Below, one piece after another: positions 1-64,000 of a DNA stretch of 64,000 bases. Source of the stretch: Bacteroidaceae bacterium (GTDB taxonomy: Bacteria > Bacteroidota > Bacteroidia > Bacteroidales > Bacteroidaceae); contig JAFUWG010000036.1 of NCBI GenBank assembly GCA_017483605.1, forward strand, positions 45,369 through 109,368, written 5' to 3'. A model generated the notes under the pieces. It saw nothing but the letters and a program-made list of their open reading frames with translations, was not told the origin of the DNA and ran no database searches. Positions within the stretch are counted from its first letter, which is position 1; every line of letters begins with the position of its first letter. The translations under genes and the position numbers were made by a program.

Positions 1-1
1 C

Positions 2-1000
2 CGAATAGGGAAAACAGGACTCATCCACCACGTTTTCACGAAAATTAAAACGGACCAACCCGAGGTTCGTTGTTTCTACATTGACATCTTTGCGACAAAA
101 ACGTTAGAGCAGTTCATACAATTATTAGCCCGCAATATTGTTGGGAAACTGGATTCTCCCACACAAGCCACGCTGCGAAAAGTTTCTGAATTTTTCAGCA
201 GTTTCCGCCCAACCATGACCTTTGACCCGCAAACGGGCATACCCACATTTTCATTAGATATTGTCGCAAATCAAGAAGAACAGTCGTTGCGACGCATCTT
301 CGAATATCTACAGCAATCGGGAAAAAGGTGTTACATAGCCATTGACGAATTCCAACGCATCACGGAATACACAGAAACCAACACAGAGGCACTACTGCGT
401 TCTTACATCCAATTTCTTCCCAATGTCTATTTCATCTTTGCAGGCAGTCAACACCATTTAATGACAGATATGTTCTTATCTGCCAAACGCCCTTTCTACC
501 AGAGTTCTCAAATGGTCTTGCTCAAGGAAATCGAAGAACCTGTTTATTACCAGTTCGCTGCTCATTTCTTTAAGGCGACGCAGACAGCCCTTTCCTGCGA
601 GGTTTTCCAACGACTTTATCAACAACTGGAAGGTCAGACATGGTATCTGCAAGCCACCCTCAACCGCCTATACTCCTACCACTTAAAAGAAATTAGCGAG
701 GAAAACATCTGTCAAGCCATTGAGGAACTCATTGATGAGCAGGAGGTGGCTTTTGAAAATTATTACGCATCGCTTACTTCCAACCAGTGTGCCCTCCTTT
801 TGGCTATTGCAAAAGAAATGGGTGTCAAGTCACCTATGGCACGTTCTTTCATTCAGAAGTACCGCCTTCCAGCATTAAGCAGTGTAAAAACAGCCTTGAA
901 TGCCTTGCAAGAACGTCAACTCATCTACCAATATCAAGGTGCTTACATTGTCTATGACCGCTTTTTCTCCATGTGGTTGAGAAAACGAGTTGCAAGTTAA
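2..1000 (+). CDS. ATP-binding protein (P-loop ATPase, archaeal-ATPase-like), 5' end outside window
   Basis: The reading frame is open from base 2, so the gene begins before the window. The first visible residues, RIGKTGLI, match the Walker A loop of the R(R/M)GKT ATPases that are common in Bacteroidales. A hydrophobic strand ending in DEFQ about 112-118 residues into the visible part is the Walker B motif. The last 80 or so residues are basic and helical and look like the winged-helix tail of this family. A shorter start at base 215 would drop the P-loop, so it is not used. The cellular role of these ATPases is unknown. The next gene, carB, is convergent. Confidence 0.8.
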   Translation, partial: RIGKTGLIHHVFTKIKTDQPEVRCFYIDIFATKTLEQFIQLLARNIVGKLDSPTQATLRKVSEFFSSFRPTMTFDPQTGIPTFSLDIVANQEEQSLRRIFEYLQQSGKRCYIAIDEFQRITEYTETNTEALLRSYIQFLPNVYFIFAGSQHHLMTDMFLSAKRPFYQSSQMVLLKEIEEPVYYQFAAHFFKATQTALSCEVFQRLYQQLEGQTWYLQATLNRLYSYHLKEISEENICQAIEELIDEQEVAFENYYASLTSNQCALLLAIAKEMGVKSPMARSFIQKYRLPALSSVKTALNALQERQLIYQYQGAYIVYDRFFSMWLRKRVAS

Positions 1001-1066
1001 AAAGTGGAGTGTCGGACTTTTTTTCCTTACCCCATCAGATGAAACTTCTTCCTTGGATTTATCATA

Positions 1067-1104
1067 GAGGCGAGCCATTCGGAACAATCCGAATGGCTCG
1101 CCTC
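1067..1104. repeat. Perfect 17-bp inverted repeat between convergent genes
   Basis: The arms at 1067-1083 and 1088-1104 are perfectly complementary with a 4-base loop. The hairpin lies between the ATPase stop and the carB stop. Neither side has a clear T-run, so a classical intrinsic terminator is uncertain. A second, weaker hairpin at about 1211-1233 directly follows the carB stop. Confidence 0.7.
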
Positions 1105-1233
1105 CTATAGAGAATTTATTTTCAAGTAAAACCGATATTGTTCGCCTTCCGCTTATTCGAAAAAGGCACTCGGTCTTTTTCTTTAAGCATCATACTCCTT
1201 GGGAGAAGTTCTTGGGTGCTTTGCCCCAAGAAG

Positions 1234-4200
1234 TCAGGAGTCATACTCCTGCCAAGACTTGATTTGCAGGTCTTCCATGCCTTTCTCGCAGAAGGCTTCG
1301 ATGAAGGCGGAGGCGAGGCGGGCATTGGTGATAAGCGGAATGTTGTGGTCGATGGCGGCACGACGGATGCGGTAGCCGTTGGTGAGTTCGCGTTTGGTGT
1401 GGTTCTTGGGGATGTTCACCACGAGGTCGAACTTATGGTCGGCAATCATCTGCATCACGTTGGGCTTGTCGCTGCCTTCCTCGTCGGGCCATGCTACGGC
1501 AGTGGCAGGGGCACCGTTGTCATTGAGGAACTTGGCTGTGCCTTCGCTGGCGTAGATGGCATAACCGTTCTTCACCAGAGCACGGGCAGCATCGAGCATC
1601 GCCACTTTCTCCTTGGTCTCACCAGAAGAAATCATGATGGCTTTGTCCTTGGATGGAATCTTGTAACCTGTGGCAATCATGGAGTTGAGAAGGGCTTCTT
1701 CGTAGGTGTCGCCCATGCAACCCACTTCACCCGTACTGCTCATATCGACACCCAAGACAGGGTCGGCGTTCTGCAAACGTGCGAAAGAGAACTGGCTTGC
1801 CTTCACACCCATGCGGTCGATGTCGAACTCGCTCTTGTCGGGCTTTGAGTATGGAGCATCGAGCATGATGCGTGTAGCGGTCTCGATGAAGTTACGCTTG
1901 AGCACCTTGCTGACGAATGGGAAGGAACGAGAGGCACGAAGGTTACACTCGATGACCTTCACATCGCGACCCTTTGCCAAATACTGGATGTTGAATGGGC
2001 CCGAGATGTTCAGTTCCTTCGCAATGGCACGGCTAATCTTCTTAATCTGACGGATGGTGGCAAAACTGATTTGCTGGGCAGGGAACACCATCGTGGCGTC
2101 GCCTGAGTGAACACCAGCAAACTCAACGTGCTCGGAGATAGCATATTCCACCACCTCGCCGTTCTGAGCCACAGCATCAAATTCCACCTCGTTGGTCTCC
2201 TGCATGAACTGTGAAATCACCACAGGATATTCCTTGCTGACCTCGCTTGCCATCTGGAGGAAACGCTCCAGTTCTTCGTAGTCGTAGCAGACGTTCATGG
2301 CAGCACCCGAGAGCACGTAGGAAGGACGCACCAGCACAGGGAAGCCGACACGCTCCACGAATGCCTTCACGTCGTCCATCGAGGTGAGCGCACTCCACTG
2401 AGGCTGGTCGATGCCGAGTTGGTCGAGCATGGCAGAGAACTTGTTGCGGTTCTCGGCACGGTCGATGCTGATTGGGCTGGTGCCGAGGATTGGCACGCTC
2501 TGGCGATAGAGTTTCATTGCCAGATTGTTTGGAATCTGACCACCCACAGAGACGATGACACCACGAGGATTCTCCAAGTCAATCACATCCAGCACACGCT
2601 CGAAGGAGAGTTCGTCGAAGTAGAGGCGGTCGCACATATCGTAGTCGGTCGAAACGGTCTCGGGGTTATAGTTAATCATGATGCTCTTATAGCCGAGTTT
2701 GCGAGCCGTGGTGATGGCATTGACCGAACACCAGTCGAACTCCACGGAAGAGCCGATGCGGTAAGCACCCGAACCGAGCACAATGACCGATTTCTCATTA
2801 TTATAATAGTTCACATCGTAACCTTCCACGGCATACGTCATGTAGAGGTAGTTGGTCAAATCGGGATGCTCGCTTGCCACCGTCGGGATACGCTTCACGG
2901 CTGGCAGGATGCCCAACTTCTTACGGTAGGCACGCACGGCAAGGTTCTCCTTCTCCATGTTGCCAGCCGTCTGCTTCAGCACGAAACGGGCAATCTGGAA
3001 GTCAGAGAAGCCATAAATCTTTGCCTGACGCAGCACGTCGGCAGGAACATCCTCGATGGCGTTGTACTGCTCCAGTTTGTGCTTATAGTCAACGATGTTC
3101 TTCAGTCGTTCGATGAACCAAGGGTCAATCTTGGTCAATTCATAGATGCGGTCAATCGTGTAGCCCTCTTCCAACGCCTGAGCAATGGCGAAGATGCGGA
3201 GGTCGGTGGGGTTTGCCAACTCCTCGTCGAGATTGTCAAACTTCGTGTGGTCGTTGCCCACAAAGCCGTGCATACCCTGACCAATCATGCGGAGACCCTT
3301 CTGAATCAGTTCCTCGAAGGTGCGGCCAATGGACATGATTTCGCCCACCGACTTCATGCTGGAGCCAATCTTGCGGCTCACACCCACAAACTTCGTCAAG
3401 TCCCAGCGAGGAATCTTGCAAATGAGGTAATCGAGCGATGGAGCCACGTATGCCGAGTTCGTCGTGCCCATCTCGCCAATCTGGTCGAGGGTGTAACCGA
3501 GGGCAATCTTGGCAGCCACGAAAGCGAGCGGATAGCCCGTTGCCTTCGATGCCAAAGCAGAAGAACGAGAGAGACGTGCATTGATTTCGATGATGCGGTA
3601 GTCGTTCGTCTCGGCGTTGAATGCAAACTGGATGTTGCACTCGCCCACAATGTTGAGGTGACGCACACAACGGATGGTGATGTCTTGCAGCATCTTCACC
3701 TGCTCCTCCGTGAGTGAGCAGGTAGGAGCCACCACGATGGATTCGCCCGTGTGGATGCCCAGCGGGTCGAAGTTCTCCATCGAAGCCACCGTGAAGCAGT
3801 GGTCGTTGGCATCGCGGATGCACTCAAACTCTATCTCTTTCCAGCCCTTCAGACTCTCCTCCACCAGCACCTGTGGGGCAAACGTGAAGGCAGACTCTGC
3901 AATCTTGATGAAGGTCTCTTCGTCAGGACACACACCCGAACCGAGACCGCCCAGTGCGTAGGCAGAACGAATCATGATGGGGTAGCCGATGCGACGAGCC
4001 GTGGCAATGGCATCCTCCATCGTCTCACAAGCCTGGCTCACAGGCACTTTCAGGTTCACCTTGCCCAGTTCCTTCACGAAGAGGTCGCGGTCCTCGGTGT
4101 TCATAATCGCCTCCACACTCGTGCCCAGCACTTCCACGCCATACTCCTTCAGGATGCCCTTCTGGAACAGTTCTGTGCCGCAGTTCAAGGCTGTCTGTCC

Positions 4201-4467
4201 GCCAAACGCCAGCAGGATGCCGTCGGGACGCTCCTTCTTGATGATTTCGGTTACAAAAAAGGTATTGACGGGCAAAAAGTAAACTTTGTCTGCAATACCT
4301 TCACTTGTTTGAATCGTTGCCACGTTCGGATTCACGAGCACCGAACGAATACCCTCTTCTCTGAGGGCCTTGAGCGCCTGACTACCCGAGTAGTCGAACT
4401 CGCCAGCCTGTCCAATCTTCAGGGCACCAGAGCCCAGAACAAGCACCTTCTTCAACTGTTTCTTCAT
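1234..4467 (-). CDS. carB: Carbamoyl-phosphate synthase, large subunit
   Basis: This 1077-residue protein is full length for CarB. It makes carbamoyl phosphate from bicarbonate, two ATP and ammonia delivered by the small subunit, feeding pyrimidine and arginine synthesis. The tandem layout is visible: a pre-ATP-grasp motif GSGALKIGQAGEFDYSG near residue 12, a second copy VLGSGAYRIGSSVEFDW near residue 570, and a C-terminal MGS-like regulatory domain from about 940. The start is fixed by MKKQLKKVLVLGSG and by a TAACTTTG box 44 bases upstream. No carA lies next to it in the window. The related genes pyrE, pyrH and argH lie 5-11 kb away. Its leader and first eight codons are duplicated in front of the araC gene at 8300. 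Confidence 0.98.
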   Translation of the reverse strand: MKKQLKKVLVLGSGALKIGQAGEFDYSGSQALKALREEGIRSVLVNPNVATIQTSEGIADKVYFLPVNTFFVTEIIKKERPDGILLAFGGQTALNCGTELFQKGILKEYGVEVLGTSVEAIMNTEDRDLFVKELGKVNLKVPVSQACETMEDAIATARRIGYPIMIRSAYALGGLGSGVCPDEETFIKIAESAFTFAPQVLVEESLKGWKEIEFECIRDANDHCFTVASMENFDPLGIHTGESIVVAPTCSLTEEQVKMLQDITIRCVRHLNIVGECNIQFAFNAETNDYRIIEINARLSRSSALASKATGYPLAFVAAKIALGYTLDQIGEMGTTNSAYVAPSLDYLICKIPRWDLTKFVGVSRKIGSSMKSVGEIMSIGRTFEELIQKGLRMIGQGMHGFVGNDHTKFDNLDEELANPTDLRIFAIAQALEEGYTIDRIYELTKIDPWFIERLKNIVDYKHKLEQYNAIEDVPADVLRQAKIYGFSDFQIARFVLKQTAGNMEKENLAVRAYRKKLGILPAVKRIPTVASEHPDLTNYLYMTYAVEGYDVNYYNNEKSVIVLGSGAYRIGSSVEFDWCSVNAITTARKLGYKSIMINYNPETVSTDYDMCDRLYFDELSFERVLDVIDLENPRGVIVSVGGQIPNNLAMKLYRQSVPILGTSPISIDRAENRNKFSAMLDQLGIDQPQWSALTSMDDVKAFVERVGFPVLVRPSYVLSGAAMNVCYDYEELERFLQMASEVSKEYPVVISQFMQETNEVEFDAVAQNGEVVEYAISEHVEFAGVHSGDATMVFPAQQISFATIRQIKKISRAIAKELNISGPFNIQYLAKGRDVKVIECNLRASRSFPFVSKVLKRNFIETATRIMLDAPYSKPDKSEFDIDRMGVKASQFSFARLQNADPVLGVDMSSTGEVGCMGDTYEEALLNSMIATGYKIPSKDKAIMISSGETKEKVAMLDAARALVKNGYAIYASEGTAKFLNDNGAPATAVAWPDEEGSDKPNVMQMIADHKFDLVVNIPKNHTKRELTNGYRIRRAAIDHNIPLITNARLASAFIEAFCEKGMEDLQIKSWQEYDS

Positions 4468-4510
4468 TATAAATACAAATATGTGTTAGTGATTTCCGCA
4501 AATTTCTGTG

Positions 4511-4518
4511 CAAAGTTA
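4511..4518 (-). promoter_or_regulatory. -7 promoter box for carB
   Basis: On the minus strand the bases read TAACTTTG, matching the Bacteroidota consensus TAnnTTTG, 44 bases before the carB start. The leader downstream contains the motif TCACTAACA, which recurs in other leaders of this window. Confidence 0.7.
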
Positions 4519-4630
4519 CGACAAAAAAGTGAAAACAGAAAAAGGAAAAGTGAAAAATTTTGAGAAATAAGCCTACCCTTTTGCCGGTGCAGGGGCTACC
4601 CCTTCACCGACACAAGGATATGCCAGAATG

Positions 4631-4736
4631 GCACGCTCCGAACCCCCAAAAGTGGTCTGAGTCACACCACCGAAGCGGTGTGACTCAGACCGCCGAGGTG
4701 GTGTGACTCAGACCACCTGAGAGGATACGAGGTGCG
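4631..4736. repeat. Three-word 23-nt-period hairpin element, copy 1 (F-R-R)
   Basis: The 15-base word GGTCTGAGTCACACC starts at 4654. Its reverse complement starts at 4677 and again at 4700, so the starts are exactly 23 bases apart. The flanks GCACGCTCCGA and TACGAGGTGCG extend the outer pairing imperfectly. This is the divergent member of a three-copy family whose other copies lie at 10364-10487 and 57325-57447. In those copies the middle word has the opposite orientation. The rest of the 316-base gap between carB and the MACPF gene holds only the carB promoter. Confidence 0.9.
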
Positions 4737-4783
4737 TCAATTTGTCATATCGCCGTATCGATGGAGAGGCTTTTGGGGAACAG

Positions 4784-7108
4784 TCACTCCCCCCAACGCT
4801 TGGGCTGGTGGATTTCCTTGATGCTCTTGATGCGGAGCCGATCTGTACTATGACTCATGTAAACGTTCCAACCATAGCCTTTGTCACTATCGTGGTGCTC
4901 AAAGTTGCGAAACCAAATTCCTGCCTTCCCTAGGGCTTCCCATTCACGATTATGCCACTCATCATATATTTGTGTCTGCGTGCTGCCTCCTGGAGCCAGT
5001 TCTGCACCACCTGAATTTGCAATACCCGTCTGGTTCCCATCATAACCACATTTCATTCGAACAGCACGAATGGGGTGATTGGAGTCTTTCGCTTCCTTGA
5101 AATAGCGAATATAGACATACCTGTCTTCCGCATCCTTCCATTTTATACCTGTTTTAGCACTTTCGCCTCTGCGAATATAATCATCATGAAACTCACCACG
5201 GTCTTCCGTGAAATGAACATTCTCGATTCCCGGTGTCTCATTGATAGGTGCCAAAGCATAATACCAATATTGGTTCTTATCCACATTGTCGTCGTTGATA
5301 TAAGTTTTCGTCTTCAGTGCTTTAGGCTGTCCAGTCTCAAAGGCATAGCCTCTGTCAACAGGAGCATAGTCGTTTGCCATCATGGGGTAGTAGATACGCT
5401 TCACGCCAAAGGGGTCGCTGCGGACGATGGGCTTGGGCTCGCCTGCCGGATGGCCAGTCTTCGGGTCGGCGTCGGTGGAGACCATCATCAAGTCTGCCAG
5501 CACGTATTCCTGATCTGCCCAGTCCTGCGCCAGCGAGTTGAGGTAGTCCTGCCGGGCTTCGGCCAATTTCTTGGCGTTGGCTTCCATACGGTTGACAAGG
5601 ATAGAGTCACGGTGGGTAAGACCCTCTAAAGCGAACATCGCCTTATAGCCAGTGGAGAGGTTCTCTGCCATCTTGTGCAGCGGATAGAGCGTGCCGCCCT
5701 GGTTGTTGGTCTCAGTGCTCGTCTCTTGGGTGTTAGAGTGGGCACTGTAACTGACAAGTGCCCAGTTGTCGTTGTTGTCGAAGCCGCTCATCCATGCTGC
5801 ATCGGTAGAGCCATTGCCGCCGCCCCACCTGAAGTCGAGCGAGAAGGCCTTGGATGCTTCATGATACTCTGAGTCTTCGGAGCCAATGTCAAAAGCAAAG
5901 TTGCCGCCAACCTTAGACGCCGCCTCGCTTTTGAACTTCCAGAGCAGAACCTGTGCCGTGGTGGCAGAGTCTGCCTTGGGAGCAGCATTATCTCCGAGTT
6001 TGGTGTGCAGTCCCAGGTCCAAGCCGGCATCCCATCCGGTCGTACTGCCGCAAGCGTTCTCCTGACGTCCGTAGATGTAGGTGTAGAGTCCACCGAACGT
6101 TCCTTCTTGTATCATGTCGGTTCCCCAGTAGTCATAGACGGCCTCTGCATTCATGTTACTATTGAGAATGTGGTCCCAAAAAGTGATGTTGGTAAGCATG
6201 GCAAGCACCCTGAAGTGGTGGCTGAGCATAATGGATGAGTTCAACCCGTTGTCTTCAAACTTCCGCATGTCGAACTGCACCGTTGCCTTCTCTATGCGCC
6301 GCATGGCCAGCATGTATTCGTAGGCCGAACTGGAGAACTCCGTCTTGTGGTATCCAAAGTCGAAGGCACCATTAAACAGCATCTTGCCTAAAGGAAAGAG
6401 CCATGAGAGTCCGATGTTCAGATTGAACGAATTGGTCACCTCGTCCATGCTCTGGTTGTCGTAGGCAAAGTCAACAATGCGCGAGTTGGAGGTGTTGGCT
6501 GCCAGATAGTCTGTCTCGTTGTAGGTCAGTCGCGGGAAGTCTGGGTCTGTCATTCCGGTGACATTCTTCAGTCGGGGCATATCGAGAAGTATTTGCTCCT
6601 GATGGTTCAACTCGTTGGTGGGCAGGGTTGTGCGGCCAATGATGTCGCTGTAGTTGCTGGTCACTCCGCCTCCAGCACGAGTGGATGCCTCATCTGTCCG
6701 TTTGTAAATGATGACGACAGCGTTACGTGCCTCGTCGGAACGCTTCTTGGGCATGACACGCACGCGAAGGGCCTCGATGGTGCCAGCCTTGGGCTCTTTC
6801 TTCTGGTAAGGTACAAGCACCCGCTCGCCTTGGCGTTTCTCCACACGCACACCATAGTAGTCGCTGCGGTCGTAAACATGAAGGTCAACATCGCTTAGCG
6901 AGGCGAGAGGCATTTCGTATTGGTCAAGGCTGTCTGCATCCAATGCATAAACCAGCCTACCCTTCAGTACGTCCTGTTCGCCCTCAACGATGACAGGTGC
7001 AGAGGGGTCGAACGAATCGTCGTCGTTTGAGCAGTTCGCAAATAGCGGACTAAACAATACTGCCAACATCATTGGCAGCCATGCGGTAAGGTCTTTTACG
7101 TTTTTCAT
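4784..7108 (-). CDS. Surface lipoprotein with MAC/perforin (MACPF) domain
   Basis: This protein has 774 residues. A signal peptide ends at Cys26 (LFANC) and is followed by SNDDD, resembling the acidic export signal that sends Bacteroidota lipoproteins to the outer leaflet. After a linker with repeated acidic patches, residues 180-350 look like a MACPF core. The stretch YWGTDMIQEGTFGG at 327-340 matches the family signature W-G-T/S-H-x-x6-G-G with His replaced by Asp. About 400 further residues have no recognised domain. In Bacteroidales, MACPF proteins include the BSAP antimicrobial proteins that kill related strains, and others of unknown role. Antibacterial use here is inference. The upstream, co-directional gene is a membrane AraC regulator, separated by a terminator. 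A weak box TATCTTCG lies at 7148-7155. Confidence 0.72.
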   Translation of the reverse strand: MKNVKDLTAWLPMMLAVLFSPLFANCSNDDDSFDPSAPVIVEGEQDVLKGRLVYALDADSLDQYEMPLASLSDVDLHVYDRSDYYGVRVEKRQGERVLVPYQKKEPKAGTIEALRVRVMPKKRSDEARNAVVIIYKRTDEASTRAGGGVTSNYSDIIGRTTLPTNELNHQEQILLDMPRLKNVTGMTDPDFPRLTYNETDYLAANTSNSRIVDFAYDNQSMDEVTNSFNLNIGLSWLFPLGKMLFNGAFDFGYHKTEFSSSAYEYMLAMRRIEKATVQFDMRKFEDNGLNSSIMLSHHFRVLAMLTNITFWDHILNSNMNAEAVYDYWGTDMIQEGTFGGLYTYIYGRQENACGSTTGWDAGLDLGLHTKLGDNAAPKADSATTAQVLLWKFKSEAASKVGGNFAFDIGSEDSEYHEASKAFSLDFRWGGGNGSTDAAWMSGFDNNDNWALVSYSAHSNTQETSTETNNQGGTLYPLHKMAENLSTGYKAMFALEGLTHRDSILVNRMEANAKKLAEARQDYLNSLAQDWADQEYVLADLMMVSTDADPKTGHPAGEPKPIVRSDPFGVKRIYYPMMANDYAPVDRGYAFETGQPKALKTKTYINDDNVDKNQYWYYALAPINETPGIENVHFTEDRGEFHDDYIRRGESAKTGIKWKDAEDRYVYIRYFKEAKDSNHPIRAVRMKCGYDGNQTGIANSGGAELAPGGSTQTQIYDEWHNREWEALGKAGIWFRNFEHHDSDKGYGWNVYMSHSTDRLRIKSIKEIHQPKRWGE

Positions 7109-7154
7109 CTTGATAAGTAATTAGGTTTTTGTTAGTGATGTTGTTGCGAAGATA

Positions 7155-7190
7155 TAAAAAAGCGGCGGCTCCCCGAAAGGAACCGCCGCC
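7155..7190 (-). terminator. Intrinsic terminator after the membrane AraC regulator
   Basis: Read on the minus strand, GCGGCGGTTCC and GGAGCCGCCGC form an 11-bp stem (7162-7188) with a short loop, followed at once by a run of seven T. It lies just after the araC stop and insulates the MACPF gene. Confidence 0.85.
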
Positions 7191-7208
7191 GTGTGGGTAA
7201 CATTTTGG

Positions 7209-8300
7209 CTAAACCATGGTAACAATTTGGCTACGATATTCCGAAGGTGTCATTCCATACGCCTCTTTAAACACACGATTAAAGGTCACCTTACTGGTGT
7301 AGCCACAATCCTCCATAATGGCATGAAGGGTGTAGTTGGGATGCTGGCGCATCAGTTCGACGGCGTATTTCATGCGTTTCTTGTTCAGGTAGCCGGCAAG
7401 GTTTGGGCAACCACTCTGCTCGGCTATGATGCGGCTGAACGTGGTGCGGTCAACGCCCATCATACGGCAGAGGTCGTCACGAGATAAGCCAACTTGGGTG
7501 TATAGTTTTCGGCTTTCTACCTGCTCGTTGAAGTTTCGGAAACGGACGGCATCATTATTCTCATTGTCATCCGAAACAAGGTTTACGCTCGGGAGGGGTG
7601 CGGTGTATGTCCGTTCATACAGTTCATAGTACGTCCAATAAGCAAAAAAGAGAGCCACACATACCTGATGGATATAGTGGAACACCAACAGGTGGAATAA
7701 CGAGAAAGCAGAAACCAACGTCAGAAGCATCAAAGCACCAAGAATATAGGAGCGTACCCACAGGCTGCTGACACCCGTTTTGCGGATGTTGACCTGCACG
7801 AACAGCAGCACCAAACTATACACTACAATAAAGGGATACTGGAAGGCACGAAACCACACGTTGGGTTCCGCAATGTGCAGACAGACATCCTCGAAAGAAT
7901 AGAGGATGCGATAAGACGGGATGCTATAGAAAACAGCCATCATCAAGAAACCTGGCAAAAGGAATCCTAACACGCCTTTCCACGACTTGAACCACTCGGG
8001 TTTCACCACCGACACACCATAAGCCAACAGCAGAAGCGTGGATAGCAATCCATACTTGGTTGATGCAGGTGACAATGCTTCATGATACAGATGGGCTGTA
8101 GGCGAAAACAGTATCTGCACGTACTTCAGCAGCGAGGTGATGACACAATGGGCAGCCCCCAAGGCCAACATCAGACGGGAGTTGTCTGGCATTTTCTTAC
8201 GCTTGTACCATAACAAAATGGCACAAGCCAAACAGACCACTAACTCTATGGTCGAAACGATGAGGGTAATCAATGTTGTAGTTAGTGCTGAGTATTCCAT
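7209..8300 (-). CDS. AraC-family regulator with N-terminal membrane domain
   Basis: Of its 363 residues, the first 230 contain about six or seven hydrophobic helices. The last 100 form an AraC-type double helix-turn-helix, ending in GYTSKVTFNRVFKEAYGMTPSEYR, of which the core FNRVFKEAYGMTPSEYR is diagnostic. This layout, a membrane sensor fused to an AraC DNA-binding domain, is common in Bacteroidales and its ligands are largely unknown. The gene lies directly upstream of, and in line with, the MACPF lipoprotein, which makes that gene a possible target (inference). The leader is a copy of the carB leader and contains an eight-codon open frame that ends one base before this start codon. Confidence 0.88.
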   Translation of the reverse strand: MEYSALTTTLITLIVSTIELVVCLACAILLWYKRKKMPDNSRLMLALGAAHCVITSLLKYVQILFSPTAHLYHEALSPASTKYGLLSTLLLLAYGVSVVKPEWFKSWKGVLGFLLPGFLMMAVFYSIPSYRILYSFEDVCLHIAEPNVWFRAFQYPFIVVYSLVLLFVQVNIRKTGVSSLWVRSYILGALMLLTLVSAFSLFHLLVFHYIHQVCVALFFAYWTYYELYERTYTAPLPSVNLVSDDNENNDAVRFRNFNEQVESRKLYTQVGLSRDDLCRMMGVDRTTFSRIIAEQSGCPNLAGYLNKKRMKYAVELMRQHPNYTLHAIMEDCGYTSKVTFNRVFKEAYGMTPSEYRSQIVTMV

Positions 8301-8301
8301 A

Positions 8302-8328
8302 TCACACCTTCTTCGGCTGTTTCTTCAT
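8302..8328 (-). CDS. Eight-codon leader frame MKKQPKKV, relic of the carB start
   Basis: The frame reads ATG to TGA with eight sense codons (MKKQPKKV), and one base separates its stop from the araC ATG. It matches the first eight residues of CarB (MKKQLKKV) and sits behind a copy of the carB promoter and leader. It could couple translation to araC, or it may be an untranslated relic. Confidence 0.5.
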   Translation of the reverse strand: MKKQPKKV

Positions 8329-8371
8329 GCTGAATATAAATATGTGTCGGTGATTTCCACAAATTTCCATA

Positions 8372-8379
8372 CAAAGTTA
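8372..8379 (-). promoter_or_regulatory. -7 promoter box for the membrane AraC regulator
   Basis: The minus strand reads TAACTTTG. The surrounding 85 bases (8306-8390) align with the carB promoter and leader at 4444-4528 with only about 14 substitutions and nearly no gaps, so this promoter appears to be a duplicate. Confidence 0.7.
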
Positions 8380-8401
8380 CGAATAAAAAACAAAAAAAAC
8401 T

Positions 8402-8409
8402 TATCTTTG
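8402..8409 (+). promoter_or_regulatory. -7 promoter box for the Sel1-repeat gene
   Basis: TATCTTTG lies 22 bases before the ATG at 8432. It is back to back with the divergent araC promoter. Confidence 0.65.
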
Positions 8410-8431
8410 CACCAATAATTCACAAAACGAA

Positions 8432-8884
8432 ATGACGATGAAAGGATTTATCACCACTTTGTTGCTGATATTGTGTACAATTGTTCGTGCACAAACAGCA
8501 GACGCTCTTTACGATGAGGGCAAGAAACTGTATGACCAAAAGAAGTATGAATTGGCCTTGAAGAAACTCCTTCCTGCCGCTCAGAAAGGGCACAAGAAGG
8601 CACAGTACCGTGTCGGTCGTTGCTACGACAAGGGACACGGCGTGGCAGAAGACAACCAAAAAGCCTATCAGTGGTATCTGAAAGGTGCCCAGCAAGGGCA
8701 CGGCAAGTCTCAATACCAATTGGCAAAGTGCTACATGAAAGGTAAGGGAGTTGCCAAAGACACCGCCAAGGCAAAGGCATGGATACTTAAGGCCGTGAAG
8801 ACTTCCGGGGGGAAAGAAAAACTGGACGAGGACGTTGCTGAAGGCGACAAGACCGCGATTGCACTCAAGAAACTGATTAAGTGA
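8432..8884 (+). CDS. Secreted Sel1/TPR-like repeat protein
   Basis: This 150-residue protein starts with a signal peptide (cleavage likely after VRAQ, about residue 21). It then has one TPR-like unit (ALYDEGKKLYDQKKYELALK) and two Sel1 repeats, seen as A-x-YRVGRCYDKGHGVAEDNQKAYQWY and YQLAKCYMKGKGVAKDTAKAKAW blocks at about 58-85 and 94-120. Such solenoids bind other proteins, and no enzymatic residues are visible. The likely location is the periplasm. The convergent neighbour is pyrH. The stop codon is the first TGA of a repeat array that fills the gap to pyrH. A second in-frame ATG two codons downstream (8438) is an equally good start. Confidence 0.85.
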   Translation: MTMKGFITTLLLILCTIVRAQTADALYDEGKKLYDQKKYELALKKLLPAAQKGHKKAQYRVGRCYDKGHGVAEDNQKAYQWYLKGAQQGHGKSQYQLAKCYMKGKGVAKDTAKAKAWILKAVKTSGGKEKLDEDVAEGDKTAIALKKLIK

Positions 8885-9043
8885 AAAGTGAAGAGTGAAA
8901 AATATAAGTGAAAAGTGAAGAGTGAAAAATATAAGTGAAAAGTGAAGAGTGAAGAGTGAAAAATCTAAGTTACCTGCCATCCGGATTGTTAGTCATTGGC
9001 AAAAGTAACTTAGATTTTTCACTCTTCACTCTTCACTTTTCAC
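8881..9043. repeat. Stop-rich word array ending in a perfect 39-bp inverted repeat
   Basis: Two direct 27-base units built from GTGAAAAGTGAAGAGTGAA plus AATATAA are followed by a third copy. That copy is the left arm (8935-8973) of a 39-bp perfect inverted repeat. The right arm is 9005-9043 and the loop is 31 bases. The array begins inside the stop codon of the Sel1 gene and ends three bases after the convergent pyrH stop. Confidence 0.9.
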
Positions 9044-9045
9044 TT

Positions 9046-9756
9046 TCAATTATGCACCAAGGTGCCGATGTCCTCACCCTCCATCACCTTTTTCAAGTTG
9101 CCGAGGACGTCCATGTTGAAGACATAAATGGGCAGGTTGTTTTCCATGCACATGGCGGTGGCTGAGATGTCCATCACCTTCAAGCCCCGTGCAATCACAT
9201 CTGCGTAGGTAATATCGTGATACTTCGTGGCAGTCGGGTCTTTCTCGGGGTCTGCCGTATAGACACCATCCACACGGGTGCCTTTCAGCATCACGTCTGC
9301 CTCGATCTCGATGCCATGCAGGGAAGAGCCTGTGTCTGTCGTGAAGTAGGGAGAGCCTGTGCCAGCACCCATGATGACCACTTCGCCTGCCTCCAGAGCC
9401 TCAATCGCCTTCCACTTATTGTAGAACTCGCCAATCGGCTCCATACGGATGGCGGTGAGCACACGATTTTTCTGGCCAATCGCACCCAACGCACTCGACA
9501 ACGCCAACGAGTTGATGACCGTGGCACACATGCCCATCTGGTCGCCCTTCACGCGGTCGAAGCCCTTGCCTGCTCCGCTCAATCCGCGGAAGATATTACC
9601 GCCACCGATGACAATGCCAATCTGTACTCCCATCTCTGCAATCTCTTTGATTTGCTGGGCATACTGGTTCAGTCGTTCCACATTGATGCCCTGCTTCTGC
9701 TCTCCTGCCAAACTCTCACCCGAAAGTTTGAGAAGAATACGTTTGAATTTTGCCAT
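9046..9756 (-). CDS. pyrH: UMP kinase
   Basis: The 236 residues match bacterial UMP kinase in length. The enzyme phosphorylates UMP to UDP with ATP, as a hexamer in the cytoplasm. Visible signatures are KLSGESLAG near residue 10, the glycine-rich GGGNIFRG near 52, and GAGTGSPYFTTDTG near 130 for substrate binding. The start MAKFKRILLKLSGE is standard and a TACCTTTG box lies 30 bases upstream. In many Bacteroidota pyrH is near frr; here frr is 20 kb away. Confidence 0.97.
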   Translation of the reverse strand: MAKFKRILLKLSGESLAGEQKQGINVERLNQYAQQIKEIAEMGVQIGIVIGGGNIFRGLSGAGKGFDRVKGDQMGMCATVINSLALSSALGAIGQKNRVLTAIRMEPIGEFYNKWKAIEALEAGEVVIMGAGTGSPYFTTDTGSSLHGIEIEADVMLKGTRVDGVYTADPEKDPTATKYHDITYADVIARGLKVMDISATAMCMENNLPIYVFNMDVLGNLKKVMEGEDIGTLVHN

Positions 9757-9785
9757 AACTTTCTATTTTTAACATTTTTGTACTG

Positions 9786-9793
9786 CAAAGGTA
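9786..9793 (-). promoter_or_regulatory. -7 promoter box for pyrH
   Basis: The minus strand reads TACCTTTG, 30 bases before the pyrH start. Confidence 0.7.
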
Positions 9794-9836
9794 CACAAAA
9801 ATTGGCATCTAATATTTCTATCTCCCATTTTTTCTA

Positions 9837-9844
9837 TAATTTTG
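9837..9844 (+). promoter_or_regulatory. -7 promoter box for the 140-residue orphan gene
   Basis: TAATTTTG lies 23 bases before the ATG at 9867, divergent from the pyrH promoter. Confidence 0.6.
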
Positions 9845-9866
9845 TATTCCAAAAATCAAAAATCCA

Positions 9867-10289
9867 ATGAAGAATATAACGATTCCATCCGAAAACGGAG
9901 AGTTAAGCCTAACGGTGACAGGTCGAAGCAATGATTCGTGGTATGACGTGGAAGTTCACGCACAGGTGCAAAGGTTTGAAGCACGACATGGCATCTGCCT
10001 GATGAACGATGATTTTGTGTGGTTGTATGACAAACTTGTCACCCTACAAAACGAAAGGGAGGCATACTTGAAAAATGAGCCGACAAAGAAGGCTGTCTTT
10101 GAAGCCACCGAAGAGGAGTTGGGCATAACGGTTTATTATTCAACAGAAGAACTCGGAAAAATTGTCTGGGAATGTTGCATACAATCCATGTACACAGGCA
10201 CCAGTCTCACGTTCTCTCTGAAAACATACCTTGATGATTTGGACGTTATTATTTCACAAGTCAAGGACGTGATTGACCACCTATCATGA
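9867..10289 (+). CDS. Uncharacterised small cytoplasmic protein (140 aa)
   Basis: I do not recognise this gene with certainty. It has no signal peptide or membrane segment and is acidic. The predicted pattern is strand, strand, helix (WLYDKLVTLQNEREAY), strands, and a closing helix (LDDLDVIISQVKDVI). That order loosely recalls immunity-type proteins such as the DUF6228/WapI group, but no diagnostic residue supports this. The gene stands alone with its own promoter and is followed by the three-word repeat element, copy 2. It is convergent with the phytase gene. Confidence 0.75.
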   Translation: MKNITIPSENGELSLTVTGRSNDSWYDVEVHAQVQRFEARHGICLMNDDFVWLYDKLVTLQNEREAYLKNEPTKKAVFEATEEELGITVYYSTEELGKIVWECCIQSMYTGTSLTFSLKTYLDDLDVIISQVKDVIDHLS

Positions 10290-10363
10290 AAGGGAGCCAT
10301 TCCACCTGCTGGCGATTTCTGTTTCAACTTCAAGACAGGACAGGCAGACCAGTTCAGTGACGG

Positions 10364-10487
10364 CGAAAGATAGGACAAAATTGCACGCTCGAAGCCTCAA
10401 AGGTGGTCTGAGTCACACCACCGAGGCGGTCTGAGTCACACCACTTGGGCGGTGTGACTCAGACCACTTTTGAGGTATCGAGCGTGT
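10364..10487. repeat. Three-word 23-nt-period hairpin element, copy 2 (F-F-R)
   Basis: GGTCTGAGTCACACC starts at 10405 and 10428, and its reverse complement at 10451, each 23 bases apart. Outer arms of 37 bases (10383-10419 and 10451-10487) pair with only about four mismatches, ending CACGCTCGA and TCGAGCGTG. The left flank from 10364 (CGAAAGATAGGACAAAATTG) is identical to that of copy 3. The element is followed by CCTTTTTA, so on the plus strand it could act as a terminator for the 140-residue gene. It lies between convergent genes. Confidence 0.93.
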
Positions 10488-10546
10488 CCTTTTTATGGTA
10501 AAACAATATTGTTCAACGGGGATTGCCGTTTTTGCCGGTCACGACA

Positions 10547-11644
10547 TCAGCGACCGAACTTCTGCCGCTTCCACTCCGACCAAGGTACGGAGTAGCCGTT
10601 CTGCTTGTTGTCCTGCACGTAGGCATAGAGCAACGGAACAAGGTAACTCGTTTCGGTGAAGAGGCTTACACGCCACTTCTGCTCACCTGGGCGTTTGCCC
10701 TGATAGAACAGGCTGGTGCCGCCAAGTTGTGTCTGACGATAAAGAATGTCCTTCATCGGAAGGTCGGGATTACGCAACATATCGAAGAACGACATCCAGA
10801 GCGTGGTGCGACCACGACCTGCCTGACAATGCATGTGTACCCACGCACGTTCGGGCAGCGAACGGTAGATGTCGAGGAACTGGTCGATGACATAGTCGCA
10901 AGGGAACACGTGGTCGAGTGCGGCAAGACGCAGGTAATTCAGTCCGTAACGCTCCACCATCTCTTTCTCCGTCCATGCACTATCTACATCGACAAGAAGA
11001 TTCTGAGCGTTGGTCATGACATAGTTGTTTGAACCGCTGATATTGCCCACCACGATGCGTTGTCCCTTGAGCGAGTGGAAAATCGAATCCTCTTCACGCA
11101 AGATGTCCTCACGACGGCGACCGATATTGGACCAATTGATATAGCCATACCACGACACGTGGTTACCATTCACATATCCGTGTGTCTCCTGACGCAAGTC
11201 GAGGATGTAGATGGGCATATCGCCTGCATGTTCCTTCAGCCAAGGGAGGACAACCTGCATATCCTTGTCCGACAAGCGAGAACTGCCGGAGAGGTAGAGG
11301 TGGTCGAGCCCCTCTCGCGTAGGCACATAGGAGGTGTCGGGCAGTTCGCTCGCCGCACCTACGTTGCGGAACGGACCGCCCATCCAGCGGAAGGCAAAAA
11401 TGTCGTCAACACTCTTGATGTCTTTGTTCGGTGCCTCCATACGCCACTCCTGTGCCCTGTAGCCCCAGCGGCTCACATCGTCGAGGTTTTCACGCTCGTT
11501 GGCTTTGTTGATGAACTTGTAGATGGTGGAGGAGAACTCCGTCTGGGCTGTCACGGTTCCGTGTGCCCCTAAGAATACGGCAACGATGGCTGCCAACTTG
11601 ATTGTTCTGTTTCTCATTTTTTCGTTATTTTTGTCATTTGTCAA
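10547..11644 (-). CDS. PTP-like phytase (inositol polyphosphate phosphatase), exported
   Basis: This 365-residue protein has an N-terminal signal segment ending near VTAQ (residue 34). The active-site loop HCQAGRGRT at residues 272-280 matches the HCxxGxxR(T/S) P-loop of cysteine phosphatases, with nucleophile Cys273 and Arg279. The preceding stretch around Asp244 (DHVFPCD) fits the general-acid loop of PTP-like phytases, and NHVSWYGYINWSNIG is also typical of that group. It should release phosphate from inositol phosphates in the periplasm. It follows a 5'-nucleotidase gene by four bases, so the pair forms a phosphate-scavenging operon. The second Met (11617) is an alternative start closer to the signal peptide. 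Confidence 0.85.
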   Translation of the reverse strand: MTNDKNNEKMRNRTIKLAAIVAVFLGAHGTVTAQTEFSSTIYKFINKANERENLDDVSRWGYRAQEWRMEAPNKDIKSVDDIFAFRWMGGPFRNVGAASELPDTSYVPTREGLDHLYLSGSSRLSDKDMQVVLPWLKEHAGDMPIYILDLRQETHGYVNGNHVSWYGYINWSNIGRRREDILREEDSIFHSLKGQRIVVGNISGSNNYVMTNAQNLLVDVDSAWTEKEMVERYGLNYLRLAALDHVFPCDYVIDQFLDIYRSLPERAWVHMHCQAGRGRTTLWMSFFDMLRNPDLPMKDILYRQTQLGGTSLFYQGKRPGEQKWRVSLFTETSYLVPLLYAYVQDNKQNGYSVPWSEWKRQKFGR

Positions 11645-11648
11645 ATCG

Positions 11649-13220
11649 TCAATTCACCGTCACCCGCCCTTGTGGCTTGGCATATCGCTTGCCCAGTTTG
11701 CCCTTGAGCCGATGCTTCAGATAGTCAGCCAGCATGTCGCGACTGAGTTTGGTGCTGCCTTCGATGAGACGGCACTCCTTCAGGGTGCTGTAGAAGCCGC
11801 CCGAACTGTAATAGTCGTTGGTGCCCACCGTGTAACGGCGTGTCGGCTCCAAGGGCTTGTAGCGTCCTGTGTGACCTTCCTCCACCTCGACGTTGCTCAC
11901 CGTGTGAGTGGCGGTGTCGATGGTGTAACGCATTCCGGCGACATGCGGGAACGAGCCGTCGGCCTTCGGGCACTTCTCCGTACACTTTTGCAACATGCCA
12001 AGCAGTTGCTCGCCTGTTGCCTCTATCAGACAGACATGATTGTCGAAAGGCTGCACAGAGATAATGTCGCCATAGTTGATTTTTCCCTTGGGCAACCCGT
12101 TACGCAGACTTCCGCCATTCACCAATCCTATTTCCGCCCCTGTCTCGGCACGATAAGCGTCTGCCACCATGTCGCCGATGGCGGCGGTGCTGCGTCTTAC
12201 AATCCACGAACCATCGGCATCCTTCACCGGCAGGTCGTATGGCGACTTTGCGATGTGCCGCGATGACACCTGGTCAATCAAGGCTTTCACGCTGTCGGTG
12301 GTGAGTGCCACACGTTCGCTGACGTAGGGGATGTTGTCAATCGGTATCAACTCCGTCAGCATACGACCGTCTGGCGTGATGGTCAACTTGCCCACCGTGG
12401 CAAACTGCGTGCCTGTCTGCGTGAGCGGCACCTGCAACCCGATGTTGTTGACGACGCTGTCACGCTCTATTCTGGCATGGGTATGGCCGTCAAGCACCAC
12501 GTCGATGCCGTGAGTGTTCTCCACAAGCCCATGCGACCAGATGCCCGTAGAGCGTATTTCTTCGCCCAAATGTGACAACACCACCACGTAGTCGGCACCC
12601 TCAGCCCGAGCCTTGTCCACCGCCTGCTGCACCAGTCGGTAGGTATCATCGGCACACAGGTCATAGAGTTTTTTCCCGTCATTGTCGAAGAAAGCGTATG
12701 CCTCCGAACGCATCGACTCGGGGGTGGTGACGCCCACAAAGGCGACACTTCGATTGCCATAACGCTTGATGAGGTAGGGCAGGAACATCGGGGCATCTTC
12801 GCCAACGGCAAAGAAATTGGCCGCGGTCACCGGCACGTCAAGGTCTGCCAGCAGTTCCCTCATGCGTGGCACACCATAGTCAAACTCATGGTTCCCCAAG
12901 GTCAAGGCATCATAACTCATCTGCCGCATGATGTCAATAATGTACTGCCCGTGGGAAATCGCTCCAGCCAAAGCCCCTTGCAGGAAGTCGCCGCAGCAGA
13001 CCATGCCCACATCACACGTGTCGGCCTTGAGAATGGCATCATACAGCCCCTGCATACGTTGGTAACCGTCGATGCCACAATGGACATCGTTCTCATAGAG
13101 TATCACGATGGTTTTCCCATCGGCACTCTGACTGGTGGCATCGGCTACTTGCTGATGGGCACAAAGGCACTGTGCCACCGCCATTGCCACACAAAAAACA
13201 AAAATTTCCATCTTCTTCAT
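11649..13220 (-). CDS. Exported 5'-nucleotidase / UshA-like metallophosphatase
   Basis: Of 523 residues, the first 20 form a signal peptide. The metallophosphatase domain shows the ordered metal-binding motifs ILYENDVHCG, CCGDFLQG, LGNHEFDYG, LSHLGEE and LDGHTHARIE between about residues 38 and 260. The C-terminal half is the 5'-nucleotidase substrate domain (GSLRNGLPKGKINYGDI near 370, YSSGGFYST near 475). The protein removes phosphate from nucleotides in the periplasm. It is the upstream gene of the phytase pair. Family members differ in substrate, so specificity is open. Confidence 0.92.
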   Translation of the reverse strand: MKKMEIFVFCVAMAVAQCLCAHQQVADATSQSADGKTIVILYENDVHCGIDGYQRMQGLYDAILKADTCDVGMVCCGDFLQGALAGAISHGQYIIDIMRQMSYDALTLGNHEFDYGVPRMRELLADLDVPVTAANFFAVGEDAPMFLPYLIKRYGNRSVAFVGVTTPESMRSEAYAFFDNDGKKLYDLCADDTYRLVQQAVDKARAEGADYVVVLSHLGEEIRSTGIWSHGLVENTHGIDVVLDGHTHARIERDSVVNNIGLQVPLTQTGTQFATVGKLTITPDGRMLTELIPIDNIPYVSERVALTTDSVKALIDQVSSRHIAKSPYDLPVKDADGSWIVRRSTAAIGDMVADAYRAETGAEIGLVNGGSLRNGLPKGKINYGDIISVQPFDNHVCLIEATGEQLLGMLQKCTEKCPKADGSFPHVAGMRYTIDTATHTVSNVEVEEGHTGRYKPLEPTRRYTVGTNDYYSSGGFYSTLKECRLIEGSTKLSRDMLADYLKHRLKGKLGKRYAKPQGRVTVN

Positions 13221-13306
13221 GCTACAAATTTACGTCTCTTTTTATATCTCACAGCACTTATTTGTAAAAAAATAATGAAATAACCCTCAAAAAGTTGAAA
13301 AATCAG

Positions 13307-13314
13307 TACCTTTG
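13307..13314 (+). promoter_or_regulatory. First of two tandem -7 boxes for pyrE
   Basis: TACCTTTG followed by CAAC. A second box, TATCTTTG plus CAAC, lies at 13350-13357, and the bases between them partly repeat. Either could drive pyrE, leaving a leader of 45 or about 90 bases. Confidence 0.6.
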
Positions 13315-13349
13315 CAACGGAAACGGATTCATAATGACAAAAATATCCG

Positions 13350-13357
13350 TATCTTTG
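13350..13357 (+). promoter_or_regulatory. Second -7 box for pyrE
   Basis: TATCTTTG, 51 bases before the preferred pyrE ATG at 13409. See the box at 13307. Confidence 0.6.
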
Positions 13358-13408
13358 CAACAAGCATTCGATACAATCAATAAAACAATCATATACAGAA
13401 AGAAAATT

Positions 13409-14041
13409 ATGAAAGCATTGGAGAAGATTTTTGCGGCAAAACTGCTGAACATTAAGGCAATCAAGTTGCAGCCGGAGAACCCGTTCACATGGGCAAGCGG
13501 CTGGAAATCGCCGTTCTATTGCGATAACCGAAAGACATTGAGTTATCCCGAGTTGCGTAACTTTGTGAAGTTGGAAATCTGCCGCATCATCGAGGAAAAC
13601 TTCCAAGATGTAGATGCCATCGCAGGTGTGGCTACGGGCGCCATTCCACAGGGAGCATTGGTGGCTGATGCCCTGCACAAGCCTTTCGTATATGTACGCA
13701 GCAAACCCAAGGACCACGGGCTGGAGAACCTCATCGAGGGCGAGTTGAAGCCAGGCATGAAAGTGGTGGTGATTGAAGACCTCATCTCCACGGGTGGCTC
13801 GTCGCTGAAGGCGGTAGAGGCAATCCGCAACAACGGATGCGAGGTGATTGGCATGGTGGCAAGTTACACGTATGGCTTCGATGTGGCAAAGAAAGCCTTC
13901 GACGATGCCAAGGTGAAACTCATCACCCTGACCAACTACGAGGCGGTGCTGGATGTGGCATTGAAGACTGGCTACATCACGGAAAATCAGATTCCTGTAT
14001 TGAACGAATGGAGGGCTAACCCAAGCGAGTGGCAAAAGTAA
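13409..14041 (+). CDS. pyrE: Orotate phosphoribosyltransferase
   Basis: The 210-residue product begins MKALEKIFAAKLLNIKAIKL, the usual start in Bacteroidales. The frame stays open upstream to 13295, but that region holds both promoter boxes. The enzyme joins orotate and PRPP to give OMP. The PRPP loop is visible as VVVIEDLISTGGSSLKA near residue 112, and the FTWASGWKSPFYCDNR segment near 23 binds orotate. The next gene (SRPBCC protein) is in the same direction but separated by a hairpin array. Confidence 0.97.
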   Translation: MKALEKIFAAKLLNIKAIKLQPENPFTWASGWKSPFYCDNRKTLSYPELRNFVKLEICRIIEENFQDVDAIAGVATGAIPQGALVADALHKPFVYVRSKPKDHGLENLIEGELKPGMKVVVIEDLISTGGSSLKAVEAIRNNGCEVIGMVASYTYGFDVAKKAFDDAKVKLITLTNYEAVLDVALKTGYITENQIPVLNEWRANPSEWQK

Positions 14042-14048
14042 AGTAAAA

Positions 14049-14148
14049 GTGAAAAATGAAAAGTGAAAAATTTGCTACCGCATTTGTGTCAACAGGTAGC
14101 ATACTGTTGCGGTAGCAAATTTTTCACTTTTCACTCTTCATTTTTCAC
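14049..14148. repeat. Stop-rich word array forming a long hairpin between pyrE and the SRPBCC gene
   Basis: The left arm (14049-14082) reads GTGAAAAATGAAAAGTGAAA then AATTTGCTACCGCA. The right arm (14108-14148) is its complement with an extra 7-base word. The 25-base loop contains a third, inverted copy of the core (GGTAGCA at 14095). The arms are built from the same GTGAAAAGTGAA words as at 8881-9043. Confidence 0.85.
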
Positions 14149-14165
14149 TCAAAACTTTAGTTTTT

Positions 14166-14627
14166 ATGGCAAAATACGAAAGTCAAATTAAGCAAGTGCC
14201 GTACACACAAAGTGCGGTTTATGCGAAGGTTGCCGACCTGACCAACCTGGCAGTTATCAAGGAGCGTATCAACGACCCCAAAGTGCAGGAACAAATCCCT
14301 GCCGGCAAGATTGATGAGGTACGCAAAGCGATTGAGCAGATGGATTTTACGACCGACACAGCGAGCGGTCCTGCAGGTCCTGTCGGCAACATCTCCGTGC
14401 AAATCGTGGAACGTGAACCCGAGAAATGCGTGAAGTTCGCTTCGACCAGTTCACCTGTCAGTTTCAAACTGTGGATTCAAGTGCTCCCCACCAGCGAGAC
14501 ATCCAGCAAAATCAAGGTGACGATTGATGCCGACCTCAACTTCTTCATGAAGCAGATTCTGGAGAAGCCCCTCAAACAAGGTGTGGACAAATTTGCCGAC
14601 ATGCTGGCAATGATACCGTATGAATAA
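14166..14627 (+). CDS. SRPBCC-fold (START-like) protein
   Basis: This cytoplasmic protein has 153 residues and begins AKYESQIKQVPYTQSAVYAKVADLTNL, of which VPYTQSAVYAKVADL is the helix-capping start typical of SRPBCC proteins. A long C-terminal helix (LNFFMKQILEKPLKQGVDKFADML) follows. The fold makes a hydrophobic pocket for lipids or other ligands. No ligand can be inferred. It is 14 bases upstream of argH, so the two are probably co-transcribed. Confidence 0.85.
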   Translation: MAKYESQIKQVPYTQSAVYAKVADLTNLAVIKERINDPKVQEQIPAGKIDEVRKAIEQMDFTTDTASGPAGPVGNISVQIVEREPEKCVKFASTSSPVSFKLWIQVLPTSETSSKIKVTIDADLNFFMKQILEKPLKQGVDKFADMLAMIPYE

Positions 14628-14641
14628 GGGAAAAACTAAAA

Positions 14642-15982
14642 ATGGAAAGTGAAAAACTTTGGACAAAGAACGTCTCCATGACGGAGGAGATAGAAAAGTT
14701 CACCGTGGGCAGAGACCGCGAGATGGACTTGTATCTGGCAAAGTACGACGTGCTTGGCTCGATGGCTCACATCACCATGTTGCAGTCGATTGACCTGTTG
14801 ACTGCGGATGAGTTGAAGGTGCTCTTGAAGGAGTTGAAAGCCATCTATCAGCAGGCAGAGAAGGGTGAGTTTGTGATTGAGGAGGGCGTGGAGGATGTGC
14901 ACTCACAGGTTGAGATGCTGCTGACTCGCAAACTCGGCGACATCGGCAAGAAGATTCACTCGGGCCGCAGCCGCAACGACCAGGTGCTGGTGGACTTGAA
15001 ACTCTTCATCCGCGACCAAATCAAGGAGATAGCAGGGCTGGTGAAGAGCCTCTTCGACGAACTCATCGCCCAGTCGGAACGGTACAAGAACGTGCTCATG
15101 CCTGGCTACACCCATCTGCAAGTGGCGATGCCCAGCAGTTTCGGCCTGTGGTTCGGTGCCTACGCCGAAGGACTGGTGGATGACATGCAGTATCTGCAAG
15201 CGGCATGGAAAATCACCAACCGCAACCCGCTCGGCTCGGCTGCAGGTTACGGCAGTTCGTTCCCCCTCAACCGCCAGATGACCACCGACCTTCTCGGCTT
15301 CGACTCGATGGACTACAACGTGGTCTATGCCCAGATGGGACGCGGAAAGACGGAAAGGAATGTGGCGTTCTCAATGGCAAGCATCGCCGGCACCCTCGCC
15401 AAGTTGGCGTTCGATGCCTGCATGTTCAACTCGCAGAACTTCGGCTTCGTCAAACTTCCTGCCGACTGCACCACTGGCTCCAGCATCATGCCCCACAAGA
15501 AGAACCCCGACGTGTTTGAGTTGACCCGTGCCAAGTGCAACAAACTCCAATCGCTGCCTGTCACGGTCACGATGATTATGAACAACCTGCCCGTCGGCTA
15601 CTTCCGCGACCTGCAAATCATCAAGGAGGTCTTCCTTCCCGCCTTCGACGAACTGAAGGACTGCCTTCAGATGGCGGCATACATTATCAATAAGATGGAG
15701 GTAAACGAACACATTCTCGACAACCCCATCTACGACCCGATGTTCTCCGTCGAAGAGGTGAACCGCCTCGCCCGTGAGGGGATGCCTTTCCGCGATGCCT
15801 ACAAGAAAGTGGGTCTCGACATCGAGGCTGGCAACTTCACCCCCAACAAGGACATCCACCACACCCACGAAGGCTCCATCGGCAACCTCTGCAACGACAA
15901 AATCCAAGCCCTCATGGATGATGTGATGGCTGGCTTCAAGTTCGAGAAGATGGAAGAGGCAGTGAAGAAATTGTTAAATTAA
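14642..15982 (+). CDS. argH: Argininosuccinate lyase
   Basis: The 446-residue enzyme splits argininosuccinate into arginine and fumarate, the last step of arginine synthesis. Family signatures are HSGRSRNDQV near residue 107 and the fumarase/aspartase superfamily loop GSSIMPHKKNPDVFE near 280, which carries the catalytic serine. The start MESEKLWTKNVSMTEEIEKF is close behind the SRPBCC gene. Carbamoyl phosphate from CarB feeds the same pathway. Confidence 0.97.
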   Translation: MESEKLWTKNVSMTEEIEKFTVGRDREMDLYLAKYDVLGSMAHITMLQSIDLLTADELKVLLKELKAIYQQAEKGEFVIEEGVEDVHSQVEMLLTRKLGDIGKKIHSGRSRNDQVLVDLKLFIRDQIKEIAGLVKSLFDELIAQSERYKNVLMPGYTHLQVAMPSSFGLWFGAYAEGLVDDMQYLQAAWKITNRNPLGSAAGYGSSFPLNRQMTTDLLGFDSMDYNVVYAQMGRGKTERNVAFSMASIAGTLAKLAFDACMFNSQNFGFVKLPADCTTGSSIMPHKKNPDVFELTRAKCNKLQSLPVTVTMIMNNLPVGYFRDLQIIKEVFLPAFDELKDCLQMAAYIINKMEVNEHILDNPIYDPMFSVEEVNRLAREGMPFRDAYKKVGLDIEAGNFTPNKDIHHTHEGSIGNLCNDKIQALMDDVMAGFKFEKMEEAVKKLLN

Positions 15983-15992
15983 AAGAATCATC

Positions 15993-16370
15993 ATGAACAA
16001 CGCAGATTTTTGGGCATCCATCCGCACCATTATTGCCGAGGGTTTCACACCCGAAGGTCTGCACAAACTGGAAGAGTATGCAGAAGATTTCATCAGTGGA
16101 CGGTTGGTATATCAACGCTTTTCACCGCACGAACAGCATGGCTGCGCAACGGGAGGTGCAACAAATGTCATTGCATCCCTGCTCGCGGGAGCAGAAGATA
16201 GAACAGATTCAGATGCTGCGAAAACTCTCAGCGAGTTCCAAAGAGAGTGCCAACACGGAGCGAAGCAGGAGGGATTGCAATATTCGCATCAACACACCAG
16301 ATTTACGGCAAGGTGGAAAACGAGTATTGAATACAAATGTGGTATTTTATCCTTAAAGAGTGTAATATGA
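15993..16370 (+). CDS. Short protein of unknown function, possibly a truncated mobile-element-type gene
   Basis: The 125-residue frame begins 10 bases after argH. The first 70 residues (FWASIRTIIAEGFTPEGLHK, then FISGRLVYQRFSPHEQHG and NVIASLLAGAE) look like real protein. They resemble, from memory, the start of the putative polyvalent protein kinases found on Bacteroidales mobile elements. The last 50 residues have odd composition and the expected kinase-like body is missing, so the gene may be a truncated relic. Family identity is a weak guess. Confidence 0.5.
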   Translation: MNNADFWASIRTIIAEGFTPEGLHKLEEYAEDFISGRLVYQRFSPHEQHGCATGGATNVIASLLAGAEDRTDSDAAKTLSEFQRECQHGAKQEGLQYSHQHTRFTARWKTSIEYKCGILSLKSVI

Positions 16371-16414
16371 ACAAATAGACATAACAACATAAAGAAGCGT
16401 TGACTTTTTGATTC

Positions 16415-16533
16415 TTGTTCCAGAAAATTCGCCAAAAATATCTCTCAAGATGATAGAAGTTGATGCTCGCGTTTTGGCGCGGGCTGATACTTGTATTTGA
16501 GAGAACGGCGTTTGGCGATGCCTCTGGAACGAA
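16415..16533. repeat. Imperfect long hairpin with centred third word
   Basis: The left arm (16415-16448, TTGTTCCAGA to TCTCTCAA) and right arm (16497-16533, TTGAGAGA to TCTGGAACGAA) pair imperfectly. The loop centre carries CGCGTTTTGGCGCG, a third copy of the arm core CGCCAAA/TTTGGCG. The layout recalls the three-word elements but the spacing is about 40, not 23. It fills most of the 300-base gap before the thioredoxin gene, in which I see no gene or clear promoter. Confidence 0.55.
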
Positions 16534-16670
16534 CACACAGAATCAGACTCGTGCCGTTTTTATGCCCTTTGATTAAGAAAGTTTAACACCTTTGAAAGTT
16601 AACATTGCCGCATGTATTGCGTATATATAATATATATAAATAGTAGGAACAAATATAAACGAAACGAACA

Positions 16671-17963
16671 ATGAACAAGAAAACCATCATCACCGCACTG
16701 TTCGCCCTCGTCACAATAGCGGGGCAGGCACAAGTGAAATGCCACATTGAAGGCAAGTTTGTTGATAACAATTGGGGCGACGAAGTCGTCATCTGCAAAA
16801 TGGGGACCGACCTGCGCGTCAATGATGCACCAGAATGGCATCACAAGGCCGTGAACGGGCACTTCGAGTGTGACATAGAAACGGACGTTCCCGAAATGTA
16901 CGAGATTATTCCCTATAAACAGTACATAGAGACTTCCAGTTACTATTACGGTTGGTTCATCGTGGAGAACGGAACGGTAAGCATAGAAATCTTTGGCGAC
17001 AAGGCTCCAAAGATAGAGAGTACTGGCGACGAGGGCCGATTGCATCAGGCAATGGATAGCGTTGCAGGAGTTCGGTTTCGTAACGAAATGGAGAGGATAG
17101 ACCGCGAATTGGAGGAACACAAGGAAAAATACTTCAAACCCGAATTCCTGTCACTCATGGAGATAGTCAAAAACATGGATAGGGAAAGCCTACCCAAGAC
17201 ATACGTTGACAGTATCAACAATGTGATGGACTACTATTATGACAACGAACGCGAGAGCTACACCGACGAAGGCTGGCAACTTTTTCAGCGCAGTGACAGC
17301 CTAAGCCGTCTCAGTTATCCGTTCCGAGCAGAATATTACGAGCAACACCCCATGCTTTGGGCTTACTACCACGTATTGCAGTCAATCGAAATGCTCAGGT
17401 ATGCGGACGTAGACCGGAATTTCGACGCCACGCCACATGAGCAAATGGTCTCACTCTACGAAACAAAGCTATGCAATTTGTATAAAGGTCATCCCGTTCA
17501 CGGACAGATTGCCACAGCCTTAACAGCACTTCGCTTTCAGCCCGGCAAGCCCTACATTGATTATAATGTTCGCAACACCGATGGTCAAATCGTCCCCATC
17601 TCTTCGCTCATCCGTGGAAAAGTGGCGCTTATCGACCTCTGGGCATCGTGGTGCGGCCCCTGCCGTCGGCATAGCAAGGCCATGATTCCCGTCTATGAGA
17701 AGTACAAAGACAAAGGATTTACTGTCGTAGCCATAGCCCGCGAACGCAAGCGAGAAGACATGGAAAACGCGGTGCGAAAGGATGGCTACCCATGGACGAG
17801 CCTGTTGGAACTGAACGACGAGAATCAGGTGTGGCGTAAGAACGGTGCCGGCAATGCAGGCGGAGCCATGTTCCTTATCGATCGCGACGGCACCATTCTC
17901 TCCACCTCCACCGATGCAGAGGAATTAGAGCCACTCATCAAGAAAGCACTAAACATCGAATAA
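16671..17963 (+). CDS. Exported TlpA-like thiol:disulfide protein
   Basis: This 430-residue protein has a signal peptide (cleavage after AGQAQ, about residue 21). A beta-rich N-terminal domain of the DUF4369 type (residues 22-115) is followed by a helical middle and a thioredoxin domain from about 285. The active site WCGPC is at about 326-330, and the cis-proline side (GGAMFLIDRDG) is also present. Such proteins reduce or exchange disulfides in the periplasm, often to serve stress or cytochrome pathways. Substrates are unknown. The gene appears to be monocistronic. Confidence 0.88.
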   Translation: MNKKTIITALFALVTIAGQAQVKCHIEGKFVDNNWGDEVVICKMGTDLRVNDAPEWHHKAVNGHFECDIETDVPEMYEIIPYKQYIETSSYYYGWFIVENGTVSIEIFGDKAPKIESTGDEGRLHQAMDSVAGVRFRNEMERIDRELEEHKEKYFKPEFLSLMEIVKNMDRESLPKTYVDSINNVMDYYYDNERESYTDEGWQLFQRSDSLSRLSYPFRAEYYEQHPMLWAYYHVLQSIEMLRYADVDRNFDATPHEQMVSLYETKLCNLYKGHPVHGQIATALTALRFQPGKPYIDYNVRNTDGQIVPISSLIRGKVALIDLWASWCGPCRRHSKAMIPVYEKYKDKGFTVVAIARERKREDMENAVRKDGYPWTSLLELNDENQVWRKNGAGNAGGAMFLIDRDGTILSTSTDAEELEPLIKKALNIE

Positions 17964-17993
17964 GCAACGAACAAAAACAATTATTGCCCTTAA

Positions 17994-18062
17994 ACCGACG
18001 TCCCCGATGTCGGTCAACCGATGTCCCCGATGTCGGTCGACCGATGTCGGGGACGTCGGTTT
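17994..18062. repeat. Three-word 23-nt-period hairpin element, second sequence type (F-F-R)
   Basis: Near-identical 21-base words start at 17995, 18018 and 18041, again exactly 23 bases apart. The first two share CGTCCCCGATGTCGGT or GATGTCCCCGATGTCGGT in forward orientation, and the third is inverted (GATGTCGGGGACGTCGGT). The outer words pair over about 24 bases. GGTTTTGTG follows. The sequence is unrelated to the GGTCTGAGTCACACC family. The rest of this 324-base gap has only the aldo/keto reductase promoter. Confidence 0.9.
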
Positions 18063-18255
18063 TGTGGCTGTGGAAGCACCCCATCCGAGACTTCGCCACG
18101 AAACCATCCGAGGCAACACCGTAAAACCACACAGAGCCGTGAGTTTGTTCGTGGAAAATTTGGCGAAAAAGGAGATTTGTCGTACCGTTCGCTTCGCGCA
18201 AGGTACTCACGCTCGGAAAAACCCCAATAAATTTGTTTTTTCTCTCACTTTGTCG

Positions 18256-18263
18256 TACCTTTG
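18256..18263 (+). promoter_or_regulatory. -7 promoter box for the aldo/keto reductase gene
   Basis: TACCTTTG lies 24 bases before the ATG at 18288. It rules out the longer frame starting at 18261. Confidence 0.7.
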
Positions 18264-18287
18264 CGACCGACAAAACTAATAAGACGT

Positions 18288-19259
18288 ATGATTTACAAAT
18301 ACAGCGGACATTCGGGGGTGCAACTCCCTGTGCTGAGCCTTGGCTTGTGGCACAATTTTGGTTCTGTCGATGACTTCTCGGTAGCCACGCAGATGGTGGT
18401 GAAGGCATTCGATGCGGGCATTTGCCATTTTGATTTGGCGAACAATTATGGGCCTGTGCCGGGGTCGGCAGAGACGAATTTTGGTAGAATCTTGAAGAAT
18501 CAGTTGGCAAGCCATCGCGATGAGATGTTCATTTCGTCGAAGGCTGGGCACGATATGTGGCCAGGCGTGTATGGTGGCAACAGCAGTCGCAAGAACTTGA
18601 TTGCCAGTTGCGACCAGAGTTTGAAGCGGACAGGGCTGGAATACTTCGACATCTTCTACAGCCACCGTTACGATGGTGTGACGCCGATTGAAGAGACGAT
18701 GCAGGCACTCATCGACTTGGTGCGGCAGGGCAAAGCACTCTATGTGGGCATCTCGAAATATCCACCAGAGTTGCAGCAGAAGTGTTACGACATCCTGAAG
18801 GAAGCACACGTGCCGTGCCTGCTCTCCCAGTATCGCTGCTCGATGTTCGACCCGAAAGCCAAGAACAACAACTTCCAGATTGCAGCCGACAATGGCAGCG
18901 GCATCATCTGCTTCTCGCCTTTGGCACAAGGATTGCTGACAGGCAAGTACAACAACGGCATACCCGAAGGCAGCCGTGCCGCTCGCAGCACAGGTTTCTT
19001 GCAACAGAGCCAAGTGACCCCAGAACGTGTGGAGGCGGTGAAGAAACTCGCCGTCATTGCCGAAGAGCGTGGACAGAGCATCGCACAGATGGCACTTGCC
19101 TGGGTGTTGGCAGACGAGCGTGTGACCAGTTGCATCATCGGCACATCGTCCGTGAAGCAGTTGGAGAACAACCTCGACACGCTCAACAACCTCACTTTCA
19201 GTCCCGAAGAGATGGAGCGAATCGACCACATCATTTCTGACCCACAGTTATGGTTCTAA
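18288..19259 (+). CDS. Aldo/keto reductase, YghZ-like
   Basis: This protein has 323 residues. The catalytic tetrad of the superfamily is visible as Asp49, Tyr54, Lys85 and His126 (FDLANNYGP, ISSKAGHDMWPG, FYSHRYDG). The SSKAGHDMWPG segment and the PVPGSAE insertion match the L-glyceraldehyde-3-phosphate reductase group of E. coli YghZ. It should reduce small aldehydes or ketoses with NADPH in the cytoplasm. The next gene overlaps its end by ten bases, suggesting co-translation with the lipoprotein. Confidence 0.92.
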   Translation: MIYKYSGHSGVQLPVLSLGLWHNFGSVDDFSVATQMVVKAFDAGICHFDLANNYGPVPGSAETNFGRILKNQLASHRDEMFISSKAGHDMWPGVYGGNSSRKNLIASCDQSLKRTGLEYFDIFYSHRYDGVTPIEETMQALIDLVRQGKALYVGISKYPPELQQKCYDILKEAHVPCLLSQYRCSMFDPKAKNNNFQIAADNGSGIICFSPLAQGLLTGKYNNGIPEGSRAARSTGFLQQSQVTPERVEAVKKLAVIAEERGQSIAQMALAWVLADERVTSCIIGTSSVKQLENNLDTLNNLTFSPEEMERIDHIISDPQLWF

Positions 19260-19792
19260 TCAAGCGTCTCGCCCCACTCTTCTGCATCCTCATCGGCATG
19301 GTCAGTTGTTCTGACGATGCCACTTCCACCTACTCCAAACGCGAGTATGTCTATTGCTACTTCTCCGTACTTCAATATACGGAGTTGTTCAACGTGATGG
19401 GCAACTACGGGCAGTTCGCCACCATTCGGAAACGTGTGGTCAACGGTGCGACCAAAATCACCATGACCAGCACCGGCAGTTCTACCGACTACACCGCCGA
19501 TGCCCTCAGCGCCAACTTCGGCTTGGGGCTCGGAGGACTCATCGTCGGCACCAACCACTATGGCGAAACCCTCTGCTACGACCTCGCCTGCCCCATCTGC
19601 GACCGTGCCGACCGCCGCCTCTCACTCAGCGACAACGGCTATGCCAAATGCTCGAAGTGCGGCACCACGTTCGACATGAACAATTACGGAGCCATCTACG
19701 AAGTTTCAGAAGACAACCCACCAGCCACCCATCGAGGACTTTACCGCTATCGAGTCCGCTACGATGGACAAATCGTCAATGCCTACAACTGA
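19250..19792 (+). CDS. Lipoprotein with two CxxC knuckles (Rieske- or ribbon-like)
   Basis: This 180-residue protein has a lipobox ending at Cys20 (IGMVSC), followed by SDD. Residues 120-155 hold ACPIC and KCSKC separated by about 20 residues, then TFDMNNYGAIYE. The spacing resembles a Rieske domain in which the histidines are replaced by cysteines, or a zinc ribbon. Homologous small lipoproteins occur across Bacteroidales without a known role. The gene overlaps the reductase before it and the flippase after it, so all three probably form an operon. Confidence 0.75.
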   Translation: MVLIKRLAPLFCILIGMVSCSDDATSTYSKREYVYCYFSVLQYTELFNVMGNYGQFATIRKRVVNGATKITMTSTGSSTDYTADALSANFGLGLGGLIVGTNHYGETLCYDLACPICDRADRRLSLSDNGYAKCSKCGTTFDMNNYGAIYEVSEDNPPATHRGLYRYRVRYDGQIVNAYN

Positions 19793-21281
19793 CCTGAAAG
19801 ACAAAGCCGCACGAGGATTCCTATGGGGAGCCTTGAACAACGGTGCGACGCAGGTGCTGAACACCGTGTTCGGCATCCTGTTGGCTCGTCGGTTGGGACA
19901 AGCCGACTACGGACTGATTGGCATGTTGGCTGTCTTCACGCTTATTGCCAACTCCCTGCAAGACAGCGGATTCGTGACAGCATTGACCAACAAACGCGAT
20001 GCCACCCGACAGGACTACAACGCAGTCTTCTGGTTCAACATCGGGGTGAGTCTCTGTCTCTACATTCTCTTCTTCTTTTGTGCCCCCCTCATCGCACGGT
20101 TCTTCGACGAGCCCATCCTGACCGACCTTTCCCGCTATTACTTCCTCGGCTTCTTCATCGCCTCGTTCAGCATCGTGCCGCGAGCCATCCTGTTCCGTCA
20201 GATTCGTCAACGAGAATTGGCAGTGATGGGCTTGGTGTCGCTCCTCGTGTCGGGCATCGTCGGCATCGCCATGGCATACAACGGCATGGCATACTGGGGA
20301 CTTGCCACCCAAACCATCACCTTCAACCTCATGGTCAGCATTCTCAGTTGGTTGCTCTCGGGATGGAGACCAACCTTCCCCCTGTCCGAATGGAGAGAAT
20401 CGCCCAGCACATGGGCTGAGCCTATTCGCGAGATGTTCGCCTTCTCTTCCAAGATGCTCATTACCAACATCTTCATCGGCGTGAACAACAACATTTTCTC
20501 GCTCGTGCTGGGCAAAATCTACACCAAGCACGAAGTGGGCACGTACAACCAAGCCAACAAGTGGAACACCATGGGAGCCTCCACCATCACCGGCATGGTG
20601 CAAGGCGTGGCACAACCCACCTTTGTGCAGGTAGGCGATGACCTTCCTCGCCTCCGTCGAGCCTTCTCCAAGATGCTCCGTTTCACCTGTTTCGTATCCT
20701 TCCCCATCATGCTTGGGCTTTCGCTCGTAGCACCCGAATTTATCGTGGTGCTCATCGGCGAGAAGTGGCTCTCTTCAGCCCATCTCATGCAGTTGCTCTG
20801 CATCGGCGGAGCCTTCCTGCCCATTGCCACCCTCTACTACAACCTCATCATCTCGCGTGGCAAGTCCGATGTCTATATGTGGAACATCATCGCACAAGGC
20901 TGTGCCATCCTCGGCTCCATACTGATAATACATGCAGCCGGTGGCACCATTACCCACATGGTCATTGCCTACGTCGCCATCGTCATTCTTTGGGTCGGCA
21001 TCTGGCACCGTTTCCTCTATCAAGAAATCCGTTACCCCTTCCTCCTTGCCCTCAGAGACATCCTTCCCTTCCTGCTCATCGCCACCGCAACGATGGTCAT
21101 CACCTACTTTGCCACCCGTCCCCTGACCGCATGGGGAGAAGCACCCAACGCATGGGCAAGACTGCTCCTGCTGCTCATCACACGCATCCTCCTTGCCGCC
21201 GCCATCTATCTCGGCACGTTATGGCTTTTCGGTGCCAAGATTCTCCGCGAATGCTTGGGTTACTTGTCCAAAAAGAAATAA
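19764..21281 (+). CDS. Polysaccharide flippase (MOP superfamily, Wzx-like)
   Basis: This 505-residue protein has about 12-14 hydrophobic helices. The start segment KAARGFLWGALNNGATQVLN, a long amphipathic helix, and RLGQADYGLIGM are typical of Wzx-type lipopolysaccharide exporters. It would move lipid-linked sugars across the inner membrane. A start 15 bases downstream (MPTTDLKDKAARG, 19779) is equally plausible. It overlaps the lipoprotein gene by 29 bases. The glycan island at 39-55 kb has no flippase of its own, so a functional link is possible but not shown. Confidence 0.88.
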   Translation: MDKSSMPTTDLKDKAARGFLWGALNNGATQVLNTVFGILLARRLGQADYGLIGMLAVFTLIANSLQDSGFVTALTNKRDATRQDYNAVFWFNIGVSLCLYILFFFCAPLIARFFDEPILTDLSRYYFLGFFIASFSIVPRAILFRQIRQRELAVMGLVSLLVSGIVGIAMAYNGMAYWGLATQTITFNLMVSILSWLLSGWRPTFPLSEWRESPSTWAEPIREMFAFSSKMLITNIFIGVNNNIFSLVLGKIYTKHEVGTYNQANKWNTMGASTITGMVQGVAQPTFVQVGDDLPRLRRAFSKMLRFTCFVSFPIMLGLSLVAPEFIVVLIGEKWLSSAHLMQLLCIGGAFLPIATLYYNLIISRGKSDVYMWNIIAQGCAILGSILIIHAAGGTITHMVIAYVAIVILWVGIWHRFLYQEIRYPFLLALRDILPFLLIATATMVITYFATRPLTAWGEAPNAWARLLLLLITRILLAAAIYLGTLWLFGAKILRECLGYLSKKK

Positions 21282-21304
21282 AGAGAACCACTCTTTGAAA
21301 AGAA

Positions 21305-21406
21305 ACCCTTCGTCGCTCCCTCGTGTCGTATCAATTCATGCACGGGTGTTGTATGATTATCATACCTCGACATGAATTGATACGACACGAGGGAGCGACG
21401 AAGGGT
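21305..21406. repeat. Perfect 36-bp inverted repeat with nested palindrome
   Basis: The arms are 21305-21340 and 21371-21406, perfectly complementary. The 30-base loop contains the 15-base palindrome GTATGATTATCATAC (21351-21365). On the minus strand the hairpin is followed by TTTCTTTT, so it can end the flavodoxin operon. It lies between convergent genes. Confidence 0.9.
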
Positions 21407-21427
21407 AAAATGGAAAAATCTCGTTTA

Positions 21428-21838
21428 TCAAACGTTTTGTTTGGCAATGAATAGGCGAAAATCTTCCAGATCGGCTTGGTTGGGATGTCCGGCATGGAGA
21501 GGTCCCATCGAGCCCCGACAGGTAAATTCCTCGGAAGAGACGGTGATGCCTTGGGCTTCGAGCAGTTGCCGCATTTGGGGAACGGGCGACTTGATGATGG
21601 CACAAGAACCGAAGCAAATCACCTTCTTCACCTGCTCGGGTTTAAGCGTCTTGATAAAATCAACGACGGCACTGTTCACTTTGCCCAACATAACCCCACT
21701 GCCCAGATAGAGGGTGTCAACGGGTTCTGTGAGCGGAACTGCGACGGTTTCGGGTTTCACACCCGTGAGTTCACGAATCACGCCGACCATCTTCTCTGTG
21801 TGGCCGAACTTGCTGAAATAACGAATTGCGATGTTCAT
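21428..21838 (-). CDS. Flavodoxin-like protein
   Basis: The 136 residues open with MNIAIRYFSKFGHTEKM, a phosphate-binding loop of the flavodoxin type (S/T-x-x-G-x-T), and continue with LYLGSGVMLGKV and VICFGSCAIIKSPVP, which would line FMN. It is short for a flavodoxin and fits the flavodoxin-like electron-transfer proteins of anaerobes. As last gene of an eight-gene operon with a radical SAM protein and two rubredoxin domains, it is a natural electron donor for one of them (inference). Confidence 0.85.
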   Translation of the reverse strand: MNIAIRYFSKFGHTEKMVGVIRELTGVKPETVAVPLTEPVDTLYLGSGVMLGKVNSAVVDFIKTLKPEQVKKVICFGSCAIIKSPVPQMRQLLEAQGITVSSEEFTCRGSMGPLHAGHPNQADLEDFRLFIAKQNV

Positions 21839-21860
21839 CTTTTATTTTGTTTTTATGTGA

Positions 21861-22964
21861 TTATACGACCATTTTCTCTATTTCCTCCCGATGCTCAAAC
21901 AGGGTGCAGCCGCCTGTATGCTCCCATCCGAGGGCTTTGGCGGCACGAATCTTGCGGAAGAGTGGCGACTGGAGGGCTTTCCGCACCCCCATTTCGGCTA
22001 CGTTGCTGTCGCTGAAAGGCGAGAAGGGGCAGGGTTCCGCCGAGCCATCGGGACCGATGTGGAAGAATCCACGACCAGATGCCAGACAGCCGCCCAGGGC
22101 TTTCTCGTCGCCAGGGAAAGAGAGGAAGATGATGTCGGCATAGGCTTGGCGACGCTCCGTCAGGAGGGCTTCCATCTCTGCCACATGCTCGTCGGCAAAA
22201 GCCAGATGCTCTGTGCCAGGTTCCGTCGGCACATACTCTACATAGAAGACGATTTTGCAGCCGTAAGAGCGGAGGGTGTCGATGAACTCTGGCGAGGTGA
22301 CATAGCGGTAGTTCTCGGTGGTCACGGTGATGCTGGTGCCAAAGAAAAGGTCATCCTCCTTCAGCATCTCCATCGACTGCATGGCACGCTTGAACACCCC
22401 CTTGCCACGGCGTTCGTCGGTGCCCATCGCCGTACCTTCAATGCTGATGATGGGTACCATGTTGAGGTGCTTACGGAAAAACTCCATGTAGGAGGGGCCA
22501 ATGAGGGTGCCGTTGGTGAAAATGGGAAAAATCATGTCCTTCACCTCGGCGATGCCCTCCAAGATGTCTTTCCGCATTAGGGGTTCGCCACCTGCGATGA
22601 GGGAAAAGTTGATGCCCATGTCGGCAGCCTCGGCGAAGATGCGTTTCCACTGTTCCCCCGTCAAGGTGTCCTTACGTTCAGCCTCCTTATCTTCTGCGAT
22701 GCCGTTGCTGCGTGCATAGCAGCCCTTGCAATGCAGATTGCAGGTGGTGGAGATGCTGCTGATAAGAAACGGCGGCACCTCCAATCCCTCCTTCTCCTGC
22801 ACCTTCTTCCGTCGGCTTTCCGACTTCTGGAAGAGCGTCTGCATCCGATAGGCAAACTTCGCCTCACGAGGGTTCGAGAGCACGTTCTTGTATGCCTTTG
22901 CCATGATGTTGCGGATGCTGTTGCTCATGTAGGCACCCAAGTCAATTGTCGTGTTTTCTGTCAT
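21861..22964 (-). CDS. Radical SAM protein with short SPASM-like tail
   Basis: The 367-residue protein has the cluster motif CNLHCKGC at 75-82 (CxxxCxxC), followed by the SAM-binding AGGEPLM at 124-130. Three further cysteines (293, 312, 353; GGCLASGRG, EPCPF, GGCTLF) could hold an auxiliary cluster, fewer than a full SPASM domain. The substrate is unknown. It lies 12 bases after the lactamase-fold/rubredoxin gene and 22 before the flavodoxin gene, both possible electron carriers for it. No small precursor-peptide gene is visible nearby, so peptide modification is not supported. Confidence 0.92.
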   Translation of the reverse strand: MTENTTIDLGAYMSNSIRNIMAKAYKNVLSNPREAKFAYRMQTLFQKSESRRKKVQEKEGLEVPPFLISSISTTCNLHCKGCYARSNGIAEDKEAERKDTLTGEQWKRIFAEAADMGINFSLIAGGEPLMRKDILEGIAEVKDMIFPIFTNGTLIGPSYMEFFRKHLNMVPIISIEGTAMGTDERRGKGVFKRAMQSMEMLKEDDLFFGTSITVTTENYRYVTSPEFIDTLRSYGCKIVFYVEYVPTEPGTEHLAFADEHVAEMEALLTERRQAYADIIFLSFPGDEKALGGCLASGRGFFHIGPDGSAEPCPFSPFSDSNVAEMGVRKALQSPLFRKIRAAKALGWEHTGGCTLFEHREEIEKMVV

Positions 22965-22976
22965 TCCGTCCTGATG

Positions 22977-23918
22977 CTATGCTTTGTTGAACTTCTCCTT
23001 ACCTTGTTTGCAACGAGGACATTTCCAGTCGTCGGGCAGGTCTTCGAATGCCACGCCGTCGTGCTCGGCTGGGTCATAGACATAGCCGCAGATGGAGCAG
23101 ACATATTTGCCCGATGCCTCCTGCTGCTCAAAGTTCACCTCCGCCAAAACGGTCGGAACGGGGTTGTCCAAGTCCATCACACGCTTTGCCTCCAAGTTCT
23201 CGTAGCCTTGTGGGGTGTGGGTGCCGCAATAGACAGTGGGGTGGTTGCGGACAAACTCACGCACACGGTCTAAGGTCTCGCGGGCAGCGGGGAGGTCATC
23301 GTAGACCACCGACAACTTGTTCTCATAGAGGGCCTCGTCCATATAGGTGATGTCGCCATGAAGCATGTAGAAGAGTCCGCCTGTCTCCACAACGACGATG
23401 CTGTTGCCGTTGGTGTGTCCCTTTGCCTTGATGAAGTAGATGCCGTCCTGAATCTTCTGAGCCTCAGGGAAGTTGTAGTAGGCACCATCGGTGAACGACA
23501 CTGGCACAAGGTTCTCGATGCCTTGCAGTTCGGCGGCACTCAGTTCGTCCTTGTTCACGTAGATTTTCGCATTGGGGAAGGAACGGAGTTCGCCAGAGTG
23601 GTCGGCATGCTTGTGGGTGAGCAGAATCTTGGTCACTTGCTCGGGCTTGTAGCCAAGGGCGGCAAAAGCCTCCATGTAGGTGCTGATGTCCTTACCCGTA
23701 AAGGCAAGCGAGTTCTCGTCGGGATGCTCTTCTGGGGTTCCTGCGGGAATGCCCGTATCCACAAGAATCACTTCGGTGCCTGTGTCAATCAGGTAGTTCT
23801 GCAAACTGCCGCGATAGCGGATATTCTTGTCAAACTTCTCCATCCCCTCTTCGCCGCCAAAGACGAAAGGCTGGGTGTAGAAGCCATCTTTTCTAAACTT
23901 TACTGCTTTGATTTCCAT
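22977..23918 (-). CDS. Metallo-beta-lactamase-fold hydrolase fused to rubredoxin
   Basis: The 313-residue protein starts [14 protein letters not shown]. The frame is open further upstream but that part overlaps the rubredoxin gene. The hydrolase domain has the full zinc set: His102, His104, Asp106 and His107 (THKHADH), His168, Asp189 and His234. This is the HxHxDH form seen in lactonases and related hydrolases, not the HxExD diiron form of flavodiiron proteins. Residues 270-310 are a rubredoxin domain with Cys274, 277, 300 and 303. A hydrolase fused to an electron carrier is unusual. The redox domain may serve the downstream radical SAM protein. Confidence 0.93.
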
Positions 23919-23938
23919 CTTAGTATCTTTTTTAGTGC

Positions 23939-24100
23939 TTATTCTTCTACAGCTACAAACTTCTCCTTCTTCCGCTTGCAACGAGGGCAACGCCATGTGT
24001 CGGGAAGGTCTTCAAACTTGGTGCCAGCAGGGATGTTTTGCTTGGGGTCTCCCTTTTCGGGGTCATAGGTGTACTTACAGGGGCAAACAAACTTTGTCAT
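23939..24100 (-). CDS. Rubredoxin with a CxC first knuckle
   Basis: This 53-residue protein reads as rubredoxin throughout ([25 protein letters not shown]). The second knuckle C38-P-R-C41 is normal. The first reads V-C6-P-C8-K instead of C-x-x-C-G, one residue short. The bases on both sides are unambiguous in this sequence. The C-terminus is very basic. It is 20 bases upstream of a gene with a second, normal rubredoxin domain. It should carry electrons in the cytoplasm if iron still binds. Confidence 0.88.
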
Positions 24101-24143
24101 AGTCTTTAGGTTTTTAGAAAGTTAATAAAAGATTTCGGGGTTG

Positions 24144-24923
24144 TTATCCTAACACCACATCGAGCACCATCATCAAGACGAAGCCAATGGCAAAGCCGAT
24201 GGTGCTGAGGTTGGTGTGCTTGCCTTCGGAGGCTTCGGGAATGAGTTCTTCCACCACCACGTAGAACATGGCACCTGCTGCGAAGGCGAGCATGTAAGGA
24301 AGTATCGGAGTGAGCAGCGAGGCGAGCAGCACGACTGCCAATCCACCAATCGGTTCGACGGCTCCACTCAAACTGCCCAGCATGAACGAACGCCAACGGG
24401 AGTTGCCTTCGGCTCGCATGGGCATGGAGATGATGGCACCCTCGGGCACGTTCTGAATGGCGATACCCAACGACACCGCCACCGCTGATGCGATGGAGAT
24501 GTTCGCCACTCCTTGTTCCGCTCCGGCAAAGACCACACCCACCGCCATGCCTTCCGGCAGGTTGTGGATGGTGACAGCAAGTGCCAGCATGGCTGTGCGA
24601 GAGAGTTTGGAACGAGGGCCTTCGGGTTGGCTGTTGCCCAAATGTAAGTGAGGGGTCACCTCGTCGAGCACGAGCAGGAAGCCGATGCCAAGCAGGAAAC
24701 CCACAGCGGCAGGAACCACCGACCACGCCCCTTTCCCCTCCTCCATCTCCATGGCAGGAATGAGCAGCGACCACACTGAGGCGGCAACCATCACGCCCGA
24801 CGCAAAGCCGAGCAGCGACTTCTGCACACGTTCAGGCATATCGTCCTTCATGAAGAAGACGAATGCAGCCCCAAGCATGGTGCCTAAGAGGGGAATGAGC
24901 AAACCAATCGCGATTGTCAGCAT
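24144..24923 (-). CDS. ZIP-family metal transporter
   Basis: The 259-residue protein has eight hydrophobic helices. The paired metal-site motifs of ZIP proteins are present: HNLPEGMAVG in helix 4 and QNVPEGAIIS in helix 5. The loop after helix 3 carries PHLHLG, a likely metal-binding loop. It probably imports Zn or Fe across the inner membrane. An upstream GTG (24944) would add seven residues, but those bases form the right half of a hairpin, so the ATG at 24923 is preferred. Its place between a ferritin-like gene and rubredoxins favours iron (inference). Confidence 0.92.
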   Translation of the reverse strand: MLTIAIGLLIPLLGTMLGAAFVFFMKDDMPERVQKSLLGFASGVMVAASVWSLLIPAMEMEEGKGAWSVVPAAVGFLLGIGFLLVLDEVTPHLHLGNSQPEGPRSKLSRTAMLALAVTIHNLPEGMAVGVVFAGAEQGVANISIASAVAVSLGIAIQNVPEGAIISMPMRAEGNSRWRSFMLGSLSGAVEPIGGLAVVLLASLLTPILPYMLAFAAGAMFYVVVEELIPEASEGKHTNLSTIGFAIGFVLMMVLDVVLG

Positions 24924-24927
24924 AAAC

Positions 24928-24995
24928 AAAAAAAGGGGTGACACGGTCTGGTGTCTTCAGCGATGTCGCTTAGTCACTCGTACCTATCACCCCTT
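24928..24995 (-). promoter_or_regulatory. Terminator-like leader hairpin before the ZIP gene
   Basis: On the minus strand AAGGGGTGA (24995-24987) pairs with TCACCCCTT (24941-24933), then TTTTTGTTT leads straight into the ATG. Inside lie two smaller stems, AGCG/CGCT and GACAC/GTGTC. It is either the terminator of the 57-residue gene or an attenuator controlling ZIP. The match to a named riboswitch class was not seen. Confidence 0.6.
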
Positions 24996-25059
24996 GGCAA
25001 AAAATGAGTATGAAGTTACTAAAGTGAGGTTACTTACACCGATACGTTACTGCCGTTCC

Positions 25060-25233
25060 TTACTGAGCAGGAGTCCACTTGCAACGTACTGGTGACACGA
25101 TAGCACCTTCTTTTTTCAGTTCTGCAAAAGCCTTGTCCACCTCCTTGCGGTCGGCACCAAGAGCCTTCGTCACGTCGCCAGCCGAAACTGGCTTGCCTGC
25201 TTCACGCATGGCTTGTAATACTTGCTCTTTCAT
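25060..25233 (-). CDS. 57-residue winged-helix-like protein
   Basis: The short frame begins MKEQVLQAMREAGKPVSAGD and ends KKEGAIVSPVRCKWTPAQ. The pattern helix, Pro-Val-Ser turn, helix (VTKALGADRKEVDKAFAELKKEG) and beta-wing (AIVSPVRCKW) is that of a minimal winged helix. It could be a small DNA-binding regulator of the operon in which it sits, between the PNPOx-fold gene and the ZIP gene. Only one cysteine is present, so it has no obvious metal site. Confidence 0.85.
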   Translation of the reverse strand: MKEQVLQAMREAGKPVSAGDVTKALGADRKEVDKAFAELKKEGAIVSPVRCKWTPAQ

Positions 25234-25253
25234 AAGCCAATATTATTATAAGG

Positions 25254-25652
25254 TTAGAACTTGATGGTCTCGTCCAACTCCATCATCTTGAAGAAGTTGG
25301 CGGTGGCATCCTTCAGATAGTACATCACGCCGTTCTCGCCATTCTCACCAAGTGCAGGTTTCAGCACTGGCATCTTGTCAACGAGAGCCTTGCCCACCTC
25401 TGGGCGGTTGTCCTCCACCAGTTTGCACTCGATGCGGAGTGTTCTGCCCTTGAAAGCACAGATTTCAGCCTTCTGGTTAGCGGCAATCTGACGAGTGGCA
25501 TTGGTCTTTCCGAATGCCATGATGTAGATTTTGTCCTCGAAGTAGAGCATGGCTCCGTAAGGACGTACACGTGGTTGGTCGCCTTCTACAGTGGCGAGAT
25601 AGAACGTCTTGGCATCTTCCAAGAAGTCATACACTTTTTTTACGTCTGCCAT
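25254..25652 (-). CDS. PNPOx-like flavin-binding protein
   Basis: This 132-residue protein begins ADVKKVYDFLEDAKTFYLAT and continues VRPYGAMLYFEDKIYI and RQIAANQKAEICAF, the pattern of split-barrel proteins of the pyridoxamine 5'-phosphate oxidase type. Members bind FMN, F420 or heme. No specific substrate can be named. It is 25 bases after the ferritin-like gene and 20 before the winged-helix gene, in the same operon. Confidence 0.88.
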   Translation of the reverse strand: MADVKKVYDFLEDAKTFYLATVEGDQPRVRPYGAMLYFEDKIYIMAFGKTNATRQIAANQKAEICAFKGRTLRIECKLVEDNRPEVGKALVDKMPVLKPALGENGENGVMYYLKDATANFFKMMELDETIKF

Positions 25653-25677
25653 AGTGTTACATTATATTTAATAGTTA

Positions 25678-26148
25678 TTACATCATTGCGGTGAGGAAGT
25701 TCTCGTAACCCAACTTGTCGATATAGTTGAGGTACTGAGCCATCCAAGCGATGTGCTCCTGCTCGCCTTCAATCCACTTATAAATCAGTTTCTGCGTGGG
25801 ATAGTCATCTGAGAAGGCAACAGCCATCTCGCTCATCATCTTGATGGCTCCTTGTGCCTCTGGCGAGTAGTCAGACTCAATCTGCTGTTTCGGGTCATCG
25901 TAGAAGGGGAACTCCTGTGTCTTCATCGCCACCTGAAGGTCGGCAGGCTTGCAACCGAGTTCTACCAGACGCTGCAACACTTCTTCAGCCTCTTCCCATT
26001 CCTCTTCTGCTTCTTCCTTCCACTTGTCAGCCAGTTTGTTCCAGCCCTGCAGACGGCAGTATGCCGAGAAGGCAAAATGTTGTTTACTGTTTCCAAACCA
26101 TGCAGCACCAAGTTCGGCAAACTGCTTCAATGCTTCTTCTTTAGTCAT
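25678..26148 (-). CDS. Ferritin-like four-helix protein
   Basis: The 156 residues form four long helices. Possible diiron ligands are in helix motifs EEALKQF, WKEEAEEEWEEAEEV, and the E-x-x-H motif EGEQEHIAWM near residue 135. This is a bacterioferritin-type layout and suggests iron storage or peroxide detoxification. It is the first gene of the eight-gene redox operon and divergent from an AraC regulator. Confidence 0.82.
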   Translation of the reverse strand: MTKEEALKQFAELGAAWFGNSKQHFAFSAYCRLQGWNKLADKWKEEAEEEWEEAEEVLQRLVELGCKPADLQVAMKTQEFPFYDDPKQQIESDYSPEAQGAIKMMSEMAVAFSDDYPTQKLIYKWIEGEQEHIAWMAQYLNYIDKLGYENFLTAMM

Positions 26149-26190
26149 AGTTCTTTTCTTTTTAGGTTAATAAATATATGAATGTGGGTG

Positions 26191-26198
26191 CAAAATTA
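26191..26198 (-). promoter_or_regulatory. -7 promoter box for the redox operon
   Basis: The minus strand reads TAATTTTG, 43 bases before the ferritin-like gene. Several TTTG repeats lie upstream, one 20 bases away. Confidence 0.6.
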
Positions 26199-26274
26199 GG
26201 GCAAAAAACGCAAACAAACAAATTTAATCCCAACAAAAAATTATCCGAAACGAAACAAACCGCTTAAAAATGTT

Positions 26275-26282
26275 TAACTTTG
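26275..26282 (+). promoter_or_regulatory. -7 promoter box for the divergent AraC regulator
   Basis: TAACTTTG lies 26 bases before the ATG at 26308. Confidence 0.65.
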
Positions 26283-26307
26283 CAGACAAATCAACAAGAA
26301 TCAGTAT

Positions 26308-27213
26308 ATGTACAATCTGACAGAAGCCTATAAAACGGTGGGACCATCGTTAGAACATGAGGTCTGGAACGGGCGTTTTGCTTGTACCAACAGCAATCCC
26401 TACCGAACGATGCTGACCAACGAACTGAGGGACACCTTGGCTTGCTACACGTTCACCCTGATTCGGAGGGGGCACTTAACGATGGAGACCAATGGCCATG
26501 TTCTATCACTCAAAGAAAACGACCTGTACATCTATCTGCCCGGTTACCCTGTGAAGATTTGCTCCGTATCCGACGATTACGCATCCATCGTGCTGCTGGT
26601 CGATGAACAAACCACCTACGAGACAGCCGCCTTCCGCAACCTGATTCGCGCATCTTACTATCCGCTCGTTCAGTACGGTCAACCCAAACTCACCCTCACC
26701 TCCGAAGATGCCGGGCGGCTGGATGCTGCCATGCAAGCCATCCAAGACCACATCTTCCGTCCCACCCAGTTCAACGACGAGACGCTGGAGATGCTCTACT
26801 CCGTCTTCATCTTTGACCTCATCGACATTCAAGGGCATTCGCTCAGTCCCAACCATGTCTCTCGGCGAACGGAGGATGTGTTTATCTCATTCTACACACT
26901 GTTGCAACAGCATTTTGCCGCCCATCACGACATTGGCTTCTATGCCGACCAACTGCACATCACCACCACCTACCTCTCCCGCATCGTGAAGCAGGTGACG
27001 GGGCGAACCGTGGTGGAATATATCAATCAGATGCTGGCGATGGAAGCCACATGGCTGCTCACCTCATCAAGCCTGAGTGTGGCACAGATTGCTGAGCGCC
27101 TCCACTTTGCCACTTCTGCCTCGTTCGACAAGTTCTTCATGCGGATGAAAGGCAAATCGCCCAGTTCGTTCAGAAGGAAGGACACCTCACCATCAGGCGT
27201 TGAAAAAATGTAG
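26308..27213 (+). CDS. AraC-family transcriptional regulator
   Basis: The 301-residue protein has an N-terminal cupin-like half (TFTLIRRGHLTMETNGHVLS, LKENDLYIYLPGYPVK) and a C-terminal AraC HTH pair (HITTTYLSRIVKQVTGRTVVEYI; core TYLSRIVKQVTGRTV, then LHFATSASFDKFFMRMKG). It is soluble. It is divergent from the eight-gene redox operon across a 159-base gap and is the obvious candidate to control it (inference from position). The last ten residues are poorly conserved in type. Confidence 0.9.
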   Translation: MYNLTEAYKTVGPSLEHEVWNGRFACTNSNPYRTMLTNELRDTLACYTFTLIRRGHLTMETNGHVLSLKENDLYIYLPGYPVKICSVSDDYASIVLLVDEQTTYETAAFRNLIRASYYPLVQYGQPKLTLTSEDAGRLDAAMQAIQDHIFRPTQFNDETLEMLYSVFIFDLIDIQGHSLSPNHVSRRTEDVFISFYTLLQQHFAAHHDIGFYADQLHITTTYLSRIVKQVTGRTVVEYINQMLAMEATWLLTSSSLSVAQIAERLHFATSASFDKFFMRMKGKSPSSFRRKDTSPSGVEKM

Positions 27214-27241
27214 ATGAAGGAACAAGCCCCGATGCTGCTTC

Positions 27242-27310
27242 TGCCGTACCCCTCGGGTACACCACTTCGTACCCCTCGGGTGCGGCACAGTGTACCCGAG
27301 GGGTACGGCA
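27242..27310. repeat. Three-word 23-nt-period hairpin element, third sequence type (F-F-R)
   Basis: The words GTACCCCTCGGGTAC, GTACCCCTCGGGTGC and the inverted GTACCCGAGGGGTAC start at 27246, 27269 and 27292, exactly 23 bases apart. The outer arms 27242-27262 and 27290-27310 are perfectly complementary over 21 bases. The element follows the AraC stop by 29 bases and precedes the fumarase promoter. Its sequence is unrelated to the other two types. Confidence 0.92.
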
Positions 27311-27401
27311 AAACGCAACCTTTTGAATGATTGTCTCATAAAAAAACCTCTTTTTCACAAAAAACAACACGAAAACCTTTTTGTTTTTCGTTTATTTAAT
27401 G

Positions 27402-27409
27402 TATCTTTG
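27402..27409 (+). promoter_or_regulatory. Promoter for fumarase (-33 TTTG, -7 TATCTTTG)
   Basis: TTTG at 27380-27383 and TATCTTTG at 27402-27409 are 18 bases apart, close to the Bacteroidota consensus. The leader contains TCACTAACA. Confidence 0.75.
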
Positions 27410-27451
27410 CCCCAAATACTCACTAACAAACAAATAAAATCTAACATTATT

Positions 27452-29104
27452 ATGGCTCAAGCACCAGAATTTAAGTATGCACCGATGTTCCAGATGGGAC
27501 AGGACACAACGGAATACCGACTGCTGACGAAAGACGGCATCAGTGTCGGCGAATTCGAGGGTAAGGAAATTGTGAAGGTCTCTCCAGAGGCACTCACGCT
27601 GTTGGCTCAGCAGGCTTTCCACGACGTGGAGTTCATGCTGCGCCGCGAACACAACCTGCAAGTGGCTAAGATTCTTCGCGACCCCGAGGCTACGGAGAAC
27701 GACAAATATGTGGCTCTGCAGTTCCTCCGCAATGCCGAGACGGCTGCCAAGGGCATCTTGCCTTTCTGCCAAGATACGGGTACTGCCATCATCCACGGCG
27801 AGAAAGGCCAGCAGGTGTGGACAGGCTTCGAGGACGAAGAGGCATTGTCGAAGGGTGTCTATAACACCTTCACACAGGACAACCTCCGCTACTCGCAGAA
27901 CGCTCCGCTGAACATGTACGACGAAGTGAACACGAAGTGCAACCTGCCTGCACAGATTGACATCGAGGCAACCGAAGGTGCTGAGTACCGTTTCGTGATG
28001 GTGGCAAAGGGCGGCGGCTCTGCCAACAAGACCTACTTCTACCCCATGACGAAGGCAACCATCCAGAACGAGGGCACGCTGCTTCCGTTCCTGGTGGAGA
28101 AGATGAAGAGCCTCGGCACAGCGGCTTGTCCTCCTTACCACATCGCATTCGTGATTGGTGGCACATCGGCAGAAAAGAACCTCCTGACGGTGAAACTCGC
28201 CAGCATCAAATACTACGACTCTCTGCCAACCACAGGCGACGAGACGGGTCGTGCCTTCCGCGATGTGGACCTCGAAGAGAAACTGCTGAAGGAGGCATAT
28301 AAGATTGGGCTGGGTGCACAGTTTGGCGGCAAGTATCTGGCACACGACATCCGCGTGATTCGTCTGCCTCGCCACGGAGCAAGTTGTCCGATTGGCATGG
28401 GCGTGTCTTGCTCTGCCGACCGCAACATCAAGGCAAAGATTAACAAGGACGGCATCTGGCTGGAGAAGATGGACAGCAACCCTGCCGAACTGATTCCAGA
28501 AGAACTCCGTCGTCCGGGCGAAGGCGGCAAGGGCATCGAGATTGACTTGAACCAAGGCATCGACGCCGTGCGTGCCGAACTGACCAAATATCCTGTGTCC
28601 ACCCGTGTGAACCTGAAGGGCACCATCATCGTGGCTCGCGACATCGCTCACGCCAAACTGAAGGCTCGTCTCGATGCAGGTGAGGACATGCCACAATACT
28701 TCAAGGACTATCCTGTGCTATATGCAGGTCCTGCCAAGACGCCAGAAGGCTATCCTTGTGGTTCGATGGGTCCCACCACAGCCAACCGCATGGACCCCTA
28801 CGTGGATGAGTTCCAAGACCACGGTGCCAGCCTCGTGATGATTGCCAAGGGCAACCGCAGCGACGTGGTGACCGATGCCTGCAAGAAGCATGGCGGCTTC
28901 TACCTCGGCACCATCGGCGGCGTGGCTGCCGTACTCTCTCAGTCGAGCATCAAGAGCATCGAGTGTGTGGAATATCCAGAACTGGGCATGGAAGCCATCT
29001 GGAAGATTGAAGTGGAGGACTTCCCTGCCTTCATCCTCGTGGACGACAAAGGCAACGACTTCTTCAAGCAGTTGAAGCCTTGCACGGGATGCACCATCTT
29101 GTAA
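27452..29104 (+). CDS. Class I fumarate hydratase (iron-sulfur)
   Basis: The 550-residue protein begins [18 protein letters not shown]; the frame is open upstream but the promoter box at 27402 excludes it. The enzyme interconverts fumarate and malate with a [4Fe-4S] cluster. Cysteines in PFCQDTGTA near residue 106, [12 protein letters not shown] near 225 and the [15 protein letters not shown] region near 440 fit the class I fold with alpha and beta parts fused. In Prevotella-type metabolism it works in the reductive branch toward succinate. The 92-residue gene follows after a hairpin array. Confidence 0.95.
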
Positions 29105-29109
29105 TTGAT

Positions 29110-29201
29110 AATGTATAATTTATAATGTATAATAGTGCTGACGCAATGTGCCTCACAGAGAAACAAGCCGCATGGCTATTATACATTATAAATTGTAAAT
29201 T
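29110..29201. repeat. AT-rich stop-word hairpin after fumarase
   Basis: The arms 29110-29135 and 29176-29201 (AATGTATAATTTATAATGTA and complement) pair with two mismatches over 26 bases around a 40-base loop. The words contain TAA in several frames and start at the fumarase stop. The right part CCGCATGGCTATTAT recurs in the next gap (29548). Confidence 0.8.
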
Positions 29202-29215
29202 ATATATTAAAAACA

Positions 29216-29494
29216 ATGCGCTGGTTTGAACCCAATCTGCAGAAACTGCTCCGAGAGGCTGGTACAGAAGGCCTGCGCATCGGTCACATTGTCCGCAACA
29301 TCTGCAACATGGAGCCACAACTCTTTGGCGAGGGACATCCCTACGACGAGGCATGGAAAGAGATTTACCAGTTCCTCCGAGGGGAAAGCAAGAAAGCCGA
29401 TTCGCCCTACCACTATGTGGAGGGCAAACGTGGACACTTCTTCCTCGACCCCACCAAGGTGGCAGAAGACTCGCAGATGAGCATCGAATTTTAG
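29216..29494 (+). CDS. Small conserved protein, winged-helix-like (92 aa)
   Basis: I do not recognise a named family. The residues MRWFEPNLQKLLREAGTEGL, then IVRNICNMEPQLFGE and YHYVEGKRGHFFLDP suggest helix, helix, helix, beta-wing, similar to a HARE-type or other winged helix. Spacing on both sides is by AT-rich hairpins. It lies between fumarase and frr in the same direction. A nucleic-acid role is only suggested by the fold. Confidence 0.75.
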   Translation: MRWFEPNLQKLLREAGTEGLRIGHIVRNICNMEPQLFGEGHPYDEAWKEIYQFLRGESKKADSPYHYVEGKRGHFFLDPTKVAEDSQMSIEF

Positions 29495-29500
29495 AAAATG

Positions 29501-29588
29501 AATAATGTACAATTTATCATGTATAATGAACAATCCTGTCAGCACACCGCATGGCTATTATAAATTATACATTATAAATTATAAATTG
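29501..29588. repeat. AT-rich stop-word hairpin before frr
   Basis: Left words AATAATGTACAATTTATCAT (from 29501) and right words ATTATACATTATAAATTATA (from 29564) form an imperfect hairpin. The loop end CCGCATGGCTATTAT matches the element after fumarase. Confidence 0.7.
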
Positions 29589-29595
29589 AACAAAT

Positions 29596-30156
29596 ATGGA
29601 AGACGTAAAAAAGTATCTGGAAGACGCTGAGGAGAAGATGGAGTTTGCAGCCATGCACCTCGAAGAAGCACTCAGCCGCATCCGTGCAGGACGTGCCAAT
29701 GTGCACATCCTCGACGAAGTACGTGTGGACTCTTACGGCAGCAAAGTGCCGCTCAGCAACGTGTCGTCGCTCAACACCCCCGATGCCCGCAGCATCACCA
29801 TCAAGCCTTGGGACAAGTCGATGCTCCGTGTCATCGAGAAGGCCATCATCGACTCCAATGTCGGCATCATGCCCGAGAACAACGGCGAAATCATCCGTCT
29901 CGGCATCCCAGCCTTGACCGAGGAGCGTCGTAAAGACCTGACCAAGCAGTGTGCCAAAGAAGCCGAGACTGCCAAGGTGAGTGTCCGCAATGCCCGTCGC
30001 GATGCCATCGAGAGACTGAAGAAGTCCATCAAGACCGGTACTCCCGAAGACATGGAGAAGGACTACGAAGACAAGGTTCAGAAGGCTCACGACAAGTACA
30101 TCAAGAAAATTGATGGCATGTTGGAGGCAAAGAACAAAGAAATCATGACTGTCTGA
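29596..30156 (+). CDS. frr: Ribosome recycling factor
   Basis: The 186-residue length is exact for RRF. It splits the post-termination ribosome together with EF-G. Signatures are LEEALSRIRAGRANVHILDEV, of which RIRAGRANVHIL is diagnostic, and LTEERRKDLTKQ in the second helix of the hairpin. It is 37 bases upstream of rsgA, another ribosome factor, and probably shares its mRNA. Confidence 0.97.
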   Translation: MEDVKKYLEDAEEKMEFAAMHLEEALSRIRAGRANVHILDEVRVDSYGSKVPLSNVSSLNTPDARSITIKPWDKSMLRVIEKAIIDSNVGIMPENNGEIIRLGIPALTEERRKDLTKQCAKEAETAKVSVRNARRDAIERLKKSIKTGTPEDMEKDYEDKVQKAHDKYIKKIDGMLEAKNKEIMTV

Positions 30157-30193
30157 TACTTCGGGCAACGCTCCGAAGAAATATCCCTCAAGG

Positions 30194-31147
30194 ATGCACG
30201 GATTAGTCGTCAGAAATACGGGCTACAGTTACACCGTCAAATCGGATGCGGGAGAGGTCTTTGAATGCAAAGTCAAAGGCAACTTCCGCATTCGTGGCAT
30301 TCGCACGACCAACCCCGTAGCCATTGGCGACCGGGTGACCTTCATCCCCCAAGAGGTGGACGCCGACATCGAGCAGGCAAGGCAAGGACTGATTGTGGAA
30401 CTGGATGACCGCAAGAACTACATCATTCGCAAGTCAACCAACCTCTCCAAGCAGTCACACATCATCGCCGCCAACGTCGATATGTGCTTCCTCATCGTCA
30501 CCATCCAGCAGCCCGAAACACCCCTGCAGTTCATCGACCGCTTCCTTGCCACAGCCGAGGCATATAGTGTGCCCGTCACCCTCATCTTCAACAAGATAGA
30601 CGTGGTGACCGACGAGTGGAAGGACTACCTCAACGGAGTCATCAACCTCTACGAAACCGTCGGCTATCCCTGCCGCCGCATCTCCGCCCTGACAGGCGAA
30701 GGCGTGGAAGAACTGCATGCCGAACTGCAAGGCAAGATTACATTGTTAAGCGGCAACAGCGGTGTGGGCAAATCGACCCTCATCAACACCCTCTTCCCCC
30801 ACCTCAACCTCCGCACCAGCGAAATCAGCGATGCCTACAACACCGGCAAGCACACCACCACGTTCTCCGAGATGTATGAGGCGGGAGGGCTTGGCTACAT
30901 CATCGACACGCCGGGCATCAAAGGTTTCGGCACCTTCGACATGAAACGGGAAGAGGTCAGCCACTACTTCAAGGAGATTTTCCGCTTCTCCGCCGACTGC
31001 CGTTTCAACAACTGCACCCACACGCACGAACCCCATTGTGCCGTTCGCGAAGCCGTCGAACGCCACGACATCGCCGAAAGCCGCTACAATTCCTATCTCT
31101 CCATGCTCGAAGATGAAAAAGAAGACAAATACCGCCCCGCTTATTAG
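30194..31147 (+). CDS. rsgA: Ribosome small-subunit-dependent GTPase A
   Basis: This 317-residue protein has an OB-fold start (residues 1-70), then a circularly permuted GTPase with NKID (G4, about 137) before the P-loop SGNSGVGKSTLIN (G1, about 192) and DTPG (G3, about 239). A zinc knuckle NNCTHTHEPHC follows near 278. It assists 30S maturation. The next gene starts inside its last codons. Confidence 0.97.
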   Translation: MHGLVVRNTGYSYTVKSDAGEVFECKVKGNFRIRGIRTTNPVAIGDRVTFIPQEVDADIEQARQGLIVELDDRKNYIIRKSTNLSKQSHIIAANVDMCFLIVTIQQPETPLQFIDRFLATAEAYSVPVTLIFNKIDVVTDEWKDYLNGVINLYETVGYPCRRISALTGEGVEELHAELQGKITLLSGNSGVGKSTLINTLFPHLNLRTSEISDAYNTGKHTTTFSEMYEAGGLGYIIDTPGIKGFGTFDMKREEVSHYFKEIFRFSADCRFNNCTHTHEPHCAVREAVERHDIAESRYNSYLSMLEDEKEDKYRPAY

Positions 31148-32024
31148 TTTCCTCGCCCACATTGCGTCAGGCGGTTCTGCCGCCTGCACTCTCCCCCGTC
31201 TCTTCCTCCTTGCCCTCGTCTGGTGGCTGATGGTTTCCCCATCAGCAGCCCAGTCCGCGTCCTCCTATGAGCAATGCATAGAGCAAGCCCTTACGGCGGC
31301 TCAGGACCACCGCTACGACGAAGCCATCACCCTCTTCCGTCAAGCCCTCAAACTCTCTCCCGACGACATCCGCAACGCCCTCACCTACGCCAACATCGCC
31401 CACATCCAAGAGGCAAAAGGCGAACCCTTCAAAGCCCTCGAAAGTTATGACCTCGCCCTCGGCATCGCTCCTCAGAACCTCCCCATTCTTCAGGCACAAA
31501 CCAACCTTTACATGACCCTCGGCAATCAGAACAAAGCTCTGCTCGGCTACACCAAAATCCTCGACATTGCCCCCAACGACACCACAGCCCTGCTCAACCG
31601 TGCCTACATCTACCAGCAACGTCGTGACTACCTCAACGCCAAGGCTGATTACGAACGGCTCCTCACCCTCACCCCCGACAACTATGCCGCCCAACTCGGC
31701 ACAGCCATCCTCTTCCAGAACGCCAACAAGCCACAGGAAGCCCTCACCCGCCTCACCTCTCTCATCGACCAATACCCCGATCGAGCCGAACTTTACTCCG
31801 TCCGAGCCGAAATTGAAGCCGAAGCCCACCAACCCGAACTCGCCCTCCTCGACCTCGACAAAGCCATCGCCCTTTCCCCCAACAGCACCAACCTCCTCCT
31901 CACCCGTGCCTACCTTCACCTCCACGAAGGTCACAAACACCTTGCCCAGAAAGACTTCCTCCGAGCCATCGAACTCGGCATCCCACGTGGACAACTGAAG
32001 GAGGAACTCAAGCAGTGCAAGTGA
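31113..32024 (+). CDS. Exported TPR-repeat protein
   Basis: The 303-residue product starts MKKKTNTAPLISFLAHI, overlapping rsgA by 35 bases. A long N-terminal segment ends in a hydrophobic helix (FLLALVWWLMV) and SAAQS, a signal peptide. Residues 50-295 are about seven TPR units, for example YDEAITLFRQALKLSPDD and PQEALTRLTSLIDQYPDR. These bind protein partners. The codon use is strongly C-rich at third positions compared with neighbours. Confidence 0.85.
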   Translation: MKKKTNTAPLISFLAHIASGGSAACTLPRLFLLALVWWLMVSPSAAQSASSYEQCIEQALTAAQDHRYDEAITLFRQALKLSPDDIRNALTYANIAHIQEAKGEPFKALESYDLALGIAPQNLPILQAQTNLYMTLGNQNKALLGYTKILDIAPNDTTALLNRAYIYQQRRDYLNAKADYERLLTLTPDNYAAQLGTAILFQNANKPQEALTRLTSLIDQYPDRAELYSVRAEIEAEAHQPELALLDLDKAIALSPNSTNLLLTRAYLHLHEGHKHLAQKDFLRAIELGIPRGQLKEELKQCK

Positions 32025-32189
32025 AATGGTTCCTGCATCGAACTTCCGTAAGTTCTTTTTCACCACAGATTTGATTTGGCTTCGCACTTGCTTTTGCATG
32101 TTGCCCTACAGGTTCACCGGTTTTTTGTCTCTTGTCTTTTTTGTCTCTTTTGCAATGGGGGATAGTTATATAGGGGGGAAGAAGTAGGG

Positions 32190-32245
32190 AAAAATATATA
32201 TAAAATATATAATAAATATAATATATAAAATATATAATACGCGTG
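32190..32245. repeat. AT-only tract
   Basis: About 50 bases of almost pure alternating A and T, with several overlapping ATATATAA words, end at ACGCGTGCGTGAGG. No gene is seen in 32025-32673; it holds this tract, the 23-bp array below and a promoter at its end. Confidence 0.8.
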
Positions 32246-32306
32246 CGTGAGGGAGAGAGAAAAAAACGAAAAAACCAGGAGACAAAAAACCGCACGTCTG
32301 TGCTGC

Positions 32307-32421
32307 CTCCTGCCCGATGGGGGTAGCGACTCCTGCTCGATAGGGGTGGCGACTCCTGCCCGATAAGGGTGGCGACTCCTGCCCGATAAGGATGGCGACT
32401 CCTGCCCGATAAGGGTGGGTG
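32307..32421. repeat. 23-bp tandem array, about five copies
   Basis: The unit GCGACTCCTGCCCGATAAGG plus GTG (23 bases) is repeated head to tail about five times with few changes, and a partial copy (CCTCCTGCCCGATG) follows at 32468. The period equals that of the three-word hairpins, but all copies have one orientation and there are no spacers. Confidence 0.9.
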
Positions 32422-32648
32422 ACTATAGCCCGACGGCTGTCACTTCCCAAGCCCGACCAGTCGGACGCCTCCTGCCCGATGTGGCAAAAATTTTGTCGGA
32501 CTACAGGCATCACAGGCATACCGCCCAAACCCTCTGAAGGATAAAAACATCTATCATCTAAAGACTCAACAAAACTCAACATTTGCTAAAAGTGAGAGGC
32601 AAATCACAAAATATGCCTCCAATGTCATGTGCTTTTCGATTTTCTTCG

Positions 32649-32656
32649 TACTTTTG
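32649..32656 (+). promoter_or_regulatory. -7 promoter box for the 117-residue secreted protein
   Basis: TACTTTTG lies 18 bases before the ATG at 32674, which excludes the longer frame from 32629. Confidence 0.65.
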
Positions 32657-32673
32657 CAAAAAAATTGAAGACA

Positions 32674-33027
32674 ATGAAAAGATTGATTATTTTTGCTTGG
32701 GTGGCTCTGATGGGCATTGCCATGATGAAGGCTGACCCTGTGAATGACTTTTTGAACAGGTATGAGTTGTTTGTGAATGGGGTGGCGGCTCTGGACAAGA
32801 AGACGGTGGATTTGGGCACGATGGATTCGCTGAAGGTGGTGTATAAGGATTTGACGAAAGAGTATAAGACACACAAGAAGCAGATGACGGACATTCAGTT
32901 GGAGAAGTATTATAACCTGAAGGCGAAATACCAGAAGAATGTCGCGTTGATTCGCACGAGAAAAGGGGCGAAGGCCGTGAAAGGCTGGGTGAAGGGCGTA
33001 TTCGGCAAAGAGACCACAAAAAATTGA
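32674..33027 (+). CDS. Small secreted helical protein of unknown function
   Basis: The 117-residue product begins MKRLIIFAWVALMGIAMMKA, a signal peptide, followed by about 95 mostly helical, lysine-rich residues (KVVYKDLTKEYKTHKKQMTD). No motif or cysteine is seen. It has its own promoter and is followed by the hflX promoter, so it is probably transcribed alone. Similar short exported helical proteins are common in Bacteroidales. Confidence 0.75.
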   Translation: MKRLIIFAWVALMGIAMMKADPVNDFLNRYELFVNGVAALDKKTVDLGTMDSLKVVYKDLTKEYKTHKKQMTDIQLEKYYNLKAKYQKNVALIRTRKGAKAVKGWVKGVFGKETTKN

Positions 33028-33078
33028 AGATTCCTTCATTTTTCAATCCATCTACCCTCAATTCTTCAATTTTATTTG

Positions 33079-33086
33079 TACCTTTG
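33079..33086 (+). promoter_or_regulatory. -7 promoter box for the hflX operon
   Basis: TACCTTTG lies 25 bases before the hflX ATG at 33111. It serves hflX, the DUF4954 gene and the M16 peptidase gene. Confidence 0.7.
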
Positions 33087-33110
33087 CAAATGAATTTTGA
33101 CCCTTATTGA

Positions 33111-34571
33111 ATGAAAGAATTTGTCATTACGGAGGCGAAGGTGGAGACCGCTGTGCTGGTGGGTCTCGTCACACCTCAGCAGAACGAGAAGAAGACCGAG
33201 GAGTATCTGAACGAACTGGAGTTTCTGGCAGAGACGGCTGGAGCGAAGGTCATTCGCCGATTCACACAGAAAGTGAACGGGGCGAGCAGCGTGACCTATA
33301 TCGGCAGTGGAAAGTTGGAGGAGATTGCCCAGTTCATCAAGGAGAAGCAGGACGAGGTGGATGCCTACTGGGAGGAGCAGATGGCACTCGGCAACCCCTA
33401 TCAGGCAAGTATCGTGACAGGCACGAAAGCCCGTCATGGCGATGAATTTGCGGAGGAAGAGGAAGAAAATGCTCCCAAGAGCCGCAAGCAGAAGAAGTTG
33501 GAAAAACTGCTGAAGAACCAATTGGCAGCACAAGAGAACGTGCCCCAACCCGTCGGCATGGTCATCTTTGATGATGAACTCTCAGCGAAGCAAATCCGCA
33601 ACATCGAGCAGGTGCTGCAAGTGAAGATACTCGACCGCACGAGCCTCATCCTCGACATCTTCGCCATGCGTGCCCAGACAGCCGCGGCCAAGACACAGGT
33701 GGAACTGGCACAATATCGCTACATGCTGCCACGCCTGACCCGACTGTGGACCCACCTCGAACGTCAGCGAGGCGGTAGCGTGGGACTCCGTGGTCCTGGT
33801 GAGACACAGTTGGAGATGGACCAACGCATCATCCGCCATCGCATCTCGCTGCTGAAACAACGCCTCGTGGAGATTGAGCAGCAGAAGAACACGCAGCGGA
33901 AGAACCGAGGCAGACTGATTCGTGTGGCTTTGGTCGGCTACACCAACGTGGGCAAATCGACCCTGATGAACCTCTTGGCAAAGAGCGACATCTTTGCCGA
34001 AAACAAACTCTTCGCCACCCTCGACACCACGGTGCGGAAGGTCATCATCGACAACCTCCCCTTCCTGCTGTCCGACACAGTCGGCTTCATCCGCAAACTG
34101 CCCACCGACCTCATCGAATCCTTCAAGAGCACACTGGACGAAGTACGTGAAGCAGACCTCCTGCTCCACGTCGTCGACATCTCTCACCCCGACTTCGAAG
34201 AGCAAATCCAAGTGGTGGAGAAGACCCTTGGCGACCTCGGCTGTGCCGACAAGCCACAGATGATTGTCTTCAACAAGATTGATGCCTACACGTGGGTGGA
34301 GAAAGAGGCGGACGACCTCACCCCACGCACCAAGGAGAACATCCCCCTCGACGAACTGATGCACACTTGGATGGCGAAACTCAACCCCACAGGCGGACAC
34401 GCCTCCGAGGACAACCGCCTTGGCTGCTTCTTCATCTCTGCCGCCCGCCGCACCCACATCGACGAGTTCCGCGAACTGCTCTACAAGAAAGTGCGTGAGA
34501 TGCACGTACAGAAGTACCCCTACAACGACTTCCTCTATGCCAATTATGATACAAACGGAGAAATAATATGA
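33111..34571 (+). CDS. hflX: GTPase HflX
   Basis: The 486-residue protein has the N-terminal HflX domain ([17 protein letters not shown] near 64, [18 protein letters not shown] near 165, [11 protein letters not shown] near 225) and a GTPase domain with [19 protein letters not shown] and NKID. Residues 85-135 are an acidic and basic linker ([20 protein letters not shown], for example) that makes the protein longer than most HflX. It rescues or splits ribosomes, especially after heat stress. The stop overlaps the next start by four bases. Confidence 0.96.
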
Positions 34572-36331
34572 GAGAACTGACTGTAAACGAAATCGCTCAG
34601 TTGGAAGAGCGTGGATGTTGGGCTGAGGATTGGTCTGACATTCTGGTGGACGAGAGTTTTGTGCCGTCGCAGATGGCGAACGTGCAACTGTATGGGCATG
34701 TGGAGGTAGGCAGCCTCAGCGGCTCGGTGGAGGTGGAAGAAGGATTCCGACGCCGTTGCTGCGTGAGGAATGCGACGCTGCGGAATGTGGTGATTGGGGA
34801 TGACTGCCTCATCGAAAATGCGAGGGGATACATCTCCAATCAGCAGATTGGCGACCGTTGCTACATCGCCAATGTGGGCGTCATCACCTGTCAGGAGGGC
34901 AGCACGTTCGGCAGCGGCAACACCATTGCGGTGCTGAACGAAGGTGGCGACGGAAACGTGGTGTTGTTTGAGGGGTTGACGGCACAATTGGCTTGGTTGA
35001 TGGTGAACTTTCCCGAAGCCAAGCAGTTGGCACGTGAGACGGTGTCCGACTGGGGCAGCATCGGTTCTGGGTGCCGCATTGTGGGGGTGAAGGAAATGAC
35101 GGGTGTGAAGATTGGCGAGGGGTGCGAGGTGCAGGGCAGCAGCCGACTGAGCAACTGCACGGTGATGAGTTCGGACGATGCGGGCACGCTGATTGGGGCG
35201 GATGTCATCATCGAGAACAGCATCGTGGCGGCAGGTGCCAGCGTGACTGATGGTGCAAAGGTGGACAACTGCTTCGTGGGCGAGTCGGTACACATCGGAA
35301 AGGGCTTTTCGGCAGAGGCAAGCCTGTTCTTTGCCAACAGTTATATGGACAACGGCGAGGCGTGTGCGGCGTTCTGCGGACCTTTTGCCACGAGCCACCA
35401 CAAGAGCACGCTGCTGATTGGTGGTGCGTTTTCGTTCTACAACGCCGGTTCGGGCACCAACCAGAGCAACCACGCCTACAAGATGGGGCCTATCCACTGG
35501 GGCACGCTCGACCGTGGCAGCAAGACGGCAAGCGGCAGCCACATCCTCTGGCCGGCTCACGTGGGCAGTTTCTCGATGGTGATGGGCAAGGTACAGACAC
35601 ATCCGCAGGTACAGAAGTTGCCTTTCAGTTATGTGATTGCTGAGGGTCGTGACACTTGGTTAGTGCCTGGCATCAACATCCGCACGGTGGGCACATGGCG
35701 AGACGTGAACAAATGGCCCAAGCGTGACGTGCGTCCGCTCAGCGCCCGAAACGACCTCATCAATTTTGCCTTCCCCAACCCATACATCATCCAGTCGGTG
35801 CTGGAGGGCAAGGAGATTCTGACGAACCTGCAGAAGAAGTACCCGGAGGACACGGAGGTGTATGAATATCATGGCTGCAAAATCAAGCAACTGTCGCTCA
35901 TCAAGGGCATCCAGTATTATGACATGATCATCAAGTTGTTCCTCCATCATTGCTTCCAGAAAAACACCAGCGAGACAGACGAGACGAACGGTGGCAGATG
36001 GGTGGATATGATGGGCTTGCTGGCTCCGAAGAGCGAGTTGGACAGCGTGGTGCGTGACATCAAGAGCGGAGCCATCAGTTCGGCAGACGAATTGAAGGAT
36101 GTGTTGCAGCAGATTCACCAAAACTACAAGCAGCACGAACAGGCGTATGCGAACTTTGTGATGCAGAACTGCGGCGGCAATATGTTCATCGACCGCGACC
36201 ACTGGATGCGTGAGGCAGAAGAGGCTTACGCACGGTGGCTCAAGATGGTGAAGGACGACGCTGAGAAGGAGCACCAGATGGGCGACGTGGAAGACGAACA
36301 ACTGAGAGATTTCTTAACAACGATTAAATAA
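34568..36331 (+). CDS. DUF4954 protein (left-handed beta-helix)
   Basis: The 587-residue protein contains long hexapeptide-like runs ([50 protein letters not shown]) over residues 60-260 that would form a left-handed beta-helix, as in acyl- and nucleotidyl-transferases. The middle has [20 protein letters not shown] and a helical C-terminus. DUF4954 is widespread in Bacteroidota and resembles sugar-nucleotide enzymes, but no reaction is established. It is co-translated with hflX before it and the M16 peptidase after it (stop and start overlap by one base). Confidence 0.9.
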
Positions 36332-39228
36332 TGAAAAAACTGCTTATTCTTGCCTTCGTGGCAATGGCAAGTGTCTGCACACAGGCACAGCGACACTACG
36401 ACACCGTGGAGGGCGACCCGATGAAGGTTCGCATCTACACCTTGGACAATGGGCTGAAGGTCTATCTGTCCGTCAATCAGGAAAAACCACGCATTGCGGC
36501 ACACATCGCCGTAAACACGGGACACCGCAACGACCCTGCCGAGACAACAGGTTTGGCTCACTATCTGGAGCACCTCATGTTCAAGGGCACAAAGCAAGTG
36601 GGCACCTCCAATTATGAGGCAGAGAAGCCCCTGCTCGACCAGATTACCCAACTCTACGAAGAGCACTACCGTCTGACTGACCCCGAGGCTCGCAAGGCAA
36701 AGTACCACGAGATTGACTCGGTGAGTCAGGTGGCTGCCCAGTACAACATCCCCAACGAATACGACAAACTGATGGCGGCCATCGGCAGCGAGGGTACCAA
36801 CGCCTACACGTGGTATGACATCACCTGCTACACCGAGGACATCCCCGCCAACGAAGTGGAGAACTGGGCAAAAATCCAGGGCGACCGATTCCAGAACATG
36901 GTCATCCGCGGTTTCCACACGGAGTTGGAGGCGGTGTATGAGGAGAAGAACATCTCGCTGAGCAGCGACGACGAGAAGCAACTTGATGCCCTCATGGCGA
37001 AACTCTTCCCCTCCCACTCCTACGGCACACAGACCACCATCGGCACACAGGAGCACCTGAAGAACCCTTCCATCGTGAACATTCAGAACTACTTCAACAA
37101 GTATTACAAGCCCAACAACGTCGCCATCTGCATGGTGGGCGACCTCGATTATGACAAGACGATGGATGCCATCGAGAAGTATTTCGGCTCTTGGCAGCCG
37201 GGCAACGACATCAGCCCCCGTCAGTTCCCTGCTCAGCCCATCTTCACCACTCCGCAGGACACCTCGGTGGTGGGCATCGAACAGGAGAGTATCATCCTCG
37301 GATGGCGATTCAAGGGTGCTGCTGACTTGCAGAACGACACCCTGCAACTCCTCAGCAACATCCTCAGCAACGGCAAGGCGGGTCTCATCGACCTCGACCT
37401 CAATCAGAAGATGCTCATCCAAAACGGTGGTTCCCAGCGGCTCGCACTGAAGGACTACAGCGTCCTTGCCCTCATGGGATATCCCAAAGATGACCAAACC
37501 CTCGACCAAGTGAAGGCACTCCTCCTCGGCGAAGTGGAGAAGGTGAAGAAAGGCGACTTTGACGAAAGCCTCATCACCGCCATTGCCAACAACATGAAAC
37601 TCCGTTACAACCGGCAAATAGAGGAAAACCGAGGCAGAGTGGATATGCTCGTCGATGCCTACATCAACGGGCAGCCCTGGCAGGAAGCCGTCCACCAGAT
37701 TGACCGCATTGCCCAACTGACGAAGGACGACGTGGTGCGTTTTGCCAATCAGTATCTGACCGACGGCTACGTATGTGCCCTCAAACTGCAAGGCGAGGAC
37801 ACCAGCATCAAGAAGATTGACAAGCCGCAAATCACTCCCATCCCGACCAACCGCGACCTGCACAGTGCCTTCCTCGATGCCATCAAGGACAGCCACGTGG
37901 AGCCTATTCAGCCCAAGTTTGTTGACTTCCAGAAAGAGTTGACCTTCGGCACGACCAAGAAGAAGTTGCCGTTCATCTACAAGCAGAACACCACCAACGA
38001 CCTCTTCACCCTCGCCTTCCACTACGAGTTTGGCAATCAGGCAGACAACCGCTACGACATCGCTGCCGACTACCTCACTCTGCTCGGCACAGACAAACTC
38101 ACCAACGAGGACATTCAGAAGAAGTTCTACGAGATGGCTTGCTCCTACCACATCAGTGTGGCAGAAGACCAGATGACCATCAACATCACGGGTCTTGCCG
38201 ACCGAATGCAGGATGCCCTCGCCCTCACCGAGCAGGTGCTCAGTGGTGCCAAGGCAGACAAGGACGTATATAACCAGTACGTGGAGCAACTGCTCAAGAG
38301 CCGCGAAGATGCCAAGAAGGAGCAGCGCCCCTGCTTCAACCGAGCATGGAACTACGCCATCTACGGAGCCTACAACCCCTACACCAACATCATGAGTGCC
38401 GATGCCCTGAAGAGCACCGATCCACAGACCTTGCTCGACCTGCTGAAAGGACTCTCCGACATCGAGCACACCGTCATCTACTACGGCCCCTCCTCCGCCA
38501 AAGATGTAGCCGCCCTGGTCAGCCGACTGCACAAGACCCCCAAGAAGTTGCAAGCCGCTCTGGAGAACAAGCCCTACGTGCTCCAGCCGACCCCACAGGA
38601 CGAAGTGCTCCTCGCCCCCTACGAGGCAAAAAACATCTACATGCGGAAGTACCACAACGAAGGTCTCCAATGGACACCCGAGAAAGCCCCTGTCGAAGCC
38701 CTCTTCAACGAATACTTCGGCGGCGGCATGAACACCATCGTCTTCCAGGAACTGCGTGAGGCACGCGGACTCGCCTACAATGCCAGTGCCTACTACGCAT
38801 CGCCCGACCGTAAAGGTGAGCCCGAATATGCGATGGAGCACATCATCAGCCAAAACGACAAGATGATGGACTGCATCAGCGTCTTCAACGACATCACCGA
38901 ACAGATGCCACAGAGCGAAGCCGCTTTCCAACTCGCCAAGCAGTCGCTCACCAAGACCCTCCAAAGCCGTCGCGTCACTCGCCTCGCCCTCATCAACTAC
39001 TACTTCCAGATGAAGAAACTCGGTCTCACCGGCGACCTCTACGAGAGCGTTTACAATGCCCTTCCATCCCTCACACTCCAAGACATCACCCGCTTCGAGC
39101 AACAGCACATGACCCAGAAGCCGTGGCGATACATCATCCTTGGCGACGAGAAGGAACTCAACATGAACGGTCTCCAAAAGATTGCTCCTGTGAAGCGATT
39201 GACACTTGAAGAAATCTTCGGGTACTAA
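36331..39228 (+). CDS. M16-family zinc metallopeptidase, exported
   Basis: This 965-residue protein has a signal peptide ending CTQAQ (residue 20). The inverted zinc motif HYLEH is at residues 77-81, with the distal glutamate in the LEAVYEEKN segment about 75 residues later. The protein holds two full insulinase halves, the second (from about 520) lacking the zinc motif, as is usual. It would degrade peptides in the periplasm. It is the last gene of the hflX operon and is closed by a 14-bp perfect inverted repeat. Confidence 0.95.
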   Translation: MKKLLILAFVAMASVCTQAQRHYDTVEGDPMKVRIYTLDNGLKVYLSVNQEKPRIAAHIAVNTGHRNDPAETTGLAHYLEHLMFKGTKQVGTSNYEAEKPLLDQITQLYEEHYRLTDPEARKAKYHEIDSVSQVAAQYNIPNEYDKLMAAIGSEGTNAYTWYDITCYTEDIPANEVENWAKIQGDRFQNMVIRGFHTELEAVYEEKNISLSSDDEKQLDALMAKLFPSHSYGTQTTIGTQEHLKNPSIVNIQNYFNKYYKPNNVAICMVGDLDYDKTMDAIEKYFGSWQPGNDISPRQFPAQPIFTTPQDTSVVGIEQESIILGWRFKGAADLQNDTLQLLSNILSNGKAGLIDLDLNQKMLIQNGGSQRLALKDYSVLALMGYPKDDQTLDQVKALLLGEVEKVKKGDFDESLITAIANNMKLRYNRQIEENRGRVDMLVDAYINGQPWQEAVHQIDRIAQLTKDDVVRFANQYLTDGYVCALKLQGEDTSIKKIDKPQITPIPTNRDLHSAFLDAIKDSHVEPIQPKFVDFQKELTFGTTKKKLPFIYKQNTTNDLFTLAFHYEFGNQADNRYDIAADYLTLLGTDKLTNEDIQKKFYEMACSYHISVAEDQMTINITGLADRMQDALALTEQVLSGAKADKDVYNQYVEQLLKSREDAKKEQRPCFNRAWNYAIYGAYNPYTNIMSADALKSTDPQTLLDLLKGLSDIEHTVIYYGPSSAKDVAALVSRLHKTPKKLQAALENKPYVLQPTPQDEVLLAPYEAKNIYMRKYHNEGLQWTPEKAPVEALFNEYFGGGMNTIVFQELREARGLAYNASAYYASPDRKGEPEYAMEHIISQNDKMMDCISVFNDITEQMPQSEAAFQLAKQSLTKTLQSRRVTRLALINYYFQMKKLGLTGDLYESVYNALPSLTLQDITRFEQQHMTQKPWRYIILGDEKELNMNGLQKIAPVKRLTLEEIFGY

Positions 39229-39243
39229 AAACGTATAAAAATT

Positions 39244-39292
39244 GAAGAATTGAAGTTGTATGCGGCTTGTTTGCAAAAAACTTCAATTCTTC
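39244..39292. terminator. 14-bp perfect hairpin between convergent genes
   Basis: GAAGAATTGAAGTT (39244-39257) and AACTTCAATTCTTC (39279-39292) pair perfectly around a 21-base loop, between the M16 stop and the convergent glycosyltransferase stop. The words resemble the stop-word arrays at other junctions. Confidence 0.6.
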
Positions 39293-39297
39293 TCTTA

Positions 39298-40174
39298 TTA
39301 ATGGATATATTGCCGAAGTTCTGCAAATATCAAATCCATCCGAGCCCTCCACGGGGCAAACAGGCAAGCGACAGAACGGTTCCTATCCACCATAGACTGA
39401 TAGTCTGATATATGAGAAAGGATATGCTCAATCTGTCCGCATGGGTCAACAAAATCCGCTTCCACAACAGGATTATACCCAATCATGTCCATTAACTCTT
39501 GAGGGCAGTGCCCAACAATAACGCACCGTGAAAGCATCGCCTCCCAGTATCTCATGGTCAGCGTAGCAACACACCCATTTTCTTTAGGGTTACGCATACA
39601 CATCGGAAAAGAAATGATGATTTTCGTGTCAGCCACCTGAGAGGTGAACGTTTCCCATTTATCATATACACATGCCAATCCCTTCTTTTGCCCTCTTGTG
39701 CTATAGACCCATTTACATTGTTCAGATAACCCTCCATCCAACAATTTCTTGTGGAAGTATTTGTGCTGTGCCCCTAACTCGTACACATCAATCTGTCTAT
39801 CCGCCAAACGTTTTCCCTCCGTATAATCGTTAACATCCAGTCCTTCTGGTATATGGACGAAATGCACATCGGGTAGCCGTTTTGACATCTCTCGAACCAC
39901 ATCAGAAGCCGTCACAAAACACAACCTACATCTCGTTAACTTCAAATCACGTTCTAATCTGTCCCATGTAGATGGCCAACAATCCCACAACATGGGAACA
40001 ATTTCCCCTTGAAACATATAAGGTACAGCCGCTTTCAAAAGATGGCCTCCACGTGAGCATACGAGAAGGATGACGTTTCAATCGCGTCAAACCACATTTG
40101 AGAGCCATTTTCTCCATTGAATGTAGGTCTCTCCACACAAAAGTGACAACAATTACACTTTTCTTACTCGCCAT
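39298..40174 (-). pseudogene. Glycosyltransferase gene broken by a one-base frameshift
   Basis: From 40174 the frame reads MASKKSVIVVTFVWRDLHSM to LTRLK, then continues in a wrong frame. From about 40077 the next frame reads NVILLVCSRGGHLLKAAVPY, then GEIVPMLWDCWP and WEAMLSRCVIVG to the stop at 39298, a coherent glycosyltransferase of the GT1-like fold. One extra A in the TTGAAAC run at 40075-40077 (plus strand TTT) would join the two parts. The intact protein would have about 292 residues. It lies 12 bases downstream of a GT25 gene. It is either a recent mutation or a sequence error. Confidence 0.78.
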
Positions 40175-40186
40175 ATTCTATCTTCT

Positions 40187-40906
40187 TCATCTCAAATAAT
40201 ATAAGAACTTCTTATACGCCAATTTACTCCTCCACACCACTTTCTTCAACCATACAGATGTGGGCGACAACGTAGAAACAAACAGCCCAGTGTGGCTTCC
40301 CTGTGTTGCGATAGTAGGCTGGCACCATAGATATAACAACTTGCCCTGATTCAGTAAATATCTGTGGTATAAGTCTATGGGAAGATGGCATTTATGCTCT
40401 TGGGCATCCTCCAAAATCGCACACGCCGCATGCCTGTTTATATAGTACGCCCCTGTCATCCTATCACGGTCACCAGGATACAGGTATCGTCCTTTCCTTC
40501 TTTGCGAACGAGGAATAAATCTGAGCCGCGTGTCTTCGTATGAAATAATCACATTCTCATTTGCATACATTGAATCATACTCAGACATTGATTTTGAGAA
40601 GATTTCATCAAAGTTCTTTTGCAGAATAGCATCATCTTCCAAAATCAACGCCCCCACAAGATTTCTATCTATGATTTTCTCATAGGCATAAAAATGCTTC
40701 AAAGCACAACTCGTCACACCTGTTGGCCTGTTCATGCCTTCCCCTTGTTCTCCGCCGGAGAAATATTTGTTGAGTTCTTCTTTCGAAAGAGTTTCGACAT
40801 CGTCTTCAAGAATGTACTCAAACACAAAAGGATGAGACCTCAGCATGTTTTTCATGTGCTTTTTTCGGTCAACGAATTTTTCGGCATGAATGACAAAAAC
40901 ATTCAT
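40187..40906 (-). CDS. Glycosyltransferase family 25 (LPS-type)
   Basis: The 239-residue product starting MNVFVIHAEKFVDRKKHM fits the usual start of GT25 enzymes. Longer starts (40957, 40987) exist, but the last would lie inside a terminator hairpin. GT25 marks are VTSCALKHFYAYEKI (donor loop) and ALILEDDAIL, the DxD-like acidic motif, near residue 85. It should add a sugar, often galactose, to lipooligosaccharide or capsule precursors in the cytoplasm. The frameshifted glycosyltransferase gene follows. Confidence 0.88.
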   Translation of the reverse strand: MNVFVIHAEKFVDRKKHMKNMLRSHPFVFEYILEDDVETLSKEELNKYFSGGEQGEGMNRPTGVTSCALKHFYAYEKIIDRNLVGALILEDDAILQKNFDEIFSKSMSEYDSMYANENVIISYEDTRLRFIPRSQRRKGRYLYPGDRDRMTGAYYINRHAACAILEDAQEHKCHLPIDLYHRYLLNQGKLLYLWCQPTIATQGSHTGLFVSTLSPTSVWLKKVVWRSKLAYKKFLYYLR

Positions 40907-40970
40907 GCCTTGTATAGATTTTTCTTTTATATGACTCAAATGACGCTGTGATTCCATCGGTATTTTAAAT

Positions 40971-41010
40971 AAGTTGGTACATCTCAATTTTTCACCAGAT
41001 GTACCAACTT
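40971..41010 (-). terminator. Terminator after the SDDDDD lipoprotein gene
   Basis: AAGTTGGTACATCT (40971-40984) and its complement (40997-41010) form a perfect 14-bp stem with a 12-base loop. On the minus strand ATTTAAAA follows. Confidence 0.65.
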
Positions 41011-41032
41011 TTTAGATAGACTTTAATATCTG

Positions 41033-42061
41033 TTACTGTGCCTTGTGACGACCATGAATCCTGTAAAAAAGACGATTCCATGGACATCTTCTCACAGCGT
41101 CTTTCTTAAGAGGTTGAGCGGCCTCCTCATAAAATGCGGCACGAGTGCCCACGTTCGTGTAGGAGTAAGATTTGCCATCTGCTTGGCTAATAGTACCATT
41201 GTCATTAAAGGAGTAACTACAAGAGCGGGTATATGACTCCGTATCATCCTCATAGCCGTCCTCCTCATACACCCATTCCGCTGTATATCCCGAAGGCAGA
41301 TAAGACGAAGCCTTACCAAGCAGACCGACGTAGGCAAACATATCAAAGTCTGCATCATCAGCCCCTAAATCAAACAATATTCCAGGGATTTGACGGGGTG
41401 TATATTGATAGAAGAGATTGGGATAACTCGTTGAGTAGTCATAGGTGACGAGTTCTGTCTCTTTGAAATTTCCATCATCATCCTTACCACTCGACTCATA
41501 CTTGAAGGATAACAAACGATTGTCAGAAGAGTATGTATATTTAGAATTTGCTTTTGCAGAAGCAGAATACTTTTCACCGTCAACATTACCAGACTCCGAC
41601 GAATTAGTAGAAATGGAGGTCAACTGTCCTTTTGAATTGTAAGAAAATGAGGCACTGCCACTGCCCGAAATGGATACGCCATATTCAACCAAGGTGTACT
41701 TGATAGAAATGCCTGTGATACGATTACCGCTAATACTAAAAGACATTTCTCCAGTATCATACTCATCTTCCCACTGCATCTTGAAATTGTTCTTGGCTTC
41801 AAGTGTCCAACCATTACGGCTCGTTATCGTTTCCAATTTGCCGTTCTCGTCATAACTGTAGCGATAGTCGCCCACAGCCGACACACGAACACCCTCAACT
41901 GCGGCATTGGCTTCAGCATCATCGCCAGCCAAAGCACCAGCCTGTACTTTAGAGGAAGAGCCACCACCATTGTTGTCGTCATCGTCGTCACTACTGCAAG
42001 ATGTGCTTACTGCAAACACCACCATTCCTGCCATCAGGAATGAAAGAAATTTCTTGTTCAT
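41033..42061 (-). CDS. Surface lipoprotein with YD-like beta repeats (DUF4595-type)
   Basis: The 342-residue protein has a lipobox ending at Cys22 (VSTSC), followed by SSDDDDD, the strongest surface-export signal in the window. Residues 60-200 have repeated strand-turn motifs (YRYSYDENGKLETI, FSYNSKGQLTSI, YTYSSDNRLLSF) like the YD/RHS-type or DUF4595 proteins of Bacteroides. The last 25 residues are basic and unlike the rest (RRCPWNRLFYRIHGRHK). The ligand is unknown. It has its own promoter and terminator. Confidence 0.82.
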   Translation of the reverse strand: MNKKFLSFLMAGMVVFAVSTSCSSDDDDDNNGGGSSSKVQAGALAGDDAEANAAVEGVRVSAVGDYRYSYDENGKLETITSRNGWTLEAKNNFKMQWEDEYDTGEMSFSISGNRITGISIKYTLVEYGVSISGSGSASFSYNSKGQLTSISTNSSESGNVDGEKYSASAKANSKYTYSSDNRLLSFKYESSGKDDDGNFKETELVTYDYSTSYPNLFYQYTPRQIPGILFDLGADDADFDMFAYVGLLGKASSYLPSGYTAEWVYEEDGYEDDTESYTRSCSYSFNDNGTISQADGKSYSYTNVGTRAAFYEEAAQPLKKDAVRRCPWNRLFYRIHGRHKAQ

Positions 42062-42195
42062 AAATTTAATTTGTTTTTTAAGATTAATATTGTTTTTCTC
42101 TTTTTACTTCACACCAAAGAACTCACCATCCTTTTCTTGAAAAAAGATGTAAAAACCCTTTTCATCCTTCTCAAATTGTTAATGATTTCCGAATG

Positions 42196-42203
42196 CAAAG
42201 TTA
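42196..42203 (-). promoter_or_regulatory. -7 promoter box for the SDDDDD lipoprotein
   Basis: The minus strand reads TAACTTTG, giving a leader of about 130 bases. Confidence 0.6.
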
Positions 42204-42269
42204 ACGTATCTTAAATCATCATTTTAGAAAGAAGCGTCTCTCAAATGTTACACAAGTGTATCATAATTG

Positions 42270-42479
42270 TTACACTTCCTCAAAGGCATCCGTTAAGTCT
42301 CTGAAAAAGTCGTGGTTAAGCACTTTCCCTATCCGATAGAGCAAATGAGTATCAATGCTGTTTTTCTCAAAGATGCGGTACACGGCCATACGAGAACACC
42401 CCAGTTTCTCTGCCAGCCAAGAAACGCCCCGCTCTTGCCGACAAAGTTCATCTTTGATTTTTTCGCCGATACTTATCAT
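42270..42479 (-). CDS. Small helix-turn-helix DNA-binding protein
   Basis: The 69-residue protein begins MISIGEKIKDELCRQERGVS and has a clear Cro/C1 or Fis-like HTH (VSWLAEKLGCSRMAVYRIFE) at residues 19-38. The C-terminal helix (LLYRIGKVLNHDFFRDLTD) is typical of small regulators in Bacteroidales. Three more residues could precede the start (42488). It follows a possible structured RNA or long leader at 42498-42856, with 18 bases between. Confidence 0.85.
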   Translation of the reverse strand: MISIGEKIKDELCRQERGVSWLAEKLGCSRMAVYRIFEKNSIDTHLLYRIGKVLNHDFFRDLTDAFEEV

Positions 42480-42497
42480 ATAGCACATCTATTAAAA

Positions 42498-42856
42498 ATG
42501 GAAAAGGCGGGGAGTCCTGTCACTCGTCCCGCTATCTGAGGCCCTGGCAAAGCCCATCCTTAATAGAACGAGCAACGCAGAGCCCACGCCTGTGAGATTA
42601 TATATAATAATGTATAGAGAATCTTGCCGCCCCAATGAAAACAGGAGACAGCAAAGGGCTATACATAACATGGATATATAATCCACCCATGAGCATCTAT
42701 CGCTGCCATGTCCTTGATTAAGGCGGAAACTGCCAGGTTTCAGATAGCCAAGAGACAAAGCGTGATAAACGCCTTTCTTCTGATATTAACACCACCCAGA
42801 GGGCGGCGTTTCTTTCCATTTTACCCACCCATAACAGGTGGACTCCGTGGAAGAAT
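42498..42856 (-). ncRNA. Candidate structured RNA or long structured leader
   Basis: On the minus strand a promoter (TTTG at 42889-42892, 20 bases, TTACTTTG at 42861-42868) is followed by about 355 bases rich in local hairpins: CCACC/GGTGG, AACGCCGCCC with GGGTGGTGTT, GAAAC/GTTTC, and GGAT/ATCC. The ends GGAGTCC and GGACTCC could pair and close the whole fold. CCCCGCCTTTTCCATTTTTA ends it. An 88-codon frame crosses it but has poor composition at its ends. The RNase P, tmRNA and SRP signatures were looked for and not found. It may instead be the leader of the HTH gene. Confidence 0.35.
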
Positions 42857-42860
42857 GTTG

Positions 42861-42868
42861 CAAAGTAA
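42861..42868 (-). promoter_or_regulatory. -7-like box before the candidate RNA
   Basis: TTACTTTG with TTTG 20 bases upstream; one mismatch to TAnnTTTG. Confidence 0.45.
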
Positions 42869-42999
42869 CGGAATCTTTACGAGAAAAACAAACTTTTCTG
42901 TGAAGTTTTTTGATTTTTCCCTTTCCCTTGTCAATAAGTTCTGAGCATTCGACTTAAGAAGAATGCCGCCGTCGAAAGGTAGAAATGTGGGGAGGGGTC

Positions 43000-43106
43000 T
43001 TAAAACTAAACTTAGATTTTATAAAATTCAAGTTAGATTTATATAAATTTAAGTTGAATTTTTGTAAATTTAAGTTTGATTTTATAAAATCCAAGTTTAG
43101 TTTTAA
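43000..43106. repeat. 21-bp tandem array folded as one long hairpin
   Basis: Four 21-base units of the type TTAGATTTTATAAAATTCAAG run from 43012 to 43095. The outer parts 43000-43027 and 43079-43106 pair over 28 bases with one mismatch (ends TTAAAACTAAACTT and AAGTTTAGTTTTAA). No coding potential is seen between 42869 and 43221. Confidence 0.9.
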
Positions 43107-43221
43107 CAACTTTGCTTGCAGAAGCAGAAAAAAGAAAGCAGGACACGGAGGAAAACCATGCCCTGCTTGGGGGAAATGTTGCGTGAGAAGCCTTTCGATG
43201 TGATAGATGAAAGGAGAAGAA

Positions 43222-44247
43222 TTATTTCTTCAAGACCCGTTTGTAAATCCAACGTGCCAGTTTGCCGAGGGGAGTGTATCGGATGCCCCAGTCGGTGATG
43301 GCTTGGGCAAAGAGGGCCTCGATGTGAGGGTCCTTCTGGGGATGTTCCATGCGTGTGAGGGGAAGAGGGGTTTGAAGGGGCTCACGGTCAAACTCATAGT
43401 ACTGAAGGATGTCAAAAGAACGGAAGTGGGTGCCGTTCTTCAGCCCGATGTTGCGCACAAGGGTGTGAGCAGGGGTGAGGCAGAGTCCACCTGCTTTATA
43501 GATGGCAATTTCCCAACAGATGTCCCACGGAATGGGGCGTTTATCGAGGCTTTTGAGGCAGGGGAAGACACCGCCGTACTGGATGGCAAGTTGGTCTTCG
43601 GGGGTCATGCCTTGGAGGGCTTCTTCGCGAGTCTTGTAGTGAACGAAGTGTTGCTGCCAGCGGTCACGCCATGTGCCCCACCCCCAGCCAGACATGTGAG
43701 GTGTGAAGTAGAAGTTTTGAGTTTGTGAGTTTTTGAGTTCTTGAGTTTTTGAGTTCTTGAGTTTTTGAGTTTTTAAGTTTTTAAGTTCTTGAGTTTTTGA
43801 GTTAAGGTTAGGATCAAGGTCAAGGTTAGTGAAGCCTGCCACGTGCATGACAGTGGGGATGTCGGCATAGAGGTCGAAGGCTTGGTTCATGTATTGGAGA
43901 TAGTAAGGGGAGGTGCAGATGTCATCTTCGAGGACAATGATACGGTCGTGGGTCTCGAAGACCTGTGCGATGCCTTCGGTGATGTTGCGTTCGAGGTAGA
44001 TGTTTTCGGGGCGAAGAACGAGGGTGACGCTGTGGAGCAGTTTTTCGTTGTCGGCTCGACGTTTGAAGTCATGGAGTTGCTGGCGGACTTCGTTCACCTG
44101 TTGCCACGATTTTTCATCCTTTCCTCCGTCTGAAAAGACATAGAGGTCGGTGTCTGCAGCAAGGGTGTTGCGAACCAGACAGTCGAGGGTTTTCAACATG
44201 TTGTCGGCACGGTTGTAAACAAAGAGAGCAACAGGAGATAGGGACAT
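43222..44247 (-). CDS. Glycosyltransferase with an octanucleotide repeat tract in frame
   Basis: The 341-residue protein starts MSLSPVALFVYNRADNMLKT, directly behind a TATCTTTG box; a longer frame (44307) would include the promoter. GT-A features are VFSDGGKDEKSW near 40 and RIIVLEDDICTSPYYL near 107 with the DDI metal-binding motif. FTPHMSGWGWGTW near 185 is typical of this family. Between them, residues about 149-176 read as repeats of KTQELKN and KTQKLKN. They are encoded by ten 8-bp units, so the tract is an insertion that the fold does not need. A change of one unit would shift the frame and truncate the enzyme. Confidence 0.87.
   Translation of the reverse strand: MSLSPVALFVYNRADNMLKTLDCLVRNTLAADTDLYVFSDGGKDEKSWQQVNEVRQQLHDFKRRADNEKLLHSVTLVLRPENIYLERNITEGIAQVFETHDRIIVLEDDICTSPYYLQYMNQAFDLYADIPTVMHVAGFTNLDLDPNLNSKTQELKNLKTQKLKNSKTQELKNSQTQNFYFTPHMSGWGWGTWRDRWQQHFVHYKTREEALQGMTPEDQLAIQYGGVFPCLKSLDKRPIPWDICWEIAIYKAGGLCLTPAHTLVRNIGLKNGTHFRSFDILQYYEFDREPLQTPLPLTRMEHPQKDPHIEALFAQAITDWGIRYTPLGKLARWIYKRVLKK
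43719..43798. repeat. 8-bp tandem repeat (GAGTTTTT-type), ten units inside a glycosyltransferase gene
   Basis: Units GAGTTTGT, GAGTTTTT, GAGTTCTT, AAGTTTTT and AAGTTCTT follow each other without gap. Eight is not a multiple of three. Imperfect half-units flank both sides. The same octamer family fills the dxs-trkA gap. Confidence 0.95.
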
Positions 44248-44277
44248 AGAAGAGAGGATTGTTAAGTGTTTTGTTTG

Positions 44278-44285
44278 CAAAGATA
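44278..44285 (-). promoter_or_regulatory. -7 promoter box for the repeat-bearing glycosyltransferase
   Basis: The minus strand reads TATCTTTG, 30 bases before the preferred start at 44247. Confidence 0.7.
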
Positions 44286-44372
44286 GTGCAAATCGAACAC
44301 AAAACAAAACAAATTCATTTGTTTTTTATGCTGAGATGCAGCCTATCTTATGTAAAGATAAACAAAAAAGTG

Positions 44373-44380
44373 TACCTTTG
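44373..44380 (+). promoter_or_regulatory. -7 promoter box for licD
   Basis: TACCTTTG, divergent from the glycosyltransferase promoter. It is followed by two short repeats of AATGGTAAAT before the ATG at 44419. Confidence 0.7.
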
Positions 44381-44418
44381 CAAATGTAAATGGTAAATTA
44401 TCAAATGGTAAATGGATT

Positions 44419-45222
44419 ATGGCGAGTTTTGACGCGAAAGAACTGAGGGCGAAGTACAACCCTGAAGGGTCGCTGACATGGCGGATGCAGGAGCGGATGC
44501 TGGAGGTGCTGGAGGTGATAGACGGCATCTGCCGGCGGCACGAGATTTCCTATTGGCTGTCGGGTGGCAGTATGCTGGGAGCGGTGCGTCATCAGGGGTT
44601 TATCCCTTGGGACGACGATTTGGACATTGAGATGCTGCGTCCCGACTTTGAGCGGCTGATGGCGATTCTGCCCAAGGAACTGCCTGAACATTTGGCATTG
44701 CAGTGGCACACGACGGATGAGAATTATTTCTTTCAGTTTGCAAAGGTGAGGGACAGGAACAGCCGCCTGTTTGAACGGAACGGCTACGACAAGGTGTGGA
44801 AGGAGCACGGCATCTGGGTGGACATCTTCCCTCTGGAGCGGGTGCCGCTGTGGATTCACAAACTGTCCAACACGACGTTTGGACACACGTACAAGATGAT
44901 GCGGACGGCACAGGAGCCCAAGAAGGTGATGGGGAAAGTAAGGGCATTGGCTGCTCTCAACAGGAATATCATCTTCCCAGTGTTGAGAGGGTTGGCAAAG
45001 GTGTTCCCAACAAAGTTTTATGATTTCGGTTTGGGGATTCCCTATTATGAAAAGTGTCCGAAGGAAGACTTCCTGCCTGTGCGATACGTGCCCTACGAGC
45101 ACACAAACGCCCCCATCATGAAAGAGGCCGAGAAGTGCCTTGCTTACAGGTATGGGGACTATATGAGCCTGCCGAAGAACCCAGGAAGCGAGTATCATTC
45201 GGAGGATGTGGAAATTTGGTGA
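44419..45222 (+). CDS. LicD-family phosphotransferase
   Basis: The 267-residue protein carries the LicD core YWLSGGSMLGAVRHQGFIPW followed by DDDLDIEML at about residues 46-73, with the acidic cluster that binds metal. WVDIFPLERVP near 133 is a second family block. LicD enzymes transfer phosphocholine or another alditol phosphate from a CDP-linked donor onto sugars of surface glycans. The CDP-glycerol-type cytidylyltransferase gene 0.7 kb away could make the donor (inference). It is convergent with the SDR gene, with one base between the stops. Confidence 0.92.
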   Translation: MASFDAKELRAKYNPEGSLTWRMQERMLEVLEVIDGICRRHEISYWLSGGSMLGAVRHQGFIPWDDDLDIEMLRPDFERLMAILPKELPEHLALQWHTTDENYFFQFAKVRDRNSRLFERNGYDKVWKEHGIWVDIFPLERVPLWIHKLSNTTFGHTYKMMRTAQEPKKVMGKVRALAALNRNIIFPVLRGLAKVFPTKFYDFGLGIPYYEKCPKEDFLPVRYVPYEHTNAPIMKEAEKCLAYRYGDYMSLPKNPGSEYHSEDVEIW

Positions 45223-45223
45223 G

Positions 45224-45961
45224 TCACACCTTCACTCTTCCGCTCTGCACTTTGTAATCGTAAGAATGGATGCCCTCGGCTCGGAAGTCGGCATGATAGC
45301 GTTCGAGCACTTGGTGATACACCTCTTCGTACTGCGGTATGAAGAGGTCTTCTTTTCTCTCCAGATGGGCAATGATGTCCTGTGCAAGCCCCCCAATCTT
45401 GGCGAGGTCGGTTTTGCCTTTTGTGAAACTGGTACCTTGGATAGACCCGGGAGAGACATTGAGAATACGATTGGACGTGCCCGCCTTCAGGAGTTCCACA
45501 TTGACGCTCTCGATGAAGACCTTGAGGGCGGCTTTGGTGGCTGCATAGACGGAGAAGAAAGGAGAGGTCATAAAGCCCGCAATGCTGACCATCACGCCGC
45601 AATAGAAATCCTCCGTCGATTCCAACTTGGGATAGAATCGTTTAAGGATTCGCAAGGTGGGCAGGGTGTTGACCTGAAAAGACTGGGTGATGGTCTCCTC
45701 TGGAATATCACGGAAAAGTGCCAAGCGGCCGAAGCCTGCTGTTATCATCAGGGTGTCACAATCCAGAAACTGGTCGAAAAGGGAATAATCGTCGGATGTC
45801 AGGTCGAAAACATACTCCTCAAACTTGGGGTTGCGATACTCTTCTGGAACTGTCGCCTTGTCAACGATGTACACCTTCTCGCATTCTGGACGACAAGCCA
45901 GTTCCGTGGCAATCGCAAGCCCGATGCCATTGGCTCCACCTACTATCAGTGCCTTCTTCAT
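45224..45961 (-). CDS. Short-chain dehydrogenase/reductase
   Basis: The 245-residue protein has the cofactor loop GGANGIG at 8-14 and the catalytic Ser126, Tyr139 and Lys143 (SVYAATK). It reduces or oxidises a keto or alcohol group with NAD(P)H. It starts five bases after the cytidylyltransferase gene, a pairing seen where an alditol phosphate is made and then activated with CTP. That suggests a role in making the polyol phosphate, but the substrate is not proven. Confidence 0.9.
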   Translation of the reverse strand: MKKALIVGGANGIGLAIATELACRPECEKVYIVDKATVPEEYRNPKFEEYVFDLTSDDYSLFDQFLDCDTLMITAGFGRLALFRDIPEETITQSFQVNTLPTLRILKRFYPKLESTEDFYCGVMVSIAGFMTSPFFSVYAATKAALKVFIESVNVELLKAGTSNRILNVSPGSIQGTSFTKGKTDLAKIGGLAQDIIAHLERKEDLFIPQYEEVYHQVLERYHADFRAEGIHSYDYKVQSGRVKV

Positions 45962-45966
45962 GAACG

Positions 45967-46425
45967 TTATTTTACTCTGACGTCAGGATTGACTTTCGAT
46001 TCGTGCTTAGACTTCATGTCGTTGTAATTCTCCAAAATCTCTTGCTTGATTTTGGTGGAGGACACACCGTCGCCGTATGGGAAGTAGAAAACGGTGACAC
46101 CGAGGTCCTTGAGATAGTCGTACTTGCCTGTCCAGTCATCACCCACCACAAAGACATCAATGTTGAGTTTCTTGACCAACTCCGTGTGGTCGAGCGAATG
46201 CTGAGGAATGACCACATCAGGGGCTTTGAGTGCCTTCAGGATGGCAATACGCTCTTCGAATGGGATGACAGGGGGACGCTTGTAACTGCACACAAGTTCG
46301 TCGGTGCTGACACCCACGATGAGGGTGTCGCCCAGTCCGCGGGCGTATTCTATCATTTTCAGATGGTTGGAGTGGAACATATCGAAGGTTCCTGATGTGT
46401 AAACGACGACTCTATTGTTGTACAT
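45967..46425 (-). CDS. tagD: Glycerol-3-phosphate-type cytidylyltransferase
   Basis: The 152-residue product starts MYNNRVVVYTSGTFDMFHSN. The nucleotidyltransferase motif is GTFD at 12-15 with His18 and His21 (FHSNH), and YGDGVSSTKI near 124 matches the second TagD motif. The enzyme joins CTP and glycerol-3-phosphate, or a similar alditol phosphate, to give a CDP donor. The frame upstream to 46530 contains the promoter and is not used. It forms an operon with the SDR gene. Confidence 0.88.
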   Translation of the reverse strand: MYNNRVVVYTSGTFDMFHSNHLKMIEYARGLGDTLIVGVSTDELVCSYKRPPVIPFEERIAILKALKAPDVVIPQHSLDHTELVKKLNIDVFVVGDDWTGKYDYLKDLGVTVFYFPYGDGVSSTKIKQEILENYNDMKSKHESKVNPDVRVK

Positions 46426-46453
46426 GATTGACAGGATTTTGAGTTTCTGGGGG

Positions 46454-46461
46454 CAAAGGTA
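46454..46461 (-). promoter_or_regulatory. -7 promoter box for the cytidylyltransferase operon
   Basis: The minus strand reads TACCTTTG, 29 bases before the start at 46425. Confidence 0.7.
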
Positions 46462-46485
46462 CGGATTTTTTCTTAAATATCCCCC

Positions 46486-46524
46486 GATGGAAGAAAAAAG
46501 ATTATCAACCTTTTTTCTTCCATC
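46486..46524 (-). terminator. Hairpin at the end of the acyltransferase operon
   Basis: GATGGAAGAAAAAA (46486-46499) and TTTTTTCTTCCATC (46511-46524) pair perfectly. The first part on the minus strand encodes the final residues of the acyltransferase (WKKKG). Confidence 0.45.
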
Positions 46525-47551
46525 GTCCACTCAGCCATGGGACTTTTTCCACGTATGGCACTAAAAGGAAGCATACGCCGAAAAGGATGAAGATGAGGAT
46601 GGCGTAATCGTCCCAATGCCCACGGAGGGTACGCACATTGGCAGAACGTATCATCTTATAAAGCATCATGAGGGGATAGTGAGCCACGAAGAAGACCATC
46701 GAGTGTTCACCAATATAGTTGATGACGGGAATGCGAGGCAGATGGATGGTCAGCAAGATGCCTGAAAGTCCGCAGAGTGCCAAAGTGATGTCAACCACCG
46801 TAACGATGGGGCTACCCTTCCAGATGTTGTCCACCATCGTGTACTCCCCCATGTAGGTGGCATTAAGATAGATGAAAAGTGCCAACAGAATGCCCGACAC
46901 GCCAAGGGTGATGTTCTCGCCCATCTTCTCAATGGCAAAGTGCCACACACGTCCCAGATAGAAAAGATAGATGCCAATGAAGACATTGTCGAAACCGAAC
47001 CACATCGGATTGTCTTTCGTCCAAAGCCAATAACTGACGAAGGGCAGGAGGAAGATAAACCAGTGTATCTTAAAGTTGCGTGTCTTACCGGCAATGTCCA
47101 GTTTGAAGAGGGGTGGAACCTTGGTGATGAGATGTGCCACAACGTATGCCATGAAGAAGGAGAAGAGGAACCAACAGGGGATATTGCCATAGAACTGGCT
47201 GGACTCCCACAGGTGGCTGAGTTTGACCTGTTTGGAAAGGGCATTGTTGGGGTCGAAAATGAAGATGACAAAGAAAAAATAAATGAGGTTGCCAATCGTG
47301 CCCCACACCACATACGGGATGAGCAGACGCTTGGCTTTGTCGAGAAGGTACTCCTTTGTGTTGCCTGAGACGGTCTTGTTGAAATAGCCCGCCTTGAAGA
47401 AGAAGAAAGACATGAAGAAGTAGGACCAGTGCATGATGGGTGTCCACCAGTCGGCATTGCCAAAGCCACAGGCGTTGGTGATGTGCAGCATCATCATGCG
47501 GATGATACAGATGCCGCACAGGAGGTCGAAAGCGTGATTACGTTGTTTCAT
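46505..47551 (-). CDS. Membrane acyltransferase 3 family protein (paralog A)
   Basis: The 348-residue protein has about ten hydrophobic helices. It begins MKQRNHAFDLLCGICIIRMM and shares FFFFKAGYFNKTVSG, RLLIPYVVWGTIG and NYIGEHSMVFFVAHYPL with the genes at 49519 and 50556. The family transfers acetyl or other acyl groups to membrane-bound sugars. The classical His of the first helix is within RMMMLH. It is last in a chain of four-base overlaps reaching back to 51575. Confidence 0.9.
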   Translation of the reverse strand: MKQRNHAFDLLCGICIIRMMMLHITNACGFGNADWWTPIMHWSYFFMSFFFFKAGYFNKTVSGNTKEYLLDKAKRLLIPYVVWGTIGNLIYFFFVIFIFDPNNALSKQVKLSHLWESSQFYGNIPCWFLFSFFMAYVVAHLITKVPPLFKLDIAGKTRNFKIHWFIFLLPFVSYWLWTKDNPMWFGFDNVFIGIYLFYLGRVWHFAIEKMGENITLGVSGILLALFIYLNATYMGEYTMVDNIWKGSPIVTVVDITLALCGLSGILLTIHLPRIPVINYIGEHSMVFFVAHYPLMMLYKMIRSANVRTLRGHWDDYAILIFILFGVCFLLVPYVEKVPWLSGRWKKKG

Positions 47552-48627
47552 TTTTCTTTCGTTACAGGTCTTCCAAACAAGTATTCTTTCAAGACTGGAC
47601 TCATTCTCAATATATTGCTGACAAGCAGACAGAAGGCGATGACCACAAGGGCAACGCTGACTGAGAGCACAATGTCGATGACGAAATTGGGATGGTTGGC
47701 ATCAAGCCATTTGCCCACTTGAGGCATCTTGGGCAGCAGGATAAAGTGGAGCAGATAGATGTCGAGGGTGCGAGTGCCGATGTATTGCAACCCCTTACCG
47801 ATGGAATGCTGCTGAGTAAAGTGCTGCTGATAGTGACGGAAGAACATAACCACCGTGAACATCAAGGTGTACATGGCAAGTGTCTTGGGCAGATTCGTCC
47901 ATTCCTGTTTCATGTAGTGCCACTTGAAAATGTCGGCACAACAGAGGAAGGCAAGCACAACAATGACAGGGAAGAACCATCGGGCATCGAAAAGACGTTG
48001 GGTGCCCTGCCAAAAACGATGCACCAGATTGCCCATCAAGAAGAAATGCAGGAACTTGAGGGTCTCATAACAGGAACTGTACATCATAAAGTCGGTCTTG
48101 TACCATTTGCCAAACTCTTGGGGCATATACAGCGACAGATAGGCAACGAGGCTTGCCACCCATAAAATGAAGATGGCGATGTGTTCCACTTTTTTGCCCC
48201 AACGCTGGAAAAAGGCTGACACCAAATAATAGACAAGGAACATCTGCAAGAGCACCCACGTGAACCAATAGCCTCCTTTGGTGGGGCTATGCATACACTT
48301 CATGAAGCCTTCGGCAAAAGGGAGTTTCCCTTTCAGCACCAAGAAAACGCACAAGAAGACGAGGGCTGGCAGCACCTGCACTTTGAGTTTCTTCCAGGTG
48401 AGGGCGGCAAAGTTCTGAGGCGTCCAAATCCAAGTGGCTTTATAGGCCAAGAAGCCACTTACAAAGAAGAAAAGGGGCATACGGAAGAGCACAAGAAACG
48501 GCAGGGAGGCTGAAATCTTCTCCGACTCGCCGAAGCCGAACTGTGCAACGTGGTAGGATACGACAAGTATCATGGTGAAACCACGCATGGCATCGAGCCA
48601 TTCCATTCTCTTCTTATTTTCTTCCAT
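47548..48627 (-). CDS. Membrane acyltransferase 3 family protein (divergent type)
   Basis: The 359-residue protein starts MEENKKRMEWLDAMRGFTMI, the classical acyltransferase-3 opening with WLDAMRG and VVSYH, and FRMPLFFFVSGFLA next. About ten membrane helices follow. It is more like common O-acetyltransferases than the three paralogs around it. It overlaps the following gene by four bases and the preceding GT14 gene by 14. Confidence 0.92.
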   Translation of the reverse strand: MEENKKRMEWLDAMRGFTMILVVSYHVAQFGFGESEKISASLPFLVLFRMPLFFFVSGFLAYKATWIWTPQNFAALTWKKLKVQVLPALVFLCVFLVLKGKLPFAEGFMKCMHSPTKGGYWFTWVLLQMFLVYYLVSAFFQRWGKKVEHIAIFILWVASLVAYLSLYMPQEFGKWYKTDFMMYSSCYETLKFLHFFLMGNLVHRFWQGTQRLFDARWFFPVIVVLAFLCCADIFKWHYMKQEWTNLPKTLAMYTLMFTVVMFFRHYQQHFTQQHSIGKGLQYIGTRTLDIYLLHFILLPKMPQVGKWLDANHPNFVIDIVLSVSVALVVIAFCLLVSNILRMSPVLKEYLFGRPVTKEK

Positions 48628-49522
48628 GGAGTCGTTCTACAAGTTTGTCGCTTTTGCCACTGATGAGTTTTCGGGTGAACATCCGACCGCTTGCCATCAA
48701 GGTGTCATAATCCGTTTCGTCCATCACCTTGATGACGGGCTCATAAATGATGAAGTGAAGAGGGGTCAATGCAGCCAAACCCGGGTAGGCACCTTCCACC
48801 AAGAGACACTTTGATGCCCACTCAGGTGTGTTGAAAGCGATGGTCTGGATGATAGTTTCTGCCTGACCGAAGGAATCGACGAAGTAACGGCGAATCTCTG
48901 GCTTACATACGTACATATTATATATATAAGATGCAAAATCTTGAGAGATGCACCACCAAGCCGAGCCTTTATAGAGATGCCACATCCTGCCATCCACCGT
49001 AAAGTGAAGTTTCTTCCGCATCCCCAATAGGGCTTTTGTTTTTCGGCAAAGGATGCTCAAACGCTGATTCCATTGATTGTTCAAGGCTCCGAAGTGGAAG
49101 AACGGGCGGGAGCATTGATAGAGGTTCCGTTGCTGCGGATTGATAGTGTCGGTGTCCATGCAGATGCCACAAAGAAGTTCCTTGCCACTCTGTTCCTCTA
49201 GCCATGCCGTGATGCGTTCATTGCTCCACAAAGGATAATCCATACCAGAGAGGAAGAAGATGCGGTCGAAAGGAACAGGAAAGTCAATGGCGGCTTTGAT
49301 GAGTGCCATCTGATAGTCAACCTCAAGGATGGTGCCCCACCGCACATTGATGCGGTCAGACAAAAAATGCACATTCTCTTGATGGATGAGCGTGGTGAAA
49401 GGCGTCATGTCCGACTTCTTGTCGATATGGACAAAGAAGTGAGCATCGGGATGAAGAGCCTCTATCAACCGCTTCAGTTGAGGGGCATCGGTATGGGCAG
49501 AGATGAGATAGGCAATGTTCAT
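48614..49522 (-). CDS. Core-2/I-branching-type glycosyltransferase (GT14)
   Basis: The 302-residue product starts MNIAYLISAHTDAPQLKRLI. HFFVHIDKKSDM near 31, FFLSGMDYPLWS near 92, and GSAWWCISQDFASYI near 190 mark the GT14 family, which makes beta-1,6 branches of N-acetylglucosamine or xylose-type links. It acts in the cytoplasm on glycan precursors. The upstream 41 codons in frame overlap the previous gene and are not used. Confidence 0.92.
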   Translation of the reverse strand: MNIAYLISAHTDAPQLKRLIEALHPDAHFFVHIDKKSDMTPFTTLIHQENVHFLSDRINVRWGTILEVDYQMALIKAAIDFPVPFDRIFFLSGMDYPLWSNERITAWLEEQSGKELLCGICMDTDTINPQQRNLYQCSRPFFHFGALNNQWNQRLSILCRKTKALLGMRKKLHFTVDGRMWHLYKGSAWWCISQDFASYIYNMYVCKPEIRRYFVDSFGQAETIIQTIAFNTPEWASKCLLVEGAYPGLAALTPLHFIIYEPVIKVMDETDYDTLMASGRMFTRKLISGKSDKLVERLHGRK

Positions 49523-50559
49523 GCAGCAACTTTTAACTGAGGTTTCTTGAAACGCCCACTGAGCCACGGCACTCGCTCCACATACGGAACCAGCCATGTG
49601 CAGATGGAGAACACGAAGACGAGCAGGACAATGAAATCGTCCCAATGGCCATAGATGCTATGACCAAAGGAGATATGAGTGAATCGGTAAAACTGCAAGA
49701 GTGGATAATGGGCAACGAAATAGACCATAGAGTGCTGTCCGATATAATTGACAACAGGCACACGCTTGAGTGGCAACTTGATGAGGAATCCAGACAGGCC
49801 TATTAGAATGATCATGGTGTTGAAGAAGGCTGCCCACGGATTGCCACGGAAAAGGTTGGTGCTCATGGCATACTCGCCGTGCCACACGATGTTGAGCACG
49901 ATGAAAGCCAATATCAAGAATGATGAAACAATGAGTGTGACATTTCGCCCCATGCGGTCAATCAGCCAGTGCCATGTACGTCCCAGATTGAAGAAGAACA
50001 CACCCATGAACACATTGCTAAGACTCATGGGAAGCGGATTGTCCAGCGTCCACATCCAATAACTGATGAAGGGACAGGAAAGTATCACCACCGTCTGAAA
50101 AACCGAAATGGGCTTGACAATGTGAATCTTCTTGATGAAATGCACCAACACATAGGCAGAAAAGAACGAGAACAGGAACCAGACGGGCTCATTGCCCCAG
50201 AAGGAACTTGTCTGCCACAGATGGCTCCATTCCATCGGCTCAATGGGATGGTGATAACGGTCTATCTCAAAAGGAAGGTAGATGCAGTAGATGATAAAAC
50301 CGATGGTACCCCACACCACGTATGGAATCAGCAGACGTTTCGCCTTGTCTATCACATAGGCCTTCGTATTGCCTGAGACGGTCTTGTTGAAATACCCAGC
50401 CTTGAAGAAGAAGAAACACATGAAGAAGAACGACCAAGCCATCACGACCTTCCACCAGTCATCACCTTTGTGGCCACAGAAGGTGATGGTGTGCAGGCAT
50501 ATCATACGGATGATACAGATGCCGCAGAGGAAATCGAATGTATGGTTACGCTCTTTCAT
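49519..50559 (-). CDS. Membrane acyltransferase 3 family protein (paralog B)
   Basis: The 346 residues open MKERNHTFDFLCGICIIRMI and share GYFNKTVSGNTKAYVIDKAK with paralog A almost word for word, as well as NYIGQHSMVYFVAHYPLL. About ten membrane helices are predicted. It overlaps the GT14 start by four bases. Substrate and acyl group are unknown. Confidence 0.9.
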   Translation of the reverse strand: MKERNHTFDFLCGICIIRMICLHTITFCGHKGDDWWKVVMAWSFFFMCFFFFKAGYFNKTVSGNTKAYVIDKAKRLLIPYVVWGTIGFIIYCIYLPFEIDRYHHPIEPMEWSHLWQTSSFWGNEPVWFLFSFFSAYVLVHFIKKIHIVKPISVFQTVVILSCPFISYWMWTLDNPLPMSLSNVFMGVFFFNLGRTWHWLIDRMGRNVTLIVSSFLILAFIVLNIVWHGEYAMSTNLFRGNPWAAFFNTMIILIGLSGFLIKLPLKRVPVVNYIGQHSMVYFVAHYPLLQFYRFTHISFGHSIYGHWDDFIVLLVFVFSICTWLVPYVERVPWLSGRFKKPQLKVAA

Positions 50560-51575
50560 GGTTGCAAATATACTTCTTTTTTCTTATATCTGCCACTCAA
50601 GTAGGAGATTTTTTCCACGTAGAGCACCAACCATGTGCAGGTGATGAGCACAAATGCCATCATCAGGATGAAATCCTCCCAGTGATGTACCACGGTGTGA
50701 TGAAACACCCGATGTGTGAAACAATAGAGAAAAATGAGTGGATAATGTGCCACAAAATAGACCATGGAATGTTCACCTATATAGCCAATGACTGGCACTC
50801 GCCTCTGTGGCAAAGCCAACAAAAGTCCCGAAATGCCGACCAAAGCACACACAGTGTTGACACCTGCCCCCCACGGATGCTGGACAAACTTGTTCAGACT
50901 CATATCATACTCGCCATGCCACCACCGATTGCCTACCACAAATTCGGCAATCAGCAAGACACTCAACAAGACAAGCCACCCTTGGGGCACTCGACGTTGC
51001 AGCCATCGCCATCCTCTCCCCAAATAGAAGAAGAACACACCCATGAACACATTGTCGAGACTCATCCAAAGAGGATTGTGCTGCGTCCATAGATAATAAC
51101 TGATGAAGGGGAAGAAGACGGATATCCAAGGCAGAAACTTCACCTTGTTGATAAAGTGTACCGCGACATACGCCATGAAGAAGGAGAACAAGAACCACAC
51201 GGGAGGATTCCCCCAGAAATGGCTATCTTCCCACAAGTGCTGCCATCGAAGAATCTTGTAATACTGTTGGAAATCATCAGGGAAGATGAACAGGAAAGAG
51301 AAAAAGACGATGCTGCCAATCGCTCCCCACACGAAATAAGGAACCAACAAACGCTTGATTCTGTCCTTGAGATAGGGCAAGGTCTTCCCCGAAACACCTT
51401 TGTTGAAATAGCCCGCCTTGAAGAAAAAGAAGGACATGAAAAAGAACGACCATGCCATCACTTTAGCAAACCAGAACTCACTACGATAGCCACACATGCT
51501 AATCACATGAAGCATGATCATACGCAAAATGCAGAGTCCGCACAAGAGGTCGAAAGCGTGGTTACGCTCTTTCAT
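50556..51575 (-). CDS. Membrane acyltransferase 3 family protein (paralog C)
   Basis: The 339 residues start MKERNHAFDLLCGLCILRMI and share AGYFNKGVSGKT and GYIGEHSMVYFVAHYPL with A and B. It overlaps paralog B by four bases and follows the LtaS-like gene by 12. Three related acyltransferases in one operon suggest acylation at different sites of one glycan, or redundancy. Confidence 0.9.
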   Translation of the reverse strand: MKERNHAFDLLCGLCILRMIMLHVISMCGYRSEFWFAKVMAWSFFFMSFFFFKAGYFNKGVSGKTLPYLKDRIKRLLVPYFVWGAIGSIVFFSFLFIFPDDFQQYYKILRWQHLWEDSHFWGNPPVWFLFSFFMAYVAVHFINKVKFLPWISVFFPFISYYLWTQHNPLWMSLDNVFMGVFFFYLGRGWRWLQRRVPQGWLVLLSVLLIAEFVVGNRWWHGEYDMSLNKFVQHPWGAGVNTVCALVGISGLLLALPQRRVPVIGYIGEHSMVYFVAHYPLIFLYCFTHRVFHHTVVHHWEDFILMMAFVLITCTWLVLYVEKISYLSGRYKKKEVYLQP

Positions 51576-51587
51576 ACACGATAGGAA

Positions 51588-53621
51588 TTATTTAGAAGTC
51601 TTCATCGTCAGACGGTCTTCGGTCATGCGTTCCATGTACGACTGAATCAGCCCCTTCACCTCTCGCTCCATCTGCTTCTCCACCTGTCCTGTCTTACCCA
51701 AGAGGTTTTTCTTCAGGAACCAATCCTCCTTATAGTTATAAATGGCTTTGGTCTGCCCGCTCTCAGTGAAAAGCAGCACATGATCACCTTTCACATAGTG
51801 GTACAATCCGTTGTTATTCGTCACAGCCCACGTATCTTGGTCGGCTGTATTGAACAGGTCTTGACCGAAAGCGACGTATGGCTTGTCATATCTGAGATAA
51901 CCCAAAATGGTCGGCATGATGTCAATCTGCTGGGCAATACAGTGACGACGTTCAGGACGAATCTCGCCCGAAGGGTCAAAAATCAGCAGAGGAACGCTGC
52001 ACACACCCAATTCGGTCTGGTACTCTGGTCGAGAAGTCAAATTCGTATGGTCGGCGGTGAGCACAAAGATGGTGTTCTTGTACCACGGCTGTTTCTCTGC
52101 CGTTTCGAAGAAGAGACGCAAGGCGTGATCCACATATCGGATACACTTGTGCATGATGTTATCATCGCCTGGCTCATCTTTGTAAATGTCCTTGTAACGC
52201 TCTGGCACCACATACGGGTGATGCGAACTTGCCGTGAAAACCGACGTGATGAAAGGCTCCTTCATCTCACTCATCTTCAACGCATAGAACTGCAAGAACT
52301 CCTCGTCCCAGATGGCCCACATGCCGTCAAAATCCTTATCGCCATTGAAACGCTTGTCTTGGTTGTATTCCGTCCTGCCAAGATACTTCTGGTAACCCGT
52401 CGCCTTGGCAAATGCCTCAAAACCCATCGAGCCGTTTTCTGCCCCGTGGAAGAAAGCCGATTCATAACCCACTTTCCCTAACTCGCCAGCCAATCCACTC
52501 ACTTCATTCATGGAGGCAGGCGTCAGGAAGAATGGCTCGATAAAACGTGGAATGCTGGACAAAATGGAAGGCATACCGTCGATACTCTTTCTGCCGTTGG
52601 CAAAAGAATAGTCAAAAGTGAGCGAACGGCTGATGAGGGAATCGGTGAAAGGAGCATAACCCTTATAGGTTCCCCCATCCAAGTGCTGATTGTAAGCACC
52701 GATATACTCTTTTCCATAACTCTCCATGATGAACACCACCACATTCTTCTTCCTCATGCCGAGGTCACCCGTCGCCACCATCACACTGTCAGGCAGCATC
52801 ATCACACTGTCCGCTGGCTGATGAATGGGGCTATAAATGGTGTCCAGTTCTTCACGGGAAAAATACTGAGGGTCGGCAAACACATTCTTGTTGATGGTGC
52901 GAATCATCGAAAACGGCGTGTTGAGAATCAAAGCAGCCTCTGCCGGTCGATTCACATACTGATTGGCATTGCTGATGGTGATGGGACGCACAGCCGTCGT
53001 GGCACCTCCACGCATACCGGCAACGGTGATGGGGATATACAAGCCGAAGCAAACCAACTGAATGACATAGTACAGGAGTTTGTCTTTCAACATGCGTAGG
53101 TGAAACTCACCTCTGGGTCTCACATACAAGACAATCAGCCCTGCAATCAACACAACACCCAACAACACCAGATACCAATGACGCAACAATTCCACCCCCA
53201 TCACATCGCCAATGTTTCCCTCATGACTGAACTCCTGAAAGACGGAAGAAGTGGTTCTGCGGCCTGTATATTGGAAATAGACAGCATCGGCAAGATTGGC
53301 AACCACACATACAGCGTTCACCACCACATACACCCATTTGGTCATCAACTGCCATCCATCTTTTTCCTTCCAGTGCAGGGGGATGAGCATCAAAATGGCA
53401 TACAGCACATTCGTGTAGAGAATGGCAGAGGTATCAAACATCCAGCACCCCTTGAAGGCTTCCCAGAAAGAGAGCGTGTCAAAACCCTCGGAGAGCACCG
53501 ACCAGTTTTCCAGCAGATAGGCAAGGCGACAGATGCCATACACGATATATACCAGCGCCAGATTGCAGATAAACGCAATGGGGCTTGAGAGAAAAGACTT
53601 TTGCAACTGTATGCGTCTCAT
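51588..53621 (-). CDS. LTA-synthase-like phosphotransferase (alkaline phosphatase superfamily)
   Basis: The 677-residue protein has about five N-terminal membrane helices (residues 15-210). A periplasmic sulfatase-fold domain starts near 290: VVVFIMESYGKEY (metal glutamate), GRKSIDGMPSILSSIP (nucleophile serine region), and FVLTADHTNL. It resembles the LtaS/MdoB group that moves glycerol phosphate or phosphoethanolamine from phospholipid to a sugar or polymer. With CDP-glycerol-type and LicD genes nearby, glycerol-phosphate decoration of a surface glycan is plausible (inference). It follows the phosphatase gene by 18 bases. Confidence 0.9.
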   Translation of the reverse strand: MRRIQLQKSFLSSPIAFICNLALVYIVYGICRLAYLLENWSVLSEGFDTLSFWEAFKGCWMFDTSAILYTNVLYAILMLIPLHWKEKDGWQLMTKWVYVVVNAVCVVANLADAVYFQYTGRRTTSSVFQEFSHEGNIGDVMGVELLRHWYLVLLGVVLIAGLIVLYVRPRGEFHLRMLKDKLLYYVIQLVCFGLYIPITVAGMRGGATTAVRPITISNANQYVNRPAEAALILNTPFSMIRTINKNVFADPQYFSREELDTIYSPIHQPADSVMMLPDSVMVATGDLGMRKKNVVVFIMESYGKEYIGAYNQHLDGGTYKGYAPFTDSLISRSLTFDYSFANGRKSIDGMPSILSSIPRFIEPFFLTPASMNEVSGLAGELGKVGYESAFFHGAENGSMGFEAFAKATGYQKYLGRTEYNQDKRFNGDKDFDGMWAIWDEEFLQFYALKMSEMKEPFITSVFTASSHHPYVVPERYKDIYKDEPGDDNIMHKCIRYVDHALRLFFETAEKQPWYKNTIFVLTADHTNLTSRPEYQTELGVCSVPLLIFDPSGEIRPERRHCIAQQIDIMPTILGYLRYDKPYVAFGQDLFNTADQDTWAVTNNNGLYHYVKGDHVLLFTESGQTKAIYNYKEDWFLKKNLLGKTGQVEKQMEREVKGLIQSYMERMTEDRLTMKTSK

Positions 53622-53639
53622 TGTGTCGTTGTTTGATGG

Positions 53640-54992
53640 TTATTTGATATTGCGTCTTTGTTTATAGGCTTCGATGCGTTCGGCAAAGGCGGCATCCTTC
53701 TTGCTGTTGGGGGCTGGCGTAAAGGTGATGACCTCCGGAATCTCCTTTCCACAATCCACCAAGCGAGTCTCTCCTTTCTTCTTGACGATGAAAAGCGAAT
53801 CGTAGCACGTTCCGGCATTAGCATCCGTTGCCGACAGGAAGAGCGTGTCGCCGCTTGTCCGCACCTTCTGGTAATACCGACTGCCCGACCCGAACTTGTC
53901 AAAACGCTCGTTGAACTCAATGCGATAGTTCTTGGGGGAGCAGTGGCTCACCGTATAAACAGGCGTGGTCGCTGTGCTGTCTGCCTCGTGATGGGTCATG
54001 CGTGCGTATGCGTGTTCATGTCCTTGCAGCACCACATCCACACCGTACTCTCTGATGAGTCCGTCGAACATCCACCGCTGAATCAGGTTGTTCGTGCTTC
54101 CCTTGATGGAATAGAGCGGATGGTGCAGCACCACAATCTTCCACTTTGCCCGACTCCCCTGCAATTGCTCTTCCAGCCACTTACGCTGCTCCCACAGATA
54201 CGGCAGTTCGCGGTTGCTATCCAAACAGAAGAGTTGCAAATCCTTATAGCACACGGTAAACACCTGATTCTCACCCACCATCGAGTCAAGAAAGTAGGAA
54301 TGTACCAACGAGAAGCGGCGTTCCAACTTCAGCAGCACCCCCTTCAGATAGTCGTGATTGCCCGTCACCGTCAGCACAGGCACCGTCTGCCCCACCGAGT
54401 CAAGACTCTCGAAGGTCTCGCCCCAATAAGCATCAGTCGGTCGCTCCGTCAAGTCTCCACCACACACGAAGAACTCGGCATCGGGATTCCGTCTGAAGGC
54501 TGCCCTCAGCAACCGGTTGGCAATGCCGCCGATGCTGTCCTGAATGTCACCCATGTAGAGAAACGAGACATCACCCTTGGAGACATCCTGCACAAAGAAA
54601 GTGTACCATTCGGAAGCCTCATCACCCGTCCACACACGGTAACGGTAATAATGCCCAGACTTCAGGTCACGCAGGCGTGCCACATAATATGCCGCCTTGC
54701 CTGCACGCGACTCAAACACCTCGCCCGCAACATCCACATGCTCGGTTCGTCCGCCTTCCACATCCACCAGTTCCACCGATGCACTACGCACTTCGTCGCC
54801 GCACATCCAACTCAGATTGCGGTGCATCCCATCTGCATCACCAAACGTCAGCAACACCCGCGTGGGCACATTCGGAGCCTGATACGCCCCTTCCTCCGGA
54901 TTATGGAACCACACATCCCAACGGTTGCAACACCAAAATGCCAAGGCTCCCACCACCAGAATCGTACATGCTATCGATATTTTACGTTTCAT
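53640..54992 (-). CDS. Purple acid phosphatase-like metallophosphoesterase
   Basis: The 450-residue protein has an N-terminal hydrophobic segment (signal or anchor). A fibronectin-like domain (residues 40-130) precedes the catalytic domain with YMGDIQDS, CGGDLTER, TGNHDYL, LHHPLYS and LQGHEHAYA in order. This is the purple acid phosphatase set. It acts in the periplasm on phosphate esters. As first gene before the LtaS-like gene it may trim phosphate groups on the same glycan or recycle head groups. It is 61 bases after metG. Confidence 0.9.
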   Translation of the reverse strand: MKRKISIACTILVVGALAFWCCNRWDVWFHNPEEGAYQAPNVPTRVLLTFGDADGMHRNLSWMCGDEVRSASVELVDVEGGRTEHVDVAGEVFESRAGKAAYYVARLRDLKSGHYYRYRVWTGDEASEWYTFFVQDVSKGDVSFLYMGDIQDSIGGIANRLLRAAFRRNPDAEFFVCGGDLTERPTDAYWGETFESLDSVGQTVPVLTVTGNHDYLKGVLLKLERRFSLVHSYFLDSMVGENQVFTVCYKDLQLFCLDSNRELPYLWEQRKWLEEQLQGSRAKWKIVVLHHPLYSIKGSTNNLIQRWMFDGLIREYGVDVVLQGHEHAYARMTHHEADSTATTPVYTVSHCSPKNYRIEFNERFDKFGSGSRYYQKVRTSGDTLFLSATDANAGTCYDSLFIVKKKGETRLVDCGKEIPEVITFTPAPNSKKDAAFAERIEAYKQRRNIK

Positions 54993-55053
54993 TCTTCACA
55001 CACTCCCCGAATGGCTCTTTCCCCCTCAACAGAGGGAACCGAGGGGGTCTTTA

Positions 55054-57120
55054 TCAACACACCAGACTTCCACCCTTCACGGGCTTTTCCACCGTCGTCA
55101 CGCTGATGCTTCCGTCCCAGTTTTCAGCCGAGAGAATCATACCCTCGCTGACCAGCCCGTTCTTGAACTCACGTGGAGCCAAGTTAGCAATGAAGAGCAC
55201 CTGCTTGCCCACCAACTGCTCAGGCTCATACCACTGGGCAATGCCGCTCACGATGGTGCGGCCCTTCGGTGTGCCGTCGTCCAACTTGAACTTCAGCAGT
55301 TTCTTCATCTTGGGCACACGCTCACACTCCAGCACGGTTGCCACACGGATGTCCAACTTGCCGAAATCATCAAAGGCAATCGTCTCCTTCACAGGAGCCA
55401 CCTCCGCATTCGCTGCCTCATTCGCCTTGATGGTCGCTTCGAGTTTGTCCGTCTGGAACTTAATTGTCTCGTCTTCAATCTTCGAGAACAGCAAACTTGG
55501 CTTGCCCAGTTGCTTGCCGGCTGGCAGCAGGTCGGTCTTGCCGAGGTCTTCCCAGTTGAGCGTGTCCATGGCAATCATCTCACGGAGTTTTGCCGAAGAG
55601 AATGGAAGGAACGGCTCAAAGGCAATTGCCAGATTGGCAGTCAGTTGCAAGGAAATATAAATGATGGTCTTCACACGCTCGGGGTCAGTCTTAATCACCT
55701 TCCAAGGCTCTTCGTCGGCAATGTACTTGTTGCCGATGCGTGCCAAGTTCATCGCCTCTTTCTGAGCCTCGCGGAACTTGAAGCCTTCGATGAGTGCCTC
55801 CACCTTGTTTTTCACGTCGGCAAACTCTGCCAGTGCCGCTTTGTCGGTATCGGTCAGTTCGCCACACGCTGGCACGACACCATCATAATACTTCTGCGTC
55901 AACTGCAAGGCACGGTTCACAAAGTTGCCATACACAGCCACCAACTCATTGTTGCAACGTGCCTGAAAATCAGCCCAAGTGAAGTCATTGTCCTTCGTTT
56001 CGGGTGCATTGGCGGTAAGCACATAACGCAGTTCGTCCTGACGATTCGGCAGTTCCTCCAAGTATTCGTTGAGCCAAACGGCATAATTCTTCGAGGTGGA
56101 AATCTTGTTTCCTTCCAGATTCAGGAACTCGTTGGCTGGCACGTTGTCTGCCAAGATGTAGTCGCCATGTGCCTTCAGCATGGCAGGGAAGACGATGCAG
56201 TGGAAGACAATATTGTCCTTGCCGATGAAGTGAACCAGACGGCTCTCAGGGTCTTGCCACCACTTCTGCCAGGTGCCCCACTTCTCAAGCTCCTGCTCAC
56301 AGAGTTCCTTCGTATTGCTGATGTAGCCGATAGGGGCATCAAACCACACATACAGCACCTTTCCTTCCGCTCCTTCCACTGGCACAGGGATGCCCCAGTC
56401 GAGGTCACGCGTCACGGCACGAGGTTTCAAGCCGCCATCCAGCCAACTCTTGCACTGGCCGTACACATTGCTGCGCCACTCCGTATGCTCCTTCAGAATC
56501 CACTCCTCCAGCCACTCCTGGTATTGATCCAGCGGCAGATACCAGTGCGTCGTCGCCCGCTTCACCAACGGATTGCCGTTGATGGCATTCACGGGGTTAA
56601 TCAGTTCCTCGGGCGAAAGGGTGGCACCGCACTTCTCACATTGGTCACCATACGCTCCCTCGTTGTGGCAACGAGGACATTCACCCTTGATGTTGCGGTC
56701 GGTGAGGAACTGCTTGGTCTCCTCGTCGTAGAACTGCTCAGAAGTCAGTTCCACAAACTTCCCCTCGTCATAGAGTTTCTTGAAGAAGTCAGCCGCAAAC
56801 TGATGGTGGGTCTTGCTCGTCGTGCGGCTGTAGATGTCGAAACTGATGCCGAAGTCTGCAAAAGATTTCTTGATGATGCCGTGGTATCTGTCCACCACAT
56901 CCTGCACCGTGCATCCCTCCTTCTTCGCACGAATCGTCACAGGCACGCCGTGCTCATCGCTGCCACACACAAACATCACCTCCCTGCCCTTCAACCGCAG
57001 GTATCTCACATAAATATCAGCCGGCACATACACACCAGCCAAGTGCCCGATGTGTACAGGCCCATTCGCATACGGCAAAGCCGCCGTCACCGTCGTTCTC
57101 TTAAAATTTTTCTTTTCCAT
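55054..57120 (-). CDS. metG: Methionyl-tRNA synthetase
   Basis: The 688-residue enzyme charges tRNA-Met. [16 protein letters not shown] (HIGH motif) is near residue 14, the zinc knuckle [18 protein letters not shown] near 145, and ISTSKN (KMSKS variant) near 340. The C-terminal EMAP-II-like tRNA-binding domain ([15 protein letters not shown]) starts near 575 and gives dimer formation. The promoter 27 bases upstream is the best in the window. The phosphatase operon follows. Confidence 0.98.
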
Positions 57121-57146
57121 TCAATGATTTTTTTGACATTTGGGTA

Positions 57147-57154
57147 CAAAGGTA
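57147..57154 (-). promoter_or_regulatory. Promoter for metG (-33 TTTG, 19 bases, -7 TACCTTTG)
   Basis: On the minus strand TTTG (57177-57174) and TACCTTTG (57154-57147) are exactly 19 bases apart. Part of this promoter, CGGATAAGTGAGCACAA, is repeated at 57240-57256 with its -7 box lost. Confidence 0.85.
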
Positions 57155-57239
57155 CGGATAAGTGAGCACAAAACAAAATGAAAAGTATTTTTTTTCATTT
57201 TTATTGTCGAACGAGAGTACCTTCGGCGGAGCCAACGCA

Positions 57240-57256
57240 CGGATAAGTGAGCACAA
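57240..57256. repeat. Partial duplicate of the metG promoter
   Basis: CGGATAAGTGAGCACAA at 57156-57172 recurs at 57240-57256, including the following ACAAAA. In the copy the -7 box TACCTTTG is replaced by GCGTTGG on the minus strand. Confidence 0.75.
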
Positions 57257-57324
57257 TACAAAACAAAAAGTGTGTTTTTCATTACATTTGTACGGCAGGA
57301 TTGGGCAGACCTCCTGATGGATGC

Positions 57325-57447
57325 CGAAAGATAGGACAAAATTGCACGCTCGAAGCCTCAAAAGTGGTCTGAGTCACACCGCCTCGGCGGTCTGAGTCAC
57401 ACCACTCAGGCGGTGTGACTCAGACCACTTTCAAGGCTTCGAGGGCA
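57325..57447. repeat. Three-word 23-nt-period hairpin element, copy 3 (F-F-R)
   Basis: GGTCTGAGTCACACC starts at 57366 and 57389 and its complement at 57412, at exact 23-base spacing. The flanks CACGCTCGAAGCC and GGCTTCGAGGGC extend the outer stem. CATCTTTTTT follows, as in an intrinsic terminator on the plus strand. The 876-base gap 57121-57996 also contains the metG promoter, a 17-bp direct repeat (57804 and 57838) and the terminator at 57928; I see no gene in it. Confidence 0.93.
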
Positions 57448-57803
57448 TCTTTTTTGACATACCCTCATCACAAGCAATCACAACGTGAGTTCAGCGAATC
57501 GCCCTCGGCGATGGATTTTGAGGAAACGAATTATCATAATATGAATAATTTTATCCACAAATTTTAATAATTATAGAAATTTATGGCCCAAATTATTCTA
57601 ATTATTCAAATTAGTTTCAGAAAAAAACAAGTTTGAGTTTATTCGCTGAATAGTTACCATAAAAGATTACTTTTATAATACTACTATCAACATGAAAAAT
57701 CAAAGCCCTCCCCTAATCATAACAGCGGTGTCATATAAAGCGGGAGATAAGACGGGTATGTGGAGATTGAACACTTTCTCTTTTAAAATCACAACGCCAC
57801 TCG

Positions 57804-57854
57804 CACCTTTTTGAGATTTTTCACCTACCATATTTTACACCTTTTTGAGATTTT
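57804..57854. repeat. 17-bp direct repeat
   Basis: CACCTTTTTGAGATTTT occurs at 57804-57820 and 57838-57854, with starts 34 bases apart, in AT-rich sequence with no gene. Confidence 0.8.
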
Positions 57855-57923
57855 CTCCAAATTTTTCAGGGAAAACAATACTCGCAGTTTGATTGTTCAG
57901 AGGCAACAATCCTTCATAACCAT

Positions 57924-57957
57924 CAAAAAAGGGTCGGCAGAATTCTGCCGACCCTTT
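57924..57957 (-). terminator. Intrinsic terminator after the outer-membrane barrel gene
   Basis: AAAGGGTCGGCAG and CTGCCGACCCTTT pair perfectly around AATT (57928-57957). On the minus strand a run of six T follows. Confidence 0.9.
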
Positions 57958-57996
57958 GGTTTTGGGGTTCTATCGACCCTTATATTGGGCTTTCAA

Positions 57997-58539
57997 TTAG
58001 AAATTAACGTAAGCACCGAAAGTGATGGCGTTGGTCACACGAAGGTCGAAAGCGTTCGTCTTCACATCGCCTGTCTTTGCAAAACGCCAACCGAGGTCAC
58101 CTACATGAGCAACGAGGCTTACTTTGTCGCTGAGACCGTATGCGAAACCTGGCTTGATAGCGATTTCCCATATATTGGTGTTGTCCTGCACACCGCTGGT
58201 GTGAACATAGCCGTATGCGAAACCACCATCAACGAATGCAGAGAACTTGCCACTCTTCAGGTAGGTGTAACGAACGTATGGGTTGAAAGCGAAACCGTTA
58301 GAGTTTGCACCACCCTTCACGTCGCTATGTGCATACTCAAGTGCCACTGCGATGTCCCAGTTGTCGTTGATAGAGTAACCAATCTCAGGAGCGATTGTTA
58401 CATTGTTCTCCTTAGCGAGTTCTGTGCCATTGAGAGTTGTCTTAGAAGTATTGAAACCAACTTCGCCACCAACCCAAACCTGTGCATTTGCTGTGAGAGA
58501 TGCTACTGCAACGAATGCAGCCAAAATCATTTTCTTCAT
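57997..58539 (-). CDS. Outer-membrane beta-barrel protein (small, OmpW/OmpX-like)
   Basis: The 180-residue protein has a signal peptide ending LTANAQ (residue 20), then about eight amphipathic strands such as VWVGGEVGFNTSKTTLNG, FNPYVRYTYLKSGKFSAFVD and NAITFGAYVNF. The final Phe is the usual barrel-assembly signal. It would insert in the outer membrane. No transport specificity can be read. It is transcribed alone. Confidence 0.88.
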   Translation of the reverse strand: MKKMILAAFVAVASLTANAQVWVGGEVGFNTSKTTLNGTELAKENNVTIAPEIGYSINDNWDIAVALEYAHSDVKGGANSNGFAFNPYVRYTYLKSGKFSAFVDGGFAYGYVHTSGVQDNTNIWEIAIKPGFAYGLSDKVSLVAHVGDLGWRFAKTGDVKTNAFDLRVTNAITFGAYVNF

Positions 58540-58643
58540 AATTTCCTAAATTTAATCTTTTTACACGTTCCTACTCTTTTTAATATAATCTAAACGATGT
58601 CTTTCGGAGGTTTTCGGATTCCCCTCTTTTCTGAAAGGCAGTG

Positions 58644-58651
58644 CAAAGTTA
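58644..58651 (-). promoter_or_regulatory. -7 promoter box for the outer-membrane barrel gene
   Basis: The minus strand reads TAACTTTG, giving a leader of about 100 bases. The gap 58540-58931 otherwise holds only repeats of GAATGATGAAT (58845-58899) and the dxs promoter. Confidence 0.7.
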
Positions 58652-58905
58652 CGGTCTTTTTTCTTACGTTGTATGCTTTTTAACACAAAAACAAACAAAT
58701 TAGCCATCAATGGTGACAAAAGGAACAAAATGGGATTTCCTCATCCCCTTTTTACGTTAATTTTTCTTTATTAGCCGCTTCAACTTAACCTTAACTTAAA
58801 AACTCTGAAACTCTAAACTCCAAATTTTCACTTATTTATTTGCTAATTATGAATGATGAATGATGATTTGTGAATGATGAATGATGAATTATGAATTTAT
58901 TTTCT

Positions 58906-58913
58906 TACCTTTG
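58906..58913 (+). promoter_or_regulatory. -7 promoter box for dxs
   Basis: TACCTTTG lies 18 bases before the ATG at 58932, which excludes the longer frame from 58881. Confidence 0.75.
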
Positions 58914-58931
58914 CACGCTTTTATATTCTTT

Positions 58932-60854
58932 ATGGGAGATAATAACGATTATAAATATCTGACGAAGATTGACTATCCTGCTGACTTACGCCAACTGAAG
59001 GTGGAGGAATTGCCACAGGTGTGTGAGGAGTTGAGGCGTGACATCATCGAGGAATTGTCGGTCAATCCGGGTCATTTGGCATCGAGCATTGGCGTGGTGG
59101 AACTGACCGTGGCGCTCCACTATGTGTTCAATACGCCCTACGACCGCATCGTGTGGGACGTGGGGCATCAGGCTTACGGACACAAGATTTTGACGGGTCG
59201 CCGCGACCTGTTCTGCACCAACCGTAAGTTGAACGGACTCAAACCTTTTCCTCATCCCGACGAGAGCGAATATGACACGTTCTGCTGCGGACACGCCAGC
59301 AATTCGGTGTCTGCCGCACTCGGCATGGCTGTTGCCGCCAAGTTGAAGGGCGAAAACCGAAAGGTGGTGGCGGTGATTGGCGACGGTGCCCTGAGCGGAG
59401 GTTTGGCGTTTGAAGGCATCAACAATGCGGCAAGCACGCCCAACGATATGCTGATTGTGCTGAATGACAACAACATGTCTATCGACCGCAGCGTGGGTGG
59501 CATGAGAAAGTACCTGCTGCAACTGACCACCAACACCACCTATAACGACATCCGCTACAAGGTGTCGCAGAAACTGTTCGACTGGGGAATCCTGAACGAG
59601 AACCGCCGCAAGGGGCTGATTCGATTCAACAACAGTGTGAAGTCGGTGCTGACTCGCCAGAAGAATATGTTTGAAGGCATGGACATCCGCTATTTCGGGC
59701 CTGCCGAGGGCAACGACGTGGTGGAACTGGTGCGTATTCTGCAAGTCATCAAGGACATGAAGGGTCCGAAAATCCTGCATATCCACACGAAGAAAGGCAA
59801 CGGCTTCGCACCTGCCGAGGAGGATGCCACCGTATGGCACGCACCCGGCAAGTTCGACATGGAATCGGGCGAGCGTCTCGTGTCTCACGACGGGAAGCCT
59901 CACCCCCCCAAGTTTCAGGATGTGTTTGGCAAGACCCTGCTGGAACTGGCACAGCAGAACCCGAAGATTGTGGGGGTAACCCCTGCCATGCCAACCGGCT
60001 GTTCGATGAACATCATGATGAATGCCATGCCCGACCGTGTGTTCGACGTGGGCATTGCAGAAGGTCATGCCGTGACCTTCTCGGGTGGCATGGCAAAGGA
60101 CGGAATGATGCCGTTCTGCAACATCTACTCGTCGTTCATGCAACGTGCCTACGACAATATCATCCACGATGCCGCCACCATGCGACTGAACATGGTGCTT
60201 TGCCTCGACCGTGCCGGCATTGTGGGCGAGGACGGCTCCACCCATCACGGAGCGTTCGACCTCGCTTTCCTCCGTCCAATTCCAAACTTGACCATCGCTT
60301 CGCCTTACAACGAGCCGGAACTTCGCAAGTTGATGTACACCGCCCAACTGCCCGACAAGGGCGTGTTCGTCATCCGCTATCCGCGTGGCAGAGGCAATGT
60401 GGTGGATTGGAAATGTGAGTTTGAGGAGTTGCCCGTGGGCAAGGGCAGAAAACTGAAAGACGGCAAGGACATTGCGGTGTTGAGCCTCGGCCCTATCGGT
60501 GTAGAGGCGGAGAAAGGCATCTCCATTGCAGAAATGCGGTCGCTCAACAGCAACCCGTCTGCACCGCTGCACATCGCTCACTACGACATGCGTTTCCTCA
60601 AGCCCATCGACGAAGAGATTCTGCACGAAGTGGGCAAGAACTTCAAGAAGGTGGTGACGGTGGAGGATGGTGTCATCTCTGGCGGATTGGGCAGTGCGGT
60701 GCTGGAATTCTTTGCCGACCACGGCTATCAAGTGGAAGTGAAACGCATCGGCATCCCCAACCGATTTGTCATGCACGGCACGGTTGCCGAGTTGTATCAA
60801 CAATGTGGCATGGATGCAGAGAGCATAGCGAAAGAGTTGGAGGTGAGTTTGTGA
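58932..60854 (+). CDS. dxs: 1-deoxy-D-xylulose-5-phosphate synthase
   Basis: The 640-residue enzyme starts [20 protein letters not shown]. It condenses pyruvate and glyceraldehyde-3-phosphate with thiamine diphosphate, the entry step of the non-mevalonate isoprenoid pathway. [18 protein letters not shown] near 153 is the cofactor motif, and [18 protein letters not shown] near 430 is the transketolase central block. The last codons and the TGA stop lie within the first units of an 8-bp repeat array, so the C-terminal VSL is repeat-encoded. Confidence 0.97.
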
Positions 60855-60948
60855 GTTTGTAAGTTTTTAAGTTCGTGAGTTTGTGAGTTTTTAAGTTTGT
60901 AAGTTTGTGAGTTTGTAAGTTCGTAAGTTTTTGAGTTTGTAAGTTCGG
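60845..60948. repeat. 8-bp tandem repeat array filling the dxs-trkA gap, 13 units
   Basis: Units GAGTTTGT, AAGTTTTT, AAGTTCGT, AAGTTTGT and GAGTTTTT run without interruption. The first unit encodes the end and stop of dxs. The last unit ends 11 bases before the trkA ATG. The octamer type is the same as in the glycosyltransferase gene at 43719. Confidence 0.95.
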
Positions 60949-60959
60949 GAGGTGTAAAG

Positions 60960-62342
60960 ATGAAAATCATTATCGCAGGTGCAGGAGCCGTAGGCACACA
61001 TTTGGCACGAATGCTGTCAAATGACCATCAGGATGTCGTGCTGATTGATGCCGACGAAAGCAAACTCTTTCGTCTGGGCAACGAACTGGACATCATGACC
61101 CTGGTCAAGCAACCCACATCCATTCAGGGATTGAAGGATGCGGGGGTCAACCGTGCCGACCTGTTCATCGCTGTCACACCTCACGAGAGCGAAAACCTCG
61201 CCTGTGCGATGCTTGCCAAACAACTGGGAGCGAAGAAGACGGTGGCTCGTGTGGACAACTACGAATACATGAAGCCCGAGAATCTGGACTTCTTCAAGAA
61301 CATGGGTATCGAATCGCTTATCTACCCCGAACTGCTGGCTGCCCAAGACATCGCCGCCAGTTCACGCTACAGTTGGGTACGCCAGTTGTGGGAGTTCAAC
61401 GGGGGCGAACTGCTCCTCTTGAGTGTGAAGATGCACGATGCCAACCCCATCTACGAAAAGGAAATCAGCAACAAGGACAATCAGTTGGTGGGACATACGC
61501 TGAAGGAAATCGGTATGGCTCACGGACACAACTTCCACGTGGTGGCAATCAAGCGTGACGGGGAAACGGTGAGTCCGCACGGCGACGAGAAGATTCTGCC
61601 CCGCGACCTGGTGTTTTTCATGACCACCAAAGAGAACCTTGCCGTGATTCGCCACCTGACGGGCAAGGACGACTACCCAGCCGTGAAGAACAGCCTCCTC
61701 ATTGGCGGCGGCAAACTGTCGGTGCGTGCCAGTTGGAAACTGGCGTCCATCCACGACAGTGTGAAAATCATCGAACCAGACCGAAAACGCACGGAAGAAC
61801 TGCAAGCCCTCGTGTCGCCCCAGACGATGATTCTGGAGGGGGAGGGCTATGACATGGACCTGCTGAACGACGAGGGCTACGGCAGCATGGAAGCACTCAT
61901 CGCCCTGACCGACAACGACCAGCAGAACATCCTTGCCTGTGTGGCTGCCCGCCGCAAAGGCATCCGCAAGACCATCGCACAGGTGGAAAACCTTGACTAC
62001 TTCGACATGGCGGACGACCTCGACATCGGCACCATCATCAACAAGAAGATGATTGCCGCCAGCCACATCTATCGGATGCTGCTGAAAGGCGACGTGGACA
62101 ATGTGAAGATGCTGACCATCGGCAATGCCGACGTGGCGGAGTTCATCGTCAAGCCTGGCTCGCAAGTGACCAAGAAGAAGGTCATGGAACTGTGCTTCCC
62201 CCACGGAGTGAACATCGGCGGCATGTCGCGTGACAGCCACTCCATGCTGGTGGAAGGTCGCACCCAACTGCAAGCGGGCGATAAAGTGGTGGTCTTCTGT
62301 GTCGGCAACACGCTAAGAAAACTGGATAAATTCTTCAAATGA
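60960..62342 (+). CDS. trkA: Trk potassium uptake regulator TrkA
   Basis: The 460-residue protein has two RCK/TrkA-N halves: MKIIIAGAGAVGTHLARML at the start with a Rossmann loop, and SLLIGGGKLSVRASWKLA near 242 with a degenerate loop. Each half is followed by a TrkA-C domain. It binds NAD(H) or nucleotides and gates TrkH at the inner face of the membrane. It overlaps trkH by four bases. Confidence 0.96.
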   Translation: MKIIIAGAGAVGTHLARMLSNDHQDVVLIDADESKLFRLGNELDIMTLVKQPTSIQGLKDAGVNRADLFIAVTPHESENLACAMLAKQLGAKKTVARVDNYEYMKPENLDFFKNMGIESLIYPELLAAQDIAASSRYSWVRQLWEFNGGELLLLSVKMHDANPIYEKEISNKDNQLVGHTLKEIGMAHGHNFHVVAIKRDGETVSPHGDEKILPRDLVFFMTTKENLAVIRHLTGKDDYPAVKNSLLIGGGKLSVRASWKLASIHDSVKIIEPDRKRTEELQALVSPQTMILEGEGYDMDLLNDEGYGSMEALIALTDNDQQNILACVAARRKGIRKTIAQVENLDYFDMADDLDIGTIINKKMIAASHIYRMLLKGDVDNVKMLTIGNADVAEFIVKPGSQVTKKKVMELCFPHGVNIGGMSRDSHSMLVEGRTQLQAGDKVVVFCVGNTLRKLDKFFK

Positions 62343-63823
62343 TTAACTGGCGGCTCATAGCAAAAGTCTTGGGATTCCTCCTCTTTATCGAGGCAGGGCT
62401 TTTGATGTTGTGCCAAGCCGTCTCCTGGATATACGGCGAGGGAGTCAAAGCCTTCTCGCTCTCCATCTTGGCAGCCCTCCTGTTGGGCACCACGGGCGTC
62501 ATCATCGGCAGGAACGCAGGAAAGAAGATGGGTCGAAAGGATGGTTACATCGTGGTTTCGCTGGTGTGGGTGCTCTTCACCATCATTGGCATGTTTCCCT
62601 TCCTTTGCGATGGCAGCATCCCCGACGTTTCGGGTGCCTTCTTCGAAACCATGTCTGGCTTCACCAGCACGGGTGCCACCATCATCGACGACCTCGACTC
62701 CATGCCCAAAGGTCTGCTCTTCTGGCGTAGCCTCACCCAATGGATTGGCGGTATCGGTATCGTGTTCTTCACCATCGCCATCTTGCCGGCATTCGGCGTG
62801 GGCGAAGTGAAACTCTTTGCCGCCGAGTCAACAGGTCCCCTCCACAACAAAATCCATCCCCGCATTTCGGTGGCAGCCCGATGGATTGGCGGTGTCTATG
62901 TGGCACTCACCATCCTCTGCATCCTTTCGCTGATGGCGTGTGGAATGTCCACTTTCGATGCTGTCAACTACGCTTTATGCACGACAGCCACAGGCGGTTA
63001 TGGCACACACTCCAACTTGCTGAATGACCTCTATCATTCGCCAGCCATCGAATATGTGTTGATTTTCTTTATGCTCGTGTCGGGCATCAATTACACATTA
63101 ATATATTATACCATCCTGAAAGGGAAAGTCAAGAAGTTCTTCAGAGATGCCGAACTCCGTGCCTACCTCACCATTGCCTTCGGAGCGTCGTTGGTTTGTG
63201 CCATCACACTGATGTTGCAAGACCCGCTGCACGATGTGGAACTGGCATTGCGTCAAGGGCTCTTCACCGTCATCTCCCTGCAAACAACGACAGGACTTGC
63301 CACTTTCGACTATACCCTCTGGCCCGTACAACTCATGCCGGTGCTCCTGTTCGTCATGTTTGCAGGAGCCTGCTCGGGCAGCACCAGCGGTGGTTTCAAA
63401 TGTGTGCGTCTCAGCATCATCTACCGAGTGTTGAGGAACGAGTTCACCCGCATTCTTCACCCACGGGCTGTCACACCCGTGCGTCTCAACGGCAACATTG
63501 TGCCTACCAGCATCGTGCAGACCCTCATGGGCTTTGTGACACTCTTCATCTGCTCCCTCTTCCTCGGTGCCTTCATTCTGGCACTCAGCGGCGTCAATCC
63601 CAACAACGTACACCCCAACTTTGACTATTATGAGGCTTTCGGCATCGCCATGTCGAGCATCAGCAACGTCGGTCCTGGCATGGGCTACTATGGCCCCGTC
63701 CACTCCTGGGCGATTCTCAGTCCCATTGCCAAATACACCTGCTCCTTCCTCATGCTCATCGGGCGTCTCGAAATCTTCCCCATCATGCTTCTCTTCACTC
63801 GAAGTTTCTGGAAGAAGGGATAA
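62339..63823 (+). CDS. trkH: Trk potassium channel subunit TrkH
   Basis: The 494-residue membrane protein has the repeated pore architecture of TrkH/KtrB. Filter loops are visible as SGFTSTGATI near 104, TTATGGYGTHS near 217, LQTTTGLATFD near 317 and SSISNVGPGMGYYG near 440. Potassium enters through this pore, controlled by TrkA. A clear terminator follows. Confidence 0.97.
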   Translation: MINWRLIAKVLGFLLFIEAGLLMLCQAVSWIYGEGVKAFSLSILAALLLGTTGVIIGRNAGKKMGRKDGYIVVSLVWVLFTIIGMFPFLCDGSIPDVSGAFFETMSGFTSTGATIIDDLDSMPKGLLFWRSLTQWIGGIGIVFFTIAILPAFGVGEVKLFAAESTGPLHNKIHPRISVAARWIGGVYVALTILCILSLMACGMSTFDAVNYALCTTATGGYGTHSNLLNDLYHSPAIEYVLIFFMLVSGINYTLIYYTILKGKVKKFFRDAELRAYLTIAFGASLVCAITLMLQDPLHDVELALRQGLFTVISLQTTTGLATFDYTLWPVQLMPVLLFVMFAGACSGSTSGGFKCVRLSIIYRVLRNEFTRILHPRAVTPVRLNGNIVPTSIVQTLMGFVTLFICSLFLGAFILALSGVNPNNVHPNFDYYEAFGIAMSSISNVGPGMGYYGPVHSWAILSPIAKYTCSFLMLIGRLEIFPIMLLFTRSFWKKG

Positions 63824-63828
63824 AAAAC

Positions 63829-63859
63829 AAAAAAGGCTCGCACTTAGCGAGCCTTTTTT
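63829..63859 (+). terminator. Intrinsic terminator after trkH
   Basis: AAAAAAGGCTCGC and GCGAGCCTTTTTT pair perfectly around a 5-base loop, with the T-run forming the stem end. It can work in both directions. Confidence 0.9.
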
Positions 63860-63885
63860 GCGCTTCAGGATGGGCTTGAACCCTA
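63860..63885 (-). other. Possible tRNA 3'-end fragment (attachment-site-like)
   Basis: On the minus strand GGGTTCAAGCCCATCCTGAA followed by GCGC resembles a tRNA T-loop and acceptor end, but the 5' half of the T-stem does not pair and no tRNA body is present. Such fragments often mark the junction of an integrated element. The sequence to 64000 holds no recognisable gene. Confidence 0.25.
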
Positions 63886-64000
63886 AATGATGAAATCTTT
63901 AGAAATGATTGGAAATAATAAGAAACTGAATATCAGCAAGTTATAATTATAAATCTATTTCTGAACGTATGTTAAAGTTTTGAGATTCTGAAAAATTTGG

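Follow-up and report, generated by a model that had tools for sequence, protein, structure and literature searches.

We analysed a 64,000-nucleotide stretch of a Bacteroidaceae draft genome (3.06 Mb in 56 contigs; labelled G000 in cross-genome counts), here called the window, in which a compact repeat array lies between a thioredoxin-fold gene, which we take to be tlpA-like, and an aldo/keto reductase gene. Three 15-nt quasi-palindromes begin at 17997, 18020 and 18043, at a pitch of exactly 23 nt and with the third inverted, and the first starts 34 nt past the stop of the thioredoxin-fold gene. Genes were called with a home-made hexamer caller that makes array-to-gene distances approximate; a cruder caller used before it had placed the array within a small ORF. 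The features of the locus are:

16671 to 17963, + strand: thioredoxin-fold gene upstream of the array, with AhpC-TSA, Redoxin and Thioredoxin_8 matches
17992 to 18062, no strand: whole hairpin, a 24-bp outer helix around a 9-bp hairpin
17997 to 18011, + strand: unit 1, GACGTCCCCGATGTC, a quasi-palindrome inside the 21-mer 17994 to 18014
18020 to 18034, + strand: unit 2, GATGTCCCCGATGTC, whose bases, together with flanking ones, form the inner 9-bp hairpin
18043 to 18057, − strand: unit 3, GATGTCGGGGACGTC, in inverted orientation and paired with unit 1 in the fold
18060 to 18079, + strand: right outer arm, TTTTGTGGCTGTGGAAGCAC, like the TTTTGAGGC(T/A)GTG(G/A)AAG arm at the same locus in relatives
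18291 to 19259, + strand: aldo/keto reductase gene downstream of the array

An earlier note on this DNA had described 21-base words at 17994 to 18062, spaced 23 bases apart in forward-forward-inverted (FFR) order, and these are present, with the corresponding 23-mers beginning at 17993, 18016 and 18039. Because each unit is nearly palindromic, a forward-forward-inverted series reads as a single long palindrome with its centre in unit 2. This hairpin folds better than 200 of 200 shuffles, with z-scores of −8.0 as DNA and −10.0 as RNA. The left outer arm is degenerate at this array, four T residues directly follow unit 3, and Rfam returned no match at gathering score anywhere in the window.

Triples at pitch 23, which the earlier note had proposed to count against shuffled controls, are in excess in the window and in scans of 411 kb and 708 kb of the genome. 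In the window, an FFR scan over pitches 15–40 returned five arrays at pitch 23 (4651, 10402, 17994, 27243 and 57363), one at 16, one at 21 and none at any other pitch, and five shuffles gave a single match in total, at pitch 17. An FFR/FRR scan of 411 kb over pitches 14–35 found 23 arrays at pitch 23, nine at 14, seven at 21 and at most two at every other pitch, with none in one shuffle per piece. Free of any assumed word or orientation, a search for three alike quasi-palindromic 15-mers (pitches 18–30, intervals differing by at most 1) recovered 54 triples in 707,759 bases of the genome and none in one shuffle per piece. Thirty-eight have intervals of 23/23, one each 23/24, 24/23 and 24/24, and 13 are at 21/21; within these bases and the searched range of 18–30, no triple fell outside pitches 21 and 23–24. 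One sequence sample took in contigs picked for matches to other queries.

Orientation is less regular than pitch. The 38 arrays at 23/23 comprise 16 FFR, 11 FRR (FFR seen from the opposite strand), 6 FRF and 5 FFF, labels that depend on few letters because the units are near-palindromic. The forward-forward-inverted design is therefore true of the 17994 array and fails as a general rule. The whole-array palindrome is a better common feature of the arrays: self-complementarity of the same 38 averages 79% (lowest 42%), compared with a mean of 26% for random stretches and 58% for the best of 2000.

The 54 triples amount to about eight word families, which are represented as follows:

Family a, GGTCTGAGTCACACC: 28 arrays, in the window at 4651 to 4717, at 10402 to 10468 (between convergent called genes) and at 57363 to 57429, each at pitch 23
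Family a2, GGTGAGAGTCTCACC: 1 array
Family b, the word of the 17994 array: 1 array
Family c, GTACCCCTCGGGTAC: 5 arrays, in the window at 27243 to 27309, pitch 23
Family d, GACCACGTCGTGGTC: 4 arrays
Family e, GGACTGGAGCAGTCC: 1 array
Family f, AATTCAACTTAAATT: 9 arrays, in the window at 43025 to 43081 (AATTCAAGTTAGATT type), pitch 21
Family g, TTCATCGACGACGAA: 4 arrays
Outside families a–g: 1 array

A search for single words instead of triples, allowing at most 2 mismatches, found family a in clusters of three (28 clusters), two (1) and one (5), with none larger and a spacing of 23 in 55 intervals and 24 in 2. Family c words occur in clusters of three (5) and one (1), family d in clusters of three (3) and one (5), family e in clusters of three (1) and one (1), family f in clusters of three to five (9) and one (2), and family g in clusters of four (4) and one (21); b-type words form one cluster of two and seven singles and a2 words 12 singles, and some of these single-word matches are chance, shuffles of 12 pieces having given 0–5 per family. 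The b word itself has a single place in this genome, the remaining matches having E values of at least 0.137. Twenty-six family-a copies show a mean column identity of 84% over 113 columns, and two of them (in L213), alike in their flanks, are apparently a single stretch that was duplicated. Much of the sharing within one word family is descent by dispersal. Inspection by eye of the flanks of families a and f revealed no target-site duplication, sharp ends or clean empty site. In the sample from this genome, family f (window 43001–43105 and eight more copies) is an AT-rich palindrome of about 109 bp at pitch 21 that ends in CTTAAAAC...GTTTTAAG in most copies, by eye with no target duplication.

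None of the 54 arrays lies inside a called gene, and their placement between genes in this genome is skewed towards gene ends. Among the 47 arrays with called genes on both sides, 27 lie within 100 nt of a stop codon against 10.5 expected, a number reached by none of 2000 random intergenic placements. Convergent gaps hold 11 arrays (5.7 expected) and divergent gaps 5 (11.5 expected), the upstream stop is the nearer one for 25 of 31 arrays in co-oriented gaps, and in families b, c, e and g the arrays away from edges sit 7–34 nt past stops; at 27243, the first core begins 33 nt past the stop of an AraC-type regulator gene. The gene-end enrichment that the earlier note would count as support is thus present in this genome and does not extend to 400 kb of its relative G055 (3 of 10 arrays, 2.9 expected) or 400 kb of Bacteroides xylanisolvens (1 of 4, 0.9 expected), both small samples.

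These positions make a functional 3′-end element, a terminator or mRNA 3′-end stabiliser in which selection keeps a strong hairpin whatever its letters, the main functional rival, and the very stable fold of the 17994 array and the stop-proximal, convergent and co-oriented biases all suit it. However, a terminator scan of window positions 10001–29000 placed none of its 15 sites at arrays 10402, 17994 or 27243, at two loci a separate T-tailed hairpin is visible by eye ahead of the array, and folding energy is not biased to the transcribed strand (15 of 31, P = 0.73). We accordingly rejected a simple intrinsic terminator, a GC-rich hairpin followed by a T run, on the first two of these grounds and a directional RNA element on the third. 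The lack of gene-end enrichment in the two relatives also counts against a 3′-end role, which moreover leaves the equal pitch and the three units unexplained. As the chief account of the arrays it is unlikely, if a serious contender, and it is compatible with the dispersed-element explanation developed below.

The gap next to the aldo/keto reductase gene can be compared across species. An aldo/keto reductase was found at E ≤ 1e-100 in 38 of 45 genus genomes, and 30 loci were examined. The array has a CCC core in three units in G000 and G013, in four units in G014 and in one unit in G024, and a GAC core in three units in G003, G017, G045, G055 and G059. An unrelated word, GGTGAGAGTCTCACC, occupies the same gap with three units in G018 and as a copy cut by the contig end in G054. 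G060 has no array at the locus and G044 a degenerate, masked copy; the other 17 of the 30 loci have a different gene or sequence upstream or are unreadable. G014 and G017 have flanks 95.4% identical upstream (at most 370 nt compared) and 96.7% downstream (90 nt) and arrays that match at 47 of 67 positions (70%) when one of the four G014 units is omitted. The word at this locus thus differs between species while the layout persists. In a single-gene tree, G014 (CCC) stands beside G003 (GAC) with support 1.000; the array may have a history other than that of the tree gene, as upstream of it the two genomes are only 70.6% alike. The claim that layout is conserved and sequence is not holds to this extent: several words occur in one layout, and the word differs between species at one locus.

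We also looked for an empty site in G047, a close relative, and found none: G047 carries a near-identical c array, its b locus has other sequence, and nothing on the contig examined matches the 10402 region. A search of the 44 other genus genomes with the protein encoded next to array 10402 gave nothing at E ≤ 1e-60.

Copy number of the words depends on lineage, and so does pitch. Of 41 genomes, 11 matched a family-a query: 42 matches fell in G000, 33–40 in each of G007, G010, G011, G013 and G014, 17–18 in G021 and G023, and 1–4 in three further genomes; the remaining 30 of the 41, among them G016, G017 and G024, gave no match. Nine of 11 hand-chosen genomes gave 19–64 matches to a GAC-word query, and the other two, G000 and G024, gave 4 and 1. 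All these counts take in both strands of a palindrome, come from capped scoring and are good for ranking genomes only. Among 23 distinct arrays of a and a2 words in relatives, 16 have intervals of 24/24, 4 have 23/23 and 3 are mixed, such that a pitch change usually hits both intervals. GAC-type arrays in relatives keep pitch 23, and Bacteroides loci with GAAAC...GTTTC and TTTC...GAAA unit types have pitch 22 in 9 of 9 arrays, as do 4 of 4 arrays in a word-free scan of B. xylanisolvens. With pitches 22 and 24 found elsewhere, 23 is not a universal period. Tandem GAAAC...GTTTC quasi-palindromes at pitch 22 were seen in Bacteroides loci L119, L120, L130 near 2700, L265–L270 and L272–L274; such arrays often exceed three units, and each of four Bacteroides genomes has 26–38 matches.

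Word-free scans were extended to further relatives. In G055, 400 kb of contigs picked because they carry matches held seven triples at pitch 23, one at 24 and two at 21 (none in shuffles), and one more at pitch 27 inside a gene. Samples of 100 kb each gave three triples in G010 and one in G016, samples of G017 (54 kb) and G024 (100 kb) held no palindromic triple, and 346 kb drawn from one genome in each of five other families of the order held no array. The host group of these hairpins is apparently uncultured gut bacteria: in named genomes, the aldo/keto reductase of the window finds its best matches mostly in metagenome-assembled Bacteroidaceae, Prevotellaceae or Bacteroidales, many of them apparently ruminant-derived.

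A recurring pitch and unit number could also reflect a protein-binding array, in which a nucleoid or regulatory protein would occupy three dimer sites at a spacing of some 2.2 helical turns and the word would co-evolve with its binder in each lineage; family a of relatives, judged by eye, keeps the 15-nt core while its spacers vary, as such binding would allow. Set against this are the several unrelated words within one genome and the sites after gene ends in this genome, and we regard a binding array as improbable.

Sequence outside the cores bears on whether the families are one element or several. We scored an arm motif, CCTCAAA or TTTGAGG with at most one mismatch and at most 16 nt outside the core (chance 3.4%), that was picked after the arrays had been inspected. 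The motif is present in 24 of 29 a arrays, 9 of 9 and 12 of 13 b-type arrays (two classes by best-matching word, with several rows that represent a single locus sampled in different species), 3 of 5 d arrays and 3 of 3 a2 arrays. It is mostly missing from families c (1 of 5), e (0 of 1), f (0 of 9) and g (0 of 4) and from arrays of no assigned family (1 of 8). Arrays of the a, a2 and b/GAC types and three of five d arrays have these arms in common and therefore look like one element type; the shared arms suggest that in a, a2, b and, less clearly, d the core word has been replaced within a single kind of element, and separate elements may account for c, e, f and g. The outer arms are inverted repeats, and relatives hold intermediate words such as GAC-CTC-GTC-GAC-GTC. 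The description of the 17994 word as unrelated to others in the same layout is accordingly right in that the word differs and too strong in that its outer-arm motifs are common to another family.

Likeness between the units of one array was assessed by shuffling. In 20 GAC/CCC/CAC-type arrays, units of the same array are more alike than units of different arrays (u1–u3, P = 0.0015; u1–u2, 0 of 2000 shuffles), in a test that pools species and sub-words and to which descent contributes. Family a shows no such excess of within-array likeness (P = 0.53 and 1.0; outer arms, P = 0.17), and we rejected concerted evolution within this family. Covariation in family a is weak and does not choose between one long hairpin and three local ones: the pairing of the long hairpin is equalled in 14 of 500 shuffles and its covariation score in 18 of 500, the corresponding figures for the three local hairpins are 26 and 8 of 500, and counts of two-sided pair changes do not depart from chance (278 of 500 shuffles for the long fold and 286 of 500 for the local folds). 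Comparison of G000 and G047 orthologues reveals one compensatory pair change, GCC/GGC to GCT/AGC; the other changes in this pair leave units 1 and 3 locally perfect with their mutual pairing broken, and on these changes both the long and the local folds may be repaired at times.

Pure descent would make each word family an unrelated three-unit MITE whose architecture is maintained by copying alone. The clearly dispersed relatedness of the family-a copies fits such an account, as do the families without shared arms (c, e, f and g) and the lack of within-array homogenisation in family a, yet the word has changed inside conserved flanks at one locus and arm motifs are common to a, a2, b/GAC and part of d. 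We consider pure descent an unlikely explanation of the whole set.

We lean, with confidence a little above even, towards the view that the array forms the core of an extragenic palindromic element that is dispersed and non-coding and whose symmetry is kept by template switching and conversion. Dispersal, symmetry, a repeated pitch and a word difference within conserved flanks are what we observe directly; from these we infer mechanism and function. A long hairpin would form in replication, and polymerase template switching between its arms would copy a change in one arm onto the other. Slippage or conversion between units could then carry the change along the array, and units would thus stay alike and symmetric while the word drifts, with the CCC core, the GAC core, GAC-CTC-GTC and GAC-CAC-GTC as candidate stepping stones. 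The likeness of units in the 20 GAC/CCC/CAC-type arrays and the compensatory change between G000 and G047 favour such a process, and family a, with no excess likeness and weak covariation, counts against it. Also counted against this reading are the lack of target-site duplications and clean empty sites by eye, the families without shared arms, and the G017 and G024 samples that held no triple. Elements would reach new sites through a copying step, and sites just after gene ends in this genome may be those where insertion does least harm or where an mRNA 3′-end hairpin helps. Template switching is described as able to make and repair stems in the relevant part of one report (PMC8794818). Accounts of quasipalindrome template switching (PMC8794818, PMC8604942) likewise have it create stems and make inverted arms identical; the cases set out in the sections that bear on this are RNA-gene stems and coding inverted repeats, unlike the dispersed multi-unit arrays here.

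A stronger form of the template-switching reading holds that the geometry itself (three near-palindromes at a fixed 21–24-nt pitch with a longer palindrome around them) is heritable, that the sequence is interchangeable and that symmetry is actively regenerated; we put this forward tentatively, as doubtful. If true, words turn over between related species and the element stays in place.

REP/BIME elements, mobilised by RAYT, a Y1 transposase, are one of the two closest known kinds. As far as the pertinent sections of two papers describe them, REP/BIME elements of the GTAG and CGTC families are also extragenic, palindromic and short, with many copies that sometimes cluster and with lineage-specific words (PMC3733652, PMC6006769); the arrays here differ in their three units, fixed pitch and outer arms and in that no RAYT link was found. 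Like REP/BIME, they are many dispersed copies of short extragenic palindromes, and a Y1_Tnp gene is present in this genome, but by eye the repeat on both flanks of that gene is another one, of the AGCCCTGAAGGGGCGA type, and Y1_Tnp occurs at E ≤ 1e-8 in only 8 of 45 genus genomes. At that threshold, a search that covered Y1_Tnp alone found none in drafts G003, G007, G010, G011, G013, G014, G017, G045, G055 and G059, each of which has many family-a or GAC query matches. With the transposase gene next to another repeat and missing from ten array-rich drafts, we rejected RAYT/REP as the main origin, and that the arrays are ordinary REP/BIME elements is highly improbable.

In L007 near 1350–2090 (in G000:C9), inverted AGCCCTGAAGGGGCGA-type repeats stand on both sides of the Y1_Tnp gene and are probably its own REP-like ends. 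The letters CGTC are found within b-, d- and g-type words. CGTC repeats are reported, in the portion of the survey that treats them, to be mostly head-to-head dimers, with grouped ones rare outside two genera (PMC3733652), and the passage on subclass 2.6 RAYTs of Bacteroidetes speaks of 'atypical' flanking structures (PMC6006769).

The nearest named element is BrickBuilt, and defining features of both BrickBuilt and REP/BIME fail here. Its host, Porphyromonas gingivalis, belongs to the same order of bacteria. According to the relevant parts of its description, the BrickBuilt MITE likewise has a 23-nt tandem unit, is intergenic and dispersed, varies in unit number (there between strains) and is predicted to form long stem-loops (PMC4596501). 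A further likeness is that one copy is preceded by a Rho-independent terminator. The same parts of that description give direct repeats of 1 to 22.8 units, whereas 33 of 38 arrays at 23/23 here contain a unit scored as inverted (a score that depends on few letters); BrickBuilt also has a long leader and tail and terminal repeats like those of IS5-family elements, unlike the arrays here, and those parts do not describe word families or a symmetric triple (PMC4596501). Most arrays here have the 23-nt pitch, and 21, 22 and 24 also occur. The BrickBuilt unit consensus AGAYCATARTATCCTCTCRTRTG has no match in the window at up to 3 mismatches and differs by at least 5 mismatches from any site in 708 kb.

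A phage origin was rejected after phage matches to the b query came down to a 33-nt partial match in two records of one phage, and a plasmid origin after the a query found no match in plasmids. Listings of open-licence papers turned up no description of such an element.

Compensatory changes in stems commonly count as proof that RNA structure is under selection. In these natural arrays of related genomes, the letters of a palindrome are replaced and its geometry persists, and selection on structure and mutational copying between arms could be separated by experiment; a related format occurs in Bacteroides, where genetics is possible. The arrays also add a common non-coding element to the genomes of understudied gut Bacteroidales.

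Several other repeats were observed alongside the palindromic triples. A 23-nt unit, CTCCTGCCCGATAAGGGTGGCGA, is directly repeated in 4.9 copies at window positions 32307–32418 and is absent from the palindromic-scan results, and L218:19784 has direct 23-nt repeats, CACAATTCAATTTAGcgttggga, of no clear palindromic character. Arrays of TTGGCTTGAATACAA at pitch 23, hardly palindromic and some with more than three units, occur in three genomes of the genus (L010:13679, L145:13996, L315:14066, L318:16783 and L331:6547). Heptamer repeats of the AAGTGAA / TTCACTC type face each other as long hairpins at window positions 8878–8970 with 9018–9048 and 14040–14071 with 14121–14150 and in L010 near 12671, and similar hairpins occur in loci of several relatives. 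At the first of these sites, the place in G047 that matches window positions of about 8978–9039 carries a family-e-like triple.
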